In this document: piece by piece, positions 1 through 64,000 of the stretch
How positions within the stretch are numbered: the stretch's first letter is position 1
Layout of the letters: every line of letters starts with the position of its first letter
Assembly (NCBI GenBank): GCA_008330645.1
Contig: VLTN01000008.1
Coordinates: 620,001 to 684,000, forward strand
Reading direction: 5' to 3'
DNA from: Cafeteria roenbergensis
Taxonomy: Eukaryota; Sar; Bigyra; Bicosoecida; Cafeteriaceae
DNA: 64,000 nt
Position numbers and translations under genes: made by a program
Notes under the pieces: generated by a model
What the model saw: only the letters and a program-made list of their open reading frames with translations
Databases searched by the model: none
Told to the model about the DNA's origin: nothing

Positions 1-3000
1 CCACCCCGTCGCCGCCGCTGAACGACGCTCCGCCGTCCACGCTCACGTACACGGGCACGCCGCCCGCCGCCCCAGGCAGCGCGGCCGCAAGAGCGGGGGT
101 CGAGCACGTCACCACGGTTTCGCCCGTCGCGGTCGAGGCGCCGTCCCCCGCGGCCACCACGGCGCCCAGGGCGGGGCGGGCCGAGCCGCCGAAGCGGCAG
201 AGCACCGGAGCGCCCACGGGCAGACGGACGCCGCGCATCGTCACGCGCACAGCGGTGCCTCCGAGCGGGTCCACCACCGTCGGAACAGCGCGGAGCAACT
301 CCGGCGACGCCAGCACCTGAACGGCCAGGCGCGCCAGCGACCAGTGCCTGCCCGCTGTGAGGCTGACCTGCACCGCGGCGCGGGCGCCGAGAGGCAGCGG
401 CGGCATGCGAGCCACCACCGCCTGGCCCTTGGCCGACACGACGCTGGCACGCCGGACGACGTCGCTCCCAACGACGGTCACCCCCACGGCGAGGGCCGCG
501 CCCGCCTCCTGCAGAGCCACGACCCCGCCGCAGCCGGAGGACGACGCCGCCAGCTGCAGGGTCAGCGTGTCCCCGCCCCCGGCCTGCACGGCCGTGGCGG
601 AGGCGGCCACGGCGTCGAGCTCTGCCGCGTACACCACCGACAGGCCTTGGAGCCCGCAGCGCAGGCCCGGGCCGGCGGCCGCGCCCACCGTCAAGCCGGC
701 CGGTCCCGCCGCCAGTTCCCTGCCGTCGGGCAAGTGAGCGGTGACCGCAGAGCGAGCGAGGACGTCGGCCGCGGGGCAGAGGGCGCCCTCTGCGGCGCAA
801 GGATCGCCGGCCCGAAGCCACGCAAGCCCGACCGAGGCGCAGAGGTGCGCCAGCGGGGCCGGGGCGCGGTCCGCACTGCCGGCGAAGCGATCGGCAGAGC
901 CAGACCCGCAGCGCCAGGGGAATGACGTCTCCCTGAGCGCCGCGGTCGCCGCCGAGGCGTTGGGACCCCGCGCCAGCGCCGCCATCACTGCGGAGAGCGA
1001 CGGCGGCGAGCGGCACTCCACCGCGCCGCCGGCAGCTTCCGCGGCCGGCACGGCCAGCGGGCCCACCAGGCACACCGGCACGAGACCGCCGGAGGCGCCA
1101 GTGCTGGCGATGCGGGACCCTTCCAGCCGGAGCGGGCCCGGGCTCGGGCCAGACGGCAACACGGACGGCTCCGCGCGGAGAAGCGTCGGCGCGGCCAGCA
1201 CCACCAAGCCGCCCTCGCCTTCAGCAGTGGAGGCCACGGCCGCCCCGGCGGCATCCAGCAGCTGCACGGCGACGCGACCAGGGGCCATGTCCGCCGGCAG
1301 AGCGCACCGCACAACCAGCTTGCCGCCGGCAGAGCCAATCAGCACCGCCTCAACGGCCGCGGAGCCGCCGAGCAAGCAGCGAAGCCGCCTGCCTGCCGCC
1401 CCAAGCCCCGCAGACACCCAGGCCGGAACGGCAACGTCGATCTCCCCGCTGCCGTCAGCTGACGCCGCAGCCGGGCAGCCGTACGGGACCAAGTCTGTCG
1501 CACTGCGCCCTCCCCACGCGCCAGGCACCACCAGGGCAAAGTCCACCGAACCCGCCGTCGGGGCCACCCCGGTATCGGCGCGGGCGTCGCCAGAAGCGGC
1601 GACCAGCCGCAGCCACGGCCAGACGGGCAGAGCCAGCGGCTGAGGCCCCGCCTTGAGAGGCGCGGTCCACCCGGCCACCCCGGGAACGCCGGGCCCGGCA
1701 ATGTCGATCGTCTGCCCGGTCGGCACAAAGATCAGCCGAAGCGAGGCGCTCCGTGGCCGCCTGGCGGCGGGGCCAGCGCTGCACGGCGGCGCCGCGAGGC
1801 TGGCGAGTCCTTCGGCCGGCAGCACGCATTCCCACACGCCCGACGCTGCGTGGTCCGACGTCAACGACATCCCTGAGGACGAGAGCGCCGCGTCAGCGAG
1901 CGGCAGAGCCGCTGGGACCAGCGAGCCGCGCAGCGTCACGGCTGCGGTTGTCGTCGCCTCGTCGGCCGCCGCCTGGACCTGGCAGGCCAGGTCGGCAGGG
2001 AAGACGCCCTCCGGCAGCGCGGAGACGGAGAGCAGCAACGCGGCGTCGGGGCTCGCTGCCAGGCGGGGCGGGCTCTGGAGCAGCGTGGCGGCGGGCGCAG
2101 TGCGGAAGCACACGCGGTCGCCGCCGCTGGAGGAGCCGAACCCGGTGAGAGCCACGGCAACGTCGACGGCCGACACTGGCAGAGCTGGCGTGGATGTCGA
2201 CAGCACAGAGGCGGTGAGCGCATCCACGGACACCAGCGCAAGGCGCGCGCAAGCCGCCTCCGAAGCCTCAGTCGCCGACAATGGCGGGGCGGGAGCTGGG
2301 CCGGCGGCCGCTGCGGACGCGGCCGACGACGCTGCAGCGGCTGCGAGCGACTCCAGCGAAGTGGGCAGGTGACACGTGACTGCGGAGCCGTTGCCTCGCG
2401 TTGCACGGACGAGCATGGCCTCCCCAAAGGCGACGGTCCGGCCCAACGCCACGGCGCAAGCCAGGCTGTCCGCCTGGGCCAGCACGTCGGCAGAGCCAGC
2501 ATGAACCAGCACCGGCGCAGCTGCGCGCCCCGATCCTCGCAGCACGACGGAGGGCCCCACCACGCGGGCGCTGGACGGCACCGCGACGTCGACGTGGACA
2601 GGCTCCGTCAGCGGCTGCCACGCAGGGCTGGCCCGCACTGCGAGGGCGTCGGCCAGACGGGCGGCCACCGTGTCGTCCACGGCGCCCACCACCACGGTCA
2701 CGCGGTCGCCAGGCGCTCGCAGAGGCGGCAGCGCACACGACACCGCTCCGGGAGCCTCGACGGCCGCGGCTACCAGAGCAGAGGCGGAGCCGGCACCGGT
2801 CCGGGATCCAGACGAAACCAGGCACGCCAGGCTGCTGGCGGCGGCTGCCGGTGCTGCCAGCACCGGAGAGCGCACCTGCACGCGGCCTGGCGACGTTGCT
2901 CCGACCACCGCGGGCGACGCCTCGGCCCCCGTCGCTCGGCCCAGGCCCACCACCGACGCCCACTTGGTGCGGGGGCCGCTGGCGGAGCCGCAGGCCAGAG

Positions 3001-6000
3001 CCACAGAGAACCCGCACAGGGACGGGTTGGTGCACGGCGGAGTCACTTCGCAGCGCCATCCGGCGGCGGTCAGCCGGCCGTCAGTGGACATCGCCGTCAG
3101 CAGCCGCGCCTGGGCCACGGTCTCCTCGGCGGGGCCAGCGGCGGCGCCAGCTCCTGCGCCGGCCTGAACCAGGCAGAACGCCAGCGGCGTGCTGCCGCTG
3201 CGGCCGTGGGTGCCGCTCAAGGCGCTGGACGCGTCGGCGGCGGCGCGCGGACTGCAAGCAAGGGCTCCCCCTTGCCTGGCCGCGACCAGAGCGATGCTGG
3301 CAGAGCCGTTGTGCAGAGCCACGACGCGCGGGGGCATCACGGCAGAGGGCGCAGACGCCACCGGAATGGCTGCGGGCCAGACCGCCCGCGCCTCAGCAGA
3401 TGCGAAGAGGTCCGCGGCGCGCTGGCCGGACGACGCGTCGTCGCCAGGCGCCGACCCCACGGCGACGGCCAGACGCAGGGCGGACACAGCGGCGGGCACC
3501 GGACCGCGCGGCGCGGCGCAGGTCGCTCGGCTGTCAGAGACGGCCGCCAGGGAGGAGCACTGGGCCCAGCCGCCCTCGCCGGCCGACCAGCAGCAGACGA
3601 GGCTGCAGCTGGCGGCCCCGTGGCAGGCCAGGCCGTGCCCACTGACTGACACTCCGCTCCTCGCTGACTCCGCAACCACCACCGACCCAACGTCGACGCC
3701 TGTGAGGGCCGTCGCGGCAGTGAAGTTGAAGCCGGCAGAGCCCATCCACACCGCGCCGCCGTCCACGGACACGCTCACAGGCGCAACGCCAGGCCCAGAC
3801 GCGGACGGCGGGACGCGAGCGCACCTGACGGAGGTTGGGCTGCCGCTGACGGCCACCGCTGGCACGACGGCGTTGCCAACACGGCAGAGCACCAGCCCGG
3901 CCACGCCAGAGAGCTCCGCCGCGCCGGCCAGCGACCCCAGCCCCGCGGCGGACAGGCTGAGCGCAGTCGCGCTCAGGCCAGTCTCCGGCCCGAGTGCCGG
4001 CTGCAGCTGCAGCGGGGCGGCCGCGGGGAGCGGGCGGTAGACGGCGAGCTTGCCCCGCCCCCCCGCGGCAGCAGCAGCTGAGCCGTCTCCAGACAGCGCG
4101 AGCCCCACGTGCAGAGCCGAGCGGGCCTTGGAAGCAGCGCCGTCAGGACCGGCTGCGAGTGCCCTCGACCGAGCCTGGAGGGGCACATCGCACCGCCAAG
4201 TCGGCCCGGCGCCCTCCACGGCCACGGCAGGAGACCACCACTCCCCGTCCGTGTCCCCGGGCGCCGATGTCACGACGGAAAACACGCACTTGGCGCCCAT
4301 GGCCCGAGCCATCGACGCGGTGACGCCCGCTGTCGCGGCCGAAACCGCAACGCTGGCGTGGCCCTCGGACGCCACCAGCGCCGGCCGCACACCCCATACC
4401 ACGGCAGGGGTCGCGCCGCGGCCGCCCTCTGGCAGCACAACGCCGCTGACGCCGGCCGCAGCCGCAGCTGCGGACAGCGCGGCGGCGCAGCCGGCGGAGG
4501 CGCGGCCTGCAGCGGCGGAGCTGCACACGCCGCTCGATGCCGAAGGCAGGTCAGCCGTCGAGGCCAGCGCAACGGCGGAGCCGCTGGGCACCTCGCAGGT
4601 GACACGGCACTCGCCGCCAACGCCGGTCGCGGCCTCCGCCGCCGCCACGGTGGCCACGGTGGCCACCGCGCCAAGCGTGTCCGGAGAGGCAGGGTCGCCC
4701 CTCCAAGCCAAGCAAAAGAGCCGGTCAGCTCTGCCTGCGCCTGCGGCGTCAGCGGCGGCGCACGCCGACTCCGTGGAGCGAATCTGAACGCCGGACACGC
4801 CGCCGCCGACGTCAGTGGTCGCAGTCACGGCCACCGCACGAGGCGCCGGCAGCACGGTGAGGACTGCGCCCGACAACACAGCGAAGCTCCAGTCTGGTAC
4901 AGCCGACCCCTCCACAGAGGCTGGCGGGCCGACCGATCGCAAGGCGGCGACGTATCTTCCCACTGGCAGAGCCGCAACCTCGCACGCGATCAGGTCGTCG
5001 CTTCCGCTGGAGTCACAGGACGCCGTGATGAGGGCCGCGGACTGCCGCCCCGCTGTGGCTGCCTCTGCTGGGAGCAGCGACAGCTCGAGGCGCGCCCCGC
5101 GGGCGGCTGCGACGGACGGAGCCCTCAGCGGCGCCAGTCCGGCGATTCGCACCGCGACGCGCGACCCGGTGCCGGCCGGCGCCGATCCAGCAGCCACGGA
5201 CGACAGCACGGACGCCGGAGACAGACGGGCCACGGCCCCGCTGCGCGACGCCGGGACTGCCCCGACCCACGCCTCGGCGGTGAGGAGGGGCGGCGTCGCT
5301 GCCCCACGACGGACCACGTCCACGGCGACTCGGAACGGCGCCGACCGGGGCACGGCGGCGGGGCATCCGGCCGACGCTGCCGTGATGGCTGCCGACGTCG
5401 GCGCCTCGCAGCGCACAGCATCGCAGCCCGCGGCAGCAGCAATCGTGAGCACACCGCTAGCGCACCCTGCCACCCGCCAATCGCACGCAAGCCCTCCGGA
5501 GGCGAGGGCCGGAATGCAGGTCGCGTTGGACGCCACAGCGGACACCGTGACTGCCCCATGGCCCGAGGGCGGCACCACTGGCGGCGCGACCCTGCCAGCA
5601 GCAGCAGCAACAGCAGCGGCAGTCGCCGCCAAGGCGCTGTGCGACGAGCGCCCAGCGCCGGAAGCGGCCCCGCGGCCCGAGCCAGCGCCCGCGGCGCCAG
5701 CCGCCTGAAGCTGAACACGAGAGCGAGGCCCCAGCAGCTTGAACGCCGCCAGCTCGTCAGCTGAGCTCGCCCCGGCCGCCAGAAGCACCACAGCAAAGCC
5801 GCTGGCAGAGCTCGGCAGGACGCTGCAGCTCTGCAGGTTCCCGTCACCGGCGGCGCCGCCGGCAGCGCTGCCCTGGCACATAGCACCGGCCAACAGGCTC
5901 GCCGACCCGCCGCCCGCACGGCCAGCCAGCAGAGCTGTGCGGCCGAAGGGCGAGGACGCAACTCGCGGCAGAGCCCCAATGGACGTCGGCACGCCGCCGT

Positions 6001-9000
6001 CAAACAGCAGTGCCAACGACGCCGACGCGGCCGCGGTCGCGTCCCACACTCCAACGACGCGGCCAGCAGCGCCGGCAGAGCCGGCAGCAAGCAGGGCGTC
6101 CGCGTCGCTCAATTCTGCAGCACCCTGCCGCGCCTCGACCACGGCCACCAGCAGCAGCGCCGTGCCGGTGAGCGACGCGCCTGGCCGGCACTCGACCAGC
6201 CCGTCGCGCCGCACAGTCGCGTGGAGCACGGCGGGAGGGCCCGACGCGTCGACCCACCTTGCGGTGGAGCCCGGCAAAGCGGTGCTGCTCTCGCCAAGCG
6301 GCGCCGCGACGCACTTTCGGATCCGGCGCGGCCCGCCCGCAGAGCCGAGCGTCACCGGCAGAGCCCACCCGGTGACCGCGCTGCCGTTGACCGTCGTCGC
6401 TACGAACGACCCCGTGCCTGCCGACGCGTCAGCCGGAAGGCAGGCCCGGGCCGGGCTCACCAGCGGTTTCACGCCCACCGCAACCGCGTCAGGGTCGCTC
6501 GACGCCGCGCTTGCATCGCGGCCGATCAGAACAAGGCTGCCGACCAGCCGCTCGGACGACGGCCCCTCGCACGGCACCCCCGGGCCCGAGCAGCCCACGG
6601 TGCCGTCGCCGCGCCAGGCGCACGAAACCGCCGCTGAATCCAGCTCGCACCCAGAGGCCCCAGCCTCCTGCTCCAGTCGCCAGAGCAGCGACGGCGCCGC
6701 CTCACCCAACGACGCGACAACTGCCTCCGGCAGAGCCAGCGACGCCTGGAACGCGTCGGCATCCACCGTCACCGGGCCCGTGCTGGTCGCGTGGCCTCCT
6801 TCGGCAGAGCTCACGACCCGCACAGCGAAGAGCGACTCGCTGTGCTCTGCAGACAGCTGGCGGCCGGAGGCCGCCCAAGCTGGAAGGATTCCCACGCGCA
6901 CCACTGTCGGTTCGGCAGAGCCAGCCTGCGGGCGCGAAGCCGCCCCGAGGCCTTCCAGGCGGCACACGGCTGACACAGCTCCGCCCGGACCGGCCCGTGG
7001 GGAGGCCACGGGTGCCACGGCCAGAATCTGGCCGGCAGCGTCGGCTGCTACGCAGAGCCAGTGCGCCACCGCTGCCTCGCTGACGGCTTGGGACCCGGAC
7101 CCAGCTGCGACAGTCACTGTGAGGGGGGGTGACGCCGACGGCACCCAGACCGGGCCGGCGGTGCCGCCGACGCTCAGCACGCGGGGCGACGCAGCAATGG
7201 TGACGGGCGCCGCCTCGACGGCCAGGGCGCAAGGCGAGAGCGGCGCGGCGCCCTGCGCGCAGGACCCGAAGGCAACCCCGCCGTCCGTGCTGACTGCAAC
7301 TGCGACCCGGCCGGCCGCTGCGACCGCGTCGCGATCCGTCCCGGGCTGCGGCAGGGCGCACACCACGTCTCGCCCGCCCTCCACCAGCACGAAGCCCGGG
7401 GAGGGCGGGGCCGCGCCGATGCGACACACCACGCTGGCCGGGCTGCCGCTGGCGAGCGGGGCCCCGTCCAGCGTGACCATGACTGTGCCGTTGCTCGACC
7501 GCAAAGGCACCGCCGCCGGGAAGACGCCCACCACAGACGGCACGTCGTGCACCTGCAGCAGCAGGGGCGAGAGGGAGCAGCTGGCCCCGGGCTCCGCTGC
7601 AAGCACCACCGAGACGGCCACGAACCGGGTTCCCCTCGGCAGGGCCGGGGATACGCACGAGAGCGCTGCCCCGGCCGCGTCAGCCGACACTAGGGTCGCG
7701 GGCACAACGACGGCGGGCGAGGTCGTCCCAGGGGGCGCGGCCAGCGCAGCCGCGGCGCCGGCCTCACCAGCGCGAGTCGCCGAGAATGCGCAGGCCAGGC
7801 GCCGGCCCCGCAGCGAGGTCCCGGCAGCGAGGACTGAGCGCGCGCTGAGAGTGAGCGTGGAGCCGCCGCTGGACGGGAGCGAGGCCGGCGCGGGACTGGA
7901 CAGCGTCAGGCTCGGCGCCACGGCCACGTCCAGCCAAGGCCCGCTGCTGCCGCTGGCGCTGTCGGCGGGCCCGGCGTCTCCTTGAGCGAGACTGATGCGG
8001 ACCGCCGCAGCGCCCGGCGGCAGCTGGAACCGGCACTCGGCCTCCCTGGCGGCACAGTCGTCAGACACGCACGCGACGACCGCAGGAACGGTTTGAGCGG
8101 CGGCGGCGGCAGCGCCGCCAGCGACGCGGTTGGTGCTGCCAAGCGCCCCGGTGGCACCGGCACCGCTGGCCGCCACCGAGGAGGAGGAAGACGCCAGGAT
8201 GCGGCAGGCTAGACCGCTGGGGACGTCAGGGGCGCCCTGCGGCGCCGGGCCGAGCCCGAGCCGCACGCGGTGCTGGCCGGTGGCCGATGCCGCAAGCGCC
8301 GTCGGGCGCACCGACAGCGCCTGCGGCAGGGGCCGGACCGCCATGCTGTGCCGAGGGAGCGCCAGCGCAGCCTCAAGACAGGCTGCCGTTGGCGCCACGC
8401 ACGGGGCAAGGCCGAGCTCGAGCGTCCCGGGCGACAGCCCGGCGGGCACTTCGCACGAGGCCATGCCGTGAGTCACCCGCTCGGCCGCGCTGGCGTTGGC
8501 GACAGCCGAGCCTGGGAGGCGCAGCGCGCACCACCACGTGGCCATTCCGTTCACGCCGCCGCTTGCAACGGCGTCGCCACCCTCAGTGGTGCTGCCGCTG
8601 CTGCCGCTGCTCGTGCCGGCATCGAGGTCCGCGCCGAGGGCCAGGACCACCCGTCGCGAGGGCGCGCCTGCGACGAGCGTGGCAGGCAGGGTGCCCCGGA
8701 TCGCAACCGCGCTGCGCACCGGAAGCAGCGCCGTGGCGACGTGCGGCACGCGCGCCGACGAGCTGGCGGCGCCGTCGCCACCGGACACCGCCGCCAGCGG
8801 GCGCACCTGCAGCGAGAGGGCGCGGGCGCCGGAGACTGGCAGGTGCCCGGCGGACACGCGCACGGTCAGGTGGTCGCCAGAGGCCGAGCAGGCCTGCAGG
8901 GGCACGTCGATTCGCGAGGCAGCCGCACGGCTCCACGCCGACAGCGCCAGCGCAGCGCCGCACGCTTCCAGGCTGCAGCCGGCCCCCGCCTGGCTTGCGG

Positions 9001-12000
9001 GGCACGCGCGAGCGACCAGTCCGGCGGGCGCGCGGAACACCACGGCCACGCTTGCCGCCGCAACGCTGGCCGGGGCCTCGGGCAGCAGCAGGGTGTCGGG
9101 ATCGGCCACAGCGGCCCAGGCTGCTTGGTCGCTGGCGGAGTCGCGCGCAAGCTCGGCAAGCGACGCCGCGTCGCTCCACGAAGTGGCGACACACGACGCC
9201 TCCACGCATGGGCCCTTCCCGGCAGACGAGTTCAACCGCACTGCCAGCCGCAGCCGCGCCCCGGCGCCCACGCCAGCCTGCAGCGGGCACCACACGGCGT
9301 CGCCGCCAGGTCCCAGGAGCGCGCCCGGCACCACTGCGCGGACCGCCGCCGCCTCGGGCGCCGAGGCGACGACGCACTCCACCGCAGCGACGCTGCCGCC
9401 GCTCCCGACAAGGCCGGAGGCCCACGCCTCCAGGGCAGGCCTCACGCGGACCGCCACACCCGTCGCGCCGCCGTCGCCAGAGCCGGGGGCCAGCGCCACT
9501 ACGGGGCGGTCAACCACCACCGACGGCAGGACCGGCCACGCCAGCGACACGACGGCCGAGAGCGCAGCGCCGCCGCCAGCCTGCCCCAGGGCCACGGTCA
9601 GGAGGCCGTTGGGCACCGGCCGCTGCAAGGCCGGGAGGCGGCACGCAATCGCCCCCGCGACGGCCGACAGGACTCGGCCCTCCGCCACCACCTCGCCGCC
9701 CGGGCCGGCGGACAGCACGCAGCGCAGAGAGCCCGCGGGCACGGGCAGAGCCCCGGGGGACGTCCGCACCACCACCGAGCCCTCGCTCGACCAAGGCGAC
9801 GGGGGCCACGCCGAGGAGGTCAACAGCGACGTCGACGGGGCAGCCGACGCGGCGCCGCCGGCGAGCCCAGACGGCGGGACGGCGCCCTGCGCCTCGGGCA
9901 CCGCCCACGCGACCAGCGACCCCGCCGACGACCACGCGCCGGCTCCTCCCCCTGCTCCGCCGCCGCTGTCCGCCGACCCCACCGCAACCGACACGTCCCA
10001 CGCGCCCGGCTCCAGCGCAGCTGCTCCCAGGGCGCCCGCCTCCCCGCAGGGTTCGGCGTCGCTCAGCAGGCATGCTGCGGTCCAGTGGCTCTGCGCCTCC
10101 GAGGCCTCCACCGAACACCTCCGCACTTCCATGCAGGCCGAGCCGCGAACCAGACGAGCGCGGGCTGCCGTCGGGAGAGCCGATGCGCTGAGGCCGGGGG
10201 ACGAGACCCACACGCGCAGCTGGCGCGCAACGGACTCCCACGGGGCGGAGGAGCCGCTGGCCGCGCCGCGGCCGAGGGAACGACGCAGGGGCAGGGAAGG
10301 GGGCTGCAGGCTCGCGCCCAGCCGCAGCGGGTCGGCCAGCACGGGCATGGACCCGGCCACGGCCAGGCCGTTGCCGGCGAGGCCGGCGGGGCCGTGCCGC
10401 ACTTCCAGTGTGCAGTTGGCTTGCCCTGAGAGCGGCGCGGTGGCCAGGAGGCAGAGGCCCTCCCCGTCACGAACCACGAGCGCGCTGCCTGGCGCCGGCG
10501 CCGGCAGCCCCGGGCACTGCACGCTGCACTCCAGCGCGTCCTGGGCGGCCAGCGAGCCCGGCAGCAGCAGCGGCACCGCCGCCGATGGCGCCACCGGCAG
10601 CCGCACGGGCGACGCGTGCGCAGGCGCCGACGAGGGCGGCTCGCCCGAAGGATGGGCCCGCGCGAGCGTCACGGGCGGAAGGAGCTCCACGGCGAGCGTT
10701 TCCGCGGGGTCGGACGCCACCGTCCCCGCCAGCCCCACCGACAGGCTGGCGCTGCCCGGCCTGGCCGAGGCCGGGACAACGACGTCGCACTGGAGTGCCG
10801 TGTCGCCCAGAGTGACGGCCACGCCCGGGACGGCTCGCCCGTCGTCCAGCAACAGGCTGCACGCGGGAGCGCGCGCCAGCCCGGCCTGGAAGCCCACCCC
10901 ATGCACCAGGAACCGCGCTGGCTGGCCCAGCCTGCCCACGGACGGGTGCACGGCCGCGACGGACGGACGATCGACCAAGGCGAGGGACGCCACGGACCCC
11001 TCCATAAGCGCCGCGCGAGCGACGCAGGGGACCGAAAAGGCAGCTGCCTCCGCAGCGGCGGGCACCACAGCCACCATGATCGCAGAGGCGGCGCCGCTGG
11101 CCGCCGCCGAGCGGACAGGGCACTCCACCACGCCGGACGCCACGTCAACCGCCGCCGCGGGAGCCGCCGTCCCGGCCACGGCCGCCACGGCGCTCGCCGG
11201 ACACGCCTCCGTCGCGGCCAGCTGCACGCACTGCAGGGGCCCGTGCGCAAGCGACAGCCCCTCCAACCGCAGCCTCACGGCGCGACCGGCGCCGCCGTCG
11301 CGCGCCGGCCCTGCCAGGAACACCCGCGGCTCTGCGCTGACCACCCTCAGCGCCGGCAGAGCCACGAGCGGAAGCAAGCGCACGGCGCCCGCGTCCGGAC
11401 TCGGCAGCGCCGCTGACCAATCGCAAGCGTCGGCGGAGGCACGCACTCCCGGCCCCGCCAGCGCCACGCAAAGCTCCACCGCGCCCAGGCGTCCCGGCAG
11501 CGTGCCGTGCCCCGCGGCCGGGAAGGCGCAGCGCACGCGCGGGAGCCCGTCCGCGCCAGCCGCAGGCAGAGCCGATGCAGAGCCGCGGAGCGGAGTGGAC
11601 GACGCGATGCCCGACGACGCCTGGCGCGGCCTCGCAAAGCAAGCGACGTCGGCCATCGGCGGCAGAGCCGCCAGGCTGCCAGCCAGAGTCACTGAAATCG
11701 TAGCGGGAAGCCCGGCAGCGATATGGCGCGGCGACACGCCGATCACACGTGCAGTCGGAACCACCATCACCGCGGCATCGTCGCCCAGGACCAGCTCTTG
11801 CCCGGGCAGGCGCAAAACCAGCGTGACGGCGGCCCCAGGCGCCACCGCCGCAGCGGAGCTCTCACAAGCAACCGCAGAGCCAGCAGAGGCCGGCGAGGCC
11901 ACCGCTCGCCGCAGGGAGCCAAGCGGCCTCTCGGGCGCAAACGCCGGGCCGTCTGCTCGGTACTCGCAGCCAAGCTCGCCCGCCGCGGCCGCAGCTGCCA

Positions 12001-15000
12001 GCAGCGACCCGGCCGCGGGCGACGCCCCCCACAGCAGGTGCCTCACTCGCTCGCCGCGGGCAACGGACCTGCCGGTCGCGCTGGTGGCGAGCACGCTCCC
12101 GGCGGCCAGCGGCCGGCTCAGCAGCACAGACGAGCGCCCAACATCGGCGCCGTCCCCGGCAGAGCCCAGCGACGGCGACCACACCCTGACGGAGCGAACA
12201 TCGGCATCCGCCACGCCGGGGCCACCGCTCAGGCGAAGCGACTCCGGCAGCGTGCACTCGACCTCTGACGTGACTCCGCCGCGCGCGAAAGTGCCAACTG
12301 CGACGTCGGCTGACACGGTAACTGCGCTTCCCAGAGCCTCCACGGTGGTGTGCCCCATCTCGAACACGCAAACCGCGGGGCGCGACGACGCCCCGCCGAG
12401 GCTACCGCCGCCGGCAGGGCCGGTGGCCCCTGGGGCGCCAGCGAGCGCGGCGGCGGCTGCGGCCCAGGCGCTCCACTTGGCACGGAGAGTGACGCTCGGC
12501 ATGGCGCCGGCCACTGGCACCACCAGCGCCGCGGGGGCCACGGCCACCGGCGACGAGAGCTCCAGCAATCGATAGCTGGCCCTGCCTGCGTACAGAGGGA
12601 CGCCGCCGGCAGAGCCAATCTGCAGCCGCACGTCAACCCGCGCCTCCGCCAGCTCGACGTCGGGTGCGCCGCCGGCCGACACCACCGCAGCCAGCGACGG
12701 CGCCCGGCACTCCACGACCGCGCCCGCGGAGGCGGTGGCGACGGTCGGGCCGGAGCGGCTCGCCTGCCCGGCGGATACCGCAGCAGGGGCGGGCACACGG
12801 CCCGCGCCGAAGAGGCAAACCGCCCCGCTGGCGGCCAGCGCGGCGGCCAGGCTGTCGCCTGAAGAGGCTTGCAGCTCCACCCGCACCGCGCCCCCTCCCG
12901 CAGCGTGCAGGGCGGCGCCGCCTTCCACGACGGTAGCTTCCAGCGGCAGCACGCGCAGAGCGTGGCTGGCGCCCGGCTCCCCCGCGGACCACAGCGTTTC
13001 GCCAGAGTCGCCGGCCAAGCCGGCGCCGTCGGCCCTCGTGATGCCCAGGGACAGCTGCGTCGCTCCGAGCGCGACGCCGCCCTCTGGCACTGCGCACACG
13101 ACACTCCTGCCGCCCATGTCGGTGGAGATGGCTGCAGAGCTGGTCAGCGGTGCGGCAGAGCCGTCCGTAAAGAAGCCACATCGGACGGACAGCCCATCGG
13201 CGGCGGCGGCGGGAGGGAGCAGCGATGCGTCGCTCAGCGCCAGCCGCACGCGGTCGCCTGGGCGGGCCAGGACGCGGTCCACGGCTCCGAACGACAGAGC
13301 CGGCGCGATCCAAACTGCCGCTGACGAAGCTGACGTCAGCGGGAGGAACGACGCGCCGCCGTGCAGAGCGGACTCGGAAGGCGCCCCGTGAGGGGCGTTC
13401 AGGCAGCCGCCAGCAGCACCGGCAGCCCTGGAAGCAGCGGCCCCGGCCAGCCCCCTGCCAGCAGCGGTGGCGTCGCCCGTCTTGAGCCACAGCCGGAGGA
13501 AGCGGCGGCAGAGCCCTGAGCGGCAGTCGGCCGCGCCAGTCACCTGCGACGGCACTCCGCAGCGCACCCCGCCCATACCCCCGCCCGAGATGTGGTTCGC
13601 CATGTGGCCGGTCGCTCTGGCCACGCCCGCTGCGCCGGCAATGTCGCCTTCCGGGCTCGTTGACCAGGCGCACACGACCGCGCCGCCGCCCAGCGGGGCC
13701 AGGCCGGACAGGAGGGCAGACCCTGCGCCTCGGATGGACACTGCCACGGTCGCGCCGTCCGCTGCAGCGGCTCTGCCGACCACCCTCGGGCTCACGTCGG
13801 CCTCTGCCCCCGCCACAGCAAAGACGATCACGGTGGCCGGGCCAAAGGGCGTGTCGGCGGAGGCAGCGACTGACACCGCAACGGGGCAGCTGGCCGCCCC
13901 CGGCTCGCACAGGGCCTCCGCCCGCGGCGCAGTGCAGGCCAGCCGGCCGTCGGGCGCTACCTCCGGGTCTGTGCAGCCGAGGCGCGCACCGGTGGCGCCC
14001 TCCAGCACCACGCGCGGCGAGCGCTCGGGGCCCACCGGGGTGCCGCCTTCCGGGCCAGAGACCGCTCCGGGGGCCGGCGTGGGGGCCTGCAGGAAGGCCC
14101 AGGGCGCGAACCCGTCCCCTGAGAGGGCGACACGGGCCACTGCGCCGCTGGCGAGGACGCCGGGCGAAGCGGCGGCCACGCGAGGGGGAGGGACCACCAG
14201 GAGCAGGGCGCCGCCGAGGCGGTGGAACGCTACGCCGCCGTCGAGACTGACCGACATCGAGTAGGCGCCAGGCCCAATGCCTCCCGCAGAGCCAGCACCG
14301 GAGCACACCACGGAGGCGCTGGCGGCAGAGGCGCCCGCCGCGAGCTCCACCCACGCCGGCCACTCTACAGCCACGGGCACTGCAGCTCCCTGCAGCTGCA
14401 ACCGGCAGCGCGCAGGAAGTGAAGTGGAGGGCCCCGCAGAGCTGTTGCCGCCGCGCTGCGAGTCGGCAAGCGACTCCGACACGCGCACCACGATGCGCTC
14501 GGACCCTGCCAACACGGCCGACGGCTCTGCCGATGCCACCGACGGCAGGATCACCTGCGTGGGGGTCGCCATCGCCGCGCGAATGGCGGCCTCGCTGAAA
14601 TCTGCCCCGTTCAACGCCGAAACGAGCTCCTCGGCAGAGCCGTGGTCGCCATCCGCCGCCACGACAGCAACGCCGACGGAGGAAGGCACGCCGTCGCATT
14701 TGACGGCCAGCGGGCCCACAGGGGACGCTGCTCCGGCCCGCCACGTCGGTCCGTTGGCTTGGCTGCGCCAAGCGCAGGCTACGACCGGGCCAGGGGCGGC
14801 GACCAGCTCCAGAGTGGCGGCGCCGACGCGGTCGCCCCCCGCGCCAGTCTGCGCCCCGCTCGACACCGAGACGGTGGACGCGCCCGTCGCCAGGGCGCTC
14901 GGCCTGAGTGGCCGCCGCGACCGAACGCTGCCACTCAGCACCGCGCCTGCGCCCGCGCCCACCGCCAGCCGCAGCTCGCAAGGCCACCTGCCCCCGCACG

Positions 15001-18000
15001 CCCTCCCTGGGCACAGCACCAGAACGCGCCCGCCATCGCCGCCATCGCCGCCTACCGTGACAGCTCCCGCGACGCGGCCCCCGGCGCCGACGCAGGCCAC
15101 GGCCACACGCTCGCTGGCAGGGCCACTGCCCACCAGCGCCCGCGCTGCCTGCTCCGAGCCGACGGACAGCTGTACGATGACGTCGTTCGAGTCGGAGGCG
15201 ACGTCGGCAGCGTCGACAACCGGCGCATCTGGTAGCACAAGCAGCGCTGACGAACCGAGAGCCACGGTGCCGCCGGCCTCAGCGGCGCTCAGACGGAACA
15301 GAAGCCCTGGCGCTTGGGCGCCGGAAGCGGTCGCGCCGCACGCAGCAGTGAAGCGACAGACGACTGACCCCGGCCCCACGCCAGCGGCAGCCGAGTACTC
15401 CGCCGGGAGCTCCTCGCACCCGCTGAGGACGGCGCCCTGGTCGGCAGAGCCGCTGGGATGACTCGCGAGGCTGCAAGCCAGCCCAGGGACCGACCTGCCC
15501 TCGGCAGCGGCAGCCGCCGCCCTGAGCCAGCTTGCAGACGCAGACGACGTCACGGGCAGCGCAACCGTCGTGCCTTCCGCCGGAGCTGCCACAGCCAGCA
15601 CGTCACCAGCCGCAGGGCCAGCGGTCGATGAGGAGGAGGCGGTAGTGGCGGCGGCTCCGGCTGCGGTGGCATCACCGCCGGCCCCCGGCCACAGCCAGGC
15701 AGAGGCGTAGTCCGACACGGACGACAGCTCCTCCTCCTCGGCCGCGCACCCCAGCTCGCTCGAGGCAAGCAGAGCCCGCACCCGCACGCTTGATGGCAGA
15801 GCCGAAACGGCGGTGCCAGACTCGGCAGAGCCGACTACAGATGCGGGCAGCGCTGCACAGGACACGACAGCGCAGCCGCCTCCGGCGCAGCTCGGGAACA
15901 CCTCGGCCCGCGTGCACAGCGGCCCGCTTGGAAGCACCCACTGGCAGAGCGCGCCGGAGGAGCCGGCGGCCACCGCGACCACGGCAGCCAGAGGTGCCGC
16001 GTCGGCGGTGCCCGCCGCCGCCTCCAGCCGCAGCAGCTTGCGTCCCGGCCCCAGCCACAGCGCGGACGGGTCGACCAAGCTCGCGGCCGGCGCAACGACG
16101 GAGACCAGGTCGGCCTCCGCGGCAGGATCCGGAAGGGTCGAGGGGTGCCACTGCGCGGCCGCGCCGGCCAGCGCCGTCTGGTCGAGCGACGCGGCGTCGG
16201 TCCCGCTGAGCAGAGCCAGCCGCAGCCGACGCACCGCGGGCGCAGCGGCCCGCCCTTCGCCTGAAGCCGGTGCGGCCGCTCCCGGGACGGGGCACTGGAA
16301 CCCCCCGCCGTCGGCCTGCGCGCTGCTGGGCAGAGCCGGGGTGACGAGCCGAAGCGCGCAGGCTCCCAGAGGGCCCTCGCACCAAAGGCAGCTCGCGCCT
16401 GCCCGGGCCAGGGCCCCGTCCGTAGGCGCAACTCGCAGCTCCACCGGCGCCGGCCGGGCTGCGTCGAGCAGAAGCGCGCCTGCGCGCGACACTGCCGGGC
16501 CACCCGCCGACGTGGCTGAGCCGTTGGCATCGACGACGGCAGTCGCAGACAGCACAAAGAGAACGGTCACGGAGGGCGATCCTTCCGGGCAGAGTGCGAC
16601 CTCGTGCTCCGGGCCCGATGGCAGCTCGGGGACCGCGCACACCTGCACCGCGGCCGACGACGCGCCCTCCGTCGACGAGGCCACCTGCAGAGCCGCGGCG
16701 CCCGCGCACACCACCTCGGTGGCGGACACCCAGAGAGCGCCGCCCGCATGCGCGCAGCCCCGCGCGCCGCACGCGAGGCACGACAAGGCGCCCCGCGCCC
16801 CGTCAGCTGACTCGAAGGCCCCGCTGAGGCGCAGCTGCGCCGCCGCGGCGGCGGCAGAGCCGCGGGCCGATCCCTCCGGCAGAGCCAGGAGCACGCTGGG
16901 CGACACCGCCGACGCCAGCACCGCAGGCCGCAGCACAAGCAGCGGCGCCGGCCCCGCGCGCGACACGGCTGCCCCGGGCAGGGCCCACTCCACGCGGCAG
17001 GCGAAGCCGCTTCCCCGCGCTGCCGGCTCCGGTGCCGACGAGCGCGCGGCCGCCACGGCCTCGGGCAGCGCCGCAGTCATCACGCGGGACCCGGAGCGTG
17101 ACACCGCGCTGGTGGCAGTGACGTTGCCGGTGCAGCGGAAGCGCAGGGCAGGCAGGGGCCCGGTCCACACCGGCTCAACGGACTCGGACACGGCGAAACG
17201 AACCGCCGCGTGTCCCATGGCAGCGACGGAAGCCACAGGCGGAATGGTGCGAGCCGGCAGAGCCAGCGGAACGGACACGAGCGACCCGCCGGGCGCCCCG
17301 CGAACCTCAGCCGAGACTGTCAGGGCAGCGCCGCACGCCCACACCGGGGACGCCGCGGCAGGAACGCTGCACGTGAGAGACGCCCCCGTGGCGGGGCCCG
17401 TGGCAGCGGCCAGCGTGGTCTCGCTTGTGCCGGGGCACCCGAACCGGCACGCCCTCGACCCTTCCAGGCCCGCCACGGATGCGGCCGCGGCCTCCTCCGT
17501 GATGCGGATTGTGATCCGGTCCTCTGCGGCGGCGCCCTCGCAGGCGTCGCAGTCGGGGACAGCCTCAAGCGGCGTCGAGGCGCGCGAGGTGCGCTCTGCC
17601 ACGGCCGCCGCCGGCTCTACCGAAGTCGCGTTGAGAACGAGCGACGCCAGAGCGACGCTCCGGGCGCTGTTGGGGACGTCCTCCGCCACAGTCTCTCGAG
17701 CCGCCCCGTCACGGCCCAGCGTCGCACCGTCGCGCTGGCTCAGCCAAACAGTTGCAAAGCCGCTGCCCCCTCCCTCACACAAGGGAGCCGCGCACTCGAC
17801 CCAGGCGGGCAGCGCGCTGCCAGCAGCCGGGCGGCGGAATGCTGCCGGCGAGCGCATCGCAGCGCCACGCCGCGCCAATCCAGCCCCCTCCCACACGCAG
17901 TCCAGCCGCAGGGCCGGCGGCAACACAGCCGGAGCCGGCGACGCCCCGGGCGCGGCCAGGGCCAGCCGGGCCAAGGACCCGCATGCCACCGGCTCCGTCA

Positions 18001-20585
18001 CGGGGGCAAGGCGCGGCTCTGCCACGGCCTCCATGTGGAGGTCGGCAGCAGCAGCGGCAGGCGCCGGGAGGAGCACTGCGGGCGCGTCGAGCCGCCAAGC
18101 GGCCCGCAGCAGCAGCGGCCCTGGCCGCAGCGCCGCAGCGCTCGCTGCCGCCGGGAGGTGAGCTGATGCTGTCAGCACTGACACCTGCAGCGCGGACGGC
18201 TCCAGCGAGCCAACCGCTTCCACGCCTGCATCGGCAGTGACGGTGGCGGCAGGGCCGGTGGCGGCGGGGCCAGCGGCGGCGGGGGGGGGCGCCGGCCCGG
18301 ACCAGACCGCGCGAACCGATGCGGGGAGCTCGAGCACCGGCTCTGCCTCGCCCGGCAGGCGCAGCTCGAGCGCCAGCCTCAGCGGCGTGGACCGGTTGGC
18401 TGCCAGCCGGCGGAGCCACGCGGCCGGGGCAGCCGTGGCGAGCGTGACGGTCAGCGTCGAGGCCCGGCCCAAAACCAGCACCGACCCCGTCACGGCCTGC
18501 GCCGTCACCGGAGGCAGCAGCACGGCCGGGGCCCAGCTGGGGTCTGCGGCGGAGCCAGCGGAGCGGCCCGCCAGCGCGGCCAAGAGTCGCTGCGTGGCGC
18601 CCGCTGCCGCCACCGACGCTGCCTGCAAGGCTGCCCCGACGTCAACGTCGGCTGCCGCCAGCATCACCGGCAGAGCTGCAGCGCACGCCTTGCTCGGCGC
18701 GACTGAGCCTGGGGCGCAACGCGCCCACGGTGCGAGCGTGTGCCCGCCAAAGACACCCGAAAGCGCGCCGGCGGACGGGACCGCGTCAAGCGCCTCGGGG
18801 ATGGGGCACAGCCACGACGCGGCGTCGCTCACCGCCGGAGCGACGCGCCCTCCCACAACGCACAGCATGCCGCCAGATCCGACAACTGGCAAGGTATCAT
18901 GCAGAGCCCGAACGGCCAGCTTGGATCCTTCCGACACCACCCCCAGCGCGGAAGCCGGCTCCGCCGCCGCGGACGCTTGCACGGCCACGGCCAGGCTGGC
19001 AGCGCCGGCAACGTCGAGCCGGACGGTCAGGCGAGACCGCAGCCCCGCGCCGCGCAGCCCGGCACCGGCGCACGGACAGAAGACGCCGACGGACCCGTTG
19101 CGCTCCGCGAGCACGCCAGCCACTGACGTCGCTGCCGGCGCCGCCGCAAGCGGCTCGAACACGCAAAGCGCGGTCGGCAGAGGCGAGCCCTTCCCACACG
19201 CGCTCCAGCCCCTCGGCAGAGCCGCGCCGGCCGGACCCTGCGGAGAGGCCGGCGCGGCGCCGCAGTCGGCCATGCCTGGAATCAGGAACGGCCCTGCAGA
19301 GCCGGCAGAGCCCCCCGCAGGGCAGTGCAGGCGGGTGTCGGGCCCGCACTGCAGGGCCCCGCTGCCGCTGCCGGCGCTCACGACGCGGAGGGCGGCGGCC
19401 TCAAGCACGGACGCCCGGCGGCCCCGCAGCACCACCAGCGACGCCAGCAGCACGCTGCCCGCGGCTGCGTCTGCGCCGCTCCTCGGGCTGGCTGGGCAGA
19501 GCACCCGCCCGTCGTCCTCCACCGCGAGCGGGGACGCCAGCTCGGCCGACCCGATGGCGCACAGGATCCGGATCCTTCCATCCGCAAGCGCCGCGGCAGA
19601 GCCGTTGACCCCGGCCGAGGCGTCTCCCGGGAGAGCTGCGCCGCCTCCGGGAAGGCCAGACACGGTGAAGACCACGACGGCGTCGGCCGACGCAGCGCCT
19701 GCCGGGAGGGCGCGCGGCTCAACGCCAACGATGGCGAGGGGGACGCGCGGCTCTGCCCCGGCAGCCATATCGAGGCGGATGGCAGGCTCGCTGTCTGGCA
19801 GAGCCTGCTCCCCCACCGCGACGGCGACGCGGCCGGGCTGCCAGCTCGAGCGCGCCGCGCCGGCGAGCGGCCCCGAAGCAGCCAGCTCTGCCAGCTCTGC
19901 AGGGTCGCTGCACGGGGGGCCTCCGAACACGCGCAGGTCGTCGAGGAGCCCGGCGGCGTCCGAGGCGTCAGCGAGCGCGCGGAAGGCGGCCAGCGCGCCC
20001 GGAGGGGCGAACATGCCGCAGGCTGCGGCGGGCGTGCCGGCGCCCACGATGAGGCCTCGGCGCACGGCCAGGGCCGACGCCACCGCCCCGCTGCACTCGT
20101 CCTCCGCCCCTGGGCCGTCAGCCGACCCCGGGCAGAGCGATGCCGTTCGCACGTCGATGGTGAGCAGCCCCTCCCCTGAGGTGGCGTTGGGACCAAGCCC
20201 GCGCTCGGCGGCGTCGGGATCCTCCACCTCCGCCCCGAGCAGCACAGACACGCCGCGCCCCGACGGCGGCGGCCCGGGAACAAACAGCGACGACGATGAC
20301 GAGGACGACGACGACGAGGACCCCGCAGGGCCGGAAAGAGACCCTGGCGAGGCAAGGCGCAGGCCGATCGCAAGAGCAGCCGACACCCTGCCGGCGCCGT
20401 CCGCCGAGCTGCACCGCAGCGGGCCCGGCATCGCCCCGGCAGAGCCGTGAGTCTGCAAGGCGCTGGCCAGAGCCTGGCGGCTTGCGTCGGCGGCGGACGC
20501 GAGCCAGTCGGCGTCCCACGCCGCGAGCGGCGACTCCGCCGCCGCAACTGCAACCACCCCGTCCACGACAGCCGCGCCGCCAGCA

Positions 20586-20624
<39 letters not shown>

Positions 20625-23548
20625 CCCACCGTGAGGCGGAGCTGCCCGTCAGCGGCCCCTCCCCGGGCAAGCCTCGCCGCGGCGCCGACGCGCTCGCCGC
20701 GCACCGCCGTCTCCGTGCCCGCCGGCGCCGGTCCGACCGCGCACAGCCGCACTTCTGCCAGCGGTGGCAGAGCTGCGTTCCCAGCGGCGGGCCGCAGCAC
20801 CCGCACCTCTGCCGCCAGCGGCCTCGCGTCCGTGACGGCCCCGTCCATCGCGTCGGCAGCCGGAAGCAGCGGCAGCACCGACGGCCCCTCGCCCGCGCAG
20901 CGGGGCACCACGCGGTCTGTAGCGCCAGACACGCCCTGCAGGGCCGATACAAGCAGAGCGCCTTCGCCTGCAGAGGCGACCAGGCTTCTCAGGTCGAGGC
21001 CGCAGGCGGCAGCGGGGAGGCTGCCGTTCCCGCCCAGACACACAGCCACGGCCGGCGGCAGCTCCGCCAGCCCCGCGAGCAGCAGGGCCGAGGCGCCGTC
21101 GGCGGATAGATCGATGGTCGCGCCGCCGCGGGGTCCGGCGCGCACCGACCAGGCGTCCGACGCAGGGAGCGACGCGGCGACGGCGCACCTCCGCGGGAGC
21201 GGCAGCGGGAGGCGGACATCGGTCGGCGCCCCGAGAGCAAGGCGCAGCCGGGCGGCGGTGGCCTCACTGCTGGCCTCGCCGGCGCCGGGCACGGCCGCGA
21301 GCAGCGGCCGCAGCCGCGGAAGCACCGCCTCCGCCACTCGCCAGCGCACGGCGACTGCCACGGCCGACGCCGCGGACGACGCTCCGCCGGAGAGCGAAAC
21401 CGCCGCCACGGCCGGCTCGCCGGGGCCCCCCTGCCCCGCGCTCACGTCGACGGACGACCCGCCGGAGGTCAGCCTGACGCGGCCTACGGCGGCTGGCAGC
21501 AGCGACGACAGCCCCGCGCTGCCAGCCCCCGGCGAGGAGGCCGAGGCCGCCGCCGCCGACGACGACGCGCCGATGCGAACGACAGCCTCGCTGCCGCAGT
21601 CCCCGGCGTCTGGCAGACGCCCACCCGGCAGAGCCGCTTCCGGCAGAGCCACCGGCACCATGGCGTCCCTGTCCGCCTCGGCCACCAGCTCCTGCCCCCG
21701 CAGCAGCCGCATGCGGCGGCCGGACCACTGCGCGCGGAGCACCTGCCCCTCGCCCCGCTGCGACGGCAGCGCCCACAGCTGCCCGGGCGTCCACACGTGC
21801 CAGCCGCCGCCCCTGCCTCCAGCAGCGCCGGTGCCGGTGCCGGCGCCGCCCGCAGCGCCGCCCGCCCCGCCGGTCAGCGGCAGCCGTACCGTCAGTCGGC
21901 CGGCCGCGCCCGCGTCGCCGGTTCCGTTGCCGCCCGCTCGAGGCACCAGCTCCAGCCGCCAGTCCGGGCCGCGCTGGGGGGCGCTGTCGCCGCACCCGCG
22001 CTCCGCGAGAGTCCACGCGCAGGAGGCCGCGCGCCCATCCGAGGCGCAGGCTTCCATAGCGCCTGGCCGCAGCCACACCTCCGCCTCCACACTCTGCCAC
22101 TCAGAGGGGCCGGCGGGGCCGTCGCGCGAGCCGCCGCTGTCGCCCGCAGCGGTGGCTGGGGCAGCCGTGCCCGCCTGCACCAGCGGCCCCTCAAGCTCCA
22201 GCCACGCCGCGCCGTGCAGCGGCAGAGCTGCGCCCGCCGAGCCACCGGCAGCGGCCTCCGCTGCCCGAACCAGGTCCAGGTCCAGGGCAGAGCCAGTCTC
22301 CGCAGCGCCGCTGCCATGAGCGGCGCTAGCTGCCTCGAGCGCCAGGCCGGCCGGGGCGGCGGCGCTGGCGGCGTGGCCGGCAGCGAGGCCGGCCACCGCC
22401 AGCCGCAGCGGCGGGTCGGGCGCCTGAAGCCACCGCCAGGACCCCAGCGACGCAGTGTCCAGGGCGGATCCCAGCAGAGTCACTTCATCAATCGCCCCAC
22501 GGAAGGCAGCCAGAGGGCCCTGGTCGCCCGCGGCCCCGCCGCCGGCGCCGCTGGTCGGGGCGCAGGCCCCTGCCTGCACGCCGCCGAAGCGGAGCCGCCC
22601 GTCGGCAGAGCTATTGCCGGCAGAGCCGCCTGCGCCGGCAGGGCCGCACGCACGGACCATGCCCACCACAGGATCGGCGCGCATGCGAGCAACGCTGGCG
22701 ACGGCGGCGGCAGCGCCGTCCACGGCCGCGCTAACAGTTCCGTCCGCCGCGTACGACGCAGCAACGAAGCGCCAGCTGGAGGTGACGTCGCCGATGCCAG
22801 CCGCTGCCGGGGACGTCTGGGACGGCACCAGCACCAGGCCCCACAGCTCGGAAGGGTCACTGCCCCCTGGTGTGCCTGGCGAGGCGCCGCCGACGCCGGC
22901 AGCGGCAGCGGCAGCGGCAGCGGCAACGGTGTTGGCCGGCAGAGGCCTGGCCAGCGGGGCAACGACGGCGTAACCGCCAGCCGGCCCGGGCAGCGCCGCC
23001 CTGGCCGCGCGACGCTCCGCCGGCGGGTGTGACGGCGTTCCCACCGCCACCAGCGCTCCCCACTCCCCAGTCGACCGGAGCACGCAAGCGCCGCGAGCGT
23101 CGCCGCCGGGCCCCACAGCAGCGACAGCACACTCCCAGGCCTCCGGGGAGCCGGCTGCGGTGCCGCCGCCGCCGGACCACGAGGCCCACAAGCCGAGCGA
23201 CGCGGCGGGCAGAGCCCTCCCGACCGCAAGAGTGCCCGAGGGCGAGACCGCGCCGCCGCCGAACCAGAGCGCCCTTCCCACGACGCCGGTTGCGCCCGCC
23301 GAGAGGGGGAAGGCGGGCTCCGCCGCGGAGGCGGCTTCAAAGTCCCAGCGACCCAGGATCGGGCCCAGCGGCGCTGACGCCGGAGTCTGGGTTGGGCTGG
23401 ACGCAACGGCGCCTGTCATGGCTGTCGCTGATGCGGCTGGCGCGAGGGCCGCCGCTGCCAGGACGAGGAGGGCCACAGCCGCGGCTGCTGCGCGGGGAGC
23501 GCGGGCAGCCCGTCGGCTGCGATGGCGAGATAGCGGGATCGCGCGCAT
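1..23548 (-). CDS. Giant secreted/surface protein with LamG-like and IPT/TIG-like domains (3' end outside window)
   Basis: The minus frame starting at ATG 23548 has no stop down to the left edge, giving at least 7,849 codons in one exon. It opens with basic residues and a hydrophobic run (AVALLVLAAAALAPAASA), a clear signal peptide. An in-frame ATG at 23419 would lose that peptide, so 23548 is preferred. Residues about 60-390 look like a LamG/concanavalin-A jelly roll, with GRWDFEA near the start, WRFVAASYAADG in the middle and FRGAIDEVTLLGSAL at the end. A second LamG-like unit follows at about 440-640 (AWLELEGPLV, VLRAQWSGRRMRLL). Much of the rest consists of Cys-poor beta-type segments. 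Several have the IPT/TIG pattern, for example V.VS.DGG.SF and VLCRFGGSA near the left edge and YSMSVSLDGGVAF near 14240. Poly-Ser and poly-Ala tracts interrupt it. It is probably a cell-surface adhesin-like protein. The C-terminus, which could hold a membrane anchor, is not visible. Confidence 0.85.
20586..20624. repeat. GAC trinucleotide tract (13 copies) coding poly-Ser
   Basis: A perfect run of 13 GAC triplets lies on the plus strand and reads as consecutive TCG serine codons in the giant minus-strand gene. A shorter, imperfect run of the same type is at about 20287-20322. These are likely flexible linkers and potentially length-variable. Confidence 0.8.
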
Positions 23549-24709
23549 GGCGGCAACAGCCGCAGGAGGGCCGCCCAAGCCCTCGAGGGAGCGCGCGCTG
23601 AAGGCAGACAGCGCGACCGGTGGCGGTTGCGCGCGCGCGCGCCTTGCGGCTCCCAATGCCGCTGGCCCCAGTCGCACAGGCGGGGCCGAGCGATTTGCGA
23701 GCTTGGCCAAGCGAACTGCACCCAGCTTGTCTGCGAATCCGGCGGGCCGGGCGGCCGAGCGAGGCGAAGAGGAGGCGGGGAGCGAGGTGGGGGGGAGGCA
23801 CGCAGGTGAAGCAGGGGGGGGGAGCAGCGCGGCCGAGGAGCTGACGTGGCGACAGGGCGGGCTGTCACGCACCGGCTCCTGGAAGGGCGGGCAGGAGCGC
23901 GGGCGCCACGGCAATGGAGCCGGCCCGGCCGTGGGCGGCGGCAGGGCGCGGGGTGAGGGGGCGGACGGCGCAGCGCGGTGCGCAGGCCGCCGGGCAGCTT
24001 CAGCGGACGATTCGCCTGACGCCACCCGACGGGTCCGCTGGCCGGAGACTGCGTCACGAGCCAGGCGCGCTGCGGCTCGCCGATGCCTCGCTTTCCGGCC
24101 AGGCAAGGCGCTCTGGGGGCCCGAGCCCGAGCAGTCGAATTTTGAGCAGAGGCGGGTCGCTCGCAGCGGCGGCAGGCCCGTGGGCGAGGGGCGGGGGCGT
24201 AAAGCACAGCCAAGGCTTGCCCCGCCGCGAGTTTGTCGCGTCAGCGCCGTGTTGCGCGCCCTGGCAGGGGACGGTGGCTGGCCTATGGCGGCGTCCCCTG
24301 CCCCGGCGGCTGGCGAGGGCGCAAACCAGCTGCTCCGGCCCGGTTTACCGCCTGCACAGGGACTGCTCTCGGGGCTGGGCGCTCCGGATGTCTCAGCCCG
24401 CGGGCCGGGGCCCTGTCTGGGAGGCGGACTCACGCGTTCGCGGCCTTGGTCGCAGGTGAGCGGCGGTGCACGGCTGGACTAGCCGGCCATTTTGCCCCCC
24501 AACGCGGGGCCGGCTCTGCCCGCCGAGTTGCTGTGAATGAGCGAGAACCGCAGCTGCTCCCTTGCCGCGCAGCACCGTGCTCTGGCGGCTCTCCCCCGCT
24601 TCGCTTTCGGGGTCAGGCGCCCCGCAAGACCGACGCCGTCTGATCCAGCCCGGCCTGGCCGCAGGGAGGCCCCTGCAGTCCGGGCAGCGGCTTCTTCGCA
24701 GTTTTCGCC
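23549..24709. promoter_or_regulatory. Intergenic interval between two divergent genes
   Basis: These 1.16 kb separate the divergent starts of the giant gene (minus) and the kinase-like gene (plus), so both promoters should lie here. It contains a short alternating GC run near 23630 and a G run near 23810. I see no TATA-like element and no credible coding exon; the open frames look like chance frames of GC-rich DNA. Confidence 0.45.
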
Positions 24710-27571
24710 ATGTCGTTTGGACACATCCTGCTGCCAATGCACGGCCTCAAGGCCCTGAGCGACGTGCTTGGCCGGGCCGAGCCGGCCCTGTCGGCGCCAG
24801 CGTTCAGGAGTTTGCGCGTGGGGCCGGAGGCGGCCCCCGTAGGCATGGCGGGCATGGTGAGCGGCGCTGCCAGCAGCGAGCGTTGCAGGTCACCGACTCT
24901 CGCTCGCCTGAGTTGCTGGTGCCGCGCTCCTGGCTCGGCAATGGCTGTCGTTGTCCTGCCAGGGCACCGGCTCCGCCGTCCGCTCCGTGTTGCGCTCTCG
25001 GGCTCGCGGACGCTGGGCATGAGCTGCATGGCTTGCGCAAGCGCTCGGGGCATTGCTGCGGGAAAGAACCTTTTGCGGAGCAACTCGCTGCGGCTTGCTC
25101 GCTTTGGCTGACCAGCGCACCGTCCCCCGGCCGATCGGCTTCGTTTCGTCGCCTGCTTGCCTGCCATGATGCGCTGCCCGCACGCCTCGTTTACGGCTCA
25201 TCTCCTGCGCAGCCTGCTGGGCTCTTTGCCGGTGTGGCCGTCACGGACACGGGCACGGGCACTTCTCGCAGCCTGCTGGTCAAAGTGATGCACGGCATGT
25301 GGACCGACAACCTGTTGGAGGTTAGTGCAGTTTCAGCCGCGGCCCTCTGTTTGTTGCTGTGTTGGCGCCTTCCCCCTGGCGTTGCGAGCACGCGCGCTCC
25401 CTTGGCGAGGTCGGCTGCGCCATATCCGCCGCGCACCTGCAACCCACCCCACATGGCTTGCTTGCTCATCGCGGCTTGGCGTGGTCCCCTCGCAGTCTGC
25501 CCCGCTTCTGTGCAACGAGCTCCTCCGCACCGGACACTTGCTGCTGTTGCGAGCGCCCATCTACAGGGCGGTCTTCCCCGTCGCCTGTCCCCGGGGCGCC
25601 GGTTGCGGGCTCGCCATTTCCCCTGGAACCGTGACCCTAGAAGACTGCTTTCTGACGGGTGCGCTTGCTCGGGGTGGCCCCGAGGCCACCATCGGCGCCA
25701 TCGTGCTCGTGCTTGAGGCCGTCTCGAGCATGCACGCGATCGGGGCGACGCACGGCGACATCCGCCCCGATAAGTTGGTGATTGCGAGGTACTCCGACGG
25801 CGTCAAGCTGGTCTTTGCCGACGCAGCCACTTGCCGCTTCGCGTTTGAGCCCCTCGCCGATGCGGACTTCAATGGCTACTACACTCGCGGGGACTGGACC
25901 GAGCACAAGCCTTGCAGGCCCGAATCGTCGGGCGCCCGCCGGCGCCTTCGGGGCGAAGTGTTCGGTCCGCTCGCTTGCGGGCCCGAGCCAACGACTCGCA
26001 CGGCCATGGGCGGCTGCGGCAACGACTTTTGCAGCGGGCCTCAAGGCTGTCGCGGCTGCTGCTCGCCCTGCTCGGACCTGGCCATGTCAGACGACGTGAC
26101 GCTTGGCTCGCGCTCCCCTGTCGAGGAAGCCATGTACGGCACCGTCTACGATGACTGCGTCCTTGGCTCCGGCGCGTCGGACGGTGCGCGGCACGCCGCC
26201 GAGGTGTGCATGCTCGACGGACCCCGCGACGGCCCCGAGGGCGTCGCAGCCCCTCGTGCCGACGACCGGCGGCAGAGCCGGGAGTACGACCAGCACGGGC
26301 GCGCCGGCAGGTCTTCGGGTCGCCCCAGCGGTGGACCCGGCGGCGCAGCCGCGGCGGCGGCCATGGCCGGACCGCTGGGCCACGCAGGGCTGGCCCCCGC
26401 GCAGTCCGGCGCAGGCCTGCAGGGCGGCCCGGCCGATGCGGCTGGCGCCGCTGAACGCGACGTGCGCCAGGCGGCAGTGCGGCTGATGAAGGCGGCCGCC
26501 GGCGGAATTCCGCCCGCCACCGACGGCGGCGAGGCCCACTGGGTGCGGCGGCGCGTGGACGACTGCGGGGCCGGCACGACGTGCCTCCGGCTGCTCACGG
26601 CGAAGCGGCTGGCGCGGCCCGACGAGAGCGGCATCGCGGTGGAGCACTTGGAGCCGCACTCCAGCCTGGGGTACCAGCACCCGCGGTTCTGGGCGGCGCT
26701 GCTGCAGCTGTGGCACGACCAGTCGGAGCTGCTGTCGCTGCAGGCGCGGTCCACGGGCCGCCTGCTTCCCGACCTGATCCGCAGCCTGGTGGAGGCTGCC
26801 GACGGGCACATCAACGCGGACACGGCGCTGGGCCGCCTGACCGGCATGTTCGGGCAGCGAGGCGTGCAGGAGTGCGTGGACGCCGCATCCCGCGCCATGG
26901 CAGGGGCGCGCAGCCTGGAGACCGGCCACATGCCGGCCTGCATGGCTGGCGCCCTGTCCGACAGCCTGCGGCCCTCCGTGCAAGCGCAGTCGGTTGCGCC
27001 GCCTCGGGCACCCGCTGCAGCGGCGACGGAGCACATGGCCATCAGCAGCCCCTGCAGCGACCGCTCCGCTCGCTCCAGCAGCAGCTCTGCCGTGTTGGCC
27101 GAAGGCCCCGCCGCGGCCGCAGGTCGGTCTGCCGCGTGCGGCCTGCCGCCCATCCGGCAGCGCAGCCGCTTTCACGGCGCCGTGCTGTCGACGGGGTCGT
27201 CGTCCTCAACGACCTCGGCTGCCGCCGCAGCTGCGGCTGCGGCTGCGGCTGCGGCAGCGGCGCGCATGGCACAGAGCCACCTAGACGGTTTCGCGCCCCG
27301 CACCGCTGCCCCGCGCACTCCCGGCCCGGCGCCCAGCCGCGTGGCCAGCTCACCTTCCCCGCGCATCGTCGTGGCGGGCCCTCCCAGCACGCTGTCGGTG
27401 CGTCTGCACTTGCCATCGTCCGACTCGTCGCGCACCCCCCCGGTCTCGGCGCGGAGCCTGCCGGCCTTGGAAGCCGAGTCCTTCGACCTGGGCTTCCGCC
27501 CCAGGGCGTGGCACCCGGCGGACGAGACCAAGTTTGTCGCGGGCTGCGGCCCGGAGCCAACCAACCGCTGA
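24710..27571 (+). CDS. Protein-kinase-like protein, possibly Bub1-like, with degenerate catalytic motifs
   Basis: Best model is three exons: 24710-24856, 25213-25320 and 25496-27571, giving 776 residues with both introns in phase 0. Donors are GTGAGC and GTTAGT; acceptors are GCGCAG and CGCAG. Residues about 50-75 hold SRSLLVKVM, with K73 as the likely ATP-binding lysine. About 171 reads HGDIRPDKLVI, resembling the HGDIKPDN catalytic loop of Bub1 kinases, but the metal-binding Asn is Lys. The DFG position (about 194) reads DAA. A segment near residues 465-510 (HPRFWAALLQLWHD) could be the C-lobe end. A long low-complexity region and a poly-Ala run (near 27230) follow. The altered residues suggest a weak or inactive kinase. 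Bub1 kinship is a guess from the HGD motif. The first two exons are less certain than the third, and further introns within exon 3 cannot be excluded. Confidence 0.55.
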
Positions 27572-27978
27572 GCCCGGCGTGGCGCCCCGTTCTGCGGCGT
27601 CTCGGGGCGTCGCGGTATCTGTCGACGTTGCGCCTTGCGCTTCTGGAGTGCCCTCCCAGCGTCTTCCCCCGCCCAGGCGGGGCCACGGATGCGGGCTCTG
27701 CCTCCACCCCCTGTGGTTCGTTTCAGTTTGTTGCAGAGAGTCTTGCCTTGTCGCTTGGGAGTCCGCTTTCGGACTTGCTTGCCTGGCCATGCTGTATGGC
27801 GCGAGCTTGTGATTGATAATAGCGCGCAAGAATGCCCGAGTGACCTAGAATGTGCTGCCGCCGCGGAGTTCACCCTGCCTTGGCATCAGTTGCGCAACCC
27901 GGCCCCCGTCACACAGGTCCTTCACTACGGAACGAACAGCTCGTGCGGAGGTGCCAGGCCTCAAGAGACGAGAGAGAC
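27572..27978. other. Convergent intergenic region
   Basis: This is 407 bp between the 3' ends of the kinase-like gene and eL22. It holds an AT-rich patch around 27810-27830 that could serve 3'-end formation. No coding signal was recognised. Confidence 0.5.
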
Positions 27979-28856
27979 TCACTCGGTGGCCTCCTCCTCC
28001 TCCTCCTCCTCCTCCTCGGCGTCAGCCTTCACCTGCTTCACGGTGTAGGCATCCTTGGAGGTGGCCACAACGCGCAGGAAGGCGCGGCCGCCGACGTGGG
28101 CGATGTAGCGCTTGGTCAGGTACTTGAGGTAGCGCTTGCTCAGGCCGCCGCGGGCAGCCTTGACGACGATCTTGTTGTCGTCGGCGGACACGGTGATGCC
28201 GGTCTTCTCGTCCACGGGGAGGAGGTCCTTGTCGATCACGACCTTCTTGGCGTCAGCCGCCGGGCTGAGAAGGGGCTTGCCGTTGACCTTCAGCTTCCAC
28301 ACGAGGAAGTTGCGCTGCAGTAAGGAGCACGGGAACGGGCGTCAGGGAGCACACGCAGAGGACAAGGGTCAGGCTGAGCCGGCCCCGCGGAGTCCGGGCA
28401 GCAGGATTGCCAACCCCCCTCCCTCGCGCGAGTTCGTCCCACACGAATGCCGTCCGAATCATGGGCGCGCGCGTGTGGAAACCCCAGCACATGCGTGAGC
28501 TCTTCCGAAGAGCTCACGGTGAGGGGGAAAAGGGGCAAGCAGCGAAGACGAGGGGCAGTGCTACCGCGGCCTGCCGGCTTGCGCCAGCGGCCCGCGGCGC
28601 AGGAGTTGCGTGAGAGGGGGACTCACGAACTCGGCGGGGGCGATGAGCTCATCCTCCGCGTTGGCGGGGGTCAGGTCGATGGTGAAGCTCGAGGCCTTCT
28701 CCTGCGGGGCGCGAGAGGGTGAGGCAAAGCAGACGAGAACCGATGGAGCTGCATCCCACGGCCTGGGGGCGCGCGAACGCGCTGCTAGCGCCGCACGGCG
28801 ACCCGCGTCCCGAGGGCACACATGGTATAGCCCCTCACCTTGCGGGCAGCGGCCAT
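27979..28856 (-). CDS. RPL22: 60S ribosomal protein eL22
   Basis: Three exons on the minus strand, 28856-28839, 28701-28627 and 28314-27979, join in phase 0 to give 142 residues. The family core is unmistakable: FTIDLTP in exon 2, WKLKVNGK at the start of exon 3, then SKRYLKYLTKRYIAHVGGRA and FLRVVATSKDAY, ending in an acidic tail of nine Glu plus ATE. Exon 1 codes only MAAARK. Introns are 137 and 312 bp, with GTGAGG/GTGAGT donors and CCGCAG/CTGCAG acceptors. eL22 is a non-catalytic RNA-binding protein of the large cytosolic subunit. Length matches the family (about 128 residues in human). The start is the only ATG placing a basic N-terminus directly before a consensus donor. Confidence 0.95.
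28494..28518. repeat. 12-bp perfect inverted repeat inside eL22 intron 2
   Basis: CGTGAGCTCTTC is followed by one base and its exact reverse complement. It lies in the larger eL22 intron. No function is evident. Confidence 0.7.
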
Positions 28857-29654
28857 GGCGACTTTGATGCCGGGCGAGGCGGTGCCGCAATGCCCACCTT
28901 GACGCTCGCCGACGTCCGGCAGAGCCCCGTCTGCTGCCACGTCATCCCGCGCGATTGCGGTCCGTGCGTCGAGTGTGTTTGTGTCGCTGATTCCTGCTGC
29001 GCTGCGCCGCCCCTCGCCTGTGCATGCGCGCCGTCTGGCCAGGCTGCGGACCTCTCCCCGTAAATTTTCTGCGTAGGGTCGGGCGGGAACGCCGCGGGCA
29101 AGGCAGGGGGAAGGGGGGGGGGGGGGGGGAGCGAGCGCGTGCTTTTGCGAGTTGCGGCCGCGCACGGTTCGCTGCGCCCTCGCGCATGCCCAACTCTGGC
29201 ACCGCCCTGTCCGATATTCGCCGCTGCGAGCGGCACCAGCGGGGCCGAGTCCTCCTGAGGCCGCCTGACACTGCCCTCCGGCCGGGCCGAGCGCCCGGCC
29301 TTGCCCGCTCAGCTCTGCAGGCGGGGCGTAGCCGGACAAAGCGATAGATGACGCCAGTCCTTTGGCGGCAGCGTGTCGCGCGGCGCCGCCAGCACTCGTG
29401 CGCCACCCCACGAGGTCGCCCCCGGCCTGATTCGGGTGCTCGCGCCTCGTGCGGCATACTGAGCCGGGCGGGGTTTGCCTGTGCAGCAGCGCACCTGCCT
29501 CGGGGCGCTCGGCTGGCTTTTTCCCCAGAAACGCTTGCGCATGCGCTGCTCAAGTGCAGCCTCGAGCTCGAGCAGCGGCCTCGGAGCTCGAGAGCCGGGA
29601 GCCACGAGCGAATTGCACCCCGCAGCCTTTGCTGCACACTGCCATGGCAGGGTT
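28857..29654. promoter_or_regulatory. Divergent promoter interval eL22 / ankyrin gene
   Basis: This 798-bp interval lies between the eL22 start (minus) and the proposed first exon of the ankyrin gene (plus). It includes a run of about 17 G at 29113-29129. A ribosomal protein promoter should be near the right of 28856, but I cannot point to a defined motif. Confidence 0.45.
29113..29129. repeat. Poly-G tract (about 17 G)
   Basis: This homopolymer lies in the divergent intergenic region. Its length may be unreliable in the assembly. Confidence 0.8.
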
Positions 29655-31674
29655 ATGTCCCTCCGGTCCTACCACGGCTGGATGCTGGTGAGCCGGGCCA
29701 GCCACGGTCGGCGACTGACGTCACACGAATGGCCGCCCCGGATGCCCTACAGCCGGCAGGCGCGGGCAGTACAAGGGGAAACGCGCCGCGCGCGACAGAT
29801 ATCCGTCCGCGCTGCGATGATTCGCCGCCTGCCGCCTCGTGGGGCCGTCTTTAGGCGCGATATGTCCGGCAGCAGTCGCGAGAGGCTCTGCTCGCTTCCG
29901 GCCGCGACTTGATTCCTGTTCTGCCCGACACGGGCCAGCGGCGACGCGGCCCGCTTGGCTGTGCGGCCGCTGGGTTCGAGTACTGGAGCATGCGGGTGTG
30001 CGTTCGGCCGAAGCGCTCAGCAGCTCGACCCCTTGCATTGACCAACTGAACTGCCGTCGCGCCGTGCGCTGGGTGCAACCTCGCAGAAGAACCGGGGCTA
30101 CGAGGACGACACCTTCAGCGCCAAGTCGGCATTCGCGGGGCTGCTGCAACGAGCGGCGATGGCACCCGAAGGCCCGCGCCGGCTGGCGCCGGAGCTCCTC
30201 GCGGCCATCTCCAACGACGACGACGCAGTTGTGATTTCTCACCTCAGCCGAGGCGTTCCGGTCCACTACAAGAACAACATGGGCGTCACTGTGAGCCGTT
30301 TCTGCCGACTGTTTGGGGAGGCTTCTGCGTCCGCGCGCCCCCGGCACACGCCCCCTGGCTCGCAATCGCGCTGCGTCGAGCGGCTCGGGTTCACGGCTCG
30401 CTCGCGCCGCTCCGGTTGCTGTTGGGCTCGTCTCGCTGTTCGCAGCTGCTTCACCGAGCCTGCCGTCTGGGCTCTGCTCGAGTCGTGCGCGCCCTGCTCG
30501 ACCGAGGAGCTGACCCCCGCCTCTGCGACGACGACGGCAAGACGGTGTTGCATGACGCCTGTTGGAGCTCCAAGCCCAACTTCGCGGCCGTTCGGCTCGT
30601 CATCGACCGGGTGAGACAGCCTCACACCAGCGGGCGCCGCGGCGGTGGCCCAGGCAGTAGCCCCGGCCTCCGCGCTGCCTTCCTGGGCAGGAGCACGAGG
30701 TCCCAGACGGTGACGAGCGATCTGCCCGTCCCTTGCTCGTTGCTCGAACCGGCGCCCGCCTCCATCTCCCCCCTTCATCGCCCGTGCGCTCGCTTGCTCG
30801 CTCGCAGTGCGAGGCGCTCTCCCGCTCGCGCGACAAGTTCGGCGCGACACCGCTCGACTACGTGCCGCCGCCCGCGGTCGCGGAGTGGATGGCGTTCCTC
30901 CACGCACAGCTCGACGTGTGGTGGCCCCGCCCCCCGCTGCCCCACCAGGCCGCGGGGCAGTGCCCATACGTCGCGCAGGCCCGCGCCGCGGAAGCTCCGG
31001 CGCCGGGCCGGCTGGCGTCGTCGCGGCAGCACTATCGCTCGGCGGGCGGGAGCGGCACGGACAGCGCGGCCACTGCCAGCACCTCGCCGGATGAGGCCTC
31101 GCGGAGCACCAGCCCCACGGCCCCGAGCCCAGCGGCCGCCAGCGCAGCCGCCCGAGCGGGAGGCGGCCCAATGGCCTCCGTGTGGGGCAGGGGGGCAGCG
31201 GCCGCTGCCTCGGTTGCGTCGAGCGCGCCGGTGTCTGCGGCGACCATGGAAGCGGCGCACGACTGCCCTCGGGCGGAGTCGTCGACCGGCTTTGCCGGCC
31301 AAGATGGCAGCAGCAGCAGCAGTAGCAGCAGCAGCATCAAGGCCAGCGAACCGGTCCTGGGTGCGGGCGCGCGTCTGACGCGAGGTCGCTGCTCCGCGTC
31401 CGCTGCCGGACCATCGTTCGGGGCACAACACCTGCGGGTGCTTGCGTCGCACGGGCTGCCCGGCGCAGGGGCCGCATCCGCTGCTTCCACGGGCGTTGCC
31501 CGACGTGTGAGCTCGACCAACAGCCCCGGCGGCATCACGCTTCACTTCGCGCCGCCTGCGCCGCATCCAGACGGAGACGCAGTGCAGCCCAAGGCCGCGG
31601 GTTCGCGCCCCGGGGCCGCGCTCTTCGGCGCGGCGCGCACCTCGAGCGCCCCAGCAAGGTCCTGGCTGCAGTAG
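29655..31674 (+). CDS. Ankyrin-repeat protein
   Basis: The model is 29655-29687, 30087-30290, 30446-30610 and 30808-31674, all phase 0, about 422 residues. Splicing exons 2-4 rebuilds continuous ankyrin repeats across the junctions: NNMGVT joins LLHRACRLGSARVVRALLDR, followed by GKTVLHDACWSSKPNF and then DKFGATPLDYV. Each unit shows the TPLH-like and ALLDRGAD signatures. Donors are GTGAGC/GTGAGC/GTGAGA and every acceptor is CGCAG. The first exon (MSLRSYHGWML) is the weakest part; it was chosen because its ATG lies in phase before a consensus donor. The C-terminal half (from about residue 160) is low-complexity Ser/Ala-rich with a poly-Ser run near 31310. Ankyrin repeats mediate protein binding; the partner and location cannot be read from sequence. 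Confidence 0.8.
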
Positions 31675-32044
31675 CTGGCAGGCGCGCTCAGTTCTGCGTT
31701 CTGAAGTGTGGCATCTGGCTCTTGCTCCCTTGTCCGAGACGGGGCGAGGCAAGACCTCACACACTCCCGCTTGTTTCTGCGTGTGACTGGAAGCGAATGC
31801 CTGTTGTGAATGGCTGCGTTTCAACTGCAGGCGCACTTCCGCCGGCCACTCAACCTCGGTGCACCTTGCGGGTGTCCGGCACTGCGCGCTCCAGACAATC
31901 CGGACCAGCAGTCGCGGGCACGGCCATGGCGCGCAGAGCTGTGGTTGCCCGCCGGCGGCTGCTCCCGCGCACACGCGCTGCCCGTCGTTGGCCTGTCCTG
32001 GGGCAAGGACCGCTGGGGCGTTGTGGCCGCAGCACTCGCGGCTG
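31675..32044. other. Intergenic region, no gene seen
   Basis: This 370 bp lies downstream of the ankyrin gene stop and upstream of a small plus-strand ORF. Open frames here have no recognisable protein features. Confidence 0.4.
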
Positions 32045-32362
32045 ATGCAGCGCCGCCGACTCCCGCTGGTGGGGGGCCGGCCGCCGCGGGCACTTGCACC
32101 CAAGCGAGGCGCGGCTGCCCCTCCGGACGCGTGGTTTGGCCTCCGCACTGCCGAGTGGGCTGTGCTAGCGGTGGTGCTCGTGACACTTGCGGCGGTGGCA
32201 TTGCTGTTCGAGCGCGCTCGGGTCCCCGCCCTCGCAATGGGCGGGGCGGCCGCTGCCATAGTGCTCAGAGTCGCGCTGCTGCGCTCCGTCCCTGAAGCGC
32301 GTGCCGGAGGGTCGGGTCTCCCTTTCGCAAAGGCGAGGGGCCTTTTGCGCAAGTTGCGCTAG
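32045..32362 (+). CDS. Possible small two-span membrane protein
   Basis: ATG 32045 opens a 105-residue frame. The N-terminus is Arg/Pro-rich. Two hydrophobic stretches follow at about residues 39-56 (WAVLAVVLVTLAAVALLF) and about 62-80 (VPALAMGGAAAAIVLRVALL), and the C-terminus is basic (LLRKLR). The topology is that of a small organelle or ER membrane protein. I do not recognise the family. The frame extends upstream to 31859 without a stop, so the start could lie earlier or in another exon. With no homology seen, it could still be a chance ORF in GC-rich DNA. Confidence 0.4.
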   Translation: MQRRRLPLVGGRPPRALAPKRGAAAPPDAWFGLRTAEWAVLAVVLVTLAAVALLFERARVPALAMGGAAAAIVLRVALLRSVPEARAGGSGLPFAKARGLLRKLR

Positions 32363-33430
32363 CTGACTCGCTCCCGGACCCCTGGGGGCGCCTGCCTCGG
32401 GCGCAGGCGGCGGGCTGACGACGCCGGAAGCGACTTGCTGCAGGGCGGCATCTGAGAATTCCAGCCCGGCGCCTGCGGCGAACCCCACCGGCCTCGCACA
32501 TGTGTGGCCCACCGAAATGTATTCCCTGGTTGTGTTCCGGGGCCAGCCACATGCGTCGGGCCGAGTGGCGGAGTTTCGGCAGCACTTTTGTCCACGCTGG
32601 CTTTGCTTGGGGTCATGACCACTTGCCGGCGAGAAAAAGTCCCCTGCTCCGTGTTGCTTGGAGTCTATGCGGACGAGCGGTGGCGGCTCTCACGTTTGAC
32701 CGATCAATTCTTGGTTGCCGGAGTGTGCTTGGGCGGTGGGGCTCGTTGCCATACGAGTGCAGCAAAATGACTCAGTCTGCGTGCAAGGACTGCCATGCTG
32801 CCTGCCCCAAAGCACCCCCACGCCCTGAATTGCGCGCGAACCTCTGCGCTTCGTCCAGTGACGCGAGTGATCCGTCTCATCCACCCGCCGTTCTTGGCCG
32901 CCAGCTCGTGAAATGCGTCCTCGCCGCACGAGACACGAGTTAAAACCATGGCCAAGTGACAACAAGCTGCGATGCGGCTGCCAGCACATTGTAGATGCGC
33001 CAAAAACCTCAAGCAAATGATCGCGTGGACATGGGCCCGTGGTCGCCGGCTTTGGTCGAAATCCCACAACGTCAATGCGCAGACGATGAAAGTCTCCCCA
33101 TTCTTGAAAGCGCCATGGCCACGAAGGCATGTGTTGTCGTTGAGCTGCTACCACCAGATTGCATGCGCGCAATCTCCCTCTGCATCCAACACGGCAATGA
33201 ACCAATCACTCTGTGCGCCCCCCTGCCGGATATGTGGAATCTCAAGTTCGGAGCACTTTTGCCCGACGTGGATCGCGAGCCAGATGAATTGGGAAGTGTC
33301 GCGTCCAAGGCTAAGGCTGAAAAGCGCAGCCAATAGAGCTGGTTCGATGCCATAGGCTGTGTGAAGCCTGCAACCACTCAGGGACAGCGACATCCGCGTA
33401 GCAACCCTCCCGGGCTGCCCTGGCAAGCAC
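32363..33430. other. Lower-GC intergenic stretch, no gene recognised
   Basis: About 1.07 kb is visibly richer in A/T than the rest of the window. All six frames give short, unconvincing peptides. One GGTTCGATGCC string at about 33341 resembles a tRNA B box but lacks a partner A box. It may be the 3' flank of the apyrase gene, or decayed or foreign DNA. Confidence 0.5.
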
Positions 33431-35562
33431 TCAAGTGGTGAACTCAATTCCCTCGAACTTTGCTCCACCAGTGATCTCCTCCTCCTCCAGCAGCATCTTG
33501 CCGTCAACAGTGAAAATGGAAATGAACGAAGTTTGCACCGCTTCCCCGCCAGCCAAGCTGCTCTCCGCGCTCTTGAGGGCAATGATGATCCGGCCCTTGG
33601 ATCCAGGAATCAGCTTGGCGGAGGAGAACCCGCGTTCCGCAGTGACGGTCTGCGGGGTGGCAAGCGGACGCAAGAACAGAGCGCCACATCGGACGGTGTG
33701 TCGAGGAGGCACCCTCGATCCGTGAAAACGTTGACGCTGCACATCAACCATCGTGACGCGCTGGGCCTGAGCCAAAAGGCATAGCCTGGGCTGGGGCGCG
33801 TGCGACGCGCGAAACTCACGCCAACAGTGATGTAGTCGAACGAGTCAAATGCGGGGCCCGTCGAGATGAGCAAGTTTGTGCCCATTTTCTCGTCGGCCGC
33901 TTCCGAATACTCTGCCTTAGACGCGCGCCTGGGGAGAAAGTGCCACTTGTTCAGGAAGGGGTTCCAGATGGCCGTCTCGTGCAGCAGATACCCGGGCGAG
34001 CCGTACCCGACTGCGTCACGCATAGCGATGAAGCGATTCGTCCAATCCTGCGGCAAGCAGAGACACCGGGCGCGCCGCGACGCAAAGCCTTGTGGTACGG
34101 GCTCGGGAACTGGAGCAGGGACGAGCTCGGACGCACACCTCGTCTTGATGTCACAGCAATGTAACGGGAAACGTTGTGCTGGTAGCGCGCAGCGATACGG
34201 GCCAACGGTGCTGCAAAGCGTCACCCCGAACGAGCAGCACTCACCTCATGCCTGACGCGCAGCTCCTTGTCGATAACCTTGACCCACATGTTGCCGAACC
34301 CGGGTGGCCGAATCCCTTTAGGGTCAGTGAACTCCTTCCCAAAGGACCCGACGTACATCTCGTCGTCCTGCAGCGGAGCAGCCAGCGCAGCGGGCGGGCT
34401 CGCGGGTATCGAGCCAGGACTTGGCTGCTCGCCAGCCCGGTGCAAGTTGCGTACTGGTGGCGCGCGCTTCCCAGCCCAAGCCGCTCCCAGACCCCATTCA
34501 CAGCGCCAGGGCAAGCGCGTTTGGGTGGGCCCCGCCCCGCGCCGTGCGGGCCCGTGGGGCCCGCAGGCACGGGGCGTAGCCCGGAAAAGCGAGCGGCGCG
34601 GGCAGCACAACGCGGCGCGGCCCGTGCCCGGGCAGCATAGCCCAACTCACCTTCACCGTCGCCCACTCGCACTTGAACCCCTTGTCCGTCCTGCCGTCGC
34701 CCTCCATGAGGATGTGCCGCGGGAAGACAGCCGGGTCCTCGGAGGACCGCGGGTCGAAGTTGTCGAGCTCGTAGACGATGCCCGATCGGTCGTCGAAGGT
34801 GAACATCTGGTTTCGGTAGCGGACGAGCTCTGACAGCTCCATGCCGCGGCCCTCCTCGCTGTGCTTGCTCTGGACCTCGTGGTCCGACACCCACTCCACC
34901 CGGAAGGACCCCTTGGCGGCGTTGTAGTGCAGCACGCCGTGCTTCATGGAGGCCACCCAGAACGGCTTCTTCTTGTCCGAGGTGCGGTGCGAGCGCTTGT
35001 CCAGGTCGGTGATGATGGCGAACGGCATGGACTCGGGGATCGCGTCCGGCTCATACGGAACCGCCCTCAGCTGTGAAGTGGAGCAGAACCGGAAGCGCAA
35101 AGCGCAGCAAACAACTCGCAAGCGGTGGCGGACCAGGCCGCGGCAGAGTGAGGAGTCGAGGCCGCGCCAAAGGGTCCCGGCCTGCTTGTGCCCCTCCAGC
35201 GGGCCCGCGGCTGCCAAGGCAGCGAGGGCGCGCCAGGGCACATTCGGCACACACCACGCCGTGCCTTTCGAGCGCCCCCCGGCCGAGCCACGCGACGGCA
35301 GGGAGCGAAGGGCGGCCAGGAGCGCGCAAACCGCGGTCAATTGCCCGCGCCCGCGACGCAGCACCCGAAGCACCCCATGCCACCCGCAGCAACTGTGGCA
35401 GCAGGCCCACGAATCGCCACGCTTGCTCACCGACGCGCTGCTCCCAGAGAAGAAGAACGGGATGGTGATGACCAGCGTGAGGAACGCAGCGATGCCGATT
35501 GCAAGGTTGCGCGGGATGTCCTTGCGAACCGCGCGCCGAGGCTCTGGCGGCGCAGGGAACAT
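33431..35562 (-). CDS. CANT1: Calcium-activated nucleotidase 1-type apyrase
   Basis: Five minus-strand exons (35562-35431, 35070-34651, 34367-34245, 34047-33820, 33649-33431), all phase 0, give 373 residues; human CANT1 has 401. Residues about 19-38 form an uncleaved signal anchor (NLAIGIAAFLTLVITIPFFF), so the catalytic domain should face the ER/Golgi lumen or outside. Family blocks appear in order: AIITDLDKRS, EEGRGMELSELVRYRNQMF, DDRSGIVYEL, GDGRTDKGFKCEWATVK, DDEMYVGSFGKEF, SPGYLLHETAIWNPF, WHFLPRRASKAEYSE, GFSSAKLIPG and KFEGIEF. CANT1 hydrolyses nucleoside di- and triphosphates, preferring UDP/GDP, and depends on calcium; in the Golgi it removes UDP made by glycosyltransferases. Introns of 170-360 bp have GTGAGC/GTGAGT donors and CAG acceptors. 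The gene is divergent from the ABC transporter. Confidence 0.95.
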
Positions 35563-37154
35563 GGCGACAGCAGGCGCTACCCGAGCTGGACGGGCGACCT
35601 GTCGCCGACACGCACGCCAGTGGCCGCGGGCGCCCGGGCGCAGCTGCGGATGTCTCCAAAAAAGGCGCTGCTCGGCGCCAGCAAACGACGTTGGGGCTCT
35701 GCCGTCGGCCATCTAGTTGCGCCGTTGCAAGGCCTCGCTGCGCGGCTTGCGAGCTGGGCTTGGCCAAGGCTAGCAAAATAAACCTCCTTCTGAGGCGCAA
35801 GCGACCGCAGCGGAGTGAGTGGTGCTGAGCCAGGGCCACGCTGGCACAACTGCCAAACCCTTTTTCGACACCTTAACGAGCCGAACGGCAATCAAAGCCG
35901 GAAGGCCAGCTGTGTGGCCCCCTCCCGGGCACTGGGGGCCGAGGCGGCACCACCAGGCGCCTTCTCGCGGATCGGCTACGCCGTCTTGATTGTCGGCCGC
36001 AGGGCCTCTCCGCGCAGCGCCGAGGCGCAGCCTGGTGTTGCGCAGGCGACGTGGCGTGCAGCAAGCTTGCGCGGACATTGAGCAACATTTCAGGACCCCC
36101 CGCCCGGCCTGGGGCTTGGGGGCGTTTCGCGGAGACCGTATCGCGTACCTTCACGGCTTGCTTCACGCAGACTGGGCACGCGCCCAGCAGGACGGGTTGC
36201 ATTGTCATCCACCAAGTTCGCCCGCTTTTAGCAGAGCCGGAACGAGAATTCGACCTGACCACGTACCACTCCGCCGCCCCGTCACTGGGAGCCCGGACCC
36301 AAACTCGTCTTGGCGCTCTTGCGCATGTGAGACCCGCCACAACGCGCCGCACGCGCTGCCGCCCTTGCGGTGCTCCCCGGGCGCAGGCGGAACGGCGACA
36401 AGCGACCTCGAGGCGAGTCGCGGGGACCTAGCCCCCCCCGTCCCACCGCACGCCATCCGCGCGCCTGCGGGCGGCCCTTTTGCGGGATCTATGGCGGGAG
36501 AATCCTGCCGCTGGCGAGGTGGCGCGGTCTGTGGGGTTTGGGAGGGGAGGAAGGGCACCGGGGCACACGCCCGGCGGCCGCTGCGGCAGCAGTTCTTCCG
36601 CGCTCCCTGCCCGAAGCTGCAGAGGCTGCTCCGCACGCGGCCACTGTTCCAAGGGGACTTTCTTGCCTCGAGCCCATGCCTGGCTCCTGTGTGCGTGTGC
36701 CGGGGGGGGTAGCGCCCCCCACTGTGGGCGGCTGGGGAGGGCCGTGTCGCCAACATGCGGCCTCGGCGTTGCAGAAGTATCCCGCACACTGCTGGGAGCT
36801 TGCTCGGGAAACTTCCCCCCACTTGCCGACCATCCTTTGTTGCCCCACTTCTGAACTTTGCCAAGGGCCGTTGGCCGCGCCGGCCAATCCCGTTGCGAGC
36901 CTGCGCTGCGAGTGAGGGGACTGCCCGCCGGCGCCCCAGGTCGCTTTGGCCGGCAAACTACCTCGCAGCGCTGCGCTGTCCAGCCCTGCCCCCCCCGCCC
37001 CGTGCACGTGTCCCCGGGCTCCACTCCCCGCCCTGGTGCCGGCCCAATTGCCACTGGGCCCTTTGATTGCGTTTCGCACCTCCAAGTCCCCCTCGGCCTC
37101 AACGACCAGGTCGCTCCGGTCCGCCCTCCTGAGTTTCGATGTGCGCTCGGCACA
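35563..37154. promoter_or_regulatory. Divergent promoter interval CANT1 / ABC transporter
   Basis: These 1.59 kb lie between the two start codons. Several 100-240 residue frames occur on both strands, but none shows a family signature or convincing codon use. A short minus-strand segment near 36170-36290 reads plausibly (GRTWWMTMQP, GACPVCVKQAVK) before a GTACGC string, but it was not accepted as a gene. Confidence 0.4.
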
Positions 37155-40100
37155 ATGCTCGCCTTCCCGCCACGCTCGGTTGCCTCGCAGTCCTACATGG
37201 TCGACTCGACTCCCGACCCAGCACTTTCGTCGGCTTCCGGCACGCCCGTCCCTGCGGCGCGCAAGACCCTCGGCACGTCAGCCGGCAAGGCCGGCTCCAT
37301 CGAGGATGCCCGCGAGGAGGCCGACGTGCAGGGCAAGCTGGCCCGCGAGCGCGAGGAGCTGCTCGCCGACACGACGTTCTGCAGCCTGATTTGTCCCGTG
37401 GACCGCACCGCGGAGCGCGCAGCCAAGGCCGCCAAGCAGGTCGACGACATGAAGGCCAAGGGAAAGGCTGTGGGCTCTGACGGCACGACCAAGTCCGAGC
37501 TCGCGCGGGTGCCTCTGTTCGGCTCCAAGGGCCTCTTTCGCTACGCCGACTGCACGGACATCACGCTGTACGTGTTCGGCATGATCGGCGCGCTGGGCGC
37601 GGGCAGCGCGCTCCCCTTCTTCTCCGTCATCTTCGGCCAGCTGCTCGACGCGCTGAACAACCCCGACCCCGTGGCCATCACCCGCGAGATGGACCAGGTC
37701 GCACTGAACTTTCTCTACGTCGCCATCGCCGTCGGCTTCTGCATGTTCTTGCAGACGTCGCTGCCGATCATCGCCTCCGAGCGCCAGATCGCGCGCATCC
37801 GCTCCGACTACGCTCGCGCCATGACCCGCCAGGAAGTGGGGTACTTCGAGACGGAGCAGGACCCCGCCGAGGTGGCCTCCATCCTGGTGGACACCACGGT
37901 GCAGATTGTGGACGGCCTGGGGAGCAACATCACCAGCGGCGTGCAGATGCTCGCCACCTCAGTCGTCGGCCTGGTCATCGGCTTCGTCGCCTCCTGGGAC
38001 CTCGCCCTGGTCATCCTCGCGGTCATGCCTGCCTTCATCGTCCCCGTGCTGGTCCTCAAGAACTCCAAGGCAGTGTCCGAGCGCGTCAACGGCGACGCCT
38101 ACGCCCGCGCCCAGTCGGTCGCGTCCGAGGCGCTCACCAACGTCCGCACCGTGCACGCCTTCGGCGGCCAGCGCGCGGAGTCCCGGCGCTACGCCTCCCA
38201 CCTGGACCTCGCCGAGGAGATCGGCATGCGCACCGGGGCCGCCCTCGGCTTCGGCATCGGCCTCCTCTTCCTCGTCATGTTCTCCGCGTACGCCGCCGGC
38301 ATGCTGTACGGCGCCCATCGCATCCGCCTCTCGCGCGAGGAGAACCCGCTCTGCGTGTTCGCCGTCGTCGCCGAGGGGGCCACGGCCAACTGCTACACCG
38401 CGGGCACCCTCATGGAGGCCTTCTTCGCCGTCCTTATCGGAGGGTCCACACTCGGCCAGGTTGCCCCGCCCGTGTCGGCCGTCAGCACCGCCATGGCCGC
38501 CGCTGGCCGCATCTTCGCCGCCATCGACCGCAAGTCCGCCATCGACCCCTCCGGCAAGCCGAACGCTGGCTCGAAGCCGTCGCTCGGCGCCTCCGGGTCC
38601 GCCACGGCCGCGCCCTCCGCGGCCGCTGCCGCCGGCAGCTCGGCCGGGCCCAAGGCCCGGGGCCACATCGAGTTCCGCGACGTGTCCTTCGCCTTCCCCT
38701 CGGACCCCGACCGCAAGGTGCTCAACAACTTCTCCGTCACCGTGCGCCCCGGGGAGACGCTCGCCCTGGTGGGCGAGTCCGGCAGCGGCAAGTCCACCAT
38801 CGTGCAGCTCCTCATGCGCTTCTACGACCCCCAGAGCGGCGTCGTCCTGCTCGACGGCAAGGACATCAAGGAGTACGACGTGGCCTGGCTCCGCTCCCAG
38901 ATGGGCCTCGTCAGCCAGGAGCCCTCGCTCTTCAGCACCTCCATCGAGGAGAACATCGCGCTCGGCCTGCCCGGCTACCGGTCCAACTTTGGCGAGATTT
39001 CCACCGACGTCGTGTCGGCTGAGGACCTGGCAGCGTCCGACGCCGCCAGCCGTGCCGCCATCGAGTCGGGCACCGGCGTGATCTGGGGCGGGGTGGAGAT
39101 CTCGGGCCACCGCACGACCGACGACCTCGCGGCCCTGCCGCCCACCGTGCGGACACAAGTGGAGGCGGCTGCCAAGGCCGCCTCCGCCCACGACTTCGTG
39201 TCCGACCTCCCCCGCTCGTACCGCACCCGCGTCGGCGACCGCGGAGGCCAGCTCTCCGGCGGCCAGAAGCAGCGCGTCGCCATCGCGCGCGCGCTCATCC
39301 GCAAGCCCGCCATCTTCATCGGCGACGAGGCCACCTCCGCGCTCGACTCCGAGTCCGAGAAGCAGGTGTCCGCCGCAATCGACAAGCTGCTCAGCGGCCC
39401 CTCGGGGTCGGAGCTCACGTCCGTCCTGATCGCCCACCGGCTCTCGACCATCACCAAGGCGACCACCATCGTGGTGATGGACCGCGGCACGCTGGTGGAG
39501 CAGGGCACCCACGCGGAGCTGCTGGCGCGCAAGGGGGTGTACCACGCCCTCGCGGCCGGGCAGGGGCTGGCGGGCGGCGACCCGGCGCAGTCGGCCGAGG
39601 CAGCGGCCATTGCCGAGGCCGTGGAGGCGGAGCTGGCCGCTGCATCGGCCGCAGCCGCTGCGGCCAAGTCCGGAGACGGCTCGTCCATCGTCGGGTCGCC
39701 CCGCATGCGGCCCACCCGGAGCCACTCGGTGGGGTCCGACGGCGGAGCCACGGGCGGGGACGCCACGCCGGCCCCCGTCGGCGCCGCCGAGGTCGACATC
39801 ATCCGGTCTCGCGTGGAGGCCTTCCTCGCCAGGGAGGGCCGCGCGCCCGTGGACCGGCTCTTCTTCGCCCTGCTGGACGGCGCCACGGGCCCCGCGCAGT
39901 CGGCCGCCGATGCGGAGGCAGCAATGCTGGCCGCCGACAACGGGCTCACCGGCTCCACCGAGAAGCTGTCCCGGTCCGAGCCGCGCATCGTGCTCCTCCA
40001 GTCGGCCTTCCTGGAGATGGCGCTGTCGGAGAAGCGCTGGTTCATGGCGTGGTGGCTCCAGACCACCGAGGAGGAGGTGCGCAAGGCCGAGGCCATGATC

Positions 40101-42437
40101 GGAGGCGGCGGCAGCAGCTCCGTCGGCAGCGGAGACAGCTCTGCCGGCGCGGCGCCCGTGGGCCTCAAGGCGGCGTTGGCGTCCATCACCAGCAAGCTTG
40201 CCAAGGGCGCCAGCCCGCAGGTCCTCCCGGAGACCGAGAAGATGGTCAAGGACGGCCGGGACAGCAAGACCGTCATCTGGGACCTGGCGCCCACGGCGGC
40301 CAAGGGGGGAGTGCTGCACCTGCCCCCGGCCCGGTCCCGCAACGGCCTGCTGGACTCCCTGCTGACCGCCTCGCGGCCCGTGGTGTCCATGGGCCGCATC
40401 CTGTCGTACCAGCGCCCGGAGATGTGCCTGTTGGTGGTCGCCCTCGTGGCGGGGGCCTTCGGGGGGGCAATGATGCCCGTCTTCGCGCTGGCCCTCTCCG
40501 ACATGATGACGGTCTTCTACAAGGTCGGCGACGAGTTCGAGGACGGCATCCTGCTCTACACCTGCCTCTTCTTCGGCGTGGGCGTGGTCGGATTCATCGC
40601 GAACTGGGTGCAGAACTACGCCTTCGTGACGCTCGGCGCCAGGCTCACCACGCGCCTCCGCAAGATGACCTTCGCCGCGCTGCTGCGCCAGGAGGTGGCC
40701 TTCTTCGATTACCCCTCCAACTCGGCCGGGCAGCTGTCGGGCCGCCTGGCGGGCGACGCCGCGCTCGTGCGCGCAGCCACCGGCGAGAAGCTGGGAGTGT
40801 CCATGGCGGCGACCGTGAGCCTGCTTGCAGGCTTCATCATCGCGCTGGTGGCCTCGTGGCAGCTGACCCTGGTCGTGCTCGCCGTGGCGCCCTTCATGGC
40901 CTTCGGCGCTGTGATGGAGGGCCAGGTGTTCGAGGGCTTCGGCGGCCCGAACAAGGCCGCGCTCGAGACCAGCGCTCGCATCATCGACGAGGCCACCCGC
41001 GGCAACCGCACCGTCGCGGGCCTGGGCATGCAGGAGCACGTCAGCAGGTCCTTCGACAGGTCCCTCGAGGGCCCACGCCGCGAGGCCGTGAGCCAGGGCC
41101 TCTCCCGCGGCGCCGCAGTCGGCCTCGGGCAGTTCATCAACTACGCCGTGTTCGCGCTCGTGTTCTGGACCGGAAGCCGCTTCGTGGCCGACGGCATCAT
41201 CACCGTGAACGACGTGTTCAGGGCCTTCTTCGGCCTCTCCTTCGGCATCTCCGGCAGCAGCAGCCTTGGAAGCGCGGGCGCCGACATTGGCAAGTCCACG
41301 CTCGCCGCCTCGTCCATCTTCGCCCTCGTTGACCGCACGCCCAAGATGGACTCCATGGGCGCGGACGACGGGGCCGCTGCCGTCGCTGTCGGCCCTGCGG
41401 CCACTGGCCAGGCCTCCCCCATGACCGCCGTCAAGCCGGCCGCCGACCCCATGGTGGCCACGCCGGGCTCCGCCTCTGGCCCCGGAGCGACCGGCCCCAC
41501 CGGCTCTGCCGGTCGCGTGGAGTTCAAGAACGTCACCTTCTCGTACCCCGCCCGCCCCGAGGCGGTGGCGCTGCGCGACTTCTCCGCCGCGTTCGAGGCG
41601 GACAGCACCGTTGGGCTCGTCGGACCCTCCGGCAGCGGCAAGTCCACCATTGTGCAGCTCCTCATGCGCTTCTACGACCCCGACTCGGGCACCATCCTGC
41701 TCGACGGCAAGGACCTCAAGGAGTACAACATCGCGGAGCTCAGGGACAAGATGAGCCTGGTCGGGCAGGAGCCCTCCCTCTTCAGCGACACCGTCCACTA
41801 CAACATCGCCTACGGCCGCGGCGGCGGCGTGGCAAACAAGCCGGAGCCCGACCTCGGCCTGTCGACGGAGGACAACCCGACCGTCAAGGCCGCGCGCCCG
41901 CAGGTGGTGGAGGCCGCCACGTCTGCGTTTGCGCACGACTTCATCAGCCACCGCCTCCCTCTCGGGTACTCGACCTTCGTGGGGAACCAGGGCTCCAGCC
42001 GCCTCTCCGGCGGCCAGAAGCAGCGCGTCGCCATCGCGCGCGCGCTCATCCGCAAGCCCGCCTTCCTCATCGGCGACGAGGTCACCTCCGCCCTTGACAC
42101 CAAGTCCGAGCAGGAGGTGCAGCGTGCGCTCGACGCGCTTGTGGAGGAGGCCAAGTCGAAGAAGCTTCGCCGCACCAGCGTCTTCGTCGCCCACCGGCTC
42201 TCGACGCTGCGGGACGCCACCAACATCATGGTGCTGGAGAACGGCAGGCTGGTCGAGCAGGGCGCGCACGACGCCCTCATGGCTCGCCCGGGCGGCCTGT
42301 ACGCTCGCCTCGCCAAGGCGCAGCAGATCGCAGCCAAGCGGCACGGCGCCACCTCCCCCCCCGAGGAGGCAAGTGCCGCCGAGGGAGCAGCAGCGGCGGC
42401 GGCCGCGCCGGACGCCAAGGATGCCGTCTCCGCATGA
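37155..42437 (+). CDS. Full-length ABCB-type (MDR/P-glycoprotein-like) ABC transporter
   Basis: This is one exon of 1,760 residues with the order TMD-NBD-TMD-NBD. ATG 37155 was chosen (A at -3); 37197 is an alternative. The first TMD begins near residue 130 (DITLYVFGMIGAL). NBD1 has Walker A GESGSGKST (about 540), signature LSGGQKQR (about 700), Walker B AIFIGDEAT (about 722) and H-loop AHRLST (about 760). NBD2 has GPSGSGKST (about 1490), LSGGQKQR (about 1617), AFLIGDEVT and AHRLST. Both catalytic Glu residues are present, so both ATP sites look competent. The protein is longer than typical P-glycoproteins (about 1,280) because of an N-terminal extension, a linker of about 270 residues between NBD1 and TMD2, and low-complexity inserts before each NBD. 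It is likely an ATP-driven exporter of lipids or amphipathic compounds; the substrate is unknown. Confidence 0.95.
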   Translation: MLAFPPRSVASQSYMVDSTPDPALSSASGTPVPAARKTLGTSAGKAGSIEDAREEADVQGKLAREREELLADTTFCSLICPVDRTAERAAKAAKQVDDMKAKGKAVGSDGTTKSELARVPLFGSKGLFRYADCTDITLYVFGMIGALGAGSALPFFSVIFGQLLDALNNPDPVAITREMDQVALNFLYVAIAVGFCMFLQTSLPIIASERQIARIRSDYARAMTRQEVGYFETEQDPAEVASILVDTTVQIVDGLGSNITSGVQMLATSVVGLVIGFVASWDLALVILAVMPAFIVPVLVLKNSKAVSERVNGDAYARAQSVASEALTNVRTVHAFGGQRAESRRYASHLDLAEEIGMRTGAALGFGIGLLFLVMFSAYAAGMLYGAHRIRLSREENPLCVFAVVAEGATANCYTAGTLMEAFFAVLIGGSTLGQVAPPVSAVSTAMAAAGRIFAAIDRKSAIDPSGKPNAGSKPSLGASGSATAAPSAAAAAGSSAGPKARGHIEFRDVSFAFPSDPDRKVLNNFSVTVRPGETLALVGESGSGKSTIVQLLMRFYDPQSGVVLLDGKDIKEYDVAWLRSQMGLVSQEPSLFSTSIEENIALGLPGYRSNFGEISTDVVSAEDLAASDAASRAAIESGTGVIWGGVEISGHRTTDDLAALPPTVRTQVEAAAKAASAHDFVSDLPRSYRTRVGDRGGQLSGGQKQRVAIARALIRKPAIFIGDEATSALDSESEKQVSAAIDKLLSGPSGSELTSVLIAHRLSTITKATTIVVMDRGTLVEQGTHAELLARKGVYHALAAGQGLAGGDPAQSAEAAAIAEAVEAELAAASAAAAAAKSGDGSSIVGSPRMRPTRSHSVGSDGGATGGDATPAPVGAAEVDIIRSRVEAFLAREGRAPVDRLFFALLDGATGPAQSAADAEAAMLAADNGLTGSTEKLSRSEPRIVLLQSAFLEMALSEKRWFMAWWLQTTEEEVRKAEAMIGGGGSSSVGSGDSSAGAAPVGLKAALASITSKLAKGASPQVLPETEKMVKDGRDSKTVIWDLAPTAAKGGVLHLPPARSRNGLLDSLLTASRPVVSMGRILSYQRPEMCLLVVALVAGAFGGAMMPVFALALSDMMTVFYKVGDEFEDGILLYTCLFFGVGVVGFIANWVQNYAFVTLGARLTTRLRKMTFAALLRQEVAFFDYPSNSAGQLSGRLAGDAALVRAATGEKLGVSMAATVSLLAGFIIALVASWQLTLVVLAVAPFMAFGAVMEGQVFEGFGGPNKAALETSARIIDEATRGNRTVAGLGMQEHVSRSFDRSLEGPRREAVSQGLSRGAAVGLGQFINYAVFALVFWTGSRFVADGIITVNDVFRAFFGLSFGISGSSSLGSAGADIGKSTLAASSIFALVDRTPKMDSMGADDGAAAVAVGPAATGQASPMTAVKPAADPMVATPGSASGPGATGPTGSAGRVEFKNVTFSYPARPEAVALRDFSAAFEADSTVGLVGPSGSGKSTIVQLLMRFYDPDSGTILLDGKDLKEYNIAELRDKMSLVGQEPSLFSDTVHYNIAYGRGGGVANKPEPDLGLSTEDNPTVKAARPQVVEAATSAFAHDFISHRLPLGYSTFVGNQGSSRLSGGQKQRVAIARALIRKPAFLIGDEVTSALDTKSEQEVQRALDALVEEAKSKKLRRTSVFVAHRLSTLRDATNIMVLENGRLVEQGAHDALMARPGGLYARLAKAQQIAAKRHGATSPPEEASAAEGAAAAAAAPDAKDAVSA

Positions 42438-43078
42438 GCGGCTCCCCGCGAGCGTGGCTGCAGGGGAGGGAGGGAGGGAGGGAGGGACCCGTGGCAGAGC
42501 CCCGAGCAGCGCAGCTGCCGGCGAGGCGCCCGAAGGCGCTGCGATGCACGAGCATTCAAGTGCTCGAGCTCGACAGTGGTAATTCGGTCCGCCGCGCTTG
42601 CGGCTCGCTGCCTGCTCGACTTCTGCCCCCCTCTCCCCCCTCGCGGCCTGCATGCGTGTGAGAATGAGGGAATGCGCTCCGCTATGAACGACTGCTTTGG
42701 GTGCGACTTCCGCCTGGCTCTGAATCGTCTGCAACCACAATCATGGTCGGATCCACGGCACCCCGGCCTCCAGCCCCCCTCCCCGGCGAGCGCGCTCACA
42801 GACACACATGCGCGCGCAGCGAGAACGCTCGCTGTGTTCGACGCTGCCGTGCCGCGGCCCGAGCACGCGAGCCCCGCGCGCAGACGAGGCTTGTTGCATC
42901 GTGCCGCGCTGCCGGCAGAGCGCCGGCAGAGCGAGGGCCGCGGGTGTTTTTGTCCGCTGTGTGGTCCTGTCGCGCCGGGTGCGACGGCAGATCGCCCGCC
43001 GAGCGCCGTCCGCCGCCCCCACTCCGCTCCCCCGCCGCCCCGCCGCCTGCTTGACCCGGCAGGACTACCCGGCCGGAC
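42438..43078. other. Intergenic region between ABC transporter and next gene
   Basis: These 641 bp contain a G-rich repeat at 42463-42487 and two tandem copies of GCCGGCAGAGC near 42910. They should carry the 3' end of the transporter and the promoter of the downstream gene. Confidence 0.45.
42463..42487. repeat. GGGA repeat, potential G-quadruplex
   Basis: Six consecutive G runs separated by single A residues lie about 25 bp after the ABC transporter stop. They match the pattern G3+N1 repeated. A role in termination is conjecture. Confidence 0.6.
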
Positions 43079-44557
43079 ATGCCCGCGTTCCGCTCCGACG
43101 CCCTGACGAACACGCACACCCGGACGATGGAGTTTGCCGCCCTTGGCAAGTCCTCCGGCGGCGCTCGTCGTCGCCCTCCCGGCGCCCAGCCGACCAAGGG
43201 CTCGCGCGGCCCGCACTGGGCGGACCCCGCGTCCCGCGGCGCCAAGCCCGAGCCGGCCAACTCGTATGCCGCTTACAAGGCGCAGCGCCTGGCCCATGCG
43301 AGCGGCCAGCAAGCTGATGCCAGCAGGACGGCGTCAGACCGCCAAGCCGCAGCACGCAAGGCCAACCCCGTGGCGAGCCACATCGTCCCGAAGAGCCGCA
43401 CCACGGCTTTCCAGCGCACGGCCCGGGCCGGCGCGGCGGGGACGACGGGACAGCGCCGCCGGGGCCCGGGTTTCTCGTCGCCCGACCGGTATTTGCCGGC
43501 CTATAGATCCAAGAACCCCGACTCGGTCTTCGGGCGAAACGGCGCGACGGCGGTCCACGCGCGCATCCGCCAGGACGAATCCGCCATGCGGCAGCTCGCC
43601 ATCGACCGCCAGCGCCAGTCCATCGCCGAGCGCGAGGCCTTCCGCGGCAGCAGGCTGGGCATGGGCGGCGTGGACAGCAAGTTCGACCCCGAGGCCGAGT
43701 TCGACGCCAAGTGGCACGCAGCGGAGGCCCAGCGCCGCTCTGCCTTCCTGCGCGCCACGCTCCCCGACGGCCGCATCACCGGCGAGTCCATCGGCCTCAC
43801 CTCCGAGGCGGCCGTCGGCATGGCCGCCGGAATCGCTGCCGAGTGCGTGCTGGCCAGCTTCGGCGAGGCGCCCACCCTGGCCGACACGGCGCACCTTGCG
43901 ACGTCGCTCAGAGGCCAGTCGGCCGCCTCGGCGCGCTCTGGCGGGGGCGGCGCGACCGGCGGCAGCATCAGCGCAGCGTCGGCGCGCGGTCAGGGCGACG
44001 ACGCTGGCTTCCGCCCCGACAGCCGCCGCGGCGGCCCCCGGCGACCGGCGCTGGAGGGGTCTGCCGAGTCCGCGCTGGCCGTGACGGCGGCCGGCAACGT
44101 CCTCCGCCGCACAACCGCGACCGCCCGGCGCGGCGAGCGCCCGCCCCCGCTCTCGCCGGTGGATCCCCGCGCGACCTCCCGCGGCGGCGAGGCAAATGGC
44201 CTCGGCGAAACCGCCGGTGTCGGTGGAACGATCCACCGTCGCCCGGATACGGCGCCCAGGCTCCTGCAGCAGGCTAGGGCCTCTGCTGCGGGCGTGGGCA
44301 CCCTCAGCATGGCGGTTTCGCCGGTTAAGGGCGGCGGAGCCGGCGGCTTGGTGTCGTCGTCGTCCCCGCTCCGCACAGGCTCGCTGCAGGTGGGCGCGGC
44401 CCCGCTCGGCGGCACTGCCCGCACCTTCGTCAAGGTGACCGACGGCACCACCGTGGCCCAGCCCGCGCCCACTGCGGCCGTGATGGACTCTGGCGCCGTG
44501 GCCAGGGCGCGCCGCCAGCGCATCCGCAACATGCGCGACGCGTGCCGGCGCACCTGA
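43079..44557 (+). CDS. Uncharacterised 492-residue protein
   Basis: This is a single-exon frame ending at TGA 44555. ATG 43079 gives 492 residues; ATG 43127 (A at -3, G at +4) is a good alternative start that removes 16. The N-terminal 150 residues are basic and Gly/Arg/Ser-rich. Residues about 138-270 are more complex and probably folded or helical (DRYLPAYRSKNPDSVFG, AMRQLAIDRQRQSIAERE, EAEFDAKWHAAEAQRRSAF). The rest is Ala/Gly/Ser-rich low complexity. There is no signal peptide or membrane span. I do not recognise a family. Codon use and length support a real gene over a shadow frame, and the matching antisense frame is less protein-like. Confidence 0.7.
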   Translation: MPAFRSDALTNTHTRTMEFAALGKSSGGARRRPPGAQPTKGSRGPHWADPASRGAKPEPANSYAAYKAQRLAHASGQQADASRTASDRQAAARKANPVASHIVPKSRTTAFQRTARAGAAGTTGQRRRGPGFSSPDRYLPAYRSKNPDSVFGRNGATAVHARIRQDESAMRQLAIDRQRQSIAEREAFRGSRLGMGGVDSKFDPEAEFDAKWHAAEAQRRSAFLRATLPDGRITGESIGLTSEAAVGMAAGIAAECVLASFGEAPTLADTAHLATSLRGQSAASARSGGGGATGGSISAASARGQGDDAGFRPDSRRGGPRRPALEGSAESALAVTAAGNVLRRTTATARRGERPPPLSPVDPRATSRGGEANGLGETAGVGGTIHRRPDTAPRLLQQARASAAGVGTLSMAVSPVKGGGAGGLVSSSSPLRTGSLQVGAAPLGGTARTFVKVTDGTTVAQPAPTAAVMDSGAVARARRQRIRNMRDACRRT

Positions 44558-45014
44558 GGCTCTGCGCGAGGCCCGCCCGCGTCCGGTGCGTGTGCCACGC
44601 CCCCCTTCGTGCATGCCCCTTGCGGTTGTGATGCGTGTGTTCGTTGTCCCGCCTGGCGATGGTCGCTCGGGAATGCTGCTGGCTGGCTGCCGTGCACGAG
44701 CGCAGTGGCACGTGTTTCACAACAACATTCCAGGGCTGCCTCACGAAGGGGCGCTCCGCTGTCACGCACAAGTTAAAAAAAAACAAAAAAAAGTGTCTTC
44801 GGTTCTTCGCCTGTGATGCAAACTGCTTTCCAAAGACGCGGAGCCGGCGTCTGCACCGCAAAGGTTCGGCAACGAATCGGCAGGCTTGCACGCCTGTCAG
44901 ACGGCCAGCCAGCCAGATTCGAGCACGGCCGTTGGCCACCAGCAGCAAGGCACGCTGCTGTGGGACCTTGCCGCGCGTGCCGCCCGTCCGCCAGCTGCAA
45001 TGGCTCGTCCAAAG
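44558..45014. other. Convergent intergenic region with A-rich tract
   Basis: This 457 bp lies between converging genes. It contains two A runs (nine and eight A separated by C) at 44775-44792, the most A-rich spot in the neighbourhood and a candidate for transcript 3'-end processing. Confidence 0.5.
44775..44792. repeat. A-rich tract
   Basis: A9-C-A8 lies in the convergent intergenic region. It is probably tied to 3'-end formation rather than a retroposed tail, because no processed gene copy precedes it. Confidence 0.7.
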
Positions 45015-48000
45015 TCACTCTACTGCGGCGCCGTGGCGCGGGGCCGGGTGCAGCAGGGCCCGCTGCGGCGCGAACTGGGTCCTGTCTTTCGAGTCTTGCT
45101 CCCTCGCCGTCTCGGCTTGCCGCCCCCGCCGTCCCGCCAGCCTGCCCGGTCGGCCTCCTCGCTGCGCTCCCGGCGCCAATGCCTGCGCCGAGCCCAGCTC
45201 CTCCCGCGGCTGGGGGCGCGACGCAGGGCCAGCGAAGGACACGCTTCCCGGGCGCGCGGACAGAGTCGGGGCGGTCGTGGGCTTGAGCAGCATGCGCTGC
45301 TCCTCCCCGTTGCACAGAGCGAGGCGCCGGCCGCAGCACACGCAGGCCGGCGACGACGAGGCGGCGCCCGCAGTCTCGTCTCCGGACCGCACCACGGCAC
45401 AAGCCGCCAGCGAGAGCACCAGGGCGTTGGTGGCGATGAGCACCGCAGTCACCGCGACGTCGACCCACGGCTGCTGCGGCTGGGCCTCCAGCTGGGCGAC
45501 GGCCTCCGCGCCGCCCTGCGCCCTGAGGTAGACGAGGGACACCGTGGCCGTGACGACCAGCGCCATGAGCGACAGCGACTCAACGGCGTTGGCCTTGGGC
45601 AAGGAGTACGGCCGACACGTGGCCTGGAGCCACAGCGACGGCACCAGCACCAGCATTGCAGCCGCGACCTGCGAAGACGCGTCGGTGACCAGCGACGCCG
45701 CCATGACGAGCCCCATCTTGCGCAGAAGCACCAGCGCCTCTCACCAGCGCAGGTGCCGCGCCTCGCTGTAGCCGTCGTACAGGAACCGCAGGCTGGGCCG
45801 CTCCGCGCTGCCCCTCAGCGTCGCCACGAGGAGCAGCGGGAAGCCCATGCCAACCACCAGCAGGAGCGCTCCAGAGCCGACCACGGCAGGCATGTGTGAC
45901 GGCGAGAAGCACTCCACGGACAGGTCCGCCTCTAGGTATGACACGCCCCCGATGGGCCTGTCGTGGCAGTCGAGCGCCGTGATTGCAAGGGTCACCAGCG
46001 GCATGTACATTAGGAAGAGCACGATGACCAGCGCCACCAAGTACTGGCTCCGGGCGAAGAACAGCCGAATCGCGGGCAAGCCTGTCACTGCAGGCTGAGG
46101 CCCTGCCTGGTCGGCGGCTGAGGCAGCCACGTTTGCGCCTGCGTAGGCGCTCCCGGCACCCCCCGCGGCAGCCGTGGCAAGCGGGTTGATGAGAGACTTG
46201 GCCGGTGCAGCTGCCAGCGAACGCCCGACCCTGCTGCTGCTGCTGCTGGAGGAGGAGGTGGGGTCGCTGCCGCGACTCGCCGGCGATTGCACCTTCATTC
46301 CCCGCTGCGCGCTCGCTGCGAGCGCTGCCCTCAGCAGCTCAATGGCAACGAATGCCAATGCGGTGAGCACAACCGCCGCAACGGGCAACGCCGCCGTTGC
46401 CCAGAACCGCTCCAGGAAGCCCATGCGGGTAGCACACTGCACTGGCCCCCAAGACATGGGGCTCGCGCTCACGCCCTGCGTGAAGCCAGCCAGCGATTGA
46501 AAAAATTCAGTGCCCTTGGACTGAAACAGCGCCAGCGCGCCCAGCCCCTGCACGTGAGAGAGAAGCTGCCGCACCGCAATGGACCTCGACGAGCGGCGGG
46601 CGGTCGCCGCGCCAGCCGTCCTCACTGCAAGAAACACCGCCAGTGCCGCAGCCGCAACGCCCAACGCTGCAAGCACGGCGGTGTTCAGCCAGCCGTCCCA
46701 GCAGCGCGAGCAGGCGCGCCCAAAGGGGGCCCAGCCTTCCTCGCACACCCCGCAAAGCGGGCCGCTGTACCCCTCCGCGCAGCCGTAACGCCGCGCAGTG
46801 GTGTTGAGCAAACAGGCCTCGTCGTTGAAGCACGGGTGCAGCTCGGAGGCACCGGTCAGCGGCTTGCCCTGGTCGGCCGGCGGGCGGAAGAAGCCCTGCA
46901 GCAGCTGCAGCACGCCGTCCACGCAGCGCGCCCCGACGGCCGGGCACGACACGCAGGCGGCGGCAGGCCCGCCGTCAGAGTAGGCGTTGGCGGCGCACAC
47001 CTGGCAGAGGTCGCTCGAGCTGGCCATGGGCTCCTGGCCCGGCGAGCAGCCGCGGATGACGAACTGGTGATGGAGGGCGGGTGCCAGCAGCATGTCGCCG
47101 ACGCGGCAGGTGACCCCAAGGGAAAATGATCCGCCGCGGCGGCCCGTCACAGAGAGCGAGGTGAAAGCAACCGTCGCCACTGGAGCGGCCGAGCCAGCCG
47201 GCGCTCCGGCGGGCGCAACTCCGCCCGCGCTCGCGCCGTCCACGCGGCTCGCGTTGGGCACTGCGGCTGCGCACACCACCGCGGCGGGAAGCTGGGGCGG
47301 CGTCGCGGCACCAGGCGTGCTCGTGGCCACTCGCACATGGAACGCAGGCCACGCCTCCGCCACGGCCACCGTGTCGGGCAGCGCGCCCGCATTTGCCCAC
47401 TCTACCGACAGGCCCGTGATCACCGCCCGGACACTGGCGGGCGTCCCTGCCCCGGCCAGCGGGTGCTGGCACTCAACGCTGAAGGTCACGTCTGCGTCGC
47501 GGGACGGGTAGTCGCCCACCGCGGTCAGCGCGAGGGCGCTGAGGGTGGCGGTGCCGCCTGCCCCGGCCGGCGCGAAGAACCTGGTCGAAGTGCCCGCCTG
47601 AGACGTGCCTGCGGGAAGCGACGGCACTGTCGCGACGCACACGGAGCCGTCGGCCAGCGGGAGGTCCCAAGCCGGAGCCTGCGCCGCTATCAGCTTCGCA
47701 TGGGGGGCGGGCTGGGCCTGGAAGGAGGAGGCGCCGCTTGAGAGCACCAGCCGCGGCACGGGTGCGGCGCCGTCCACCAGGGGCACCACGGTCTGCAGCT
47801 GCGCCAGCCGGAGCGACACCCCCGCCGCTGGCTGGAGCAGTCTTTGGCCGAGCCACAGCTCGCACGTCGCACGCACGGTCGCGCCGCCGCTGCCCGACGC
47901 GCCCACTGGCAAGCGGAAGGGGGCTGCCCCCGCTGGAGCCTGGACGCTGGTGGATGACTCGAGCATGACCGGCAGAGCCTGCACCGCCTGACCGCTCAGC

Positions 48001-51000
48001 GACAGGGTGCACTGCGGGCGGGCGCTGAGCGGGGCGGCCACTCGCAAGACAACCTCGCGAGTGACCCCAGACAGCAGGAGCAGAGCGCCGTCGCTTGGGT
48101 CGGTGCCGGCCGGGTCGACGTCGTCCGGAGCGCTCAGCGTTGCCGACGCCGCAGCCATGGTGATGGTGGCGGAGGGCAGGGCCAGCCGAAGGCCCGTGGG
48201 CGCCCACGTGCACCACGCGGCCAGCTGCGCCGACCCCCCAAGCGGCAGGTGAGACACGGCCAGCGGGGGGAACCGGAGGAGGGTGGCAGTGGCGTTGACG
48301 GCCGTCGCGGTGGCAGCCACCTCGGGCCCGCCGTTGGGGCCCTCAAGGGAGGCGCGGCAGCTCAGCAGCGCGGCCACTACCGGCTGCTCTGCCGGGTCAG
48401 AAGCAGCAAACGAGAGCACTGCCGTTGCGTTGAGAGCAGGCAGCGGGTACGGGCCCTGCGACGTCACGTTGCGCAGCCAAGAGACGGTCTCGGGCGTGAA
48501 TGAAACGGCCAGAGCAGGGATTCGGACCACGACGGCGCCAGGCGCCACGACGGACTGTCCGGCCGCGGTCATGCAGCTTCCAGTGACGTTCAAGACCGAG
48601 CCGAAGCCTGCCGCCACACCAAAGTCCTCAAACGTCTCGTACGTGCTGGCGACGTCGACCAGCCGCCTAGTGGCTCCCAGCAGAGCAGCGCCCCCCCCAG
48701 CGAGCGGCGCCTGCAGGCTGCACTCGGTCGCGCCGAGGCCCTGAATTTCAAGCGCCAGCGCTGCAGGGTAGGGGCGCAGCATGTTCCCAGAGGACGAAGG
48801 CAGGGCCGACACCGAGGTGGCTGAGTGCTCGGCCCAGCGCACGCTGATGGAGCCGGAGAGGCGGACTGCACCCAGAAGGGCAGCCTCCAGCCCCGTGACG
48901 AGCCGCAGGCGCACGTGAAGCGCGTCTCCGTCGCGATCGGCCAGGTCCGACAGGCCCGTGGAGTTGTCCGTGGTGCAGCGGGCCGCAGACTCGCTCACGA
49001 CGGTCAGGCGGGCGCACGGCCGGCCGCCCACGTGCAGCCAGTCCAGCGCAGGGCCCAGCATCCCCCGGCCAAGGATGAAGAGCTCTCCCCCGGGCGCGAC
49101 TACCGGCGGCGAAACCGCGTCGATCGAGGGCACGCTTTGAACAGTAAAGCTTGCCACATTGAGCCACCGGCCAGGGCGAGGCCACTGCAGCGCTACCGCC
49201 AGCCGGCCTCCGGCCAGCGGGCGAGCGTCTCTGCCGAGGGCGTCGACGAACCCCTCACAGACTGCAGCTGTGTCATTCATCACGGTGACGGAGCCGCACT
49301 TGACTCCCGTTCCTAAGCGGATGGCCGTCACATTGGACGATTGCAGCCGGTTGCCGGACAGCCACAGGCTGCCGGGCTGGCCTCCAGGCAGCGAAGCCAA
49401 AACGGTGGAGAACCACGCACCCCCGTCACTCAATTGGAAGGCGACCCTGTCGATGACGGGAGCGTCCAAGCGAAGCGTGGGGGCGCCTGCAAGCGCCGAC
49501 CACAGACCGCTTCTGGACAGCACCCGAACTTCGACGTCCCCGCCGACCGCAGGAATGACGCACTCCAGGGTGTCAGGCCCGCCAAAAAGCGTCTGATTGC
49601 ACTGCGTGCTCACAACCGAGCCGAAGCTCGCAGCAACCAAGTCGCCGTCGACCACGCCGAAGTGCCGTCCTTTGATGGACACGCGGTGCCCGGGCTGAGC
49701 AACCGAGCCCGCAGGCGCAGCAACCGAGTCCACCTCGGGCACGGGCAGCACTCGCACGAGGTCCAGCTCCGCATGGCTGGCTTGGCCGCCGACGCGAGCC
49801 CGCGTCAGGGAAGAGTTTGCTGGCCAGCTGGCGGGGGCTTGGAAGTCCCGGCACAAGAGGGACGCCCCTGGCACGCCGACGTCCACCTGCCCGCAGCAAA
49901 CGCCAGCGACGCACAGCTCATCGACGTCAGCTCGGCGAACTGCAAGGCTCGTGCCGTTGACCACAAGCTTCGGCACCAGTTCGCCGGCAAGGATGTACGT
50001 GGGCCAGACAGCAGTCACCGCGGGAGGGACATACCCGAACACCCGCTGCGCCTCGGAATGTTGACCATCGACTGTGACGGTGGCGCGGATCGCCGCACCG
50101 ACACCGGCAGGGGGCTTGCACGTGATCTCCAAATCTGACACAACCGCGGGTTCGGCACAGGGCCCAGCATCCGTGGAGACAGTCACGGGCACGTCCATCG
50201 AGCCGAGCCCAAAGTGCCTGCCGGTGACGTGCAGCAGCGCCCCGACCATAGGCACGGAGGGAAACACGGGAAGCGTCGCAGGGCTGTCCACGGAGGGCGG
50301 CGCGAACGCCGTCACGATGGCAAACTGCGCTTGCGTCTCGGCGGAGTCTGAAAGGAGCAGCGAGATGGTGGAGTTCGCAGGCCCACCAGAGCCCGTTGGG
50401 GAGGCCAAGCAGCGAATGTCCGTCGCATTCACGATCATGCAAGGCCACGCCGAAGGCGCAGTCGGCGAAGCTCCGGGCCAGCGCTGCAGGACGAGTGACC
50501 ACCTCAAGACTGCAGAGTCCAAGTCCAGAGCAATGTCATTGGCAATCGCGGAGCGCGCGACCAACCACGAGAAGTCTCCGCGAATCTGCAACTCGAAGTC
50601 GAGAGTGCCGCCCCCGGGAAGCAGGACAAAGACGGCGCTCCCATTGCTCTGGTTGCTCTGAACTGTTTCGATTCTCGAGAGCATCTCAAACTCTTGGCTG
50701 GACGCCAGGGGGAACGCGCACACTGGGCTCATGCCAGAGCCAGTGTCGGGGAACTCGGCCATCTCGAAACGGCAGAGCGAGTCATCAGCTGCCCTGAGCG
50801 GCCAGTTCACCAGCGAGCTGGCCACGAACGTTGTTCCGCGCACAAAGGGCGAAACGTCAACCGCCCAAGCTGGATAGGCAGTGGCGTTGAGCGTTGCCAC
50901 AGCCGCAGGCAGAGACGGCGACCCTGGTGTCAGCAGCGCAGGGCTGAGAAAGCCGACGGGCTCAGCACTCGGGAGCGGGCTTCCGGGATCCAGCGTATGG

Positions 51001-54000
51001 AAGCTGCCTGGGCCAATGGCCCAGTCAATAGCGGTGTTACCCACTGCGTCACTGGACCCGTAGCCGAGCCTTCCGTTGTTTCCGTAGCCGAAGGAGCGCA
51101 CAGTTCCGTCTTCCAGCAAGACGAGACTGTGCCACTGTCCGGCTGCCAGGGCCGCCGTCCTTGCGCCCAGAGGCACGGGGCCTTTGATAGCCGGGATGGT
51201 GGCGGGCACGTCTGCCACGTTGTCGACCGAGCCGTAGCCCAGCTGGCCGTTCACTCCATTTCCAAAGGCGCGAACCGTGCCGTCCTCAAGCAGGACCAGG
51301 GAGTGCTGGCTCCCCGCGGCCACCGCAACCGCAAGCCCGCCCAAGTTCACAGGGTCGAGAAGCGACGGGACCGTCACTGGCAAGCCTCCGAAGTTGAGGG
51401 TGGACCCGTAGCCCAGCTGCCCGTCCGACCCCGCGCCGAAGCATTTGACCGTTCCGTCCTGCAGTAGCAAGATGCTGTGCGATCCGCCTGCCGCAATCGC
51501 AATGACCGGCCCGCCGACCGACACCGGCCCCTGGGCCGACGGCAGCGTGGGCAAGGTTGCTCCCACATCGGAGCTCGACCCGTAGCCGAGCCTGCCGTTG
51601 CCGCCGTAGCCGAACGAGCGCACAGTGCCATCCTGCAGCAGCACAAGGCTGTGCGCGTCGGACCCGGCAACCGCGACTGCATCTCCGCCGAGAGGCACCG
51701 GGCCCATCTCAGACGGGACCCTTGCCTCCGCTGCCCCGACCTTTTGGGTGTCACCGTAGCCAAGCCTGCCGTTGCTGCCCGTGCCGAACGTCCGCACCGT
51801 CCCGTCACCAAGCAGCACCAGGCTGTGCGAGCCGCCGCATGCCACGGCGACAGCAAGCCCGCCAAGCGGCACGGGCCCGAGCATCGACGGCAACCGCGTT
51901 GGCTGGTGGCCGACAGTCTCTTGGTCGCCGTAGCCAAGCTGCCCAGAGTTTCCCGTCCCGAACGCCCGCACCGTGCCATCCGCCAATAGCACCAGGCTGA
52001 ATGACGCGCCCCCTGCGACGGCCACTGCGCTGCCGCCTAGCGGCACTGGAGGCATGAGCGCTGGTGCCTCGGTTGCCGTTGCGCCGACAGCGGTCGAGGC
52101 GCCATACCCCAGCTGACCAGACGCGCCGATTCCGAACGTGCGCACTGTTCCGTCCTGAAGCAGCACCAAGCTGTGGAAGTTCCCTGCCGCAACTGCCACC
52201 GCGCGACTGGGCAGTGCCTCCCGGCGGGGCACGTAGGTCTGCAGCACAGCCCCTGCAGCGCGCCCGGACGCCAGCGGAACTTCAGCGGTCGCCAGGACAG
52301 CTGCCTCAGCTGCCGAAGCGCCGATGGGCCCGTCCGAGCCGTGGCCCAGCTGCCCAAATGTGTTGGCACCGAACGTGCGCACGGAGCCGTCTTCCAGGAG
52401 CACAACGCTGTGGTCGGAGCCGGCAGCCAACGCCACCGCACGCTGGCCCAGGGGAACGGTGGGCACAAGTGCAGGTACGGTCTCGGGCGTGCTGCCTGTA
52501 CCGGGGGACACTCCATTGCCCAATTGGCCACTGTTGCCTTTGCCGAACGCACGGACGCGGCCGTCGTCCAGAAGGACGAGACTGAAGGCCCCGCCAGCAG
52601 CCAGCGCGACCCCTCGGCCGCCAAGCTGCACGGGGCCTTGCGGCACCGGCATCTTGGACGGCGTTCCGCCGTAGTTGGTGGTCGAGCCGAACCCCAGCCG
52701 GCCGTCGGCACCCATGCCGAACGCAAAGAGGAGGCCGTCCTCGCGAAGCACCAGGCTGTGCTGGTCCCCAGCGGCAATCGCAACCGCCCTGCCTCCGATC
52801 GGCACGACCCCCTTGGCCGATGGCAGCGTGGAGCCAGTGTGGCCCACGCTGGCCGTGGCGCCGTTGCCGAGCTCGCCATTGAGGCCCCTGCCAAACGTTC
52901 GAATGGAACCGTCCTCGAGCAGGACCATGCTGTGGTGCTGGCCTGCAGCGGCAGCCGCTGCCCGCCCCCCCAGCGACACTCCGCTCTGAGACGACGGGAG
53001 ACTGGAGGGCGCGTCGCCGACATCGTCGGTTGAGCCATACCCAAGCTTTCCGTCCGCCCCGTCGCCGAAGGAAACAAGAGACCCGCCCTCCCGAACCACG
53101 AGGCTGTGGCTCGTCCCCGCTGCCACCGCAAGCGCCCGCCCGCCGACTGGCACCCGCCCCTGGGCGGACGGGAGCCTCATCATCGTGTCTCCAACGTTTG
53201 CGGTCGCGCCGTAGCCCAGCCGGCCTGCTGCGCCCTCCCCAAAGGCGCGGACTGTCCCGTCCTCCAGCAGCACCAGCGTGTGCGTGGAGCCGGCAGCGAC
53301 GGCCACGGCGCGCCCTCCCAACGACACCGGTCCTGCAGCCGACGGCAGCGAGGCCGGGGTGTCTCCAACGTTGGAGGTGGAGCCGTACCCCAGCTGGCCG
53401 ACGAAGCCTTTTCCAAACGTGCGCACTGTGCCGTCCTCCAGCAACACGGCACTGTGCTGTCCCCCGGCGGCGACGGCTGTGGCCATGGAGCGGTTTGCAA
53501 CTGCAGCCGGCCCAAGCATCACAGCGGCCGCGGCGACCGAGCCGGAGCCCCCGGGCCCCTCCACAGCTCGCTCTGCCCATGCTGAGAAAGACACGCTGGT
53601 TCGGTTGATGCCAGCAGACCAGAGAGGCCAGGCCGCCGACGTCTGCAGCGCGATCGACAAGCCGAACCCAACAAAGCCCGCCCACTCGTCGTCGCGGCCC
53701 GCCCACGCCCGTGGCGGCAGAGTGACCGCCAGTCGGGCGCCTGGCCACGTCCTCCAAGCGCGCTCGGCCGAGGACCAGAGCCAGCCGCCGGCGACCCGAG
53801 GCCGAAACAGCGCGTGGCCCAGCACGTCTCGCACACCCAGGCTGAGGCCAGCCGGGACAGCCGGCACGACGACGAGGACGGCCGCGTCGATCCCTCGCGC
53901 TGCGGCCGCAAAGGAGCTCGTGTCCCAAGCGCCGTCGCCGACGGAGAAGTCGGCCCAGCACCCGTCCCCGACGTGGGGTCTGCCCGCCCCCGCGAGGGAG

Positions 54001-54632
54001 GCTTGCCACGCGCCAGCCCATGCGCCTTGCGTCGCGTTCGTCGCCCACTCGCGTCCGACGCAGAGGCCGTCTGCCCTGGGGAAGCTCGTCGCTCGCCCGT
54101 GGCCCGGGAAGAGCGAGCGCAAGCGCCCCAGACGGGTCGCCTCGTCAGTTGCGTTCAACGCGTACAACGCGCGCTCCCGATTCGTGGCGTTCCCGGGGAC
54201 CCCTCCTGCTCCGCTGAGCACCGCAAGCTGCCTTGCCCTGGCCTCCAGCGCGCTCAGCGAGGGCGTGGCCTGGTCCCCGAAGCGAATTCCGACCCACACC
54301 GACGCAGAGGCGGATGCAAGGGCGTGCGAAGGGGAGCCGACCAGGGGCGCGATGCAGGCCATGTCCGCGGCAGCGCGCGTGCCGTTGCCTGGAAGTCGGA
54401 ACGCCACGTTCACTGACTGCAAATGCCGAGCGGCAGCGACTTCCAGCGGCTCAAGTCCCCGCACCGCTGACGCGTTGCGCCAGCCCCCCCATGAGGGCAT
54501 GGCTCCCACCATGCCGCGAGCGGGCAACGGCAGCGGCTGCGCCTGGCTGGTGTTCCACAGCCGGGCGGCGGAAGTTCTCGGAATGGTGCACGCGACCAGT
54601 GCCGAGACTGCAGCCAGCTGCAGCGCCCTCAT
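45015..54632 (-). CDS. Giant membrane protein: signal peptide, 14 RCC1 repeats, IPT/TIG domains, Cys-rich stalk, multi-span C-terminus
   Basis: ATG 54632 begins a signal peptide (MRALQLAAVSALVACT). The frame is also open upstream to 54815, but without an ATG. Residues about 380-1200 hold 14 RCC1-type repeats of about 58 residues (consensus AVAAGSxHSLVLLEDGTVR then FGxGxxGQLGYG), enough for two seven-bladed propellers. IPT/TIG-like units follow at about 1450-1810 (for example LHVTGRHFGLG and VSIKGRHFGVV). A Cys-rich, EGF/TNFR-like stalk lies at about 2525-2640 (CQVCAANAYSDGG, CAEGYSGPLCGVCEEGW). It is followed by several membrane spans. An in-frame TGA at 45743-45741 comes after residue 2963, yet the same frame continues for 241 codons with the expected conserved transmembrane sequence (LVLLRKMGLVMAASL). 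With the TGA read as an amino acid the protein is about 3,205 residues. Such architectures are typical of large protist surface proteins; the ligand is unknown. Confidence 0.85.
45741..45743 (-). other. In-frame TGA at a conserved Trp position
   Basis: The codons read HLRW, TGA, then EALVLLRKMG. Proteins of this type, as I recall them, have WWE at this point in the C-terminal membrane domain, so TGA stands where TGG (Trp) is expected. It could be a nonsense allele, read-through or a base error. The string GGTGAGAG also matches a local splice donor. Confidence 0.75.
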
Positions 54633-54923
54633 CGCGAATCCCGCGCCCCGGCTAGGCAAAGGTGCAGGCGGGCGAGCCAGGGGCCAGCACCGATTGCCTT
54701 GACAATGCGTGGCCTGGCAGTGGTCTGCGCGAGCCACATCCGGCAGCCGAGGCGCCTGGCCAGCGCGATCGCCACACTCGCTTCCGTTTGCCGGCGGCTC
54801 TGCTTCGCTTGCCACGCTCAGTCCGCACGACCGTCACTCGATCAATCTCCGCGAAGCAATCCTTGAGCAGTTCGCCAGGGCCACGCACGCTGAGAGCTCC
54901 TGACGCGCCAGCACGCCGGTCCC
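54633..54923. other. Intergenic region between two minus-strand genes
   Basis: This 291 bp contains the promoter of the RCC1-repeat gene and the 3' flank of the TTC39-like gene. The RCC1 gene's frame stays open to 54815 without an ATG. No distinct element was recognised. Confidence 0.4.
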
Positions 54924-57900
54924 TCACTGCTCCTCCCCGGCACTGGCCGCCACGGCCTGCGCCTGCGCCTGCATGTCGCGCGCCCAGTTGAGCAGAAGGT
55001 GAAACCGCGCCTGGAGCCGCGGCTTGAAGTTGAAGTCCCTGCCGAAGCTGGAGACCCTGTCGGCAAGCGCCTGCGCCCTGGCGAGCCTGCCGCGCCACTC
55101 GCCAATGGGCATCGCGCGGCGCGAGCCACTGCCAACTGCCTCGCCGGCTGGCCCCGGGAGCTGCAGCGAGGCAAGCTCGAACAGCGCAAACGGCACCACA
55201 TAGGTGTCTCTCCCAAACAGCTGTGGCCGGAACGCCACCCACCGCAGGTACTCCGCCGCCACGGCGGTTTCGCCCAGTGCAGCAAGCGCTGTGCCTCGGA
55301 TCAAGGCGCATACTGCCACGTCGTCCGCACGGGTTCCCATTGCCGCCGCCGCTGCGGCCTCGTTCTTCTCGGACAGCGCGGCCGCCTCGACAAAGCCGCA
55401 GGCGCAAGCACAAGCCGACAGCGCCACGCCCACGGCCGGGCAGGCCGAGCGGTCCGGCGGGCCAGACTCCCCGCCAAACGGGTGCGCGCCCTCGTCCAGG
55501 CCGGGGGGCAGCAGCTCGGCGAGCGCCTCGCCGGCGGCCATCGTCCACCGGCGCAGCGTGAGCGGGTGGGCGTGGGCTGCCGAGTTGAACAGCATCGACA
55601 GCTCGATGGCCGGAATGAGCCACGCTGCCGGGACGGCTTCCCCGTCCGCCGAGGGAGCAGCGGCGGGCGCAGCAGCGGCGGGCGCAGCAGCGGCGGGCGC
55701 AGCAGCGGCGGGCGCAGCAGCGGCGGGCGCAGCAGCGGCGGGCGCAGCAGCGGCGGGCGCAGCAGCGGCGGGCGCAGCAGCGGCGGGCGCAGCAGCGGCG
55801 GGCGCAGCAGCGGCGGGCGCAGCAGCGGCGGGCGCAGCAGCGGCGGTCCTCCACCACGCAAGCTCTGCCGCCGACAGCTCCGCATCCATCGCAGCCTCGT
55901 CCGGGGCCGAGGTGTCCGGCTCCAGCAGCGCAGCCCTGGCCTCTTCGGCCGTCCGCACCGCCGAGGCTCCCGCTCCACACACAGACCCGCCCCCCCCATC
56001 TGCAGAAGCGTCGGTGGCGTCCCGGCCTGCACTGCCGTCGTCGCTCTGGCACCGGCCCGGGCCCCCGCTGGCAGGCGCGGTGGCTGCGGGCGTGGCCGCG
56101 GCCTCCACTCCAGGGGCGCCGGCCTCTCCCCACCAGCGCCCGCCGGAGAAGACGGTTCCCACGCCGAGGCGGCTGGCGTCACTGCCGGCCCCCATGCCGC
56201 GAAGCGTGGCTCGGCCGGAGATGGCCAGTGCGGCCTTCCTGGCAGAAAACGCCTCCGAGCTGATGAGCACGCCGGCGACGCGCCGCTCGAGCAGCCCGCT
56301 GACCGAGGCGAGCGCGCGGAAGGCCTCCTCCCTGCGGCCCAGGGCGAGGAGCGCGCAGCCCCTGCTGTACACGTACGTTGCGCGGGACCACGTGTTGACC
56401 ACGCTGAGCGCGTGGAGGCGCCGCTCACATGCGCCGAGCGACGCCCTCGTCGCTCTTGCCATCTCCATGATGGACAGCTCGTACGCGGCCAGGTCCGTGA
56501 CCTGCGGCACCTGGCTGCCGGCAGCCACGGAGCACTGCCTGAAGAGCACCGAGGCGTCGTGCGTGCGGCGCTCCAGCTTCGCGAGGCGGGCTGCCAGCCA
56601 GGTGAAGAACACCGCCCCGGGGTAGGCGCGCAGGGCGTGGGCCAGCAGCTCGCGGGCTTCCGAGAGGTGGTTGCGCCCCTGGCCGGAGAGGAAGAAGGGC
56701 GTGAGGACGAAGAGGAGGAGCAGCACGAGAACGGCGAGGGGGGCGCGGGTGCCTCCCAGGCGCACGCACGCGCGCAGCAGAGCCACTCCGGTGGCGCTGC
56801 GGGACAGCGGGACAGTGGTGCAGCGGGGCAGCGAGTCAGCGGGAGGGCGTTGGGGGTCGTTGGAGGCGCGAGAAGAGAACGAGTGCGCAGCGCGATTGCG
56901 CCCGGCCTGCCGGAGCATCTGCGCGCCGGATACGGCGCGGCGCTTGGGCGCTGGGCCACACGCAGCGCGGGCGGAGCGGGCAGGGGCTCACCGGTCGGCG
57001 GGGAAGCCGAAGAAGCGGACGAGGCTGGCGATGGCAGGGGGCAGCGAGGCGCCAACGATGTTGAAGCCGCCCACTCCGAAGAGGAGGCCGCCGACGACCG
57101 ACCGGGCGTCCACGTTGCCCGGCATGGCGGGGTCTGCCAACGCGGCCGCGATTGCGGCAGCGGCCCTGTCATGCCGGGGCATACCGGCGTTGGCGCCGCG
57201 GCGCAGCACCAGCGACTCGGTCGCAGGAGGCGCCGCGCCCTCCCCTCCCGCGGCCGCCCACGCGATGGCGGCGTTGAGCGACGCTTGCATGCTGGCCGCG
57301 TCCTCGTCCATCGCGGCGGCCTCCTCGGTCGATATGCCCAGCAGACCGAGAACCGTGGCCACGGGGAGCAGCGCCTCGGGCGCCGGGGCAGCGCCACCTT
57401 CGGATGGGGCGGCGGCGGCGGCAGGAGCATCCGCATCCGCAGCCGCAGCAGCCGGTGCTGGAGCTGCTGACGGCGCTGCCGCTCCCCCCCCCGCCGGCGG
57501 TGCTGCAGCCGTGGCTGCAGCCTCTCCTGAAACATCGGCTGCCGCCGAAAGCCCGGCCGCAGTGAGCTCTTTGAAGAGCCCCCCGGTGGCTCCCACGCCC
57601 ACCACGGCCTCTGCAGCGCCATCCGCCCTTGCTACCGCGGCGATCCTGCCCACGGCCCCGTTGCCGGCCAGCGCTGCCGCCTGCTTGTACGTTGCCCACC
57701 CAGTGCGGATATCCAAGCCGCAGCGCACGAAGCCCACGGCGGACTCTGAGAGGAGGTGCGTGATGGCCGCCATCAGCGAGGCCTCGGCGGACACAAGCAC
57801 GGCGTCCAGCTGCCGCGGCGTCACCGCGCTTTGCCGCCCTCCCGACACGGCTGCCCACGCGGACGCGGCAGCCGCCTCCAGGCCCGAGGGCGGGCTCAGC

Positions 57901-58957
57901 GACGCCGCCAGCGACCGGCACGCCGCCAGCCTAGCCTGCGCGCGCCGCTACACAGGGACGAGGCAGGCGGGGCAGGGGCATGGGGGGCGGGCCAGTGCGC
58001 CGGCGCTGCTGCTCTGCGGGCTGATGTCCATCGGCGGCGCAGCGGCTGCGGGCCGGTCGCCCGCGACACGCACCTAAGCGGCGCGCGCCCTCCCCCGCCG
58101 TGCCGCCAGGCAAGCAGCAGCGCGCGGCCGGGCAGCGCGCGCCGCACTCACCTGCGTCTCCCGCAGCTGATCGGGATCGAAGGACAGGAGTGCCCGGAGG
58201 AAGGAGATGGTGGCGAAGCCCAGCCCGAAGAGCGGGATCCTGTTGTGCTCCCGGGCGAAGAGCGCCTCTGCCGCCCGCACGTCGTTGAGGAAGAACGTGT
58301 CGACGGCGCTGCGCGCGATGTCCTCGCTCGGGGCGAGTTGGGAGGCGTCCAGCGCCTCGTGCGGGGCGCGCAAGCGAGCCAGAGCGGCGGCCGCGAGGGG
58401 GGAGGCGTCCGCAACTGCCGCCGTGCACGGGGCGTCAGGGATCACTCCGGCATCGTCCCCCTCTCGCACTGGCATGTGCTCCGATTCCGCCGCCACGAGT
58501 TCTGCATCTCCATCGCTCGGCGACGCCTCGCCCTCTGCAACAACCCACGCGGCCACGGAGACCATTCGCGTTACAAGGAACGCGTCGTTCTCCACCAGCA
58601 CCGTCAGGGCTTTTGCGTCTGTGCCGCGGTTCGTGGCCGCGTTGGCCTCGTTGCGCACGCGCGTTCGCAGCAAAAAAGGCTCGGCGTCGTCGAAGCCCAC
58701 CGTGCAGACCACGTCTCCTGGTCCGAGAACCTCGATGCGCTGCGGAACCAGGCACGCGACGCAGCAGACGCACGCGCAAGCTCGCTGGAGGTGTCCCGCC
58801 TCTCGGTGAAGGCCTGCGCGCTCGCTTGCGGCTGCGACGCTAGCGGCCTCGAGCGAGAGGGCTGGATTGGCGTTCTTACCCAGCGGCAGGTCTTGCCGGG
58901 AGGCACCTCGACATCAAGGGTGTGCCCTGAAAGCGGCGACAACACGATCTCGGACAT
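54924..58957 (-). CDS. TTC39: TTC39/IML2-family TPR protein with an N-terminal GOLD-like domain
   Basis: Exons 58957-58880, 58739-58152, 57935-56992 and 56796-54924 give about 1,160 residues; the last intron is phase 2, the others phase 0. Exon 1 plus early exon 2 read LDVEVPPGKTCRW then RIEVLGPGDVVCTVGF, and later KALTVLVENDAFLVTR, resembling a GOLD beta-sandwich. The TTC39 family core follows: NRIPLFGLGFATISFLRALL, VGFVRCGLDIRTGWATYKQ, GGLLFGVGGFNIVGASLPP, a hydrophobic segment LAVLVLLLLFVLTPFFL, then SEARELLAHALRAYPGAVFF and the Trp/Arg-rich WSRATYVYSRGCALLALG. The protein is about twice the usual length because of Ala/Pro-rich inserts. IML2 acts in inclusion-body clearance in yeast and TTC39B in lipid metabolism in mammals; the role here is unknown. 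The exon 3 acceptor is the least certain boundary. Confidence 0.85.
55666..55845. repeat. 15-bp minisatellite, about 12 copies, coding (AAAAP)n
   Basis: Near-perfect tandem copies of GCGGCGGGCGCAGCA (plus strand) lie inside exon 4 of the TTC39-like gene and add about 60 residues of Ala/Pro linker. The unit is in frame, so copy-number change keeps the protein open. Confidence 0.9.
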
Positions 58958-59324
58958 GGGCCACTCCCGGCTGCAAGGAGTGGGGCGGTTTTTCGGGAGT
59001 TCGTCTGGTCGTGACCAACCCACTATTCGCCGAGTCTTGCTTAGATGAGTCCGAACGCGCTCCCAACTATGCCGTCCCGACGAACAGTTGGCCGTAGGCC
59101 GTTCGGCTGAAGAGCGTGGGACCGGTCGGGAGCACACCGGCCGACGGAGCAGGGTGAGTCCACGCGCATGCGAGCGTGTGCGCTACCGGGAACAGGAGCC
59201 CAGTACACAAGCAGGTTGCGCATTTCAACAAGCAAACGCAAATAGCTTAACAGTGTTTGCAGCGCCGCTGGTTCCGGCCAGCCTCCCGTCAACCGCCAGC
59301 GTGCGCCACCACCTCCGTTGCGAG
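58958..59324. other. Intergenic region between SPRING-like and TTC39-like genes
   Basis: These 367 bp lie between two minus-strand genes and hold the presumed promoter of the TTC39-like gene. They are slightly lower in GC than the flanks. No element was recognised. Confidence 0.4.
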
Positions 59325-61182
59325 TCAGTCGGGCATTGCGTCCAGGTATGGCTCTCGCAGCGACGGCGCCGAGTCGTTCCTGTAGGCCTCGGCCCGGCTC
59401 GGGCGGGACTGTCCGGTTCCACCAGCAGGCCTTACGCCCAGCCACCGAAGCACGGCCGGAAGCACCCCGCCCTCGCTGGGCTCCGCAGCTGCGGCCACCG
59501 ACCCTCTGTCGACGACCAACACGCTCTGCTTGCGAGGCAGTGCCGGCATGTCGGCGGGGTCCAGCCCAGGCTGCAGAGGTGTGGCCCAGCGGCCGAAGCA
59601 GTGCAGCAAGGGCCCGCTGCGACGGCGGCGAGCGGCGATGCGCACAGGCCGAAAACAAGCACAGCAAAGGGCACCAGGAGTCACAGCGGCGGGGCATGCG
59701 AAACGCGGTCAGTGGGCATGCAAAACGCGGTCGGTCCCGTCCCCCCTCCCGCCCCTGCGCCCTTCGCCGCTCTCACCGAATGGCATTCTCGTGCAGCGAC
59801 GCCGACGAGCTGGTCAGGCAGCGTGCGCTGCACGCGTCCACAGCAGTGCGCGCCCGGAACAGCGCGGGCATGCTCGCCGTCGCGACCATCCGTTGAAGCG
59901 CTCCTCGCCTCGACGGGGCCAGGCACGCCGACACACAGTCATGCGCGGCCTCGCAGCACTCGGAAGCCGCGTCGCAGCTGTCGGGCCGCGCTGCTGCTGG
60001 CCCAGCGCCCGCCCCGGCGCCAACGTCCGCTCCCGGCTCGGTGGCACCGCTGGCCGGAGCGGTGGCTAGAGTCCCGCTCCGGGCTGCTGCCTCTGGGCAG
60101 CGCAGACAGAGGAGCGACGCCGGCTCCAGGGATCGCCGTGCCGAAGGGAACGCCGGCGCCGGCGCCTGGGAGCTGGCCCTCGGCTGCTCAGAGGCGCCGA
60201 CGGACGAGCCAGGGGCAGCGCTCCCGGCGAGAGCGAGCAGGACGGCGTCCGCAGAAGCGGCTGCTGTGGCGGGGAACGCCGCTAAGCGGGCAAGCGCCCT
60301 CGCCACATCCCCGGCCCGGCCGCTGCGGCTGCCACCGGCGCTGGAACCTGTGGCAGCAACGGCTGCAGCGGCGGCCGCAGGGGCTGCTGCCGGCCCAGCG
60401 GCAGCCTCCGCCAGCGCTCCAGCCAGCACGTCCGCCTCGTCGTCAGGCAGCGCCGCCGAGCCGGCAGCGGCCGCCGCCTCGCCGCGCGCTGGCAGCAGCA
60501 ACCTCGGCGCGAGGTCGGCAGAGCGGCACACGGAGCCCGAAGAATCCACGGCGAAACCGCTGGCGCCGACCCAGACCGGCTCGCACATGCCCGGCCCCAG
60601 GAGGGGGCCAGCGTGGTCGCCAGCTGCGTCAGACGAGTCGCCGTCGCGCCGAGGGTGCCAGAGCAGGCGGCGGTCCAGCCGGTGGTCAGCGCCCTTGCCG
60701 GCGGCGCGGCCAGCGGGACGGGCGGGGCTGTGCCGCAAAGACGGCTCGTCATCTGCCCCGCCGTGGCGGGGGCGAGACGAGGGACCAGTGCCCGCGGCGC
60801 TGCCTGCGAGCCCGTGCCCGGCAGCAGCTGCCTCGTCCGCCGGGGCGTCGGCCGCAACGTGCCGGATGTGGGAGTCCGCATCGAACAGGCGGCCGGGGGC
60901 GGAGGCGCGGCTCCCTCCGAACGGACGAGCAGGCGTCATTGGCACGGCCGACAGGATGACGAAGCCTATGGTGCCCACAATCCCAGCCATCACGATAATG
61001 GCGCGGCCCAGGGACGGCGACGATCGCCGCAGCACGGAGCAGCACGGGCCCGTTGTCCCCGTCGTGTCCCAAACTGCGCTCCGGGCCCTGAAAGCCCGTC
61101 TTGCCGGCAAGGGGATTGACCGAAGGGCGCGCGGCGCGTCAGAAGGGGCAGGGCGGCGCCTAAACGACAGGGGTGCGTCCAT
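59325..61182 (-). CDS. SPRING1: SPRING (C12orf49) homologue, SREBP-pathway regulator
   Basis: Two exons, 61182-59777 and 59616-59325, join in phase 2 (donor GTGAGA, acceptor TCGCAG) to give 565 residues; human SPRING has about 205. A basic N-terminus and a single span at about 61-80 (AIIVMAGIVGTIGFVILSAV) predict a type II Golgi/ER protein. The family Cys module is clear. CEPVWVGASGF and GSVCRS correspond to the first luminal Cys block. SECCEAAHDCVSACL, DACSARCLTSSSASLHENAIR and LLHCFG match the human [33 protein letters not shown] and KYCYG. About 180-190 Ala-rich residues separate the two blocks, and a C-terminal tail of about 85 residues extends beyond the family end. In mammals SPRING supports S1P (MBTPS1) and SREBP activation. 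ATG 61230 is an alternative start. Confidence 0.8.
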
Positions 61183-61438
61183 TCCCGCCGGCTGCTGCGG
61201 TAAGCGCTCGTCCCCCCTCGGGCTGCTCATGCCCGTGCGAGAGCCAATGCGCCTGCCCACCGCCCAGCGTTGCCGGGTGGAGTGCCGTGGGCGGGGATGC
61301 CGCTGCCGCCTTTCGAACGGCGGCGGTGCCAACATTTTCTTGTGTTTCCGCGGCCCCGAGGCTCTGCCGCCACAAGGCAACAAGCAGTGCAACATCAGCC
61401 GCGTAGGCGCGCTGGCCGCGCACCGCGGGACTTGCGCC
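61183..61438. promoter_or_regulatory. Short bidirectional promoter interval
   Basis: Only 256 bp separate the head-to-head starts of the SPRING homologue and V-ATPase subunit H, so both promoters must overlap or abut here, unless untranslated exons lie elsewhere. No TATA-like element was seen. Confidence 0.6.
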
Positions 61439-64000
61439 ATGGCAGGGAGCAGGGATGCTCTCCCGTCGTTTCCCACCGACACGGAGGTGCTGCGGGCCGG
61501 TCTGGGGGTGGATTGGTCCTCGTTTGTTGCGTGAGGCCGAGCGCGCTGCTGCAACATTCAGTCCGCAAGCTGCCGCTGGCGCCGGCGCCCGTGTCCGGCC
61601 GCGGCTTCGAGCGGCCGCTGCCCGAGGCCGCGCGCTGCCTGGCTTGCGCGCTGCCTCCTTGGCCGTCCGCGGGGGCGGCCCGCGCTTGCCTGGGTACGCT
61701 CGGAAGGCATTGCTCCGACGGGTGATCTCGGGTTCGTCCGCGCTGACTGCCGTGCGCCTTGCGAGCAAGGCGCACGGCAGTCAGCGCGGATGCGCCACCA
61801 TCATGCGTGTGCCCCAGTCCCCCGGGCGCCCGCGCGCGTCCCTCGGCCCGGCGGCGGCCGGTCGGTCGGCTACTGCGCAGTGCAAGTTCCTGCTTGCGCC
61901 GGCTGCGCCTGCTCGCCAGCCAGTCCCCGGGCGCCATCACCCCACGCAGCTAGTGTGCTGGCCATGGTATCGCGTGGAGTGCCCCCTTGCGCCGGCCAGC
62001 TGGCGCCCGCAAGCCGCCCTCGGCGGCAGCTCGCGCATGCGCCCGTGCCTGTCGAGCACTGCTTTGCCTGGACGCTCTCTGCTCCTCCACCCCCCGCAGC
62101 GCTGGCGCCGCCCAGTCAGGCAGGCACGTTCTGCTGAGTCCGGACGATGGCATCGCGCTGTCGGACTACTCGGAGCTGCAGGGGGAGGAGCTCTTCGAGT
62201 CCCTGCAGCCGGACGGCGACGACGTGAGGCCGGGCCACGCCCACTTGCCCGCTCGCCACGCCCGCCAGCTCGCCACGCCCACTTGCCTGTTCGCCACGCC
62301 CTCTCGCCCGCCACGCCCCCCCATCCGCCCCCACCGTGCACGCCCTCTCGCCCGCTCCGCCCCCGCCTCCCCGCAGGCCGCCAGGGAGACGTACCCTCCC
62401 GCGCTGGCCCGCGTGCTCTCCAGGCTCACGGACCCGACGGCCAGACGCTTCGCCGTGGCGCGCCTGACCCAAATCGCCGTGGCCTGCCCTGAGGCCGCCG
62501 CCGACGTCTTCGGCCCGGCCTTCTTCCCCTCCCGCTCCGCCGTGATGACCGCGTGGGAGGGCAGGCCCTCCCACAGCGCAGCCGCGCTCGACGCGGTGCA
62601 CCTCCCCGGCCAGCCAGGGACCAACCTGCTGGCCGGCCAGTCCCCCGCCAGGAGGCCCCCCGCCGGCGCCGGCGCCGCGGCCGGCGAGCACCGCGCCGGC
62701 AGCCGCCCCGCGCCCCGCGAAAAGTCGCTCCGCGAGCTGGACCTGGAGCGACTCGGCTACGACTACGCAGAGGCGGCCGCGGACGCCGCGGCGCGGGCGG
62801 CCGAGCCGGAGGGGGCTGGGCCCCCCTCTGGGCCCGACGGCTCTGCCAGCTGCGCCGGCGAGGCGCTGTCGGCGCTGCTGTCGGCGCTGCCCTCCTCGCT
62901 TGCTGAGGTGACGGACGGGTACATGGCGGTGCGAGCGTCGGCGCTGCTGGCTAGGGTGGTTGCCAACTCGGCGCTGGCGTGCCGCCCCTCCCCCGCTATC
63001 AGCGCGGAGCAGGGCGAGTGGTCGGTGCCCCGCGCCCTGGCCTCGGCCGCCGTCAGGCTGCTTGGGTGGTCGCGAACCATCTTGGGCTCTGCCGACGCCA
63101 CGCGGGCGATCCGCGGGACGGCCGCCTACGCTGTGGTGGACGCAGCCATTTCAGCGGTTGCAGTTGCGGCGCGGTCGCAGTGGTTGCGGTTGCTCTTCCA
63201 CGCTGACGAGGGCGTGGGCGTGCTGCTGCCGTTCCTGTCCTCGGAGGACGGGGAGCGGGCGTACAAGACGGTGCTGGCGCTGTGGACGCTGTCGCTGGAG
63301 CGCGAGTGTCGGTCGGAGATGGACTCGGAGGACGCTATCCACCGCCTCTGCTCCCTGGTGTCTCCGCAGACGCGCAAGCCCAAGGTGGTCCGGGTGGCCG
63401 TCGCGACGCTGGCTAGCATCGCGGCGGATCCCGAGGCCGCGAGCGACGCCGTGCCGCTCATGGCCGAGACGCATCTCTCGGCCAGTCTCTCGCTCGTCCT
63501 CAGCCGCGAGACCGACGAGGAGGTCGCAGCTGACGCCAAGGCTCTGCTGTCGTCGCTGGCCGCGAACCACCGAGTGCTGTCGTCGCTGGAGCGGTACGAC
63601 AGGGAGCTGGCCACGCACCGCCTCACCCGCTCGCCGGTGCACAGCACGGGCTTCTGGCGGGAGAACTACGCCGAGTTCGAGGCGGGTGGCTGCCGGCGCC
63701 TGAGGGCGCTGGGGTCGCTCATGGAGGCGGGGCTGCGGGCCGCGGAGGCGGAGGCGGAGGCGGAGCGGCGCGCCTCCGCACACGACGGCGACGAGGAGGG
63801 CGAGGGCGAGGGACACCACCTCGGCGGCGGCGGTGGCGCCCAGTCGAGGGGCGGAGCCGCGGGGGCAAGGGCGGGCTCCGCGGACGGGGCCTCGCTGCTC
63901 GCCGACGCGGACGCCAAAGCGGGCTCTGCCGGGGCCGGGCTCGTCGCACGCGCCAGAGCGGGCTCCTCGACAGGACGGAACTTCCCGCCGCTGGCGGTCA
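61439..64000 (+). CDS. VMA13: V-type ATPase subunit H (3' end outside window)
   Basis: Exons 61439-61530, 62124-62223 and 62377 to beyond 64000 give 605 residues so far; the first intron is phase 2, the second phase 0. The N-terminus (TEVLRAGLGVDWSSFVAHVL then LSPDDGIALSDY) parallels the human EVRANKVNWQSYLQGQMIS. Armadillo-like helices follow, including WLRLLFHADEGVGVLLPFL and VLALWTLSLE. The family hallmark RLTRSPVHSTGFWRENYAEF is at about 63626-63685 (human WSPVHKSEKFWREN). Subunit H is the regulatory V1 subunit that couples V1 to Vo and silences free V1. A linker of about 90 residues rich in Glu, Gly and Ala follows the hallmark. The C-terminal HEAT domain lies past the right edge. The first intron acceptor (AGGCAG) was chosen because it restores the frame. 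Confidence 0.92.
61737..61790. repeat. Perfect 26-bp inverted repeat with 2-nt centre in V-ATPase H intron 1
   Basis: The left arm, 61737-61762, starts TCCGCGCTGACTGCC. The right arm, 61765-61790, is its exact reverse complement, separated only by GA. It would form a near-continuous hairpin in the pre-mRNA. Confidence 0.9.

What the first reader, a model, noticed from the sequence alone, without database searches (positions are those of the whole stretch)
1..23548. A 23.5-kb stop-free exon coding a protein of at least 7,849 residues
One minus-strand frame starts with a clear signal peptide and two LamG-like folds and stays open to the left edge. IPT/TIG-like patterns recur to the very end of the visible frame, which shows that it is coding and not chance openness of GC-rich DNA. 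Single-exon genes of this size are rare, and the domain order (LamG then a very long TIG-type array) is not one I recognise.
Basis: partly seen in the sequence, partly recalled or inferred. Interest (0 to 1): 0.75.

Follow-up and report, generated by a model that had tools for sequence, protein, structure and literature searches.

The report
Giant 16,651-residue membrane-anchored surface protein gene
A single uninterrupted 50-kilobase frame of a marine flagellate, probably Cafeteria burkhardae, appears to encode one of the larger proteins known, a very long chain of Ig-like domains fixed in the cell membrane by about eleven helices, probably a surface adhesion or sensing tether.

Summary
The minus-strand frame runs past the window's left edge to a TGA at contig C8:593593-593595: from the ATG at window 23548 it is 16,651 codons without a stop, 50 kb in one frame. 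It is coding. Over residues 1-12,900, 64 of 64 windows prefer this frame by codon usage, and TIG-like domains occur in this frame (32 at E<0.01) and in 0 of 5 other frames. Outside the window the frame has Cys-rich ephrin-receptor-like repeats, about 11 transmembrane segments and a 729-residue tail without cysteine. Two other giant frames of this genome (13,585 and 8,336 codons) carry TIG domains upstream of the same membrane module, so it is probably one gene of a small family. The TIG array is real; the LamG reading stays below thresholds. LamG-then-TIG order does recur in 6 other giant frames here. Best reading: a roughly half-micrometre cell-surface tether for adhesion or sensing. The transmembrane module matched no Pfam or PDB sequence family. 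Transcripts were not available.

The parts
2..23548 (-). N-terminal 7,849 codons of a 16,651-codon gene that continues left of the window to C8:593593 (stop TGA)
23549..24478 (-). in-frame open stretch of 310 codons upstream of the first ATG; no in-frame ATG in it; in-frame TAG at 24479-24481. Presumed leader, not coding
23423..23548 (-). start codon in context GCCGCCATGC and signal-peptide-like N-terminus (hydrophobic peak residues 20-38)
22394..23365 (-). residues 62-385: LamG (concanavalin A-like) candidate, below the significance thresholds
2..14545 (-). degenerate TIG/IPT array, residues 3,002 to the window edge; it goes on to about residue 13,250 outside the window (36 domains at E<0.01 in the whole protein by the iterated profile, one of them at 1,272; 19 of 35 start-to-start distances are 96-154 residues, the rest longer)

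Best explanation
One nuclear gene, with no intron detected, of a heterotrophic stramenopile (most likely Cafeteria burkhardae strain BVI) encodes a single giant membrane protein of 16,651 residues. A signal peptide sends the N-terminus out of the cell. About 13,000 residues, largely TIG/Ig-like domains, form a long stalk (inferred: roughly 100 units of about 4 nm, some 0.4-0.5 micrometre). A Cys-rich ephrin-receptor-like neck joins it to about 11 transmembrane helices, and an Arg/Glu-rich, cysteine-free tail lies in the cytosol. It most likely works as a surface tether that binds prey, substrate or another cell at its far end and passes the contact to the cytoskeleton through the tail. Shown here: frame, coding, order of parts, paralogues. 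Inferred: topology, length, adhesion or sensing role.
For: Unbroken 16,651-codon frame with TGA. Codon test 64 of 64 windows and TIG domains in this frame only. Pfam TIG at 55.3 bits and Ephrin_rec_like at 23.7 bits, just over its cut-off of 23.1, in the part outside the window. TM cluster at residues 15,379-15,923 in the hydropathy of three aligned paralogues. 93 Cys and 16 N-glycosylation sequons in residues 13,001-15,380, 0 Cys and 2 sequons in the 729-residue tail. Paralogues on C3 (46.5% identity over 1,393 columns in the Cys-rich part, 32% over 1,392 columns in the TM part and tail) and C10 (26% over 962 columns in the TM part) each hold TIG domains upstream in the same frame. In C. burkhardae strain E4-10, IPT, laminin G and fibrocystin-L domains are enriched among genes raised in stationary phase, classed there under cell adhesion or signal transduction (PMC7852580, Table 2 and its section read).
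Against: No transcript or protein evidence. The window's own Pfam TIG score is below the cut-off (18.7 against 20.9 bits), so its TIG claim rests on a profile made here. Long stretches hold no called TIG domain, e.g. residues 1,391-3,001 and 9,595-11,152, so the count of about 100 units is extrapolated. The AlphaFold model of the TM part failed (pLDDT 34), so TM number and topology rest on hydropathy; the positive-inside count is weak (inside loops 30 K/R in 207 residues, outside 7 in 78). Residues 1-12,900 have no BLASTP match at E<=1e-4 to either paralogue. The C3 paralogue's Cys-rich part shows no Ephrin_rec_like match at E<=0.01.
Confidence: 0.72

Rival explanations
1. Two or more genes that happen to lie in one open frame: a secreted TIG protein and a separate multi-TM protein.
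For: Base composition changes near residue 13,000 (third-position GC 0.836 in residues 1-12,900, 0.949 after 13,300). Residues 1-12,900 have no BLASTP match in the paralogues while the rest does.
Against: Both other paralogues have TIG domains and the TM module in one frame, and C3 shows the same kind of third-position step (0.689 to 0.773). Among the 30 in-frame Mets of residues 12,701-15,370 I saw by eye none with a convincing signal peptide ahead of the Cys-rich part; 12,733 is the least unlikely candidate; no signal-peptide program was available. No stop in 16,651 codons.
Confidence: 0.1
2. It is the axial strand of a flagellar hair, as MST3 is in Chlamydomonas mastigonemes: a long extracellular strand fixed in the ciliary membrane by a TM domain with a long cytosolic tail.
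For: Same overall plan as MST3, which has a large extracellular part, a PKD2-like TM domain and a 1,600-residue intracellular C-terminus (PMC11015965, passages read). Anterior-flagellum mastigonemes are a stramenopile hallmark (PMC11412368, passages).
Against: No PKD_channel match in the TM module, though 20 matches to that family at E<=0.01 lie elsewhere in the genome. Pro is only 8.1% of residues, so an MST3-like polyproline strand is unlikely. Stramenopile hairs are tubular and tripartite, those of Chlamydomonas glycoprotein filaments.
Confidence: 0.15
3. A force-gated channel or receptor-like transducer: the stalk pulls on the TM bundle, which signals or conducts. This does not exclude the tether reading.
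For: About 11 TM segments with a sequence conserved in three paralogues; a huge ectodomain on a polytopic membrane part resembles polycystin-1 (recalled).
Against: No similarity to any channel or receptor family in Pfam or PDB sequences at a meaningful E-value; no usable structure.
Confidence: 0.2
4. Chance openness of GC-rich DNA, or a decaying pseudogene.
For: GC 74-78% over window 1-24000 lowers the stop frequency; antisense frames reach 1,683 codons.
Against: Codon, frame and TIG tests all single out this frame; 0 stops in 16,651 codons.
Confidence: 0.02

Closest known systems
Fibrocystin / fibrocystin-L (PKHD1, PKHD1L1)
   Same: Long array of TIG/IPT domains on a signal-peptide-bearing surface membrane protein (recalled); fibrocystin-L and IPT domains are reported in C. 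burkhardae transcripts (PMC7852580).
   Different: Fibrocystins have one TM helix and G8/PbH1 regions (recalled). Here there are many TM segments, and no G8 or PbH1 match at E<=0.01 in 6 of 6 pieces scanned.
Chlamydomonas MST3 and polycystin-1
   Same: Large extracellular part joined to a polytopic TM domain and a cytosolic tail; the MST3 paper itself likens MST3 to human PKD1, both with Ig-like domains (PMC11015965, passages).
   Different: No PKD_channel match in the TM module; overall Pro only 8.1%.
LamG-TIG giant frames of the same genome (C2 7,933; C8 7,937; C83 7,959; C67 4,803; C31 6,656; C80 5,842 codons)
   Same: LamG upstream of TIG in one open frame, 6 of 6.
   Different: Each has at least one LamG match over the Pfam cut-off (33-85 bits) where the window's has none; only C8:595-598 kb, C3 and C10 matched the window gene's TM module.
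Other giant protist proteins
   Same: Size class: T. gondii's largest protein is 17,226 residues (PMC10993292, passages).
   Different: The passages seen name HECT, ankyrin, AAA, synthase and other domains, not TIG. Titin and the PKZILLA proteins are larger (recalled).

Membership tests
TIG/IPT domain (PF01833) | Score above the Pfam cut-off of 20.9 bits | tested here: met
   55.3 bits in residues outside the window. The window part alone reaches 18.7 bits, below the cut-off; a profile made here finds 32 domains at E<0.01 in residues 1-12,900, in this frame only.
Laminin_G_3 (PF13385) | Score above the cut-off of 27.6 bits | tested here: not met
   14.1 bits, E 0.052; not among 62 whole-genome matches at E<=0.1; other tests suggestive only.
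Ephrin_rec_like (PF07699) | Score above the cut-off of 23.1 bits | tested here: met
   23.7 bits, only just over the cut-off (23.3). Paralogue C10: 25.3 bits in one piece, 20.4 in another. Paralogue C3: no match at E<=0.01 in L015 and L014.
Polycystin / PKD_channel (PF08016) | Match of the TM module to the channel profile | tested here: not met
   No match in 3 of 3 paralogues at E<=1; a whole-genome search gave 20 matches at E<=0.01, none at these three loci.
Fibrocystin | Single C-terminal TM helix, G8 and PbH1 regions (recalled) | tested here: not met
   Many TM segments; no G8 or PbH1 among Pfam hits at E<=0.01 in 6 pieces.
Mastigoneme axial protein (MST3-like) | Location in flagellar hairs | not testable with these tools
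   Needs localisation.

The most novel reading that the evidence does not exclude
The shared C-terminal module of about 11 helices is an undescribed family of membrane transducers or channels, and this genome pairs it with very long Ig-like tethers (up to 16,651 residues): a protist mechanosensor unrelated by sequence to polycystins.
Probability: 0.2. Interest if true: 0.8.

Novelty: new variant of a known kind. Interest (0 to 1): 0.52.

Why it matters
If transcribed as one mRNA, it is a 50-kb coding sequence without a detected intron, close to the 17,226-residue largest protein given for T. gondii, and it tests how far single-exon genes, translation and secretion can go in a small cell. It also gives a three-member family with an unnamed multi-TM module in a marine grazer, a direct candidate for how such cells attach to surfaces or recognise bacterial prey.

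Tried and rejected
AlphaFold of the TM module with three paralogues: pLDDT 34, not used for fold search. AlphaFold of the LamG candidate seeded with seven LamG domains of this genome: pLDDT 41; Foldseek best E 0.2, pentraxins first, then mostly other lectin-like folds; not accepted as proof because the alignment itself was LamG. Relatives of the TM module in viral contigs and genome contigs: none confirmed by tblastn (59 and 51 pattern matches); eukaryote genomes are not in these collections, so this says little about spread. A second genomic copy of window 13001-14500: single match, itself (the tool skips common words). A tRNA-Gly called inside the gene was not supported by Rfam at gathering thresholds and is taken as spurious. 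SSU rRNA identification failed twice. Chance openness and pseudogene were rejected. PDB sequence search with the TM module: best E 0.44 and 0.74, treated as noise; a DUF2914 match at E 0.05-0.09 in one member likewise. Paper searches listed no paper on this protein in the rows shown, which are only part of the papers found; apart from the five papers cited, papers were seen as listings only.

Full report
Observation. The window is C8:620001-684000 of a 36,303,456-base, 167-contig genome. The frame of the finding is open from window 24478 to the left edge and, in the neighbouring sequence, on to C8:593596, followed by TGA. Stop to stop it is 16,961 codons. The first in-frame ATG is at window 23548, in the context GCCGCCATGC, and gives 16,651 residues, of which 7,849 lie in the window.

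Organism. Size, contig number and GC fit Cafeteria burkhardae (published as C. roenbergensis) strain BVI: 170 contigs, 36,327,047 bases, 70.1% GC (PMC6972860, passages with Table 3). This is an inference; the rRNA searches failed. That paper reports 1.67-1.89 introns per gene on average, so a 50-kb frame without a detected intron looks unusual there. An intron of a multiple of three bases without stops cannot be excluded without RNA.

Is it coding? Over residues 1-12,900 the other five frames hold 151, 86, 69, 33 and 143 stops and this one none. A codon model trained on the conserved C-terminal parts of this gene and of its two paralogues prefers this frame in 64 of 64 windows of 600 nt. A TIG profile, started from five seeds (three from C10, two from this protein beyond residue 12,900) and iterated on the two paralogue genes, finds 32 domains at E<0.01 in residues 1-12,900 of this frame. 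It finds 0 in each of five other frames, 0 in each of five shuffles and 1 in the reversed sequence. After iterating on the protein itself the counts are 34 here, 0 in 5 of 5 other frames, 0 in 5 of 5 shuffles and 4 in the reversed protein. 20 of the first 32 begin in the window.

Anatomy. Residues 20-38 form the hydrophobic core of a signal-peptide-like start. Residues 62-385 look like a LamG domain by eye, but the tests stay short: Pfam 14.1 of 27.6 bits, own-genome profile E 0.007 against a best of 0.014 in 20 shuffles, sliding profile scan ranked first of 164 windows at probability 1.7%, model pLDDT 41 with best fold matches at E 0.2. From residue 3,002 to about 13,250 TIG-like domains recur. 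The iterated profile at E<0.01 in the whole protein, one of them apart at residue 1,272; 19 of the 35 start-to-start distances are 96-154 residues, the others 173-1,730. Two of the 36 are seeds. Pfam alone scores the window part of the array below its cut-off (18.7 of 20.9 bits) and the part beyond the window above it (55.3 bits). If unrecognised stretches hold units of the same size, about 100 units are expected; this is an extrapolation. Then come Cys-rich repeats (Ephrin_rec_like, 23.7 bits against 23.1), and about 11 hydrophobic segments at residues 15,379-15,923 (the number 11 is my reading of hydropathy and of a low-confidence model). Last is a 729-residue tail with 137 K/R, 129 D/E and no Cys. 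Residues 13,001-15,380 hold 93 Cys and 16 sequons, the tail 0 and 2, which fits outside before and cytosol after the membrane. Loop charges support this only weakly (30 K/R in 207 residues inside, 7 in 78 outside).

One gene or several? The genome search with the TM module found this place and two more, on C3 (E 8e-160) and C10 (E 4e-54). The C3 frame is 13,585 codons from its first Met, the C10 frame 8,336 codons, with a further 2,007-codon frame just upstream in another phase. Both have TIG domains upstream of the module (42 in the C3 frame, 56 in the 8,336-codon C10 frame). C8 and C3 align at 46.5% identity over 1,393 columns in the Cys-rich part and 32% over 1,392 columns across the TM part and tail. 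Three of three members with the same order argue against chance in-frame neighbours. Against that, residues 1-12,900 show no BLASTP match at E<=1e-4 to the paralogues, base composition shifts near residue 13,000, and the C3 Cys-rich part has no Ephrin_rec_like match at E<=0.01.

Order of domains. Frames that have both LamG and TIG matches occur on C2, C8 (first 35 kb), C31, C67, C80 and C83. In 6 of 6 LamG lies upstream of TIG (joined here by contig, strand and frame length; both lists are lower bounds). The order is therefore a habit of this genome, not a singular event.

Mechanism. The best-supported picture is a giant cell-surface tether: far-end head, TIG stalk of perhaps 0.4-0.5 micrometre (inferred from about 100 units at 4 nm, the latter recalled), Cys-rich neck, polytopic membrane part, cytosolic tail. 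In C. burkhardae strain E4-10, IPT, laminin G and fibrocystin-L domains are enriched among genes raised in stationary phase and were classed under adhesion or signal transduction (PMC7852580, one section with Table 2 read); whether this gene is among them is unknown. Rivals are a flagellar-hair axis like MST3 (PMC11015965, passages), a force-gated transducer, and separate genes. The TM module matches no Pfam family at a meaningful E-value and no PDB sequence. It is not a PKD_channel by Pfam, although that family is present elsewhere in the genome.

Novelty. Giant surface proteins with TIG arrays are a known kind (recalled: fibrocystins), and T. gondii has a 17,226-residue protein (PMC10993292, passages), so size alone is not a record. 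The combination of a TIG stalk of this length with an unnamed multi-TM module in a single 50-kb frame is, as far as I could search, a new variant. No paper on it appeared among the rows listed; the GenBank annotation of this assembly and eukaryote protein databases were not available to me.

Noticed in passing
window 45744-54815 (-): Second large frame (3,024 codons) with RCC1 repeats (Pfam 450.7 bits RCC1-like), TIG and a weak ELAPOR1-like TNFR match; the codon signal of the same frame seems to continue upstream to about 57,700, across stops, so the gene may be longer.
   Followed up: partly
C10:646994-677984 (-), loci L020-L023: Paralogue with near-identical repeats of about 837 bp (three TIG domains each) and a break of frame between 2,007- and 8,336-codon frames inside the repeats: an assembly slip, an intron or a real break.
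   Followed up: partly
C2, C8:14-35 kb, C21, C51, C67, C80, C83: Family of similar giant frames with LamG and often TIG matches (the largest about 7,930-7,960 codons); those on C8 and C67 lie near a contig start, so possibly a subtelomeric surface-protein family.
   Followed up: no
C1:800995 (-): An 11,064-codon open frame with a LamG match below the cut-off (26.1 bits); perhaps another giant gene.
   Followed up: no
C8:575003-591727 (+), loci L013, L009: Open frame of at least 5,575 codons, reaching the edge of the fetched stretch, convergent with the giant gene and ending 1.9 kb from its stop.
   Followed up: no
window 21558-21654 (-): ARAGORN calls a tRNA-Gly inside the coding frame; Rfam finds nothing at gathering thresholds, so probably spurious.
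   Followed up: partly
window 36858-42434 (+): Strongly coding 1,859-codon frame of an ABC transporter with two membrane and two ATPase parts.
   Followed up: no
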